Shown here: in pieces, positions 1-38,039 of the stretch
Layout: each line of letters starts with the position of its first letter
How positions within the stretch are numbered: the stretch's first letter is position 1
Assembly: GCA_945915235.1 (NCBI GenBank)
Contig: CAMEEX010000009.1
Span: 1-38,039, forward strand
DNA from: an uncultured Clostridia bacterium
Lineage (GTDB): Bacteria > Bacillota > Clostridia > Lachnospirales > Lachnospiraceae
DNA length: 38,039 nucleotides
Direction: 5' to 3'
Position numbers and translations under genes: made by a program
Notes under the pieces: model-generated
The model's input: only the letters and a program-made list of their open reading frames with translations
Told to the model about the DNA's origin: nothing
Database searches by the model: none

Positions 1-852
1 GAACAGTTTCAGAAGATGGTAAGTGACATTACAGAGAAATATGACTTTGACTCGGTGGACTTTAACAGCATAGTTGCGAGTCTCTCAGACAATATCGAGA
101 AGTTTGCAAATAAGGCGCTGACCTATATAGGCAATATGGTGCCGCAGGTTGTGTCGTTTATGAGCAATATTGTGAGCTTTCTATTCAATATTATCATGGC
201 GATTGTGATTTCTGCCAATATTCTTGTTTATAAGGAGAAGCTCATTAACCAGATATCGAGGACGGTGAAGGTGAGCCTTCCGAAGTTCTATGATAGGCTT
301 GCGAAGCTGGCGGTTGTGACGGCGGACACGTTCAGGAGATATATTTCCGGGCAGTGCATAGAGGCGCTTATACTCGGCGGACTGTGCTATATCGGAATGG
401 TGATATTCAGATTTGACTATGCGCTTCTTATAAGCACGGTCATAGCCGTGACGGCGCTTATTCCGGTTGCGGGCGCGTATATCGGCGGAGCGGTGGCGTT
501 CATATTGCTCGCGATAATATCACCGATTAAGGCGGTTATGTTTATCGTGTATCTTGTGATATTGCAGCAGATTGAGACAAACCTCATATATCCGAGGGTT
601 GTCGGCTCGTCGCTTGAGCTTCCGGGCATATGGGTAATATTCGCGGTCACGGTCGGCGGCGGTGCGTTTGGAATACTCGGAATTATGTTTGCGGTGCCGG
701 TAATGTCTGTTGTCTATAAGTTCGTGAGAGAGGCAGTTGTAAAAAAGGAAGATAATGCAGAATTGAAAGATAGCCGTATAGATTTGGCAGGCAAAACCGA
801 TATCACTTCCGGCAATACGAAAGATGAAATAGAAAGCGAAAAGACAAAATAG
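1..852 (+). CDS. AI-2E family transporter, 5' truncated by window edge
   Basis: This is the C-terminal ~283 residues of an AI-2E/YdiK-PerM type polytopic permease; full-length members are usually 350-400 aa. The frame is open back to base 1, so the methionine at 16 is not necessarily the start. Several hydrophobic segments are visible, including one at about residues 45-75 of the visible part, a glycine-rich pair around the LIPVAGAYIGGAV stretch, and a last one ending in the GILGIMFAVPVMSVVYKF motif typical of the family's C-terminal core. Family members are proposed exporters of small molecules or ion antiporters; the substrate here is unknown. The last ~40 residues form a charged cytoplasmic tail that is partly encoded by a 20-bp tandem repeat. 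The gene is followed by a strong terminator, so it is separate from the ilv genes. Confidence 0.85.
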   Translation, partial: EQFQKMVSDITEKYDFDSVDFNSIVASLSDNIEKFANKALTYIGNMVPQVVSFMSNIVSFLFNIIMAIVISANILVYKEKLINQISRTVKVSLPKFYDRLAKLAVVTADTFRRYISGQCIEALILGGLCYIGMVIFRFDYALLISTVIAVTALIPVAGAYIGGAVAFILLAIISPIKAVMFIVYLVILQQIETNLIYPRVVGSSLELPGIWVIFAVTVGGGAFGILGIMFAVPVMSVVYKFVREAVVKKEDNAELKDSRIDLAGKTDITSGNTKDEIESEKTK

Positions 853-915
853 AAGGCGAAAAGACGAAATAGAAGGATAAAAGATAAAATAGGACATGAA
901 AAGATAAAATAAATC
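820..915 (+). repeat. Degenerate ~20-bp tandem repeat over the stop codon
   Basis: About five imperfect copies of a unit like AAAAGATAAAATAGAAGG begin near 820, 839, 859, 879 and 899. The second copy carries the permease stop codon (TAG at 850-852), and the later copies also carry TAG or TAA in the same relative place. It looks like slippage expansion at the 3' end of the gene, so the length of the protein tail may vary between strains. Confidence 0.7.
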
Positions 916-928
916 AAGAAATGACATT

Positions 929-960
929 AAACTTACACGGTTTAGCTGTGTAAGTTTTTT
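929..960 (+). terminator. Rho-independent terminator after the permease gene
   Basis: A 10-bp stem (AAACTTACAC at 929-938 with GTGTAAGTTT at 948-957) closes a 9-nt loop and runs into a T tract. It lies 77 bases after the stop codon and insulates the ilv promoter. Confidence 0.85.
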
Positions 961-996
961 GCATTTTAGCGTTTTAAAGTATTATAGTGATTTGTG

Positions 997-1025
997 TTGA
1001 CAAATCAAGGTTCAGTTGCTAAAAT
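997..1025 (+). promoter_or_regulatory. Promoter of ilvN-ilvC
   Basis: A perfect -35 box TTGACA (997-1002) is followed after 17 bp by TAAAAT (1020-1025). The leader to the ilvN start is only about 40 nt and shows no T-box or attenuator structure. Confidence 0.8.
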
Positions 1026-1071
1026 ACTAGGTAACGTCCAACATATCGGATGATGATTTATGGAGGTGCTT

Positions 1072-2630
<1,559 letters not shown>

Positions 2631-2672
2631 TCTTCATTCGTTGATACATATTGGTGTCTTTTATAAAAATAT

Positions 2673-2710
2673 AAGCCCCGCGGGGATAAGTTTCCTCGCG
2701 GAGCTTTTTG
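2673..2710 (+). terminator. Terminator after ilvC
   Basis: A GC-rich hairpin (AAGCCCCGCGGGGA pairing imperfectly with TTTCCTCGCGGAGCTT) is followed by TTTTT. It lies between ilvC and the oppositely oriented XRE gene. Confidence 0.8.
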
Positions 2711-2763
2711 TAACCTGAGCCTTAATGTCATAGAAGCGGGATAATGCCTGCTTAGAATAATTC

Positions 2764-3099
2764 CTACTTGGTTTCAATATCGAGCAGTTTGTTGACGGCA
2801 GGAGCCATCTCGGGGTGTTCCCGCAGTGCAAATATAACCTTTTTCTCATACTCGGTTGCGTTGATTGGGGTATTTTCTTTGTATCCGAAAGTGCTCAGAA
2901 TATCGTCGACTTGGTATATCTCACACAGGATGAGCAGGGTGTCAGCATCGGGCTGTGCCTGACCGCTCTCCCAGCCGTACAGCGTCTTGTCAGCTATATT
3001 TATGGATTTGTCGCTGAGCTTTATAACAACATCGTGAACGGTAAGGTCATTCTTCTTTCTGAGTTCCTTCAGAACCTTCGCAATCATCTCATTTTTCAT
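2764..3099 (-). CDS. Small XRE-family helix-turn-helix regulator
   Basis: A 111-aa cytoplasmic protein with an N-terminal Cro/CI-type HTH over residues ~5-62 (IAKVLKELRKKNDLTVHDVV, then TLYGWESGQAQPDADTLLIL). A short helical tail follows that is typical of small Lachnospiraceae XRE proteins (VIFALREHPEMAPAVNKLL). The start at 3099 is chosen because GGAGG lies just upstream; the GTG at 3111 would contain that site. It is convergent with ilvC and divergent from the defence operon across a very AT-rich gap, so it could be host-encoded or regulate the operon. No target is evident from sequence. Confidence 0.85.
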   Translation of the reverse strand: MKNEMIAKVLKELRKKNDLTVHDVVIKLSDKSINIADKTLYGWESGQAQPDADTLLILCEIYQVDDILSTFGYKENTPINATEYEKKVIFALREHPEMAPAVNKLLDIETK

Positions 3100-3312
3100 A
3101 TATTCCTCCACTGCATATTTTTAGCATAAGTATTGTTTTATTCGATTGAATTTTTTTATTCTAAAATAATTGTAAATATTTTTTATTCATAATAGAAATA
3201 TTTCTTTATATATAGTTATTTTATCCATATCTCAAAAGAAAATATTCCGTTTCTATAATATCCCAGCGCAGTAAGCAGGTCAAACTATTCTTAGGTACGC
3301 AGAATTATTATG
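3100..3312. other. AT-rich intergenic gap at the left edge of the island
   Basis: This stretch has no credible gene. It is strikingly AT-rich between 3128 and 3260, with several T and A runs, and separates the minus-strand XRE gene from the defence operon promoter. No direct-repeat attachment site could be recognised. Confidence 0.5.
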
Positions 3313-3341
3313 TTGAAATTCTTAATAACAAAGACTATAAT
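3313..3341 (+). promoter_or_regulatory. Promoter of the phosphorothioation operon
   Basis: TTGAAA (3313-3318) and a consensus TATAAT (3336-3341) are separated by exactly 17 bp. It is the only clear promoter before the eight or nine co-directional genes that follow, with a leader of about 75 nt to the small HTH gene. Confidence 0.8.
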
Positions 3342-3422
3342 AGAATTAATTTCCGTGAAACACAGAATAGAAGGAGTTTCGGAACAATAAAAATAACCTT
3401 GATTTGAATGGAGCTTTAAAGG

Positions 3423-3623
3423 GTGGACAGACAGACCGTGACGCAGCGAGTGGCGCGCTATTTAGAAGAGAACCATATATCGGCAGTGCAGGTTGGGCAT
3501 GACCTTGGAATTTCCGCTGATAAATTGACATGTGAGAAGAATATGGAGTTAGATGCGGCAGAGTTTTTGGAGCTGTGCAGGTATCTCAATGTCAAGCCTG
3601 AGAAGTTTAGGAGGAACGAATGA
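3423..3623 (+). CDS. Small HTH protein leading the ssp operon
   Basis: A 66-aa protein whose fold looks like a minimal XRE helix-turn-helix: VARYLEENHISAVQVGHDLG, then ADKLTCEKNMELDAAEFLEL. It starts at a GTG with a GGAG site 9 nt upstream. Its stop overlaps the next gene's start in an ATGA arrangement (4-nt overlap), which strongly implies translational coupling to sspD. As the first gene of the operon it is a natural candidate autoregulator. Its job is inferred from position and size; DNA binding is not shown. Confidence 0.75.
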   Translation: MDRQTVTQRVARYLEENHISAVQVGHDLGISADKLTCEKNMELDAAEFLELCRYLNVKPEKFRRNE

Positions 3624-5344
3624 GGCATTACAGGTGCACAGTGCATAACATAGAACTGGGAAAAAATTATTGCGATGAATGTGGCAGCAGGGAGCATGTG
3701 GAGAGTACATCGGATATCTACTACTGCATGGAGTGCAATGTTCCCGTCTATGAGGAGACCTGCCCCGTGTGCCGCAGCGGGTGCAAGAGGATAGCGACCG
3801 ATTTAAGACCGGTATTTCCGAAGGAGAGGCTTCTGTATGAGCTGTTGGAGAACGAACCTCTCAAGTATATCAATTCCTCAGTGTGGAATGCCTCGGGCAA
3901 TTACTATCTGATAGACGGAACTCTCAGGCGTTTTAATGTGGGAAGACTTGCTAAGCTGTCAGATGCCGATGTGGACAGGATAAGACAGCAGCTTTCCGAG
4001 TATGAGGAGCAGAACAGTAATAACAGGTTTGATGAGTATGTGAGCCGCTTTATCGAGTGCAACAGCAGCCGCTACGACGATATAACGCAGGAGGCATTAA
4101 GCTACATACAGGAGGTGTCGGAAGGCTACGATGCGAAGGATATGTTCGTGTCCTTTTCGGGCGGCAAGGACTCGACTGTGACCTCGGATTTGGTGATGAG
4201 GGCGTTGAGCAATCCTAAGATACTTCATATATTTGGCGATACCACCTTGGAATTTCCTAAGACTGAGGAGTATGTGAAGCGTTTTAAGAAATTGCACCCG
4301 ATGACTCCTGTGCTCTCGTCGAGAAATAAGGAGAAGAATTTTTCCGAACTGTGTGAGCTTATCGGACCGCCGAGCCGTGTCATGCGCTGGTGCTGTACAA
4401 TTTTTAAGACGGGAGCCATAAACAGGAAACTCACAGCTCTTTTTAAGGATAAGACGAAGATACTTGCTTTCTATGGGATAAGGCGAAGCGAGTCGGCGAG
4501 CAGAAGCAAGTACGAGAGGGAGACCGAAGGGCGAAAGATATCGAAGCAGAATACCGTGTCCCCGGCTATCGACTGGCTGGATTTTGATGTCTGGCTGTAC
4601 ATATTGAAGAGAAAAATTGATTTTAATGAGGCTTATACCTACGGTTACGCGAGGGTGGGGTGCTTCTGCTGTCCGAACAACAGCGTGTGGTCGGAGTTCC
4701 TCTCCAGGATATATATGCCCGAGCAGTACGGGAAGTGGCAGGATTTTCTGGTGGACTTTGCGCGTAAAATCGGAAAGCCCGATGCCGAGGAGTATGTACG
4801 CAGTGGCAAATGGAAGGCAAGGCAGGGCGGAAACGGGATAGCCTACGCGGACAATGCCGTGGTGAGCTTCACGCCGTGTGTCGTGGAGGAGAACAGCTAC
4901 AATTATGAGCTGTTAAAGCCTATAACCGATGAGCTGTACGAGCTTTTCAAGCCGTTCGGATACCTTGATTTCAACATGGGAAACGCGCGTCTGGGCGAGG
5001 TGTATGTCTTGAACAGAAAGGGTGTGCAGCTATTGAGGCTTCAGGGAAGAAAGGGCAGTACACAGCTTAGAATTACCATACTTGACCATCACATAGACGG
5101 GGCTAAGACTTTTGAGGCAGCCGAGGACAAGGTCAAGTGCCAGCTCACAAAATATCAGCTCTGTATGGGCTGCCGCGCCTGTGAGGGCGTGTGCAGGCAC
5201 GGTGCGATAAGAATTGAGAGCCTGCCTGACGGCGGGAACAGATATCACATAGACGATGAGAAATGTGTCCGCTGTGCGGAGTGTGTGAACCATTTCAATT
5301 CGGGCTGCTATATGAAGAAGGTGCTGGCGGTAAAGAGAGGCTAG
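3620..5344 (+). CDS. sspD: SspD-like ATP pyrophosphatase (PAPS-reductase family) with ferredoxin domain
   Basis: A 574-aa protein in three parts. The N-terminal ~60 residues hold zinc-ribbon cysteine pairs (YCDECG, YYCMECN, CPVC). The central PAPS-reductase/ATP-pyrophosphatase domain has the PP-loop SGGKDST at residues 180-186, then FGDTTLEFP and a downstream CCTIFK and FCC(P) cysteine region. A C-terminal ferredoxin-like module (residues ~515-567) holds two cysteine clusters (CMGCRACEGVC and CVRCAEC). In the DndC/SspD family this enzyme adenylates the DNA phosphate and takes sulfur from the desulfurase to make a phosphorothioate bond. It is translationally coupled to the HTH gene before it and followed by the DUF4007 gene. 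The family is clear; the Ssp rather than Dnd assignment rests on its neighbours. Confidence 0.85.
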   Translation: MRHYRCTVHNIELGKNYCDECGSREHVESTSDIYYCMECNVPVYEETCPVCRSGCKRIATDLRPVFPKERLLYELLENEPLKYINSSVWNASGNYYLIDGTLRRFNVGRLAKLSDADVDRIRQQLSEYEEQNSNNRFDEYVSRFIECNSSRYDDITQEALSYIQEVSEGYDAKDMFVSFSGGKDSTVTSDLVMRALSNPKILHIFGDTTLEFPKTEEYVKRFKKLHPMTPVLSSRNKEKNFSELCELIGPPSRVMRWCCTIFKTGAINRKLTALFKDKTKILAFYGIRRSESASRSKYERETEGRKISKQNTVSPAIDWLDFDVWLYILKRKIDFNEAYTYGYARVGCFCCPNNSVWSEFLSRIYMPEQYGKWQDFLVDFARKIGKPDAEEYVRSGKWKARQGGNGIAYADNAVVSFTPCVVEENSYNYELLKPITDELYELFKPFGYLDFNMGNARLGEVYVLNRKGVQLLRLQGRKGSTQLRITILDHHIDGAKTFEAAEDKVKCQLTKYQLCMGCRACEGVCRHGAIRIESLPDGGNRYHIDDEKCVRCAECVNHFNSGCYMKKVLAVKRG

Positions 5345-5423
5345 TGCAAAATTGTGCCGCCGGGCGGCATGGAGATAAGTGCGAAGGATATATCCATTTG
5401 CTATAGAATTTCGGAGGAAAATT

Positions 5424-6314
5424 ATGTCAGAAAAGACTGGTAAGATAAGGCTGAAGGGGCATGAGACATTTATATTGAGGGAGGGCTGGCTTGCCAAGGG
5501 GCTCAGGGCTGTGTCCGATGACCCTAAGGTTTTTTCCGAGTACTCGGGCGCGGACGCGCTCGGTGTGGGAACGAACATGGCGAAGGCTATCCGCTACTGG
5601 CTGAGGGCGGGAGGCATCACCGTTGAGAGTAAGGGTGAGGTGAGGCTAAGCTGCATCGGGGAGCTGATAGGCAGGCATGACCCGTATTTCGAGGACACGT
5701 TCACACTGTGGCTTGTGCACGCCAATCTAGCCTGCAATGCAGAGCTTGCGACGAGCTGGTTCATATTTTTTAACAGGATAGGAAACGAGGAGTACACGAA
5801 GGACGAGCTGTGCGATGCCATGCTTAGGGAGATTAAGACATATTCGATGCAGCAGACAATCACCGAGAGTTCGGTGTCTGCTGATGTCACCGCAATCATA
5901 AACATGTATTCGCGGGAGAAGAACATAGACTATGACCCGGAGGAGAAGAAGGTAAGCCCGTTTGCCGAGCTCACTCTTCTAAAGAGAAATAGCGGCTCAT
6001 ACAAGAAATATATGCCGTCGCAGGAGCTTCTTCCGGACATGGCTGTGCTCTATCTCATAAGAAGATATTTTGCCGATGCAAAGACGGACAGCGTGAGCAT
6101 AGACACACTGCTAAACGGTGACAGGCTTCCGGGAAAGATATATAACTTAAACCGCGTAAACCTCAATTTTTACCTCGATAAACTGGCATCGGAGGGTTAT
6201 ATTGCCGTGAACAGGACGGCGGGGCTTGACATGGTATACGCGCAGAGTTCCATAGCGCCTGAAAAGGTGATTGAAAAATACTATTTGGACAAGGCAGAAA
6301 ATCAGAGGGGATAA
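5424..6314 (+). CDS. sspB: SspB-like DUF4007 protein
   Basis: A 296-aa protein that matches the DUF4007 pattern: GHETFILREGWLAKGL near the N terminus, then ALGVGTNMAKAIRYWLRAGG. The rest is a winged-helix-like mixture of helices. DUF4007 proteins occur with PAPS-reductase genes in single-strand phosphorothioation systems, where SspB is reported to nick DNA before sulfur insertion. The start at 5424 is chosen for its GGAGGAAA site; a longer in-frame GTG at 5379 lacks one. The next gene starts 2 nt after its stop. The sequence shows no classical nuclease motif by eye, so nickase activity here is family inference. Confidence 0.82.
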   Translation: MSEKTGKIRLKGHETFILREGWLAKGLRAVSDDPKVFSEYSGADALGVGTNMAKAIRYWLRAGGITVESKGEVRLSCIGELIGRHDPYFEDTFTLWLVHANLACNAELATSWFIFFNRIGNEEYTKDELCDAMLREIKTYSMQQTITESSVSADVTAIINMYSREKNIDYDPEEKKVSPFAELTLLKRNSGSYKKYMPSQELLPDMAVLYLIRRYFADAKTDSVSIDTLLNGDRLPGKIYNLNRVNLNFYLDKLASEGYIAVNRTAGLDMVYAQSSIAPEKVIEKYYLDKAENQRG

Positions 6315-6316
6315 CG

Positions 6317-9300
6317 ATGACAGGCAGATTAAAGGATTGGGTTAAGATAGATAAGAGATTTGAAAATTCGGTCAATCTCTATCTGGATTTGGACAACAAG
6401 GAAAAGATAGATAATTATGTTTACACACGTTCCTCGCAGGACATCATAGACTACTATCTCGACAACATTGCTAAGGACAGGGAACACGCGACAATGCTAA
6501 TCGGTCCGTATGGCAAGGGAAAGTCACACATGCTGCTGGTGCTGCTCGACAGGCTCAGACACATGGACAGACCTTATCTGCCCGTGATCATCTCGGGCAC
6601 GGACGGGGATCTGAACCACGCATTTTTAATCGGAATTACCGATGCATTAAAGCGCGCGGGGCTTGAGAACATTGCGCCGGAGAGCTATTACAGCGAGGCG
6701 CTTAAGAAGATTACGCAGTGGAAAAATGATTTCCCGGAGGCGTACAGCCATTTTGAGCGCGAGCTTTCCGAAAACGGCTGCGCCGATGCTGAGACATTCC
6801 GTAAAAGGCTTGAAAAAAATGACAGGCAGGCGCTCGATTTATTCTGCCGAATTTATCCGGCGGTGACGAGTGGAAGTGAATTTAATCCTATAGTCATGCT
6901 CGAGACCGTGAGGATATATGAGCAGATTAAGGCGGTACTGTCGCGCGATTACGGCTTTGCGGGTATTTACATAATATTCGATGAGTTCAGTAAATACATC
7001 GAGGGGCATGAGAAGGAGACCTTTTCGAGGGACATGAAGGTGCTGCAGGATATGTGCGAGCTTGCGGGCAGAAAATCAGAGGGGCGCATGTTCATTACAT
7101 TCGTTGCACACAAGAGTGTCAAGGAGTACGGGGCGAAGCTTCCCGCGGACATGCGAAACGCCTTCCGCGGGGTCGAGGGACGAATAAAGGAGGTGCTCTT
7201 TGTCGTATCCTCGCAGAACAATTATGAGCTCATAGGAAATGTTTTGAAGAAGGACGAGTCCGTCCTGAAAAAAATTCCGGGAATAAAAAGATATTATGCC
7301 AATGCGGTAAATTCCTACAGATTTTCATGCTTCTCGGGCTTGTTTGACGAGGAGGATTTCAAAAAATATGTCGTGTGCGGCTGTTTTCCGCTTATGCCGC
7401 TGACGGCGTATATGCTGCTTCACATAAGCGAGAAGGTCGCACAGAACGAGCGAAGCATATTTACATACCTGTCACACGATGAAAAGGGAAGCCTGTGCAG
7501 AATAATAGAGGAGTGTGAGACCGGTTCTGACGATTACGGCGTGACGGCTGACACGGTGTACGAATATTTCAAAAGCCTGTTCAGGGAGGAGCCGTCGGAC
7601 ACGATTGTACACAATGAATGGCTGAAGGCGGAGTATGCGCTCTCGAGAACAGACGATGAGCTTGAGAGGAAGCTCATAAAGGCGGTAGCGCTCATAAACA
7701 TAATCGACATGCCTGACGAGCTTCTCGCGGACGTGCCGCAGCTTGCAGGTGCGCTAAATCTCTACGACGATGAATGTAAGAGGGTTGTCGATGCGCTGGT
7801 CGGAAAAAAGATTATCATATACCGCCCGCGCAAACATTCCTACAGCTTCTATAACAATGTGGGAGTGGATATTCAGGCGGAGATTTCGCAGAGGGCGGCA
7901 AAGCTGCCGGCAGATGCCGATATGCTGGGGACACTCAAGGCGATTTCAGAGTATGATTATGTGCTGCCTAAGAAATACAATCAGGTGTATTCGATGACCA
8001 GATATTTTGAGTATGTGTTCCTGTCACCTGAGCAGATAAGTAAGCTGCCGTCACCGGAGATTTTGTTTGAGGAGCATTTTTCCGATGGAAAAATTGTCGC
8101 GGTCGTGGCGGACGCACAGGTTGACTACGATGCGGAGCTTTCCGCAAGGCTTGCGGACGACAGGATAGTCGTGCTCGTCACACATGGCGTGTTTGACAGG
8201 GGCGAGAGCATAAGAAGATATATTGTTGCACAGAGTCTCATAAAAGATAAGAATTTTATTGAGGATAACCTTGTCCTCGAGAAGGAGCTTATCAACTACT
8301 GCGACGATATTTCCTACGAGATAAACAGGTACCTTGAGACCGCATATAACCCTGAGAGCGGCGCATGTGCCGTGTTCCACAACGGCGAGAGCTTTAATTC
8401 GGGGTTCAGGCACGGCATGAGCTTTAACCTGTTTTTAAGCAGCATAATGACTGAGTACTACAACAATTCGCCTATTGTAAATAATGAGCTTATAAACAGG
8501 CAGAACATATCGGCACAGAACAAGAAGGCGAGAAACAGGATTACGGATATGCTCCTCGCACATGAGGATTTTTCGGCATTGGAGAAGGGAACCTCGCCCG
8601 AGTCAACAATCTACAGGGCGGTTCTGGTGAACACGGGCGTCCTCGGGAATGGAGACCTTGACCGCGGCTGTGAGGTCGTGCTATCTGAGATAGAGCGCTT
8701 TATCGCGATGTGCGACAGCAGCAAATGTTCTTTTAAGGTGCTCTATGACCGCCTCATGGGAAGCGGCTACGGCGTGAGAAAGGGAATTATTCCGATATAT
8801 GTGGCTCTGTGCATTTCGAGGCTTCAGGACAAGCCGGTCATAAGCCTGAAGGACCGCGAGGTAAATATCGATGCAGCCATACTTGGAAATATAAACGATG
8901 CACCGCAGAATTATTTTCTGTATGTGGAGCATGAGACCATAGAGAAGCAGAATTACATTGCGGGGCTTATGGATTTGTTCGGCATTAAGGCGAAGGTGGC
9001 GGGCGCGCCGCAGGACAGGGAGGTGTTGGACGGCATACTCAAGTGGTACCGCTCACTTCCGCAGGCATCGGCAAATGTCGGGCGCGATGCTACCGTGTCC
9101 GAGGATATGGGGACATCGCTCAGAAGTCTGTGCTCTGCGCTAAGGCGGCAGGACTACAATCCGCATGAATTTCTGTTTAACGAGCTGCCTCGCGCAGTCG
9201 GAGTTAAGGAGAATGAGCTCTCGTCCGTGCCGGAAAAGCTCGGAGAGTTGAAGCGGTACATGGACGGTTACCTTGATGTGCTGTCAGGCAGAGTCGCAGA

Positions 9301-9802
9301 TATCATAAAGAAGCGCTGCGGCGCGGATACATCGGACAGCCTGAGAGCCGTGCTTGAGGGCTATTGCGGGGAGTACGGGGAGAAGCTTTCAAAGCATGTG
9401 ACTAAGAGCAGAACATCGGCGATACTGGCTTATATCTCGCATATGTCCACCTACGAGGAGCGCGAGCTGGTCGCTAAGCTGTCAAAGCTCGTCACGGATA
9501 TCTATATCGATGACTGGCGCGACGGCATGGTCGAGAACTTCCGCTCCGGCTGGAACGAGTTCTGCGACGAGGCTGAGAACAGCACTCACAGCGACGTCCC
9601 GCTAAGCAGCATTATCTTAAAGGGCGAGGGCGGAAGCCTGCTTGAGCGCAGCTATGAGGATATCGCTGACGACAGCACCGGGTATTTTCTCGAGAATGCG
9701 ATCAAGGACGCACTTGACGAATTTGGTGACAGTCTCGAGACAAACGAGAAGGTTGCAGTGCTTGCGAGAGTGCTCGCTAAGCTTGTTGCCGGAGAGAAAT
9801 AG
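6317..9802 (+). CDS. sspC: SspC-like large P-loop ATPase
   Basis: A 1161-aa cytoplasmic ATPase. The Walker A motif GPYGKGKS is at residues 63-70, and a Walker B-like hydrophobic run ending in IIFDEFSKYIE has D222/E223. Arginine-rich segments such as FVAHKSVKEYGAKLP and FRGVEGRIKEV follow, as in BrxC/PglY-like and SspC ATPases. The last two thirds are mostly helical with no recognised domain. In Ssp systems SspC is the ATPase partner required for phosphorothioate modification. It starts 2 nt after sspB, so these two are tightly co-translated. The long size fits the large ATPases of this context; the exact subfamily cannot be settled by eye, and a BREX-type relative is the main alternative. Confidence 0.78.
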   Translation: MTGRLKDWVKIDKRFENSVNLYLDLDNKEKIDNYVYTRSSQDIIDYYLDNIAKDREHATMLIGPYGKGKSHMLLVLLDRLRHMDRPYLPVIISGTDGDLNHAFLIGITDALKRAGLENIAPESYYSEALKKITQWKNDFPEAYSHFERELSENGCADAETFRKRLEKNDRQALDLFCRIYPAVTSGSEFNPIVMLETVRIYEQIKAVLSRDYGFAGIYIIFDEFSKYIEGHEKETFSRDMKVLQDMCELAGRKSEGRMFITFVAHKSVKEYGAKLPADMRNAFRGVEGRIKEVLFVVSSQNNYELIGNVLKKDESVLKKIPGIKRYYANAVNSYRFSCFSGLFDEEDFKKYVVCGCFPLMPLTAYMLLHISEKVAQNERSIFTYLSHDEKGSLCRIIEECETGSDDYGVTADTVYEYFKSLFREEPSDTIVHNEWLKAEYALSRTDDELERKLIKAVALINIIDMPDELLADVPQLAGALNLYDDECKRVVDALVGKKIIIYRPRKHSYSFYNNVGVDIQAEISQRAAKLPADADMLGTLKAISEYDYVLPKKYNQVYSMTRYFEYVFLSPEQISKLPSPEILFEEHFSDGKIVAVVADAQVDYDAELSARLADDRIVVLVTHGVFDRGESIRRYIVAQSLIKDKNFIEDNLVLEKELINYCDDISYEINRYLETAYNPESGACAVFHNGESFNSGFRHGMSFNLFLSSIMTEYYNNSPIVNNELINRQNISAQNKKARNRITDMLLAHEDFSALEKGTSPESTIYRAVLVNTGVLGNGDLDRGCEVVLSEIERFIAMCDSSKCSFKVLYDRLMGSGYGVRKGIIPIYVALCISRLQDKPVISLKDREVNIDAAILGNINDAPQNYFLYVEHETIEKQNYIAGLMDLFGIKAKVAGAPQDREVLDGILKWYRSLPQASANVGRDATVSEDMGTSLRSLCSALRRQDYNPHEFLFNELPRAVGVKENELSSVPEKLGELKRYMDGYLDVLSGRVADIIKKRCGADTSDSLRAVLEGYCGEYGEKLSKHVTKSRTSAILAYISHMSTYEERELVAKLSKLVTDIYIDDWRDGMVENFRSGWNEFCDEAENSTHSDVPLSSIILKGEGGSLLERSYEDIADDSTGYFLENAIKDALDEFGDSLETNEKVAVLARVLAKLVAGEK

Positions 9803-9878
9803 AAAAACAAAGTGTGCAGCATTTAGGAGATTGACTCCGAACAGCTGCAACAAAATTATATAAATTTGGAGATTACGA

Positions 9879-11063
9879 ATGAGCATGATTTATTTTGACA
9901 ACGCAGCGACGACATACCCGAAACCGGAGTGTGTCTACGAACAGATGGACCTTACAAACCGCAGTCTGGCATTCAATGCCGGACGTGGTTCCTATGCTCT
10001 GGCGCAGCAGTCTGCCAACATCATCGACAATCTCAGAAAAGAATTACTCCGCATGGTAAATGCATCAAACGTAGCAGAGGTCGTACTGTCGTCCTCTGCT
10101 ACATTTGCATTAAATCAGATAATTGGCGGACTTGGGATTGAGAAGGGGCAGTACATATATATTTCACCTTACGAGCACAATGCGGTGGTGAGGACACTCT
10201 ATAACCAGAGGCTGTTTAGAGATGAGAACAAGGTGGCTGATGGTGAAGCGGATAATATTAAAAATCATATTATTGTCATGCCGCTTAAAGATGACGGCAG
10301 CATTGATATAGACAGACTTAGATATGAGTTCAGCGTCCATGCACCTTCCTACATTTTTATGACGCATGTAAGCAATGTCACCGGCTGCATACTTCCTATA
10401 GAGGAGGTTGCTGCCGCAGCCAAGGAGTACGGCGCGGTCGTCACGGTTGACGGCTCGCAGGCACTCGGGCTTGTGCCGTTTGACATGGCGCAGTCGGCAG
10501 TGGATTTCTATGTATTTGCCGGGCACAAGACGCCTTACGGACCTTTCGGGATTGGCGGATTTTTTATAAGAAACGGCAGGAAACTTGACACCTTCATCGC
10601 GGGCGGAACGGGCAGCGACTCGCTGAATGTGCGTATGCCGGAGACCGGAACTGTCCGCTACGAGCCCGCAAGCCCTAACGTGGTCGCGGCAGCAGGGCTC
10701 CTCGCCGCCGTAAAGGGTGTGAACAATGCGGAGATTAAGATTCGCTTAGAAAAAGAGATGAGCCTGACACATTACATGGTTGATAAGCTTCAAAAGCTGC
10801 ACAATGTGAAGCTGTATCTCCCACCTGCGGACAGGCATGTAGGAATTGTCGCCCTCAATGTCAGGGGCTACAAGGCTTCCGAGGTCGGAATGATATTGGA
10901 CGCTGACTACGGCATCGCAGTGCGGACAGGCTACCACTGTGCGCCTCTCGTGCACGAATTTCTCGATGACAGGGAATACCTTGGCGTTGTCAGGGCGAGC
11001 ATGAGCATGTTCACGACGGTAGATGAGATAGATGCGCTGGTGGGGGCGCTGGGGGAGATTTAG
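9879..11063 (+). CDS. sspA: SspA-like cysteine desulfurase
   Basis: A 394-aa class V aminotransferase-fold enzyme using PLP. It opens with the hallmark MIYFDNAATTYPKPE, and has D191 in VTVDGSQALG, the PLP lysine K217 in FAGHKTPYGPFG, and the catalytic cysteine C354 in GYHCAPLVHEFL. It removes sulfur from cysteine as a persulfide and would supply SspD. It resembles CsdA/SufS-like desulfurases more than housekeeping IscS. The first ATG (9879) has a GGAG site 7 nt upstream; the second ATG at 9885 is less well spaced. A desulfurase inside the operon means the pathway need not borrow a host enzyme. Confidence 0.9.
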   Translation: MSMIYFDNAATTYPKPECVYEQMDLTNRSLAFNAGRGSYALAQQSANIIDNLRKELLRMVNASNVAEVVLSSSATFALNQIIGGLGIEKGQYIYISPYEHNAVVRTLYNQRLFRDENKVADGEADNIKNHIIVMPLKDDGSIDIDRLRYEFSVHAPSYIFMTHVSNVTGCILPIEEVAAAAKEYGAVVTVDGSQALGLVPFDMAQSAVDFYVFAGHKTPYGPFGIGGFFIRNGRKLDTFIAGGTGSDSLNVRMPETGTVRYEPASPNVVAAAGLLAAVKGVNNAEIKIRLEKEMSLTHYMVDKLQKLHNVKLYLPPADRHVGIVALNVRGYKASEVGMILDADYGIAVRTGYHCAPLVHEFLDDREYLGVVRASMSMFTTVDEIDALVGALGEI

Positions 11064-11075
11064 GAGGAAGAAGAG

Positions 11076-12932
11076 ATGATTGCAAAAGAAGCATCAATAA
11101 AAGACGTGGTGGAGACAGAACCACATAGATTGGAAGTACCTTTTTTTCAGAGAAGATATGTATGGGAAGAAGAGAATTGGGAGGAAATGCTGCAGGCGAT
11201 AGAAAATTTTGACGAGGAAAGACCGTTCTGGGGCTCAATAATAATAAAAAAAGCAGGAAAGGACAAAAACAGAAAATTTGGAAGGGCGTATATTATTGAC
11301 GGTCAGCAAAGACTGACCACTATAGCTATCCTGACAAAGGCAATATATGACTCGGCAAATAAGCAGGAGAGGGAGAAAAGGTTTAGAAGAATTGTCGATT
11401 GTGATTTGCTTTTTAATCCATATGCGTCCGCAGCACCTGATGAATACGAGATTATAATTGAACATTCAAGGGCGGACAGAAAAGATTTTGAATATATCAT
11501 CAAAACGGGTATTTTCAATGACGAGGAAATACATATTGATACCAGCCAGGTAAATATGGATAAGCATACAGGAAGCGCAATTCTTAGATGCTATCTGTAT
11601 TACATGGAGATTATGAAAAAGAAGTCCCAGAAGGATTTAGAGCTTCTTATGAACAATCTGTACAATGATGAGAAGGTATTTGTTCTGATTACTTTAGACG
11701 ATGATGATATTAACGAACAGATAATATTCGACTCGATTAACAGGGCGGGACAGAAGCTTACGACATCGGATATCATAAAAAATAATATATTTAAAAAGCT
11801 GATGTCACATACGGAAAATAATCAGATTGTTGAAAAGAATTGTGATATTTATTGGGACAATATTTTTTGGGAAGATGAGTTCTGGTACACCAGCCGTCAG
11901 TTTGGAAACACGGAGAGGTCACACATCGACTTTTTATTATATTGTGTGGCATGTAATTTATGGTCAGAAGATGTTCTGCTGGAAAAGGGTATCAACTGTT
12001 CACTTGAAAAGGTATATGAGGAAAATACAAGTGAATATGGATATGATGAGATATTCAATGTCATCAGGAAAATAGCGGAGTTTGCCATCATATATAAAAA
12101 ATATATTTACAATTTTTCCCAGAATTTGGAGAATGAGACATTCAGTAAAAACGATAATCTGAAAAGACTTTTATTGATTATGGATAAATTTAAAATTCAA
12201 ATGTTTTATCCTGTTGTGTTAAAGCTGCTCTCAGAAAGTGTTGTTCATTGTGATTTAGAGAAAAAAGAGGTGGAAAGTGACTTAAACAGCAGTAAATGCA
12301 CTATAGGCGCACATTGTCTTGAGACCTATATTGTCCGCCATAAAATTACAGGTTCGAGTACTTCACAGTATTCAAAAAAATGTCTGGACGTAATTAGAAA
12401 TGGGTTTTCTGTTCTTTATTCAGACGCTAAGTCAAATAAATTGCAGATTATTAACGATGAAAATGACAGGATAAGGGAGGAACTTGAGCACCCTAAAACC
12501 GATGTAGCAAAGATGCTTTTATTTTGTCTCGAGCTTGAAAAATGGGACGAAAAGGACGATATAAATTCATTTTCGTATAATTTTGAATTGGAGCATATTA
12601 TGCCGAAACAGTGGGAACAGCATTGGGCTCTGACAAGGGGAAATTCATCGCCTGATGAAAGAAATGCTGCGATTAACAGCATAGGAAATATGCTTTTGTT
12701 GAGTCAGGGGTTAAACAAGCACATCAAAAACAGGGAATTTCGCATAAAGGTAGAAGGTGAAATAAAAGGAAAGAAGAAACTGGAGGGCTATAAGGATAAG
12801 ACACAGTTAAAGACCACAAAAGAGATAATAGATGCGTACAATAATGGAAAAACAGATTGGACTGAGACAGATATACATAACAGGACGCAGAAAATATATG
12901 AGGCTGTAATTTCACATTGGAATATAGAATAA
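11076..12932 (+). CDS. sspE: SspE-like DUF262/DUF1524 restriction nuclease
   Basis: A 618-aa two-domain protein. The N-terminal DUF262 (ParB/Srx-like NTPase) domain has VPFFQRRYVWEEENW and the DGQQR motif at residues 75-79. The C-terminal DUF1524 HNH domain has FELEHIMPKQW (H507), followed by SIGNMLLLSQGLN, which supplies the N of the His-Asn-His arrangement. In SspABCD-SspE systems this protein senses phosphorothioate-marked DNA through DUF262 and nicks invading DNA through the HNH domain. It begins 12 nt after sspA with a GGAGGAAGAAGAG site. The gene is visibly richer in A and T (ATA, AAA, TTT codons) than sspB-sspC-sspA, which suggests it joined the operon as a separate module. GmrSD-type (type IV) enzymes are relatives, but the context favours SspE. 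Confidence 0.85.
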   Translation: MIAKEASIKDVVETEPHRLEVPFFQRRYVWEEENWEEMLQAIENFDEERPFWGSIIIKKAGKDKNRKFGRAYIIDGQQRLTTIAILTKAIYDSANKQEREKRFRRIVDCDLLFNPYASAAPDEYEIIIEHSRADRKDFEYIIKTGIFNDEEIHIDTSQVNMDKHTGSAILRCYLYYMEIMKKKSQKDLELLMNNLYNDEKVFVLITLDDDDINEQIIFDSINRAGQKLTTSDIIKNNIFKKLMSHTENNQIVEKNCDIYWDNIFWEDEFWYTSRQFGNTERSHIDFLLYCVACNLWSEDVLLEKGINCSLEKVYEENTSEYGYDEIFNVIRKIAEFAIIYKKYIYNFSQNLENETFSKNDNLKRLLLIMDKFKIQMFYPVVLKLLSESVVHCDLEKKEVESDLNSSKCTIGAHCLETYIVRHKITGSSTSQYSKKCLDVIRNGFSVLYSDAKSNKLQIINDENDRIREELEHPKTDVAKMLLFCLELEKWDEKDDINSFSYNFELEHIMPKQWEQHWALTRGNSSPDERNAAINSIGNMLLLSQGLNKHIKNREFRIKVEGEIKGKKKLEGYKDKTQLKTTKEIIDAYNNGKTDWTETDIHNRTQKIYEAVISHWNIE

Positions 12933-12952
12933 CGGGAGAGGAGGCATCAAAA

Positions 12953-13105
12953 ATGAACAACATCGATGAAAAACTGGTCAAATCCGTCATGTTTGAAATC
13001 CTTCATCTTGAGCGAAAGAACCTCAGAACCAAGGCGCTCACAGACCAGAAGATGGCGGAGGAGATTGGGAAGATTATCAGCGAAAATCTGAAACTAAGCA
13101 AATAG
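12953..13105 (+). CDS. 50-aa protein of unknown function
   Basis: A 50-residue, highly charged, helical protein (begins MNNIDEKLVKSVMFEIL). A very strong GAGGAGG site lies 9-10 nt before its ATG, which makes it a real gene despite its size; the longer frame starting at 12917 overlaps the sspE end and lacks this site. It sits 20 bases after sspE and 19 bases before the DndD-like gene, so it is probably a stoichiometric small partner of the ATPase cassette. I do not recognise the family. Confidence 0.65.
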   Translation: MNNIDEKLVKSVMFEILHLERKNLRTKALTDQKMAEEIGKIISENLKLSK

Positions 13106-13124
13106 CGGGGAGGAGAAGGTACGA

Positions 13125-15158
13125 ATGAAGTTTAAGACACTTAAAATGAAGAATTTTATGCGTTACAAGGGTGTGAATGAGATTAATTTTAGCTGCGACG
13201 AGGAGCACAATGTCACGGTGGTATTGGGGGATAACACTGTCGGCAAGACGACGATAGCGCAGGCTTTCCGTTGGTGTCTGTATGGGGCGATTATGACCGA
13301 GCGCGGAAAGAAGGAGAGCGATTATCAGCTGCTTAACAATGATGTCCTCGCAAAGCTCGATGCGAACAGGACAGCGACGGTGTTCGTCGAGATAACGGCG
13401 ACGGACAATGAGCATCTGTATACCGTTCACAGGGAGATTGAGTACATGAGAGTGTACCCGAAATTTCTCACGAAGGAGTCCTACAAGACGTTGAAAATGT
13501 TTATCGCCGATGTGGACAGCCCTGACATAAAGCGCGAGGTTGAGCCGGGTGTAAATAATGTCAAAATCGACGAATTTATAAACGGGCTTTTTCCTAAAAA
13601 TCTGTCGCATTATTTTCTCTTTGACGGCGAGCGATGGGGCGATTTTGCACTGAACGGAGTGCGCGAAAATATCAAGGAGTCGGTGCATATTTTAACGGGC
13701 TTGTCCGCGTACAAATCGGCGATGATGCATCTTAAGGATATGGGAGACAACTCCGTAATTAAAAAATTCAGGAAAAATATTCAGGGCAAGGGAAACATAT
13801 ACGATGACTATGAGCGGGACAAGACGAGATTGGAGCGGGATATTGAGAGATGCCAAAAGCAGATAGAAAGTCTGGACGCGACAATCAGCCTTTGTAACAA
13901 AAAGTGTGAGGAGATTGAGTTGTATCTGGAGGCAAATAAGGATACGGAGCAGCTTCAGCAGGCATACAGGCAGTGCCAGAGCGTGATCAGGGCGCAGAGT
14001 GAAAGATACCTCGCAAACTACAGGACGTTTGTGCTCGAGTATAACGCAAATGCGTACAGAGTGTTTGCAAAGCCGCTTATCGAGGCTTCGTTAAGGCTGG
14101 TAAAGTCGATAGCGGGCGAGAGGCGTGACATACCGCATATGAGGCAGGCGAGCATTGATTTCATAATAAGGAGCGGGCGGTGTATATGCGGAACCCCGAT
14201 AACGAAGGATTCTTATGCGCTCGAGTGTCTCCTTGAACAGAGAAATTACCTTCCGCCAGCCGACATGGGTTCACTTCTGGGGGAATTTGAGAAAACAGCC
14301 AACCGCTGGAACAGGGTCGAAGATGATTTGGCGGAGGATGCGGCAAAGGTTGACGACAGTGTAAGGGACTATGAGGAAAACTGTATCCAGCTTCAGAAGA
14401 TTGAGCAGAAAATGAGCCGGAATATTAATTTTTCCGAAAAGAGGGCTGAACTCAAGCGCTATAGGAATGAAGCGAACAGCGCTGCGCTGAAAAAGGGCGA
14501 GCTAAAGAGCGCCATAGCATCAAATCAGAGCAGAATTCAGAGCATTGAAATCCAGATGAGAAATCAGGAGGCAAAAAATGCCGAGAATGAAAAGTGGCGG
14601 AGAAAAATCGAGCTTGCGGAAGCTGTGTACGACAAAATCAGTGCTGACTTTTCCGAGCGCGAGAAGAAAATTTTTTATGAGTTCAACAATGAGATACAGG
14701 CTAATTTTTCAAAGATGTTCAACGCAAAGGACAAGAAAATAAAGCTTACCGAAAATTATGAGATACAGATGTGCTACAAGACTGACATAGGAGGCTACAG
14801 GGAGGAGAAAAATCTGTCCGAGGGTGAGAAGGTTGCCAGAAATTTTGCTTTCATTGTCACGATAATGGACTACAGCCGCCGCAAGAAGCTTGAGTACAAC
14901 AGCGGCAACGCAGATATAAACAATGACGGAAATGATACACTTCCTATCGTTCTTGACGGACCATTTTCAAAGCTTGGCGAGGAGAATATTTCGCTCGTGG
15001 CGAATGTGCTCCCGCAGGTTTCGGAGCAGGTGATTGTGTTCATGCTGCGAAAGGACTGGGCGTATACAGGGCTCGACAAATACGTCGGGGCAGAGTACTC
15101 GATTGACAAGAAGCCTGATGAGAGCTTCGCATCTATAAGAAAGGTGGACAGGGCGTAG
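13125..15158 (+). CDS. DndD/Rad50-like SMC-family ATPase
   Basis: A 677-aa SMC-type ATPase. The N terminus (MKFKTLKMKNFMRYKGVNEI) leads to Walker A GDNTVGKTT at residues 35-43, followed by AFRWCLYG, the signature region of DndD. A long coiled coil (about residues 215-290 and 395-520) is broken by a hook-like CICGTP motif at 353-358. The ABC signature LSEGEK lies at 564-569 and Walker B IVLDGPFS at about 609-616. DndD couples ATP hydrolysis to DNA phosphorothioation in Dnd systems, but here a complete Ssp set precedes it, so it more likely forms a second effector, perhaps related to the SspFGH modules reported to pair with SspABCD. The next gene's GTG overlaps its stop by one base, so the two are translationally coupled. 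Confidence 0.82.
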   Translation: MKFKTLKMKNFMRYKGVNEINFSCDEEHNVTVVLGDNTVGKTTIAQAFRWCLYGAIMTERGKKESDYQLLNNDVLAKLDANRTATVFVEITATDNEHLYTVHREIEYMRVYPKFLTKESYKTLKMFIADVDSPDIKREVEPGVNNVKIDEFINGLFPKNLSHYFLFDGERWGDFALNGVRENIKESVHILTGLSAYKSAMMHLKDMGDNSVIKKFRKNIQGKGNIYDDYERDKTRLERDIERCQKQIESLDATISLCNKKCEEIELYLEANKDTEQLQQAYRQCQSVIRAQSERYLANYRTFVLEYNANAYRVFAKPLIEASLRLVKSIAGERRDIPHMRQASIDFIIRSGRCICGTPITKDSYALECLLEQRNYLPPADMGSLLGEFEKTANRWNRVEDDLAEDAAKVDDSVRDYEENCIQLQKIEQKMSRNINFSEKRAELKRYRNEANSAALKKGELKSAIASNQSRIQSIEIQMRNQEAKNAENEKWRRKIELAEAVYDKISADFSEREKKIFYEFNNEIQANFSKMFNAKDKKIKLTENYEIQMCYKTDIGGYREEKNLSEGEKVARNFAFIVTIMDYSRRKKLEYNSGNADINNDGNDTLPIVLDGPFSKLGEENISLVANVLPQVSEQVIVFMLRKDWAYTGLDKYVGAEYSIDKKPDESFASIRKVDRA

Positions 15159-15664
15159 TGGCGGATTTTGAATTTTTTAAGAAGCAGTTTGAGTTTAAGG
15201 GTAAACACTCGAGAATGGTGAGTGAGCTGTGCATTGCAAACGACTACGAGCACACTTATTTCAAGCGAGTGATAGACGTATATATTTTTGCAGCCATAAT
15301 AGGCATAAGGATTGACAGAAAGGCTTCCGAGGACTACTCGCCGGTTGAGACTAAGAGTATTTTTCCAGAGCAGATGATAAATGCCAAGGAGGACTTGGAT
15401 TTCATAATGCAGATGATGGTGATGCTTGACCCGGCGTCCGGTGCGACTGACGAGGACAGGGTGCGCGAGGCATTCAGGGGCGCACAGACAAAGGAAGAGT
15501 ATGACAGGCTTATGGGAACCTTCAACGACTATGTGCGCGGAGGCGTCGAGGAGCTATACGAGAGGCTTGTTGTACGCAAGCCCGACTCCGAGGACAGGTT
15601 CTACGACGAAAAGACGGCTAATCTGATGGCACTCTATGACCGGTTTGCACCTAAAGAAGCGTGA
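15158..15664 (+). CDS. 168-aa partner of the DndD-like ATPase, unknown family
   Basis: Begins at a GTG overlapping the ATPase stop by one nucleotide (TAGTG), so it is almost certainly co-translated with it. The 168-aa protein is soluble, acidic and helical, with aromatic-rich opening residues (FEFFKKQFEFKGKHSRMVSEL) and a C-terminal segment DEKTANLMALYDRF. It is longer than DndE (about 120 aa) and I cannot match it to the DndE pattern. It is the last gene of the operon; no terminator is visible after it. It could be the third subunit of an SspFGH-like effector, but this is inferred from position only. Confidence 0.7.
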   Translation: MADFEFFKKQFEFKGKHSRMVSELCIANDYEHTYFKRVIDVYIFAAIIGIRIDRKASEDYSPVETKSIFPEQMINAKEDLDFIMQMMVMLDPASGATDEDRVREAFRGAQTKEEYDRLMGTFNDYVRGGVEELYERLVVRKPDSEDRFYDEKTANLMALYDRFAPKEA

Positions 15665-15729
15665 AAATATTATCATATACAAATATAGTTGATTTTTAAT
15701 AAAAAATAGACAAATTTACAAAATAAGTC

Positions 15730-15758
15730 TTTACTTTTCTAAATAGATGAGATATAAT
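15730..15758 (+). promoter_or_regulatory. Promoter of tracrRNA (and probably cas9)
   Basis: TTTACT (15730-15735) and TATAAT (15753-15758) are spaced by 17 bp, giving a start near 15765, exactly at the 5' edge of the anti-repeat. No other good promoter lies before cas9. Confidence 0.75.
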
Positions 15759-15764
15759 AAAAGC

Positions 15765-15881
15765 ACGTTATATCATACCAAGCGATAAACGGTTACAACA
15801 ATAAGGTCACCGCCTTTGGCGGTGTACCTCAAAGCTCTAATCCCATCTAAAGTGAATACTTTAGGTGGGATTATCTATTTT
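15765..15881 (+). ncRNA. tracrRNA of the type II-C system
   Basis: The 5' end carries an anti-repeat: 21 bases from 15769 (TTATATCATACCAAGCGATAA) match the plus-strand CRISPR repeat and so pair with the crRNA. A mismatched bulge and then ACAACAA (15796-15802) pair with the GUUGUU start of the crRNA repeat. Downstream are a short GC hairpin (CACCGCC-TTT-GGCGGTG, 15808-15824, extended by GGT/ACC) and a 14-bp hairpin (AATCCCATCTAAAG with CTTTAGGTGGGATT, one G-U pair, 15839-15872). This ends 28 bases before the cas9 ATG. The layout is that of a classic tracrRNA, sitting in the cas9 5' region. Confidence 0.9.
15839..15881 (+). terminator. tracrRNA 3' hairpin, probable leaky terminator
   Basis: The 14-bp hairpin is followed by ATCTATTTTA, a weak U tract. 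It would end most tracrRNA, while read-through would give the cas9 message because no separate cas9 promoter is visible. Confidence 0.6.
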
Positions 15882-15899
15882 ACGCGGAAAGGAATACTT

Positions 15900-18800
15900 A
15901 TGGAGGAAATGAAGCATTTAAACAGAAAAGCAGAGGTACCTAAGCCGGCAGATTTGAATTACAGAATAGGGCTTGATATAGGTATCGCGTCGGTCGGGTG
16001 GGCTGTGCTTGAGAACAACACTCATGACGAGCCGTTCAGAATTATTGATTTGGGAGTGAGGATTTTTGATACGGCGGAGCAGCCTAAGACGGGGGCGTCG
16101 CTCGCACTGCCAAGGCGTGAGGCACGTTCAGCCAGAAGAAGGCTCAGAAGGCGCGGACACAGATTAGAGCGCATCAAGAAGCTTTTTGAGGCGGAAGGAC
16201 TTATCGACATTGAGGAGTTTGAGGCACGCTACAGGAGAGCAGGGCTGCCTGACGTGTATAAGCTAAGATATGAGGGCCTTGACAGAAAACTTACCAATGA
16301 TGAGCTGGCACAGGTTTTGCTACATATTGCTAAGCATAGAGGATTTAAGTCGACGAGCAAGGCGGCGGACGGAGTCGATTCGGATACGGGAGAGGTTAAA
16401 AAGAGTATAAGCGCTAATAAGGCACTCATGCAGGAGAAGGAGTACCGTACGGTCGGCGAGATGATTTATCTTGATGAAAAATTCCGCACTGACTGTCCTT
16501 GGAGCGAAAACGGATACATACTCACACCGCGCAATAAGTCGGGTGATTACAAGCACACGGTTCTTAGAGATATGCTTGCCGATGAGGTGAGGGAGATATT
16601 TAAGGCGCAGAGAGCTCTGGAAAATGATGCTGCCACAGAGGAGCTTGAGAAGGGATACTTTGACATTATGCTCAGCCAGCGCTCATTTGACATGGGACCG
16701 GGCGCACCGAGCAAGTACGCCATGGAGGGCTTTGAGGACAGAGTCGGGCTGTGTACCTTCGAGGGTAAGAACGGAGAAAAGCGTGCTCCAAAAGCTGCTT
16801 ATACCTCTGAGCTTTTTGTCGCGCTTGAGAAGATAAACCATACGAAAATAGTGTCTGCCGATGGGAGTACAAGATTTTTTACGAGCGATGAGCGTCATGC
16901 CATTATAGCTCTTATGCACAGGCAGCAGACGGTAAAATACACCGCTGTGCGTAAGGCGATTGGCTTGGCGGAGGCGGATAAGTTCTATAATCTTAATTAT
17001 AGTCCGAAATCCGGAAACAAAAAATCTCCGGAAGATATTGATTTTGTAAAAATGGAGAATTATCACAAGATACGCAAGGCGCTCGGGGAAGAGGTTGTCT
17101 CGGAACATTTGTCACCGGATAAGATAAAGCTGTACGACGACATAGCTAAGATACTTACATTATACAAGAACGATGACAGCAGAATAAGGCGTTTGGCTGA
17201 ACTTGGCATCGCTCCGGAATGTTATGATGCACTGCTTGAAATGTCACCGAGCAAATTTCATAATCTATCACTCAAGACCATGGGGAAAATTATTCCGTTC
17301 CTGCTTCAGGGAAATACTTACGATAAGGCTTGTGAGCTTGCGGGGTATGATTTCAGGGCTGAGAATAACGGCGAAAAGTCGATTTTGTTAAAAGGTAAAA
17401 ATATCACAAACATAGTAAATGATATCACAAATCCTGTTGTCAGACGCTCGGTATCGCAGACCATCAAGGTAATTAATGCGATTATACTCGAGTACGGCAG
17501 TCCGCAGGCTGTGAACATTGAGCTCGCGAGAGAAATGTCGAAGGATTTCGATGAGAGAAGAAAAATCAAGTCCGACATGGAGGCAAGAGAGAAGGAAAAT
17601 GACAAGGTTTTAAAGCGCGTCAGGGAATACAAGCCAAATCCGACTGGGCAGGATATCGTAAAGTTCCGTCTTTGGGAGGAACAGGGCGGAGTATGTCTTT
17701 ATTCAGGCGAAAAGATTGATATAAATGACCTTTTCTCACAGGACGGTGGATATGATGTTGACCATATATTGCCGTACAGCATTACCTTTGACGACTCATA
17801 TCGCAACAAGGTGCTCGTGAAGGCTTCGGAGAACAGGCAGAAGGGCAACAGGACTCCTTACGAGTATTTCATGGCTGAGAAGGGCGAGCCGGCGTGGAGC
17901 AAATATGAGGCACTGGTCAAAAATACCGTTAAGGATTATAAAAAACAGCTTAAGCTCCTGAAAAAGCATATATCTGACGAGGAGAAAGCGGAGTTTAAGG
18001 AGCGCAATCTCACTGATACAAAGTACATAACAAGAATTATTTATAATATGATACGCCAGAACCTTGTGTTAAAGCCGTACCTCAATCTCGATAGGGAGAG
18101 AAAAAAGCAGGTTGTGGCTGTAAACGGAACTATAACACATTATCTAAGCAAGAGATGGGGACTTGCGGGCAAGGACAGACGCACCGACACCCATCACGCA
18201 CAGGACGCTGTTGTCATAGCATGTACAACCGATGGAATGATTAACAGGATATCCCGCTATTCAAAGGGAAGAGAGTTAGCTTATTCGAGAGGCTTCGAGT
18301 TCGTGGATGATGAGACGGGAGAAATATTAAACCGTGACAATTTTTCGCGCGAGGACTGGGACGAGAAGTTCGGAGTAAGACTTCCGTTGCCGTGGGAGCA
18401 TTTTAGGGATGAGCTGGATATTCGTATGTCAAGATACAGCACAATGGGAGAAAGTGTTGCCGCTGGGACATCGCCGAGGGAATTTATTCTGTCGCACAGA
18501 GATGTGTTTAATTGGATAAATTATCCTGAGTGGATGTTCGTCGAGGGCAGACCGGGACGCAGGGGCGTACTTGATGGAATATTTGTCTCGCGAATGCCAA
18601 ATCACAAGGTCAGCGGACAGGCACACGAGGAGACTATACGGTCGGCGAAGTATTATGAGGACGGGGGAAGTGTCTTTGAAACCGGCGGCTATGTGGTCAC
18701 TAAGAAATCTATTCAGGATATCAAACTGAAAGATGGCGAAATAAAGGAATTTTTTAACCCTGACAGTGACAGACTGCTCTACGAGGCACTGGTCGACCGA

Positions 18801-19406
18801 CTTAATCAGTACGGAAATGACCCTAAAAAGGCTTTTGCAGAGCCGTTCTATAAACCAAAGTCGGATGGAACTCCGGGACCGGTGGTCAAGAAAATTAAGG
18901 TGTTTGAAAAGCAGACATCAGGAGTGCTTGTAAGAGATGGAAATGGTATAGCCGCCAACGGTTCCATGGTAAGAATTGATGTGTTCTGCGAGGAAAGCAA
19001 GGGTAAGAAAAAATACTATTTTGTTCCGATTTACACGGCTGATGTGGTGAAGAAAAGATTGCCTAATCGCGCGGCTACAGCTAATAAGATGTTGTCAGAA
19101 TGGCGTGTGATGAATGATGAGAATTTTATTTTCAGCCTTTATTCGAGGGATTTGATTTATATTGAGAGTGATAAGGGGGTAGCTGTAAAAACAATTGATG
19201 GACAAACCATACGAGTGCAGAGTTTATACGCGTATTTTACAGGTGCTAATACAGCTACGGCAAGTATAGCAGGAAAACTTCATGATAGTGGCGCAACATA
19301 TGAAAGTCTTGGAATTCAGGGCTTAAAAAATATTCAAAAATGTCAGGTCGATGTGCTTGGAAATGTTTCATTTGTAAAAAAAGAGAAACGCATGACATTC
19401 AATTAG
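15900..19406 (+). CDS. cas9: Cas9 endonuclease, type II-C size
   Basis: A 1168-aa RNA-guided nuclease. RuvC-I is YRIGLDIGIASVGWA with D26. The arginine-rich bridge helix follows (RRLRRRGHRLERIKKLF). RuvC-II is VNIELAREMSK with E541, HNH is GYDVDHILPYS with H622, and RuvC-III is THHAQDAVVIA with H766/D769. A C-terminal PAM-interacting region completes it. All catalytic residues are intact. The ATG at 15900 is used because GGAAAGG sits 7 nt upstream; an upstream in-frame ATG at 15816 lies inside the tracrRNA hairpins. Size and the absence of csn2 and cas4 place it in II-C. The gene ends 16 bases before cas1. The PAM cannot be read from the sequence. Confidence 0.97.
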   Translation: MEEMKHLNRKAEVPKPADLNYRIGLDIGIASVGWAVLENNTHDEPFRIIDLGVRIFDTAEQPKTGASLALPRREARSARRRLRRRGHRLERIKKLFEAEGLIDIEEFEARYRRAGLPDVYKLRYEGLDRKLTNDELAQVLLHIAKHRGFKSTSKAADGVDSDTGEVKKSISANKALMQEKEYRTVGEMIYLDEKFRTDCPWSENGYILTPRNKSGDYKHTVLRDMLADEVREIFKAQRALENDAATEELEKGYFDIMLSQRSFDMGPGAPSKYAMEGFEDRVGLCTFEGKNGEKRAPKAAYTSELFVALEKINHTKIVSADGSTRFFTSDERHAIIALMHRQQTVKYTAVRKAIGLAEADKFYNLNYSPKSGNKKSPEDIDFVKMENYHKIRKALGEEVVSEHLSPDKIKLYDDIAKILTLYKNDDSRIRRLAELGIAPECYDALLEMSPSKFHNLSLKTMGKIIPFLLQGNTYDKACELAGYDFRAENNGEKSILLKGKNITNIVNDITNPVVRRSVSQTIKVINAIILEYGSPQAVNIELAREMSKDFDERRKIKSDMEAREKENDKVLKRVREYKPNPTGQDIVKFRLWEEQGGVCLYSGEKIDINDLFSQDGGYDVDHILPYSITFDDSYRNKVLVKASENRQKGNRTPYEYFMAEKGEPAWSKYEALVKNTVKDYKKQLKLLKKHISDEEKAEFKERNLTDTKYITRIIYNMIRQNLVLKPYLNLDRERKKQVVAVNGTITHYLSKRWGLAGKDRRTDTHHAQDAVVIACTTDGMINRISRYSKGRELAYSRGFEFVDDETGEILNRDNFSREDWDEKFGVRLPLPWEHFRDELDIRMSRYSTMGESVAAGTSPREFILSHRDVFNWINYPEWMFVEGRPGRRGVLDGIFVSRMPNHKVSGQAHEETIRSAKYYEDGGSVFETGGYVVTKKSIQDIKLKDGEIKEFFNPDSDRLLYEALVDRLNQYGNDPKKAFAEPFYKPKSDGTPGPVVKKIKVFEKQTSGVLVRDGNGIAANGSMVRIDVFCEESKGKKKYYFVPIYTADVVKKRLPNRAATANKMLSEWRVMNDENFIFSLYSRDLIYIESDKGVAVKTIDGQTIRVQSLYAYFTGANTATASIAGKLHDSGATYESLGIQGLKNIQKCQVDVLGNVSFVKKEKRMTFN

Positions 19407-19422
19407 TTTTCGGGAGGTATAT

Positions 19423-20325
19423 ATGGGATATCGTAACATAAAGATTGACAGTTCTATAGGTCTGCATATCAAAAACGAGCAGCTGGTTATAGGCGAAAAG
19501 GGCGTCAGTTTTCCGCTGGAGGATATTAACTGTGTTCTGATAGAAAATCAGGCTGTTACGATATCAGCATATATGCTTTCGGAGTTTGCAAAACAGGGAA
19601 TTGCTTTGTATGTATGCGATGAAAAACATCTTCCAAATGCGGTACTTCTTCCGATGGCGAAGCACAGCAGACATTTCAAACTGCTCACCAAGCAGATTGA
19701 GGTTGGAAAGCCGTTGATTAAGCGGTTGTGGCAACAGATTATTGTGTGTAAGATAAAAAATCAGGCATTGTGTCTCAAAGAGATGGGGCTTGATGGATAT
19801 GAAAAGCTTCTTTCTATGACAAAGGAAGTGCAGTCAGGAGATAAAACGCATGTCGAGGCAAAGGCAGCGGCATACTATTTTCGTGTTTTGTATGGTGATG
19901 GATTTACAAGAGCAGATGAGTGTATTATAAATTCTGCGATGAATTACGCATATGCGATAATAAGGGGGTTGATTGCAAGGTCGGTTGTGTGTTATGGTTT
20001 GGAGCCTTCGCTCGGAATGTTCCATCACAGCGAACTGAATGGATTTAATCTGGCAGATGACCTTATTGAAGTGTTTAGACCATTGGTTGATTTGTATGTG
20101 GCAAGCCATTTTGATATTTCGGAGGTTGACGCCGATTTGACTCCGCAGATAAAAAGAGAGTTATTTAATATAATTAACTACGATATGTCAGTGAAAGGAG
20201 AGAAGCGCATTATCAGCAACTGTATTGACATGCTTGTCTACAGCTATAGTGGGGCGATACAGGGAAACAGAACTGACTTGGAACTCCCGGAATTGATACC
20301 GTTGCAGGTGCATAGCTATGAATAA
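19423..20325 (+). CDS. cas1: Cas1 integrase, type II
   Basis: A 300-aa CRISPR adaptation integrase. The N-terminal beta-rich domain (MGYRNIKIDSSIGLHIKNEQ) leads to the helical catalytic domain. Conserved metal-binding residues fit the usual Glu-His-Asp set: E in HVEAKAAAYYF, H in LGMFHHSELNGFNLADDL, and D/E in NLADDLIEVFRPLVD. With Cas2 it inserts new spacers. It starts 16 nt after cas9 with a GGGAGG site and overlaps cas2 by 8 nt, so the cas genes form one message. It looks intact, so the array could still grow. Confidence 0.96.
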   Translation: MGYRNIKIDSSIGLHIKNEQLVIGEKGVSFPLEDINCVLIENQAVTISAYMLSEFAKQGIALYVCDEKHLPNAVLLPMAKHSRHFKLLTKQIEVGKPLIKRLWQQIIVCKIKNQALCLKEMGLDGYEKLLSMTKEVQSGDKTHVEAKAAAYYFRVLYGDGFTRADECIINSAMNYAYAIIRGLIARSVVCYGLEPSLGMFHHSELNGFNLADDLIEVFRPLVDLYVASHFDISEVDADLTPQIKRELFNIINYDMSVKGEKRIISNCIDMLVYSYSGAIQGNRTDLELPELIPLQVHSYE

Positions 20326-20638
20326 ATTTATGAGACTGATGGTATTTTTTGATTTGCCTGTCGTAAAGGACAGGGACAGAAAGGCGGCAGCGAAATTTCG
20401 CAGATTTCTTTTAAAAGACGGATATGTGATGGTTCAGTGGTCTGTATATTCAAGATTATGTAATGGCGTGGACTCAATCGAGATGCACAAGCAACGTTTA
20501 AAGCAAAATCTGCCTCAAAAGGGAGCGGTTCGCTGTCTGATATTGTCTGAAAAACAGTATTCATCTATAGATATTCTTTTGGGAACATCGACCTTCCACG
20601 ATATGGACGAGTCTACGGATTTGATAAATATTTTTTAA
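20318..20638 (+). CDS. cas2: Cas2, adaptation complex subunit
   Basis: A 106-aa protein with the Cas2 ferredoxin-like fold: MRLMVFFDLPVVKDRDRKAA carries the conserved Asp after the first strand (FFDLP), and GYVMVQWSVYSRLC is the second core strand. It bridges two Cas1 dimers. It overlaps the cas1 end by 8 nt and lies 99 bases before the first repeat. No csn2 or cas4 follows, which defines subtype II-C. Confidence 0.95.
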   Translation: MNKFMRLMVFFDLPVVKDRDRKAAAKFRRFLLKDGYVMVQWSVYSRLCNGVDSIEMHKQRLKQNLPQKGAVRCLILSEKQYSSIDILLGTSTFHDMDESTDLINIF

Positions 20639-20692
20639 AAAAAGAATGGTTTGAGAGTTAAAAAGCATAATTGTGATTTGTTTTTTACATGC

Positions 20693-20730
20693 AAAATCCC
20701 CGTGAATATAAGTAATCACGGGGATTTTTT
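20693..20730. terminator. Strong hairpin between cas2 and the array
   Basis: A perfect 13-bp stem (AAAATCCCCGTGA at 20693-20705 with TCACGGGGATTTT at 20716-20728) is followed by T's. It ends the cas message on the plus strand. Because A's flank the other side, it could also stop minus-strand array transcripts. It sits only 7 bases from repeat 1, inside what would be the leader. Confidence 0.85.
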
Positions 20731-20737
20731 GTTCCCT

Positions 20738-20746
20738 ATTATATCA
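20738..20746 (-). promoter_or_regulatory. Extended -10 promoter inside every repeat (repeat 1 shown)
   Basis: The last nine bases of each minus-strand repeat read TGATATAAT, a perfect extended -10 (TG-N-TATAAT). Transcription would start about 6-7 bases inside the next spacer, as in the Neisseria type II-C system with per-repeat promoters. The same box occurs in nearly all 77 repeats. Confidence 0.7.
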
Positions 20747-20970
20747 TACCAAGCGATAACTGGGAACAACAACTCACGTGCTCCAGTCCAGTTCTTTTTC
20801 TTATTATATCATACCAAGCGATAACTGGGAACAACAACTGCCCGTGCTGACACTCGAAAAGGCACGGAATTATATCATACCAAGCGATAACTGGGAACAA
20901 CAACTGCAGCAGAACAAAGGAGGACACAAAAATGATTATATCATACCAAGCGATAACTGGGAACAACAAC

Positions 20971-21000
20971 CGGCCCCCGTGGATCCCGGCCAGCATCTCG
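20971..21000. repeat. Spacer 4, identical to spacer 9 (21301-21330)
   Basis: The 30-nt GC-rich spacer between repeats 4 and 5 (starts CGGCCCCCGTGGATCC) recurs exactly between repeats 9 and 10. Five units separate the copies, and the four spacers between are not repeated. Confidence 0.95.
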
Positions 21001-22155
21001 ATTATATCATACCAAGCGATAACTGGGAACAACAACTCGAGCCGGTGAGCCGCTGGAAGGCGCAGCATTATATCATACCAAGCGATAACTGGGAACAACA
21101 ACTGATCCCGAAGTGGGGAACGCTTGGCGGGTATTATATCATACCAAGCGATAACTGGGAACAACAACTCGCTTCGAGATTCACGGTCTCGATCGCCAAT
21201 TATATCATACCAAGCGATAACTGGGAACAACAACACCCGCTTTGCCTGTCCTTTGGAGCTCCGGATTATATCATACCAAGCGATAACTGGGAACAACAAC
21301 CGGCCCCCGTGGATCCCGGCCAGCATCTCGATTATATCATACCAAGCGATAACTGGGAACAACAACGCGAAGGCCCGCGGGTATCACGATATTGAATTAT
21401 ATCATACCAAGCGATAACTGGGAACAACAACTAATATGTCGTCCACGGTGGAAGTGCGGAGATTATATCATACCAAGCGATAACTGGGAACAACAACTAC
21501 TTGAGAGCTTTTGTACCATTTGATTTTATTATATCATACCAAGCGATAACTGGGAACAACAACTTGTAATTTCGTCATAATAAAAACCACCTTATTATAT
21601 CATACCAAGCGATAACTGGGAACAACAACACGCTGCCAAAACCGCCAGAAAGAACATTATTATATCATACCAAGCGATAACTGGGAACAACAACCGGGTG
21701 AGTTTTTCGCTGACGCATTAGCAATTATATCATACCAAGCGATAACTGGGAACAACAACTTCCATTGTTGCCTCCTTTGTTCTTTAATAATTATATCATA
21801 CCAAGCGATAACTGGGAACAACAACAGCCGGGAACGTACCGTGAAGAGGACGTGCATTATATCATACCAAGCGATAACTGGGAACAACAACTGTATGCAA
21901 AGCGGACGCCTACAAGATAGAATTATATCATACCAAGCGATAACTGGGAACAACAACTAATCTTCTTGAGTGGGTACTCACTCATTAATTATATCATACC
22001 AAGCGATAACTGGGAACAACAACGACGACGAGCTCATGCTTAATGTCGAGAAGATTATATCATACCAAGCGATAACTGGGAACAACAACTATCCAGTGTT
22101 CGGGATTTGGCGAGTGCTGATTATATCATACCAAGCGATAACTGGGAACAACAAC

Positions 22156-22185
22156 TGACAGGACACACACACACACACACACACA
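22156..22185. repeat. Spacer 22 is mostly an AC microsatellite
   Basis: After TGACAGG the spacer is a run of about 11 AC dinucleotides up to the next repeat. It is normal in length (30 nt) and flanked by intact repeats. Confidence 0.95.
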
Positions 22186-23209
22186 ATTATATCATACCAA
22201 GCGATAACTGGGAACAACAACGGACACAGACGGATGAGTATGTGCTGAGAAATTATATCATACCAAGCGATAACTGGGAACAACAACCTTTTTTATTTGT
22301 ATAATCTTCCCAATAAAATTATATCATACCAAGCGATAACTGGGAACAACAACACAGGATAAGGCAGCAGTACAAGAGGGGTAATTATATCATACCAAGC
22401 GATAACTGGGAACAACAACCATACCTACAAAAAGAACTGAAGCTTGCCATTATATCATACCAAGCGATAACTGGGAACAACAACTCTATCATAAAAAGAT
22501 AAACGCTTGAATATATTATATCATACCAAGCGATAACTGGGAACAACAACGTTGTATAAACTATTAATTATATGGCTTAAATTATATCATACCAAGCGAT
22601 AACTGGGAACAACAACGTCCTCGGGTTAATCAAAATCATGCTCACAATTATATCATACCAAGCGATAACTGGGAACAACAACATTTCATTATCTGCTGTA
22701 TAGGTACTTAAAATTATATCATACCAAGCGATAACTGGGAACAACAACATTTACTAAACCATATACTACATTATCCAATTATATCATACCAAGCGATAAC
22801 TGGGAACAACAACGCCTTGATGTCCTTTAATCTCACCGTGAGTATTATATCATACCAAGCGATAACTGGGAACAACAACCTTTAATCCCATCACATAATC
22901 CATAGATAAATTATATCATACCAAGCGATAACTGGGAACAACAACCTACCTACCAAAATGTTAATTAAGCCTCTGATTATATCATACCAAGCGATAACTG
23001 GGAACAACAACTTATTGTGTTATATTCAATGTACCGGATCTATTATATCATACCAAGCGATAACTGGGAACAACAACCCCAGCGGCACCGCAGTGCCATT
23101 CAACATAATTATATCATACCAAGCGATAACTGGGAACAACAACTTTTCTTGTTACAATTCTTTTTGGCTTGACATTATATCATACCAAGCGATAACTGGG
23201 AACAACAAC

Positions 23210-23304
23210 ATTTACCGCGTTGTCAGGCTGTTTAAACGATTATATCATACCAAGCGATAACTGGGAACAACAACTACCCTTGCAAGAGTGACGAGCAACA
23301 GAGA
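23210..23304. repeat. Spacer pair 38-39, duplicated at 23538-23632
   Basis: Two consecutive spacers (29 nt starting ATTTACCGCGTTG and 30 nt starting TACCCTTGCAAG) with the repeat between them recur in the same order as spacers 43-44. This indicates a segmental duplication inside the array rather than two independent acquisitions. Confidence 0.95.
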
Positions 23305-24721
23305 ATTATATCATACCAAGCGATAACTGGGAACAACAACGAAATGTATTCGAAACAGAGGGCGGAGGATATTATATCATACCAAGCGATAACTGGGAAC
23401 AACAACTGGTTTAGTGATATTTTTCAGCTTCTTTGATTATATCATACCAAGCGATAACTGGGAACAACAACCAGGCGTAATACCATTTTGCTAGGAGGAA
23501 TATTATATCATACCAAGCGATAACTGGGAACAACAACATTTACCGCGTTGTCAGGCTGTTTAAACGATTATATCATACCAAGCGATAACTGGGAACAACA
23601 ACTACCCTTGCAAGAGTGACGAGCAACAGAGAATTATATCATACCAAGCGATAACTGGGAACAACAACCGATTGACGGAGCTATTGTCGGTTGTACAGAT
23701 TATATCATACCAAGCGATAACTGGGAACAACAACATAAGCGGGCGAGGGCGATTAACTCAGGGATTATATCATACCAAGCGATAACTGGGAACAACAACT
23801 TTAATAGTTTATACCACGCACATACAAGTATTATATCATACCAAGCGATAACTGGGAACAACAACCAACAAATCTATCGTATGCACACTGTAAGTATTAT
23901 ATCATACCAAGCGATAACTGGGAACAACAACTGACTGCGGTATGGTAGATGCGGAGGTTGATTATATCATACCAAGCGATAACTGGGAACAACAACGTTA
24001 TTACTTGCCATCCTGTACCCCCTTAAATTATATCATACCAAGCGATAACTGGGAACAACAACTTAGGGTTGTACGTTGTAACTCTTGGTGCTATTATATC
24101 ATACCAAGCGATAACTGGGAACAACAACATTCAAGTTGATGAAAATGGGGGTGATAATATTATATCATACCAAGCGATAACTGGGAACAACAACATTCAC
24201 AATAACACCCCCTTTGCTATATGATTATATCATACCAAGCGATAACTGGGAACAACAACACGGTGCCGCCTGCTATGCACTGGCACACAATTATATCATA
24301 CCAAGCGATAACTGGGAACAACAACGTTTGATTGAAGAAACCTAGGACAGCTCTGATTATATCATACCAAGCGATAACTGGGAACAACAACCTTTTGATA
24401 ATTTAAGTTTCTGAAAACAAATTATATCATACCAAGCGATAACTGGGAACAACAACTGGCCAAGATGGCCATGGCTGAGGCCGAAAATTATATCATACCA
24501 AGCGATAACTGGGAACAACAACCTTAACGGTTCCACAACAGGCGGTGCCGTTATTATATCATACCAAGCGATAACTGGGAACAACAACGCGAGGAAAATC
24601 TCTGGGGCAATATCTGGAATTATATCATACCAAGCGATAACTGGGAACAACAACATTCGCAATCTATACATGTGTTAAAATTTATTATATCATACCAAGC
24701 GATAACTGGGAACAACAACCA

Positions 24722-24746
24722 ATCACGACCCACGACAAACGCATGA
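24722..24746. repeat. Left target duplication and inverted end of the IS
   Basis: The 9-bp target copy ATCACGACC (24722-24730) is followed by the IS end CACGACAAACGCATGA (24731-24746). Confidence 0.92.
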
Positions 24747-25982
24747 ATGATTATTTTCTCCAAATTTTTTCTCTTACCATTTTTTAAGCTTCTAGAATTT
24801 CTTCCAAGAATTGAATTGGACGCAAACTTATTACAAATCGTTTCTTTTTCATCGACAATTTATGTCTTGTCAGTTCTGCCGGTTTTAAAATACTCAGACT
24901 CCATTTCCTTATGATATTCAAATTTTGTGCCGCCATCTTATCGATGGTTGTATTCGCATCTTCTTTAAATGTCACATCTAAGTGCCAGTGCATGCTTTCT
25001 ATACTCCAATGTCCCCTTACTGCCCGGCTCACTTCTTTTATATCTGTTTTCAGACTACTTATAAAGTAGCGATATTCTTCCGATTCTTCTCCATCTTTCT
25101 GGATGCTTTTCTTCTCCATTACAATACTTTTCAAGCCCTTCCAGTTTTTCTTTTGACCCAGCCAGTCGATGTCTTCCGTCTGATAATACTCCCGTATTTC
25201 TATTTGTCCATGCGCCTTTTCATATGTTCTTCTATAATTTCCCTCTCTCCGGATTGCTTTTATAAATTCTTCATTTGAAAAATATTCTTTTACATCTTCA
25301 TAGAAACAGCTCTGGTTTTTCTTCAATGCCAATACATAGTCTGCCCGTTTCTCCCTGATTTTTTCTGCAATTGCCGTCTGCGTCCCCATTGCATCAATCG
25401 TTATAATCTGACCTTTTATCTGGATTTTGTCCAGTAATTCCGGAATTGCTGTAATCTCATTGCTTTTTTCTTCCACTGCTTTTTGTCCAAGACTGAACCC
25501 GTCTTCTTTACTCCATGCCGAGACAATGTGGGCTGCTTTTTCCTCTCCACGCTTACTGGAACGCATCGTTTTTCCATCAATACAGATGATTTTTTTCAAC
25601 AGTTCCCCATCATTCTGGTTTAAACGTTCCTGCCACTTCCCATAAAGTTGCTGGAGAATTTCAGGTGCAATCATTCCCATTACGCGTCGAATCGTATCAT
25701 GTGATGGCACTCCGTTCTTCAGTTCTATATATTTTCGAAGATAATCCTGATAGCAGTCTGCAAACAATGCCATTTCTACCCAGTCATCTGCATTTGCAAG
25801 TGTGGCAAAAAGCACGATTACCAGAATGTCCTTCAGTTTATGACGGACTTTTTTCTGCTGACGATTATCCTCAATGTATTCCATCCAATCTAATAATTCC
25901 TGCATATACCAACACCCCTTTTCTTTTTATTTTACCAGAAAATGGGCGTGTTCACAATTTATTTACTCATGCGTTTGTCGTG
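24731..25982 (-). mobile_element. ISAs1-family insertion sequence inside a CRISPR spacer
   Basis: A 1252-bp element with 16-bp perfect inverted ends (CACGACAAACGCATGA and its reverse complement ending at 25982) and one ISAs1-type transposase. Nine-base direct copies of ATCACGACC flank it (24722-24730 and 25983-25991). Removing the element and one copy joins 24720-24730 to 25992-26009 and restores a 29-nt spacer, so the insertion is simple and the array was continuous before. The target itself contains CACGAC, the same hexamer as the element's tip. Confidence 0.93.
24784..25905 (-). CDS. ISAs1-family DDE transposase
   Basis: A 373-aa, apparently intact transposase. The N-terminal associated domain (HKLKDILVIVLFATLANADDW, then GVPSHDTIRRVMG) is followed by the DDE core. 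This has IICIDGKTMRSSKR (first Asp), ITIDAMGTQ (second Asp) and RGHWSIESMHWHLDVTFKED (Glu in the SIE context). It cuts and moves its own element. The start at 25905 lies 77 bases inside the right end of the IS. It is oriented opposite to the cas genes and along the inferred array transcript. No frameshift or stop is seen, so it may be active. Confidence 0.95.
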   Translation of the reverse strand: MQELLDWMEYIEDNRQQKKVRHKLKDILVIVLFATLANADDWVEMALFADCYQDYLRKYIELKNGVPSHDTIRRVMGMIAPEILQQLYGKWQERLNQNDGELLKKIICIDGKTMRSSKRGEEKAAHIVSAWSKEDGFSLGQKAVEEKSNEITAIPELLDKIQIKGQIITIDAMGTQTAIAEKIREKRADYVLALKKNQSCFYEDVKEYFSNEEFIKAIRREGNYRRTYEKAHGQIEIREYYQTEDIDWLGQKKNWKGLKSIVMEKKSIQKDGEESEEYRYFISSLKTDIKEVSRAVRGHWSIESMHWHLDVTFKEDANTTIDKMAAQNLNIIRKWSLSILKPAELTRHKLSMKKKRFVISLRPIQFLEEILEA

Positions 25983-25991
25983 ATCACGACC
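25967..25991. repeat. Right inverted end and target duplication of the IS
   Basis: TCATGCGTTTGTCGTG (25967-25982) is the exact inverted copy of the left end. It is followed by the second target copy ATCACGACC (25983-25991). Confidence 0.92.
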
Positions 25992-26009
25992 TTGGCGGCA
26001 AAATGACCG

Positions 26010-27033
26010 ATTATATCATACCAAGCGATAACTGGGAACAACAACCTATCGTTACTCGACTCAATTGTATAATCAATTATATCATACCAAGCGATAACTG
26101 GGAACAACAACCGGTGCTCTTCTTCAAGCTCTTCACGCGACATTATATCATACCAAGCGATAACTGGGAACAACAACACATTAAGTTTAAAAAATGTGCG
26201 TGGAAAAATTATATCATACCAAGCGATAACTGGGAACAACAACTTCCGCGTCAGATAACGAGTCTATTTTGTATTATATCATACCAAGCGATAACTGGGA
26301 ACAACAACTTTTACAAGTTATAGCTTGTACCCTTTCCTATTATATCATATCAAGCGATAACTGGGAACAACAACCAAAACTCACACAGAATGATGCAACG
26401 GGGTATTATATCATACCAAGCGATAACTGGGAACAACAACCTCCCATCATAACCGATTTACGGCTGATTGATTATATCATACCAAGCGATAACTGGGAAC
26501 AACAACTGATTTTGCATTGCCTGATATTGTTCTTGTATTATATCATACCAAGCGATAACTGGGAACAACAACCAACCGCCGAAGGCGGCGCACTGCCGGG
26601 GTATTATATCATACCAAGCGATAACTGGGAACAACAACAGGCGGAAAATTTGGTGACGGCGCATACAAATTATATCATACCAAGCGATAACTGGGAACAA
26701 CAACCTTGACAGCAACGATTACACGTTGGAAGGGATTATATCATACCAAGCGATAACTGGGAACAACAACAGGCGGAATACGTCCTTAATACGGTCACTA
26801 ATTATATCATACCAAGCGATAACTGGGAACAACAACAGCCGCTTCACAGGATAGACAGTCAGCGTTATTATATCATACCAAGCGATAACTGGGAACAACA
26901 ACAAACTATCTAATGGCAACACCGGAACAAGAATTATATCATACCAAGCGATAACTGGGAACAACAACGTCCTTAGAAGCTGCATAATATCCTAATGATT
27001 ATATCATACCAAGCGATAACCGGGAAAAACAAC
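26010..27033 (-). CRISPR. CRISPR array, block 2: 16 repeats, 15 spacers
   Basis: The array resumes in phase after the IS with repeats starting at 26010, 26076, 26142 and so on to 26998. Thirteen spacers are 30 nt and two are 29 nt. The repeat at 26339 has one change (C12 to T). The last repeat (26998-27033) has two changes (T24 to C, C30 to A), which mark this as the old, decaying end. With block 1 and the split spacer the locus totals 77 repeats and 76 spacers. The sequence after 27033 is the coding remnant of a phage gene, not an AT-rich leader. Confidence 0.97.
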
Positions 27034-27610
27034 TAAACCTTGCGGCAAGTATATATATCCAGATGTATATCGCAGACATCAGAGGTGCAGATGTACTGTG
27101 GAGTATGATTCTGGGAGTGGTAAAGTCCAGAATGTTCATACGAAGCAGTGGAAAAGTATTGCTGGAAGTGATAAGATTGAAGCAAGAAAATTGACGGGTT
27201 TAGATGCTTCCGACGATGAAGTACAGAAGCATATAAGAGAAGAACTTATATCAAACTGTGATATAGATAACATTACCAATGACTAGGGCGTCCACAGACA
27301 AGGAACCAGAAGATATGAAGAATGTAAAGACATGCTGGAAGCCAAGGGACAGTATGGTTCTTCATATTTGCCAGTTAGTGATGATGAGGTTCTTGAACTA
27401 GTGCATAAATATTCAGGAAAAGGCGAAATACGAGTTGACTGTTCTGATAGGTGAAATAATAGAGAGGCAATTGTGAAAAATGACAAGATAGTGGGTGTTG
27501 TAGTTAATAACATGAATGGCAAGTCTGCGGAAACATCTGTGTTTAAAATTCACTACGCGAAAAAAGAATTTCATATTGTTCTGGACTATCCGAGCAAAAA
27601 GGAGGCAGTA
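27034..27610 (+). pseudogene. Phage head-morphogenesis / nuclease-toxin remnant
   Basis: One frame, open from 27032 just inside the end of the last repeat, encodes YPDVYRRHQRCRCTVEYDSG, resembling the C-terminal HPxCRCT region of Mu gpF/SPP1 gp7-like minor head proteins (CRCTVEY, then QNVHTKQW). After an in-frame TAG (27284-27286) the same frame continues with GVHRQGTRRYEECKDML. After an in-frame TGA (27452-27454) it continues with TSVFKIHYAKKEFHIVLDYP. The latter parts resemble the BECR-type nuclease domain found at the end of such phage proteins and polymorphic toxins. The 5' part of the gene is missing and the array begins where it should be. Two nonsense changes with frame retained mean recent inactivation. 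The GTG at 27473 is not a credible start. Confidence 0.7.
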
Positions 27611-27814
27611 ATGAAATATGAGATAATAGAAAAGTTTATAGATAAGAAAGTTATTTTGACTGATATTGATGGGAAGAGGTTCAGAGGAGTAATAACCAAT
27701 ACGGAAAGTGAATTTGATACGCTTTCAGGCAAAACGGAGGTTGAATTATATATTGGGAAAATATATATTGGGATACCATTTGATGAAATAGAAAATATTA
27801 TAGAGATTGAATAG
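27611..27814 (+). CDS. Possible small immunity protein, 67 aa
   Basis: Starts at an ATG preceded by AAAAAGGAGG with good spacing, and encodes a compact beta-rich protein (MKYEIIEKFIDKKVILTDID, RFRGVITNTESEFDT, ending IPFDEIENIIEIE). It directly follows the toxin-like remnant and is in the same frame, so the toxin's original stop has been lost or the two were fused. Size, position and strong binding site fit an immunity gene kept after its toxin died. I do not recognise the family; an Sm-like fold is one guess from the strand pattern. Confidence 0.55.
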   Translation: MKYEIIEKFIDKKVILTDIDGKRFRGVITNTESEFDTLSGKTEVELYIGKIYIGIPFDEIENIIEIE

Positions 27815-28322
27815 CCGCCTGAGAAGGAGGTCTTTTCATGTTAAGTTGCACCGGTGCATGTATGGCTGACAAGATGAGAAAAGGCTGCCAGACGCCAACT
27901 CAATCCGTTGCCCTGCTTTATTATGAGTCCAACGGTGACATTGTATAAAGAGACGGGAAGAAAAGCTCAGAAATGTCAAGTTTAATAAAAATGCAAACAA
28001 CAGATTACACATGGATTGCCTGCATGAAGTGAGGGAACTTATGCATGCCCCAAAAGTAAGTGGTGATATCCGGCTATATTGTTCCGGAATTTTGTAAGGG
28101 ATGCAATGGAGAGACAATATTAATAAAAATCTGAACAAGATCGCCTTAGCGCTGAATAATTAATTTTCCCGTTGGGAGAATTGGTTGTTCGGTGTTTTTT
28201 GTTGAACTGTACTTTTTATAGAACAGGTGCCAAGTATAATGAGGGTAACAAACAAAAGCCGCGAATTGCAATACAAAATAGGCATTAGTTTACAGCCAAA
28301 AAATGGCAGAAAGGTGGCAGTT
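27815..28322. other. Decayed mobile-element DNA
   Basis: No intact gene is seen. A 36-aa frame at 27838-27948 has an AAGGAGG site but looks like the start of a broken gene. Short stretches such as CLHEVRELMHAPKVSGDIRL (near 28015-28075) and NINKNLNKIALALNN (near 28118-28160), in different frames, faintly resemble pieces of mobilisation (MobC-like) proteins. The region reads as frameshifted remnants continuing the phage/mobile debris. Confidence 0.4.
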
Positions 28323-28535
28323 ATGCATATTTTAGCATTTATTTTATTTTTTGTGATGTGTTCAATTGGAGCAGCCTGCAAGGGAGATTATTCAGGATTA
28401 GCGGTAATAGGAAAAGTCATTGGATTTTTTGCATTATGGATTGGAATGATGTTTTTGTTTACACAGCCGGTATTGCTGTTTGTGGTGATAGTGATTATCG
28501 TTATTGTTTTTGTTGCCTTGAATTCCAAGACATAA
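28323..28535 (+). CDS. Small two-to-three-helix membrane protein
   Basis: A 70-aa protein that is nearly all hydrophobic: MHILAFILFFVMCSIGAACK, a glycine-rich VIGKVIGFFALWIGMMFLF, and LLFVVIVIIVIVFVALNSKT. A GAAAGGTGG site lies before the ATG at 28323; the longer frame from 28227 has no good site. No family is recognised. It lies among phage debris and upstream of the HTH-PolC-like gene in the same orientation, but a separate promoter intervenes. Confidence 0.55.
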   Translation: MHILAFILFFVMCSIGAACKGDYSGLAVIGKVIGFFALWIGMMFLFTQPVLLFVVIVIIVIVFVALNSKT

Positions 28536-28609
28536 TGGGTAAAGATATAGGAATATGAAAAGTTTATCTGCCTTATAAAAGAACTCTACTTTTATTCTAC
28601 ATGAAAAAG

Positions 28610-28637
28610 TTGAAACAATATGAGAGTGGTATAAAAT
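28610..28637 (+). promoter_or_regulatory. Promoter of the HTH-PolC-like gene
   Basis: TTGAAA (28610-28615), a 16-bp spacer and TAAAAT (28632-28637). A GGAGGAAAA ribosome site follows directly before the ATG at 28665. Confidence 0.65.
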
Positions 28638-28664
28638 AAGATTAGCAGGTAACGGAGGAAAATT

Positions 28665-30140
28665 ATGAGAGACTATAGTTTTGGAAATTTTATCAGTACA
28701 TTGAGGGAGAGAGGTGGCATGTCTCAATATCAATTAGGTACACTCGTCGGTGTTTCGGATAAGGCGGTGTCAAAATGGGAAAATGGAGCTTCCAAGCCAA
28801 GAACAGATGTTATAAAAAAACTGGCAAAGGTTTTAGGTGTAAGCGTTGACGAGTTGTTAACCTGCGAATATGATTCTTCAAATTATGTAAGAAAGGAATT
28901 ATTTGCATTGAATAATAAAATTATTAAGCAGGCAGAAAAAAGGTTGAAAGAGCTATACGGGGACAAACCGCCGGTGATAATGGCTAACAGATTTAAGACA
29001 GAACAGATTATGCTTGATGGGCAGGAAACACTTCTGTGGATGGGATTTATGGGAGAGTTATATGGAAAATGCCGTGAAGCGGGAGCGTACTTTGAAGTAA
29101 GAAATGCCCAGATGGGAGCATCTCTTATTGCATGGCTTTTGGGTGGAACAAATGTGAATCCTTTGCCGGCGCACTATTATTGTCCGGCGTGTCATAAAAT
29201 TCAATTTATACCAAATGTAAAATGTGGGTTAGATGCTCCAAATAAAAAATGTATATGTGGAATGGAGTATTATAAGGATGGTTTCGGAATTGATGTAGGG
29301 AATATGTATCCTATTGAAAGAAGTAATGACATATATGTTTCTAACAATACAACGAAAATTGTGGAGGAATGTCTGAATGATTATTTCTTAAAATATGGCA
29401 GAATAAGAAAATTTAATATAATTTATACACCTATAACAGATGTGGAAATTCCGGAGGGCGATGATATTATTGGAACAAAGTTTGCACTGATATCACAGGA
29501 GATGTCAAAAGAGTTTCCTGAATATATAATAACAATGCAGTATGAGGATTTTCGTAAGGTGCGAGATGAATTTTCTATATTGACTGTTAATGAGAACAAA
29601 CAGGAGTATATATCTTTTTTTGACATGGAAAAGATAGGATATACAGACAAACAAATAAGATCGTATATTAATTATTCAGTGAAGGAGTGTGCGTTTAGAC
29701 ATTATTACAGCGGAGTAGATTTGAATAAATTATTTAAAAATCCTGACAATATGAATTTTAGTGGGTTGCTTGCGGTTTATGGTTTTTTACATGGCACCAA
29801 CGCATGGGAAAATAACTCGGAGTTTTTATACGAAAAGGGAATCCCAATGAATGATCTGATTTCATGCCGTGAGGATGTTTATTCTTATTTGTACCATAAG
29901 ATAGAGACAAAATATAACAATCCTTTAGGCTTGGTATTTGAAATAAAAGAGGATGTACGCAAAGGGAAATACTTTTATAATGGCATGCCTGCAGAAATCG
30001 AAAAATTGCTGTCAGAATGTGAAGTTCCTGATTGGTATATAGAAAGTATGAAAAAAATCAGATATTTGTTTCCAAAAACAAATTTGACTGTGCAGTTGAA
30101 ACGTAATGTATGCAAGACGTTGATGAAAAATGGATATTAA
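28665..30140 (+). CDS. XRE helix-turn-helix fused to a catalytically altered PolC-like polymerase core
   Basis: A 491-aa protein. Residues ~1-64 are a clear XRE HTH (STLRERGGMSQYQLGTLVGV, then DKAVSKWENGASKPR). The rest is collinear, as recalled, with the polymerase core of PolC-type DNA polymerase III: LKELYGDKPP (LYGDPLP-like), AGAYFEVRNAQMGASLIAWL (in place of GSRGSVGSS), NPLPAHYYCPACH at 165-177, KKCICGMEYYKDG, then NFSGLLAVYGFLHGTNAWEN from 364, SCREDVYSYL, EDVRKGK and VPDWYIESMKKIRYLFPKT from 454. Where PolC has the catalytic PDIDLNFS, this protein has NDIYVSNN, so polymerase activity is unlikely. It is about half the length of a PolC core. The gene is AT-rich and has its own promoter, which suggests horizontal origin. 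Confidence 0.8.
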   Translation: MRDYSFGNFISTLRERGGMSQYQLGTLVGVSDKAVSKWENGASKPRTDVIKKLAKVLGVSVDELLTCEYDSSNYVRKELFALNNKIIKQAEKRLKELYGDKPPVIMANRFKTEQIMLDGQETLLWMGFMGELYGKCREAGAYFEVRNAQMGASLIAWLLGGTNVNPLPAHYYCPACHKIQFIPNVKCGLDAPNKKCICGMEYYKDGFGIDVGNMYPIERSNDIYVSNNTTKIVEECLNDYFLKYGRIRKFNIIYTPITDVEIPEGDDIIGTKFALISQEMSKEFPEYIITMQYEDFRKVRDEFSILTVNENKQEYISFFDMEKIGYTDKQIRSYINYSVKECAFRHYYSGVDLNKLFKNPDNMNFSGLLAVYGFLHGTNAWENNSEFLYEKGIPMNDLISCREDVYSYLYHKIETKYNNPLGLVFEIKEDVRKGKYFYNGMPAEIEKLLSECEVPDWYIESMKKIRYLFPKTNLTVQLKRNVCKTLMKNGY

Positions 30141-30243
30141 TGTTAAAGTAAACGATAACCTGTTCATCAGGCTTAACTCTAAAAATATCTTTTATGCATT
30201 TTGATACATAGAGAGAACGGAATGGGTTATAAATATGCCGGTG

Positions 30244-30272
30244 TTGAAAAATAGTTACAACTATGCTACACT
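30244..30272 (+). promoter_or_regulatory. Promoter of the 62-aa gene
   Basis: TTGAAA (30244-30249), 17 bp, TACACT (30267-30272), then AAGGGGGAT before the GTG start. Confidence 0.6.
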
Positions 30273-30308
30273 ATATTTATAACTGTAAAGTGAAGGGGGA
30301 TATCTGCT

Positions 30309-30497
30309 GTGGCATATACTAAGAAGGACGCGTATGATTATATCAATCGCTATCAGCGCGAAAAATATGACAGAATAACGATACTCAGGAAATCGGGTGA
30401 AAAAGAGCGCCTGACGAATATTGCCAAGAGTAACGGATACAAGACTGTAACAGAGTTTATCAATGCGTGCATTGATGAAAAGATCAGCAAAATGTAG
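30309..30497 (+). CDS. 62-aa ribbon-helix-helix-like protein
   Basis: A short basic protein (AYTKKDAYDYINRYQREKYD, RITILRKSGEKERLTNIA, YKTVTEFINACIDEKISKM). The pattern of one short strand (RITILRK) followed by two helices is that of an Arc/MetJ-type small DNA-binding protein, common on mobile elements and in antitoxins. It starts at a GTG with AAGGGGGA upstream and has its own promoter. No toxin partner is next to it. About 200 bases of AT-rich sequence without a gene follow. It probably marks the right end of the mobile region. Confidence 0.65.
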   Translation: MAYTKKDAYDYINRYQREKYDRITILRKSGEKERLTNIAKSNGYKTVTEFINACIDEKISKM

Positions 30498-30705
30498 TAT
30501 ATTTATAAAAATATATCAGCATAGTTATAATTATATTGCATAGTCACATTGGTTGAGAGACTTATAGATGATACTCAAAAGGGTATCGAAGATAATTAGA
30601 ACCTAATAATCTAGTTGAAAAATATGAAGGACAGCGATGTATATAAGTTGTTCTTTTTTATCAGAAAACTGAAATATATATAATGCAGTAAAGGAGACCA
30701 CAACC

Positions 30706-31284
30706 ATGAAAAAAATCCGACTGACCTACAATGCACCTGTGACTTTGACTTTTGTGTTGCTGTGTTTTGTGGCGACACTGTTAAACTATATAACGCAGGG
30801 TGCGAGCAATGTGCTGCTGTTTATGACGTACCACTCGTCGCTTGCCAATCCGCTCACTTATCTGCGATTTTTTACGCATGTGCTCGGGCACAGCGGGTGG
30901 GCGCATTTTATTGGAAATGCGTCGTATCTGCTTTTGCTTGGACCGATGCTTGAGGAGAAACACGGGGGAGACAATATCGTGAAGATTATACTCGTGACAG
31001 CCCTTGTGACGGGAGTTATCAACTACATCTTTTTCCCGAGGGTGGCGCTGTGCGGGGCGAGCGGAGTAGTGTTTGCGTTCATTCTGCTCACGTCATTTAC
31101 AAGCTTCAGGGAAGGGGAAATCCCGATTTCCTTTGTGCTTGTGGCAGCGATTTTCCTTGGACAACAGGTGTATGACGGTCTGGTTTACGACGATAATATA
31201 TCAAATATAGCACATATTGCGGGAGGAGTTGTCGGATCCGTAACCGGATTTAAGTTTAACAGAATTGAGAAAAGCTCCTATTGA
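30706..31284 (+). CDS. Rhomboid-family intramembrane serine protease
   Basis: A 192-aa six-helix membrane protein. The rhomboid catalytic pair is visible: Ser119 in CGASGVVFAF and His170 in ISNIAHIAGGVVGS; the HFIGNASYLLLLGPMLEEKHG segment is the conserved second-helix region with the Asn. The opening helix begins after MKKIRLTYNAP. It cleaves membrane-spanning substrates within the bilayer; the substrate here is unknown. An AAGGAG site precedes the ATG. This is the first gene to the right that looks like normal core genome. Confidence 0.9.
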   Translation: MKKIRLTYNAPVTLTFVLLCFVATLLNYITQGASNVLLFMTYHSSLANPLTYLRFFTHVLGHSGWAHFIGNASYLLLLGPMLEEKHGGDNIVKIILVTALVTGVINYIFFPRVALCGASGVVFAFILLTSFTSFREGEIPISFVLVAAIFLGQQVYDGLVYDDNISNIAHIAGGVVGSVTGFKFNRIEKSSY

Positions 31285-31329
31285 TTTGTAAAAAAAGTGT
31301 GAACAATGAGCAATAGCGATGTAAATTTC

Positions 31330-31358
31330 TTGAAAAACGGAAAATTCTGTATTACAAT
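31330..31358 (+). promoter_or_regulatory. Promoter of the Na/Pi cotransporter gene
   Basis: TTGAAA (31330-31335), 17 bp, TACAAT (31353-31358), 42 bases before the ATG. Confidence 0.7.
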
Positions 31359-31400
31359 TAATCCGTATGTTAAGAGAATAAAAGAAACGAGGACGTGGTT

Positions 31401-33215
31401 ATGGATGCTGTATCGGTGACGTTATTATTTCTGGGATTGTTTAGTGGTGTTGCACTTTTTCTGTATGGTATGGGTGTGATGGGGGACGGTCTCAAGAAAG
31501 TCGCGGGAAATAAGCTTGAGACGCTTTTGTATGGGCTGACAAGTACTCCGCTTAAGGGAATTTTGTTGGGAGCGGGGGTTACAGCTATTATACAGTCGTC
31601 CTCGGCGACATCTGTTATGGTTGTCGGTTTTGTCAATTCCGGTATGATGAAGGTCGTGCAGGGAATTGGTATCATAATGGGTGCTAATATAGGAACGAGT
31701 ATCACGGGCTGGATTTTGTGTCTGTCGGATATTCAGGGGGCAGAGGGAGTAGCGGCGCTTCTGTCGTCATCGAGTATCGCCGCAATTGTTGCGATAGTTG
31801 GTCTTTTGGTGAGAAATCTTTCTAAGAAGGAGACGCACAAGGCTATAGGGGATATCCTGTTTGGATTTACCATTCTTATGATAGGTATGTCCACCATGAA
31901 GGAGGCTATGGCTCCACTTCAGAACAATCCGTTTTTTATGGGGATGTTAACGAAGTTTTCCAATCCTTTTCTTGGTATTCTTCTCGGTATTGTCATCACC
32001 GCAGTTTTGCAGAGCGCATCGGCGTCGGTTGGTATTCTGCAGTCGGTGGCCATGTCGGGATTTCTTCCGTTTTCGGCGGCACTTCCGATTATTATGGGTA
32101 TAGGCGTTGGCGCAGCGTGCCCGGTTCTTATGAGTGGCATGAGCTCCAACAAGAATGGTAAGAGAACAGCGTTAGTATATCTTTTTAACGATTTGGCAGG
32201 TATGCTCATCTGCGGAACAATATTTTATACCGTGCAGGCGATTGTTACGCACGGTGGACAGTTTGCGTTCATGGACATCGAGATGAAGTCAGTGTCCATT
32301 GCCCTTTTGAATACAATATACAGAATCTTGACGATCATTATTCTTGCGCCGTTTATCAAGCAGATTAATAAGCTCATGTTCTGGATAATCAAGGATACGC
32401 CGGACGATGTCGAGGACCAGGCGGATTTCGACCTGCTCGAGGAGCGTTTTCTTAGAAACCCTGAGCTTGCGCTTACGCAGGTTGGAACGGTTATGAACGG
32501 TATGGCAAGGAAGGCCCAGAAGAATGTTATGAGGGCATTTGACCTCATGGAGGACTATTCAGTTGAGAAATTCAATCTCATTCAGGAGAAGGAGACCGTA
32601 ATCGACAAATATGAGGATAAGCTCGATACATATATGATGAAGATTACGGCGATAGGGCTTAACAAAAATCAGACGAGGCAGAATTCCAAGTATCTGCATA
32701 CGGTCAGCGATTTTGAGCGAATTGCCGACCATGCCTGCGGAATATCGAGAGCGGCGAAGGAGATTGTCGAGAAGAAGATTAAGTTCTCCGACGATGCTAA
32801 TAGGGAACTTGCGATTTTGTACAGTGCAGTCAAGGAAGAGCTTGATATGACGGTCAAATCATTCACCGAGGATGACATTGACATGGCGCGTCAGGTTGAG
32901 CCTCTGAGGATAACGGTTCGAATGCTCTGTGCAGAGCTTAAAAGAAATCATATAGTGAGACTTCAGAGCGGTAACTGTGATGCCATAAACGGTTTTGTTT
33001 TCAATGATCTGCTCACCAACCTCGAGCGTATCGTGGCGCACTGCTCGAACATAGCTGTTGCGATGATGGAGTTTGAGTCAGATGATTTCAACACGCACCA
33101 GTATCTAAAGGATATGAGAAATTCTGAGGTTTCCGACATGGCGAAGGACGTGAATTATTATTCCGATAAATATTCCGTGGAGAAGGCTGTCGGTAAGGCT
33201 GGACAAGATAAATAA
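31401..33215 (+). CDS. Na/Pi cotransporter family protein with PhoU-like tail
   Basis: A 604-aa protein of the NptA/YjbB type. The membrane half (about residues 1-320) carries the two inverted-repeat signatures QSSSATSVMVVGFVNSGMMK and QSASASVGILQSVAMSG that bind sodium and phosphate. The C-terminal ~230 residues are a soluble PhoU-like helical bundle (NSKYLHTVSDFERIADHACG, then LTNLERIVAHCSNIA). It probably moves phosphate with sodium and is regulated by the PhoU part. The ATG at 31401 is chosen over GTG 31395 because the GAGGA site is too close to the GTG. A terminator follows. Confidence 0.93.
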   Translation: MDAVSVTLLFLGLFSGVALFLYGMGVMGDGLKKVAGNKLETLLYGLTSTPLKGILLGAGVTAIIQSSSATSVMVVGFVNSGMMKVVQGIGIIMGANIGTSITGWILCLSDIQGAEGVAALLSSSSIAAIVAIVGLLVRNLSKKETHKAIGDILFGFTILMIGMSTMKEAMAPLQNNPFFMGMLTKFSNPFLGILLGIVITAVLQSASASVGILQSVAMSGFLPFSAALPIIMGIGVGAACPVLMSGMSSNKNGKRTALVYLFNDLAGMLICGTIFYTVQAIVTHGGQFAFMDIEMKSVSIALLNTIYRILTIIILAPFIKQINKLMFWIIKDTPDDVEDQADFDLLEERFLRNPELALTQVGTVMNGMARKAQKNVMRAFDLMEDYSVEKFNLIQEKETVIDKYEDKLDTYMMKITAIGLNKNQTRQNSKYLHTVSDFERIADHACGISRAAKEIVEKKIKFSDDANRELAILYSAVKEELDMTVKSFTEDDIDMARQVEPLRITVRMLCAELKRNHIVRLQSGNCDAINGFVFNDLLTNLERIVAHCSNIAVAMMEFESDDFNTHQYLKDMRNSEVSDMAKDVNYYSDKYSVEKAVGKAGQDK

Positions 33216-33226
33216 TGATGGTGTAA

Positions 33227-33262
33227 AATAATCACTGTGCAGGTATGTGCAGTGATTTTTTA
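33227..33262 (+). terminator. Terminator after the Na/Pi cotransporter gene
   Basis: AATCACTG (33230-33237) pairs with CAGTGATT (33250-33257), followed by a T-rich run. Confidence 0.75.
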
Positions 33263-33326
33263 TTTGCAGGCATACCGCATGAGAATAATAAGCACCTGTC
33301 CTGCGGGTGCGGAATGAGGATAAAAT

Positions 33327-34907
33327 ATGGCGGGTTCTAGGGATAAGGCGTTAAATATAGTATGTATAGTGATATGTCTGGCGGCGGCATGCGCTCTGTT
33401 TATATATCTTGGACAGGGGAAACGGCTGAGCTTCTGTGATGAGATATACTCTTATACGATAACTAACTCGGATAGGGCAACATACCAGTTTGATGCTGGG
33501 AGAGTGTATTCGAGGGCAGAGGTTGAGGATATGCTGTCGCATACGAAGGGGGATACCATTGTCGGCATGTTGAAGAATGTGGCTAAGGACAAGGTACACC
33601 CGCCGCTGTACTACATATTTATGTATATCTCCTCGGTTATACAGGGAGGATACTCGAAGTGGATTGGTCTTTGTGTAAATCTTTTGTTTCTGCTTGGCAC
33701 GGTGGGGCTTTTGTGGAACTTGATGTATGGTGTGACGGGAAACAGAATATTGGCGGGGGCTTCCGTCGGAGTGTACCTGTTTAATATGAGCACGCTGTCG
33801 GATATGCTTCTTGTGCGAATGTACATGGCGATGACGTTCTTTGCGATGGGGCTTTTAAGCTCAGAAATTAAGCGAGGTCCGGGCAGAAAATTCTATCCTT
33901 GGCTCATGCTTATAACCGCGGGGGGATTTCTTACCCAGTATTATTTTGCGTTCTTTGCGATGGCGTTCTTCGTGGTGGAATTTATTTTATATTGGAAGAA
34001 GGATAGGGCAAGGGTAAAGGCGTATTTTCTTTCGATGCTTGCGGCGGTAGGTCTTGCGACTGTATTGTGGCCGCTGTGGATGCCGAGTATGCTGTTTAAC
34101 AGCCATGCAGGGGCGATTGCTGAGAGCGCAACGGACTTTGTGCACATGTTCAGAAAGATATACGAGGCGTTCAGAATAATGCAGGTATCGGTTTTCCAGA
34201 GAGCGTATGTGTTCGGAATGATATTTGTCGTGGGACTCAGCGTGGCGTTTTTTATATCGCCGGCAGTGCGCGAACACAGGAAAAATATAAGAAATCTTGT
34301 TATGAAGACGCTGGCGGGAGCCTTTGCGTATGCCGTGCTGGTGCGTATACTTACACCTGACTATCTCACCTCCGGAAGATACTATTATCCGGCGCAGATG
34401 CTTGAGATAACGGCAATTTTGCTCATGCTGTATTCGCTCACGGCGGAGTACGTTGCAAAAGGAAGAGAGCTTGTGTTTGCGGGGCTCTGTGTGCTTTTCA
34501 TTGTGGGGGATTTTGCCGGGTACAGGTATGGATATGGGATTGACTACTATGGGGATGCGGCGGTGTACGATGAGAAGATGGCGGCTCTTGCAGAATATGC
34601 TGACGGGCTGTGGGTTCTGACCGAGAACAATTCCTATCAGCTTGACGCGATGCTGCCGTTCTGGTGTATTCCTGAGTACCTCGTGGTGCTTGATGATAGT
34701 GTGTCAGAGGAGTACGAGGTGCTAAATCAGCTTGATGGAGTGGACAGAACGATAATCGTCTCACAGGAGTATTTGACCGACGAGGGATTTAAAGATAATT
34801 CTGACAGGGGAATGTATTACCTTATAGGTTCAACGGGCAGATTTGCTACAGACGAGCTTCTGTTTCAGGATGGCGGGGTTCTTGTATATAAGGTTGAGTT
34901 TCAATAA
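33327..34907 (+). CDS. GT-C type membrane glycosyltransferase (GT39-like)
   Basis: A 526-aa polytopic membrane protein. One N-terminal helix (residues ~9-28) is followed by an extracellular loop with the acidic motif FCDEIYSY, as in PMT/ArnT-type GT-C enzymes, and then VHPPLYYIFMYI, the usual HPPL motif. About ten more hydrophobic segments follow, then a C-terminal outside domain of ~120 residues. Such enzymes transfer sugars from polyprenyl-phosphate donors to wall, lipid or protein acceptors; the donor and acceptor here are unknown. It stands alone between two terminators. Confidence 0.85.
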   Translation: MAGSRDKALNIVCIVICLAAACALFIYLGQGKRLSFCDEIYSYTITNSDRATYQFDAGRVYSRAEVEDMLSHTKGDTIVGMLKNVAKDKVHPPLYYIFMYISSVIQGGYSKWIGLCVNLLFLLGTVGLLWNLMYGVTGNRILAGASVGVYLFNMSTLSDMLLVRMYMAMTFFAMGLLSSEIKRGPGRKFYPWLMLITAGGFLTQYYFAFFAMAFFVVEFILYWKKDRARVKAYFLSMLAAVGLATVLWPLWMPSMLFNSHAGAIAESATDFVHMFRKIYEAFRIMQVSVFQRAYVFGMIFVVGLSVAFFISPAVREHRKNIRNLVMKTLAGAFAYAVLVRILTPDYLTSGRYYYPAQMLEITAILLMLYSLTAEYVAKGRELVFAGLCVLFIVGDFAGYRYGYGIDYYGDAAVYDEKMAALAEYADGLWVLTENNSYQLDAMLPFWCIPEYLVVLDDSVSEEYEVLNQLDGVDRTIIVSQEYLTDEGFKDNSDRGMYYLIGSTGRFATDELLFQDGGVLVYKVEFQ

Positions 34908-34911
34908 TGGC

Positions 34912-34957
34912 ATACCCCATCTACAGTTTAACCTGTGAGATGGGGTGTCTTTTGGTT
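34912..34957. terminator. Bidirectional terminator between convergent genes
   Basis: ACCCCATCT (34914-34922) pairs with AGATGGGGT (34938-34946), with CAG/CTG inside, followed by CTTTTGG. It lies between the glycosyltransferase gene and the oppositely oriented XRE gene and could serve both. Confidence 0.8.
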
Positions 34958-35305
34958 CTATTGTTTTTTGCTGCGATTAAGACGTGTGAACTCACGGGCG
35001 ATTAACAGAATAGATTCGTTGTATTCGAGAGGAAGAGTTGACATCATTGAGATTACATCTTTCTGCATGTCATCTTCGGCATCATTTCCAAAAACGATGG
35101 TATCAAGAGAGACATGAAGACCTTTTGATAGCTTAACCAGGGTATCCACGGACATTGATTTGCGTCCGTTCTCGATTTCCGATAAGAAAGTGACAGATAT
35201 TCCGATTTTGTCAGCGAGCTCCTGCTGCGTCATGTTAATAGAACGCCTGAGTTGGTAAATCTTGTTACCTATGATACGGTTGGTATCATGGGACGTACAG
35301 TTCAT
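34958..35305 (-). CDS. XRE-family regulator
   Basis: A 115-aa cytoplasmic protein with a well-formed HTH: GNKIYQLRRSINMTQQELAD, KIGISVTFLSEIENGRKSMS, VDTLVKLSKGLHVSLD. An acidic linker and a helical tail (YNESILLIAREFTRL) follow. The start at 35305 has GGAGG 6 nt upstream; a longer in-frame ATG at 35323 would include that site. Perfect inverted repeats lie in its promoter and first codons, which could be its own operators. The target genes are unknown; the neighbouring 119-aa gene is the nearest candidate. Confidence 0.88.
   Translation of the reverse strand: MNCTSHDTNRIIGNKIYQLRRSINMTQQELADKIGISVTFLSEIENGRKSMSVDTLVKLSKGLHVSLDTIVFGNDAEDDMQKDVISMMSTLPLEYNESILLIAREFTRLNRSKKQ
35271..35289. promoter_or_regulatory. 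Perfect 7-5-7 palindrome inside the XRE start region
   Basis: ATGATAC (35271-35277), GGTTG, GTATCAT (35283-35289). It lies in the first dozen codons of the XRE gene, where an autoregulatory operator is plausible. Confidence 0.35.
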
Positions 35306-35363
35306 AGAAATCCTCCAGTACATTTATTTATTGTTAAAGTAAAATTTAACTACTAATACAAAA

Positions 35364-35378
35364 TACCAAAAAATGGTA
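35364..35378. promoter_or_regulatory. 5-5-5 inverted repeat upstream of the XRE gene
   Basis: TACCA-AAAAA-TGGTA lies about 60 bases upstream of the XRE start, in the shared gap with the 119-aa gene. It shares GGTA/TACC half-sites with the palindrome at 35271-35289. Confidence 0.35.
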
Positions 35379-35534
35379 ATGAATTAAATCAACAGCAGTT
35401 TAGAATTTGTTAAACGGAAGATAAATAGTGTAAAAAATACGCCTGATAGCATATTTTTCATTACTATTTACGCCACTATACGGAGGCGCGGAGAATTAAT
35501 TATTTAGAATATTAGTCTTTAAGGAGGCATAATA

Positions 35535-35894
35535 ATGGGAATAGATATGCAGGATATTCTGGGCTTTAATTTTTTTCAATATGGGAGCCCGTACATAGGA
35601 GAGTGCGGCGGAATGCATTTTCGCATGGCGAGAAATCCGCTCGAGAATGTGGTTTTCAACCATGACCCGCACAAGAACGATGAGGCGTTGTTCGACGTGA
35701 CCATATGGCGCGGACCGTTCAACTATGAAAAGACGAAGCAGAAGAAAACCACCGCACAGTTTCCTTTCACGCCAGAGGGGCGCAAGGAAGCCGTGCGGTG
35801 GCTTAATGAGCGGTACGCAGAGCGCGTTGAGTACTGGGCGGAGGGGATTCCGCTGTTTCCAAAATATAAGACGGATCCTGATGAGGAGGCGTAG
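35535..35894 (+). CDS. Conserved-looking 119-aa protein of unknown function
   Basis: A small soluble protein rich in aromatic residues (ILGFNFFQYGSPYIGECGG, FDVTIWRGPFNYEKTKQKK, TAQFPFTPEGRKEAVRWLNE). It has an AAGGAGG site before the ATG at 35535 and a clean single frame. I do not recognise the family; the C-terminal helix EGRKEAVRWLNERYAERVEYW suggests a compact alpha/beta fold. It ends 2 nt before the convergent LysR gene and is divergent from the XRE gene, which might control it. Confidence 0.7.
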   Translation: MGIDMQDILGFNFFQYGSPYIGECGGMHFRMARNPLENVVFNHDPHKNDEALFDVTIWRGPFNYEKTKQKKTTAQFPFTPEGRKEAVRWLNERYAERVEYWAEGIPLFPKYKTDPDEEA

Positions 35895-35896
35895 GA

Positions 35897-36811
35897 CTAG
35901 AGAATGTAGTTGTCCAAAAAATCCATGGCGGCATCAGAGAGAGGCAGGCTGGAGTTGACACAGTAGCTTACCTCTCTTTTTTTTATGTCAATGTCGGGTG
36001 GGGTGACTTCCATGAGAGCTCCGGATTCCAGCTCGTTTTTGACAAATTCGCGTATGACACAGCCTATTCCGAGCCCTGTCTTTGCAAACTCAATGAGCAG
36101 GTCCATGCTTCCGATTTCCATGAGCGTTGTCTGGGAGAGAAGCATGTCATTAAGGTAGGAATCAACATAGGTTCTTGTGACATTGTCCCTTGTCAGCAGC
36201 ATAAGATTGGCACCTTGAAAAAGATTATGCATGTTGGTATTCTCTCTCAGAAGTAGATTTTTTATGTAGCCCGGGGAGGCGACGAATGTATCGTGGATTG
36301 AGCCCGCACTGTATAGCTTCAACCCTCTCTGGGAGTCGGGAGTGGCTATAAGTCCTATATCTATGTCGCGGCTGTCGATGAGAGCTCTTGTATGTAAGGA
36401 TGACTGACAGTTGATGGATATGCTGATGTGCGGATTTTTTCGTACATATTTCTGAAGTCTCGGAAGAAGGATATATTTGCACAGGGTATTGCTTGCGCCG
36501 AAGCGTATGCGTCCGACACCAAGCTCCTTCCTTGAGCGCAGCAGGAGCTCACCGGCGTTAATCTCGTTAAAGGCGGACTGAATGTGCGAATATAGAAGCT
36601 CACCGTCCTCTGTGAGGCTTACGCCCTTTGAACTTCTGAAAAAAAGGGTGGTGCCAAGCTCGTCCTCAAGCTGTTTAATCGCTTTGCTGACGGCAGGCTG
36701 GCTTATAAACAGCCGCTTGGAGGCTGACGAGATACTGCCTGTCTGCGCGACGGCGAGAAATATGTTGTAGAGATTTAGGGTGGTGTGCCCCATATTGCCT
36801 GAATTTGTCAT
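35897..36811 (-). CDS. LysR-family transcriptional regulator, probable leu/BCAA regulator
   Basis: A 304-aa LysR-type regulator. The N-terminal winged HTH is typical: LYNIFLAVAQTGSISSASKR, LFISQPAVSKAIKQLEDELG, TTLFFRSSKGVSLTEDG. It is followed by the periplasmic-binding-like effector domain (IRFGASNTLCKYILLPRLQK). It is divergent from leuC with a 193-base gap that holds a T-N11-A operator placed near -65 of the leuC promoter, so it probably controls leucine genes in response to a pathway metabolite. The start at 36811 has a GGAG site; an alternative ATG lies six codons in. The effector is not identifiable from sequence. Confidence 0.92.
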   Translation of the reverse strand: MTNSGNMGHTTLNLYNIFLAVAQTGSISSASKRLFISQPAVSKAIKQLEDELGTTLFFRSSKGVSLTEDGELLYSHIQSAFNEINAGELLLRSRKELGVGRIRFGASNTLCKYILLPRLQKYVRKNPHISISINCQSSLHTRALIDSRDIDIGLIATPDSQRGLKLYSAGSIHDTFVASPGYIKNLLLRENTNMHNLFQGANLMLLTRDNVTRTYVDSYLNDMLLSQTTLMEIGSMDLLIEFAKTGLGIGCVIREFVKNELESGALMEVTPPDIDIKKREVSYCVNSSLPLSDAAMDFLDNYIL

Positions 36812-36873
36812 GTCAATTCTCCGTTTCTGAATGTTTTCTAATAGTTCGGCATGGACTGACTATATTAAATACC

Positions 36874-36888
36874 ATAACTTCAAGTTAT
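36874..36888. promoter_or_regulatory. LysR-type operator (T-N11-A)
   Basis: A perfect 7-1-7 inverted repeat, ATAACTT-C-AAGTTAT, contains TAACTTCAAGTTA, the LysR T-N11-A form. Its centre lies about 65 bp before the predicted leuC transcription start, the usual LysR recognition position. Confidence 0.65.
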
Positions 36889-36930
36889 ACAAAGTATAAA
36901 TAATATGTATTTTTAGAATAACACAAAATG

Positions 36931-36939
36931 TGCTATGAT
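36931..36939 (+). promoter_or_regulatory. Extended -10 promoter of leuC
   Basis: TGCTATGAT (TG-N-TATGAT) with only a poor -35 (TTTTAG at 36911-36916), as expected for an activator-dependent promoter. Confidence 0.6.
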
Positions 36940-37004
36940 GCAATCAGTAACCTTGAAAGACCGCTGTGAAATGCGGGACAGGGATAGAAAAGAGGAATTA
37001 TTTT

Positions 37005-38039
37005 ATGGGTATGACGATGACACAGAAGATTCTTGCAGCACATGCGGGACTTCCTTATGTTGAGGCTGGACAGCTTATAGAGGCTGATCTTGATTTGGTT
37101 CTTGGAAATGATATAACATCTCCTGTTGCCATACATGAGATGGATAAGATGAAGGTTGACGGAGTGTTCGATAAGGATAAGATAGCTCTTGTCCCGGATC
37201 ATTTTGTGCCGAATAAGGATATCAAGTCGGCAGAGCACTGCAAGTGCGTGAGAGAATTTGCAAAGAGAAACGAGATTACGAATTATTTCGAGGTTGGTCA
37301 GATGGGAATTGAGCATGCGCTGCTCCCTGAGAAAGGTCTTACAGTTGCGGGTGATGTTGTCATAGGTGCTGACTCACACACCTGTACATACGGAGCGCTC
37401 GGGGCATTCTCTACAGGTGTCGGCTCGACCGATATGGCAGCGGGCATGGCTACAGGTAAGGCGTGGTTTAAGGTGCCTTCCGCAATCAAGTTTGTTCTCA
37501 CGGGAAAGCCTTCTAAGTGGGTGAGCGGCAAGGACGTAATTCTTCACATAATCGGAATGATCGGAGTTGACGGTGCGCTCTATAAGTCTATGGAGTTTGT
37601 GGGAGACGGAATAAAGAACCTCTCCATGGACGACAGATTTACAATAGCCAACATGGCGATTGAGGCGGGCGGAAAGAACGGAATTTTCCCTGTGGACGAC
37701 ATCGCTGAGGCGTACATGAGAGAGCACTCGACGAAGAAATATACAATCTATGAGGCGGACGAGGATGCAGTGTACGATGAGACATACACCATCGACCTCT
37801 CAACTCTCAAGCCTACGGTGGCATTTCCTCATCTTCCTGAGAATACACACACTGTCGACGAGGCAGGTGAGGTGAAGATTGACCAGGTTGTAATCGGTTC
37901 CTGCACCAACGGACGTCTTGATGACCTCCGCATTGCCGCTGAGGTGCTTGAGGGCAGAAAGGTGGCACTGGGTCTCAGGGTTATCATAATTCCTGCGACA
38001 CAGGCAATATATCTGAAAGCGATGGAGGAGGGGCTTTTA
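37005..38039 (+). CDS. leuC: 3-isopropylmalate dehydratase large subunit, 3' truncated by window edge
   Basis: The first 345 codons of an aconitase-family enzyme (full length about 420 aa). It isomerises 2-isopropylmalate to 3-isopropylmalate in leucine synthesis, with leuD as small subunit. Visible signatures are [11 protein letters not shown] at the start, [19 protein letters not shown], and [14 protein letters not shown] with C300, one of the 4Fe-4S ligands. An AGAGGAA site precedes the ATG at 37005. The frame is open to the last base. It is controlled by the divergent LysR gene and probably heads a leuCD(B) operon beyond the window. Confidence 0.96.

What the first reader, a model, noticed from the sequence alone, without database searches (positions are those of the whole stretch)
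12953..15664. Three-gene cassette (50 aa, DndD-like ATPase, 168 aa) behind a complete Ssp system
SspA-SspE already make a full modification-plus-restriction set, yet three tightly coupled genes follow. The ATPase is DndD/Rad50-like with a CICG hook, and its 168-aa partner starts inside its stop codon. They may be an SspFGH-like second effector sharing the same phosphorothioate mark, or a new variant. The small 50-aa gene is easy to miss in annotation.
Basis: partly seen in the sequence, partly recalled or inferred. Interest (0 to 1): 0.75.

Follow-up and report, generated by a model that had tools for sequence, protein, structure and literature searches.

The report
PbeBCD phage-defence module without its nuclease
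Three bacterial genes behind a sulfur-based DNA-marking system turn out to be a known anti-virus module (PbeBCD) that has lost its usual DNA-cutting partner and sits, in at least four related bacteria, between an exchangeable DNA-cutting enzyme gene and a CRISPR-Cas9 system, an arrangement I found in no paper I could search.

Summary
The trio is PbeB-PbeC-PbeD: a 50-aa small protein, a CxC-clade ABC ATPase (PADLOC PbeC 7.5e-82 against DndD 1.8e-29; invariant C353-I-C355 hook) and the DndE-like partner (weak NCBIfam dnd_assoc_4 hit; profile match to other PbeDs, E 2.8e-11). SspFGH occurs behind Ssp in a related genome (L032) and is unrelated. What is unusual is the context. (1) Pbe is described with Dnd or methylases; here it belongs to an Ssp operon, and 23 of 33 Bacillota PbeC loci I inspected are Ssp-coupled. 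(2) PbeA, the nuclease-helicase directly upstream in 28 of 33 loci, is missing from this genome; a GmrSD gene fills its slot. The same holds in three other genomes, one PbeC clade. (3) In all four, cas9 follows pbeD. Ssp, Pbe and Cas proteins are 41-73% identical among them, but the GmrSDs are three unrelated types: the cutter is exchanged while PbeBCD stays. Most likely PbeBCD is a PT-dependent second layer that stalls unmarked DNA and leaves cutting to the neighbouring GmrSD (mechanism inferred). A new variant of a known kind.

The parts
3423..3623 (+). small HTH-like ORF (66 aa, GTG start) overlapping the sspD start; candidate operon regulator
   Evidence: homologues directly upstream of sspD in ten other loci; Pfam HTH_26 E 0.0068, below cut-off
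3620..5344 (+). sspD-type PAPS-reductase sulfurtransferase with C-terminal ferredoxin-like domain (BrxP-like)
   Evidence: PADLOC BrxP 1e-82, SspD 1.8e-12; Pfam PAPS_reduct 2.8e-32, Fer4_7
5424..6314 (+). sspB (DUF4007)
   Evidence: PADLOC SspB 3.6e-57; Pfam DUF4007 5.5e-87; ATG 5424 with GGAGG chosen over GTG 5379
6317..9802 (+). sspC ATPase
   Evidence: PADLOC SspC 5.6e-105
9879..11063 (+). sspA cysteine desulfurase
   Evidence: PADLOC SspA 5.6e-38 / DndA 1.2e-37
11076..12932 (+). GmrSD-family nuclease gene (618 aa) in the slot that pbeA occupies in related loci
   Evidence: Pfam GmrSD_N 1.5e-28, GmrSD_C 5.6e-18; DGQQR at residue 75, EHIMP at 506
12953..13105 (+). pbeB, small protein (50 aa)
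   Evidence: position and pattern shared with 38 PbeC loci; BLAST matches among its close relatives at 54-74% identity, E 9e-15 and 1e-12
13125..15158 (+). pbeC, CxC-clade ABC ATPase (677 aa)
   Evidence: PADLOC PbeC 7.5e-82; Walker A GDNTVGKTT, CICG hook, LSEGEK signature, VLDGPFS Walker B
15158..15664 (+). pbeD, DndE-like partner (168 aa)
   Evidence: TIGR04062 dnd_assoc_4 4.4e-6, below its cut-off; hhalign to other PbeDs 97%, E 2.8e-11
15767..15880 (+). putative tracrRNA: anti-repeat followed by hairpins
   Evidence: near-copy of the CRISPR repeat at 15767-15803; not tested further
15900..19406 (+). cas9, directly behind pbeD
   Evidence: orthologues behind pbeD in L006, L010 and G002
19423..20325 (+). 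cas1
20318..20638 (+). cas2

Best explanation
The trio is PbeBCD, the CxC ABC ATPase / DndE-like DNA-scanning core of the PbeABCD phosphorothioate (PT) defence family, in a form that has lost PbeA and is part of an Ssp operon. Proposed working: SspA-D put PT marks on host DNA (family knowledge). PbeC dimers with PbeD bind and scan DNA and distinguish marked from unmarked DNA; PbeB is the small regulator or adaptor. Unmarked incoming DNA is held by PbeBCD so that its replication stalls, and cutting, done by PbeA elsewhere, is left here to the neighbouring GmrSD, a loose and exchangeable partner. Shown here: gene identity, operon structure, absence of PbeA, presence of a GmrSD in every PbeA-less Ssp case, turnover of that GmrSD. 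Inferred: PT reading, scanning, replication stall, division of labour.
For: Identity. Experiment on the family: PbeB, PbeC and PbeD are all essential in Haloterrigena, while a pbeA deletion keeps a low level of protection, and the authors report a mechanism other than viral DNA cleavage (PMC6459918), so PbeBCD without PbeA can still act. No PbeA in this genome: no match by protein; by PADLOC PbeA profile the best score is 36.6 bits against 585-816 bits in genomes that have it. Ssp-coupled PbeBCD always has a nuclease-gene neighbour: PbeA in 19 loci, a GmrSD in the other 4. The four PbeA-less PbeCs form one clade, SH-aLRT 99. Within these loci everything but the GmrSD is orthologous; the GmrSDs share 15-33% and fall into three types.
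Against: GmrSD also occurs with Ssp and no Pbe (L025, L028, L030, L031) and together with PbeA (L007, L041, L042, L046), so it does not need PbeBCD and is not simply a PbeA substitute. The four PbeA-less cases descend from one event, so the association counts once. I found no biochemical data for any Ssp-coupled Pbe, and I did not show that PbeBCD senses PT.
Confidence: 0.5

Rival explanations
1. GmrSD physically replaces PbeA: PbeBCD recruits and triggers GmrSD as a dedicated nuclease subunit of one machine.
For: GmrSD occupies the pbeA slot, 20 bp from pbeB in the window, in all four PbeA-less loci of the clade; no Ssp-coupled PbeBCD locus lacks both.
Against: Three unrelated GmrSD types serve orthologous PbeBCD partners, and GmrSD occurs without Pbe and beside PbeA, which argues against a specific interface.
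Confidence: 0.2
2. GmrSD is an autonomous SspE-type effector and PbeBCD a fully independent second layer with no handover at all.
For: SspE and SspFGH are additive on one SspABCD (PMC8092258); Ssp-GmrSD loci without Pbe exist.
Against: PbeBCD was never found alone behind Ssp; it always has PbeA or a GmrSD.
Confidence: 0.15
3. PbeCD works on the writing side, as DndDE does in Dnd, and widens or times PT modification by SspB/C/D.
For: CxC ATPase-DndE pairs are sister to DndD-DndE, which belong to the modification core (PMC10853773).
Against: Many Ssp operons lack Pbe, so Ssp presumably writes without it; in Haloterrigena dndCDEA alone gave PT-modified virus without pbeABCD.
Confidence: 0.08
4. 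PbeBCD is a remnant decaying after loss of PbeA.
For: PbeA is lost; L046 shows a frame-broken pbeC elsewhere, so decay happens in the family.
Against: All three genes are intact with all ATPase motifs and constrained codon positions in four diverged genomes.
Confidence: 0.05
5. The trio is an SspFGH-like second effector.
For: It sits behind Ssp and has an ATPase.
Against: No SspF/SspG match for the trio; SspF and SspG found in L032 with the same library.
Confidence: 0.01

Closest known systems
PbeABCD (Haloterrigena jeotgali, PMC6459918) / CxC ABC ATPase-DndE system (PMC10853773)
   Same: small protein, CxC-hook ABC ATPase, DndE-like partner, in that order; PbeB and PbeD are 66 and 152 aa there against 50 and 168 aa here; linked to PT modification genes
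   Different: PbeA (HKD nuclease + SF2 helicase) absent; writer is Ssp, not Dnd; GmrSD upstream and Cas9 downstream
SspABCD-SspE
   Same: ssp writer genes followed by a DUF262/HNH (GmrSD) gene
   Different: the 618-aa GmrSD matches SspE only at its N-terminus; three further genes follow; SspD is of the BrxP-like, ferredoxin-bearing subset
SspABCD-SspFGH
   Same: an Ssp operon with an additional multi-gene effector
   Different: no sequence relation of the three proteins
BREX type 4
   Same: BrxP-like PAPS reductase, DUF4007 and BrxC/SspC-like ATPase
   Different: no PglZ in the genome, DUF4007 not fused, no BrxL among the operon's proteins

Membership tests
PbeABCD / CxC-DndE system | CxC-clade ABC ATPase (PbeC) with C-x-C hook in the coiled coil | tested here: met
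   PADLOC PbeC 7.5e-82, DndD 1.8e-29; C353-x-C355-G356 invariant in 10 PbeCs
PbeABCD / CxC-DndE system | cognate PbeD (DndE clade 2) directly downstream | tested here: met
   profile match to PbeDs of PbeA-bearing loci, hhalign 97%, E 2.8e-11; TIGR04062 4.4e-6, below its cut-off
PbeABCD / CxC-DndE system | PbeD has two ribbon-helix-helix domains like DndE | tested here: inconclusive
   hhalign to clade-1 DndE negative; AlphaFold2 model from 3 sequences has pLDDT 45
PbeABCD / CxC-DndE system | small fast-evolving protein PbeB directly upstream of PbeC | tested here: met
   small ORF in the same position in 38 of 38 loci, with a shared E..N / M...I..I pattern in most of the nearer ones
PbeABCD / CxC-DndE system | PbeA, HKD nuclease fused to SF2 helicase (the source says 'vast majority', not all) | tested here: not met
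   absent from locus and genome; present directly upstream in 28 of 33 loci. Hence filed as a PbeBCD variant, not as PbeABCD
PbeABCD / CxC-DndE system | PT-dependent protection against virus | not testable with these tools
   needs phage and PT assays
SspFGH | homology to SspF, SspG, SspH | tested here: not met
   no hit for the trio among the listed families; positive control in L032 for SspF and SspG
SspE | GmrSD protein matching SspE over its length | tested here: not met
   N-terminal match only, 3.6e-11; PDB SspE 6jiv E 0.21
BREX type 4 | PglZ and BrxL | tested here: not met
   no PglZ in the own genome; BrxL not among the operon proteins scanned

The most novel reading that the evidence does not exclude
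PbeBCD is functionally tied to Cas9 in this lineage: the PbeA-less PbeBCD and this Cas9 lineage are inherited together, and PT reading by PbeBCD gates or assists Cas9 targeting or spacer acquisition (for instance by stalling unmarked DNA for Cas9 or by sparing marked self DNA).
Probability: 0.08. Interest if true: 0.9.

Novelty: new variant of a known kind. Interest (0 to 1): 0.5.

Why it matters
The SspFGH paper reported that about 84% of sspBCD loci had no known restriction partner and asked whether more partners exist (PMC8092258). Here Pbe is that partner for many Bacillota Ssp operons: 10 of 21 Ssp-bearing genomes among about 394 of the window's family also have PbeC. The window's form further separates PbeBCD from PbeA, a natural experiment on the open dispute whether Pbe defence needs DNA cutting (PMC6459918 against PMC10853773). 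The four-genome cluster also keeps a PT system and a Cas9 system side by side over deep divergence.

Tried and rejected
SspFGH identity: rejected. DndDE identity: DndD scores far below PbeC and PbeD does not align to DndE profiles: rejected for DndD, unresolved for the DndE fold. BREX type 4: no PglZ. Viral contigs hold no close relative (one search gave only short matches to the ATPase's N-terminus). PDB has no close relative of PbeC, PbeD or this GmrSD (the PbeD hits are mainly to designed repeat proteins). The single genome-contig scan with one protein returned only two loci, so breadth came from the genome search.

Full report
Observation. The three genes exist at the stated coordinates: 50 aa (12953-13105), 677 aa (13125-15158) and 168 aa (15158-15664); the GTG start of the last shares its G with the TAG stop before it. 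They continue an operon of a PAPS-reductase SspD (3620-5344), SspB/DUF4007, SspC, SspA and a GmrSD-family gene (11076-12932), with gaps of 2 to 79 bp.

What the trio is. The ATPase is best matched by PADLOC's PbeC models (7.5e-82 over 1-659), far ahead of DndD (1.8e-29). It has Walker A, the C-x-C hook (C353, C355, invariant in ten homologues), an LSEGEK signature and Walker B. A C-x-C hook is what defines the CxC clade of ABC ATPases, the sister clade of DndD; PbeC is a member of that clade, PbeB is its small protein and PbeD its DndE partner (PMC10853773). The 168-aa protein gives a weak hit to NCBIfam dnd_assoc_4 and a clear profile match to the proteins in PbeD position of other loci, including a haloarchaeal one (E 2.8e-11). 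The 50-aa gene has a counterpart ending within 43 nt of the PbeC start in all 38 PbeC loci examined. Xiong et al. give 66 and 152 aa for PbeB and PbeD, of unknown function but essential, and a partial phenotype for pbeA deletion (PMC6459918). I therefore call the trio PbeBCD. I could not confirm the claimed double ribbon-helix-helix fold of PbeD.

Not SspFGH. A related genome (L032) carries, behind its Ssp operon, genes matching SspF (3.3e-27) and SspG (2.1e-23); the trio matches neither with the same library.

Context 1: Ssp-Pbe coupling. I looked at 33 PbeC loci from Bacillota. In 23 the writer genes in the locus (for G002 in the same genome) are Ssp; in the other ten they are Dnd or none was recognised. 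In a draw of about 394 genomes of the window's family, 21 have SspC, 14 PbeC, 10 both (Fisher 1.4e-11); all ten closest PbeCs belong to genomes with Ssp. In the papers I could search, Pbe/CxC systems are described with Dnd genes or methylases, and Ssp is described as having its own ATPase instead of the ABC ATPase. Subscription journals and preprints are not in that library, so this novelty is provisional. The survey is biased toward relatives of the window's PbeC.

Context 2: PbeA is gone. PbeA lies directly upstream in 28 of 33 loci. It is missing from the window, G002 (L002), L006 and G544 (L010), and from a distant orphan (L047). Whole-genome searches found no PbeA in the four genomes (best 28-38 bits, from other helicases, against 585-816 bits in positive genomes). 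In these four a GmrSD gene lies in the slot. Their PbeCs form one clade (SH-aLRT 99), sister to loci L007 (GmrSD and PbeA) and L011 (PbeA). The simplest history is one loss of PbeA in a lineage that had a GmrSD. GmrSD and PbeA are not exclusive: L007, L041, L042 and L046 have both, and L025, L028, L030 and L031 have Ssp plus GmrSD and no Pbe. GmrSD presence against PbeA absence gives Fisher 0.008, but as one clade this is essentially one event.

Context 3: Cas9 and the exchanged nuclease. In the window, L006 and L010 cas9 starts right behind pbeD; in G002 the end of the pbeD contig and the start of the cas9 contig share about 50 identical bases, so the order is very likely the same. L010's contig ends inside cas9; cas1 and cas2 follow in the other three. 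This Cas9 lineage (E up to 1e-100) was found in 4 of 378 family genomes, three of them the PbeA-less ones; the fourth (G758) has no Ssp or Pbe beside it. None of the other PbeC or Ssp loci fetched by then carries it. Among the four clusters SspA-D are 41-65% identical, PbeC/D 45-61%, Cas9 53-63%, Cas1 69-73%, while the GmrSDs are 15-33% identical and of three types. So the cluster is old and stable and its GmrSD has been replaced in place.

Mechanism. SspA-D write PT (family knowledge). PbeC with PbeD is a plausible DNA-scanning complex (PMC10853773). Haloterrigena data indicate a block other than cleavage and some protection without PbeA. I therefore favour a PT-gated block by PbeBCD, with cutting left to whatever nuclease sits beside it. 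A dedicated PbeBCD-GmrSD complex is possible but the exchange of unrelated GmrSDs speaks against a tailored interface. PT sensing by PbeBCD is not shown here.

Verdict. Known module, new arrangement. Identity of the trio about 0.93; mechanism about 0.5. The G002 and G544 operons are split over contigs in their assemblies, so their full gene order upstream of the GmrSD is incomplete.

Noticed in passing
window 20738-26998: CRISPR array with 75 exact copies of a 36-bp repeat (61 + 14), split by an IS with a DDE transposase at 24787-25905.
   Followed up: partly
window 15767-15880: Putative tracrRNA between pbeD and cas9: a near-copy of the CRISPR repeat followed by two hairpins; a similar element is in L006 and G002.
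   Followed up: partly
window 3423-3623: Small 66-aa HTH-like ORF overlapping the sspD start, with homologues directly upstream of sspD in ten other Ssp loci; candidate regulator.
   Followed up: partly
window 2764-3111 (minus strand): Divergent XRE-type regulator, about 51% identical to a gene beside the Ssp operon of L011 and with homologues in five more Ssp loci.
   Followed up: partly
L032:9706-18586: SspFGH-type genes behind an Ssp operon in a genome of the window's family (SspF, SspG by PADLOC; the 1858-aa third gene was not scanned).
   Followed up: partly
L027:7259-11707: Ssp operon followed by three other genes (574 aa, 604 aa, 301 aa) instead of Pbe or GmrSD; another possible partner set.
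   Followed up: no
L046:13831-15866: pbeC broken by frameshift or stops in an otherwise complete Ssp-PbeABCD-GmrSD locus.
   Followed up: no
L047:3890-5884: PbeC with a small upstream ORF and a PbeD-like gene but no PbeA, GmrSD or writer genes nearby: orphan pair.
   Followed up: no
L016, L017, L023: Ssp genes in a different order (B-C-D-A) form their own SspC clade, all with PbeABCD.
   Followed up: no
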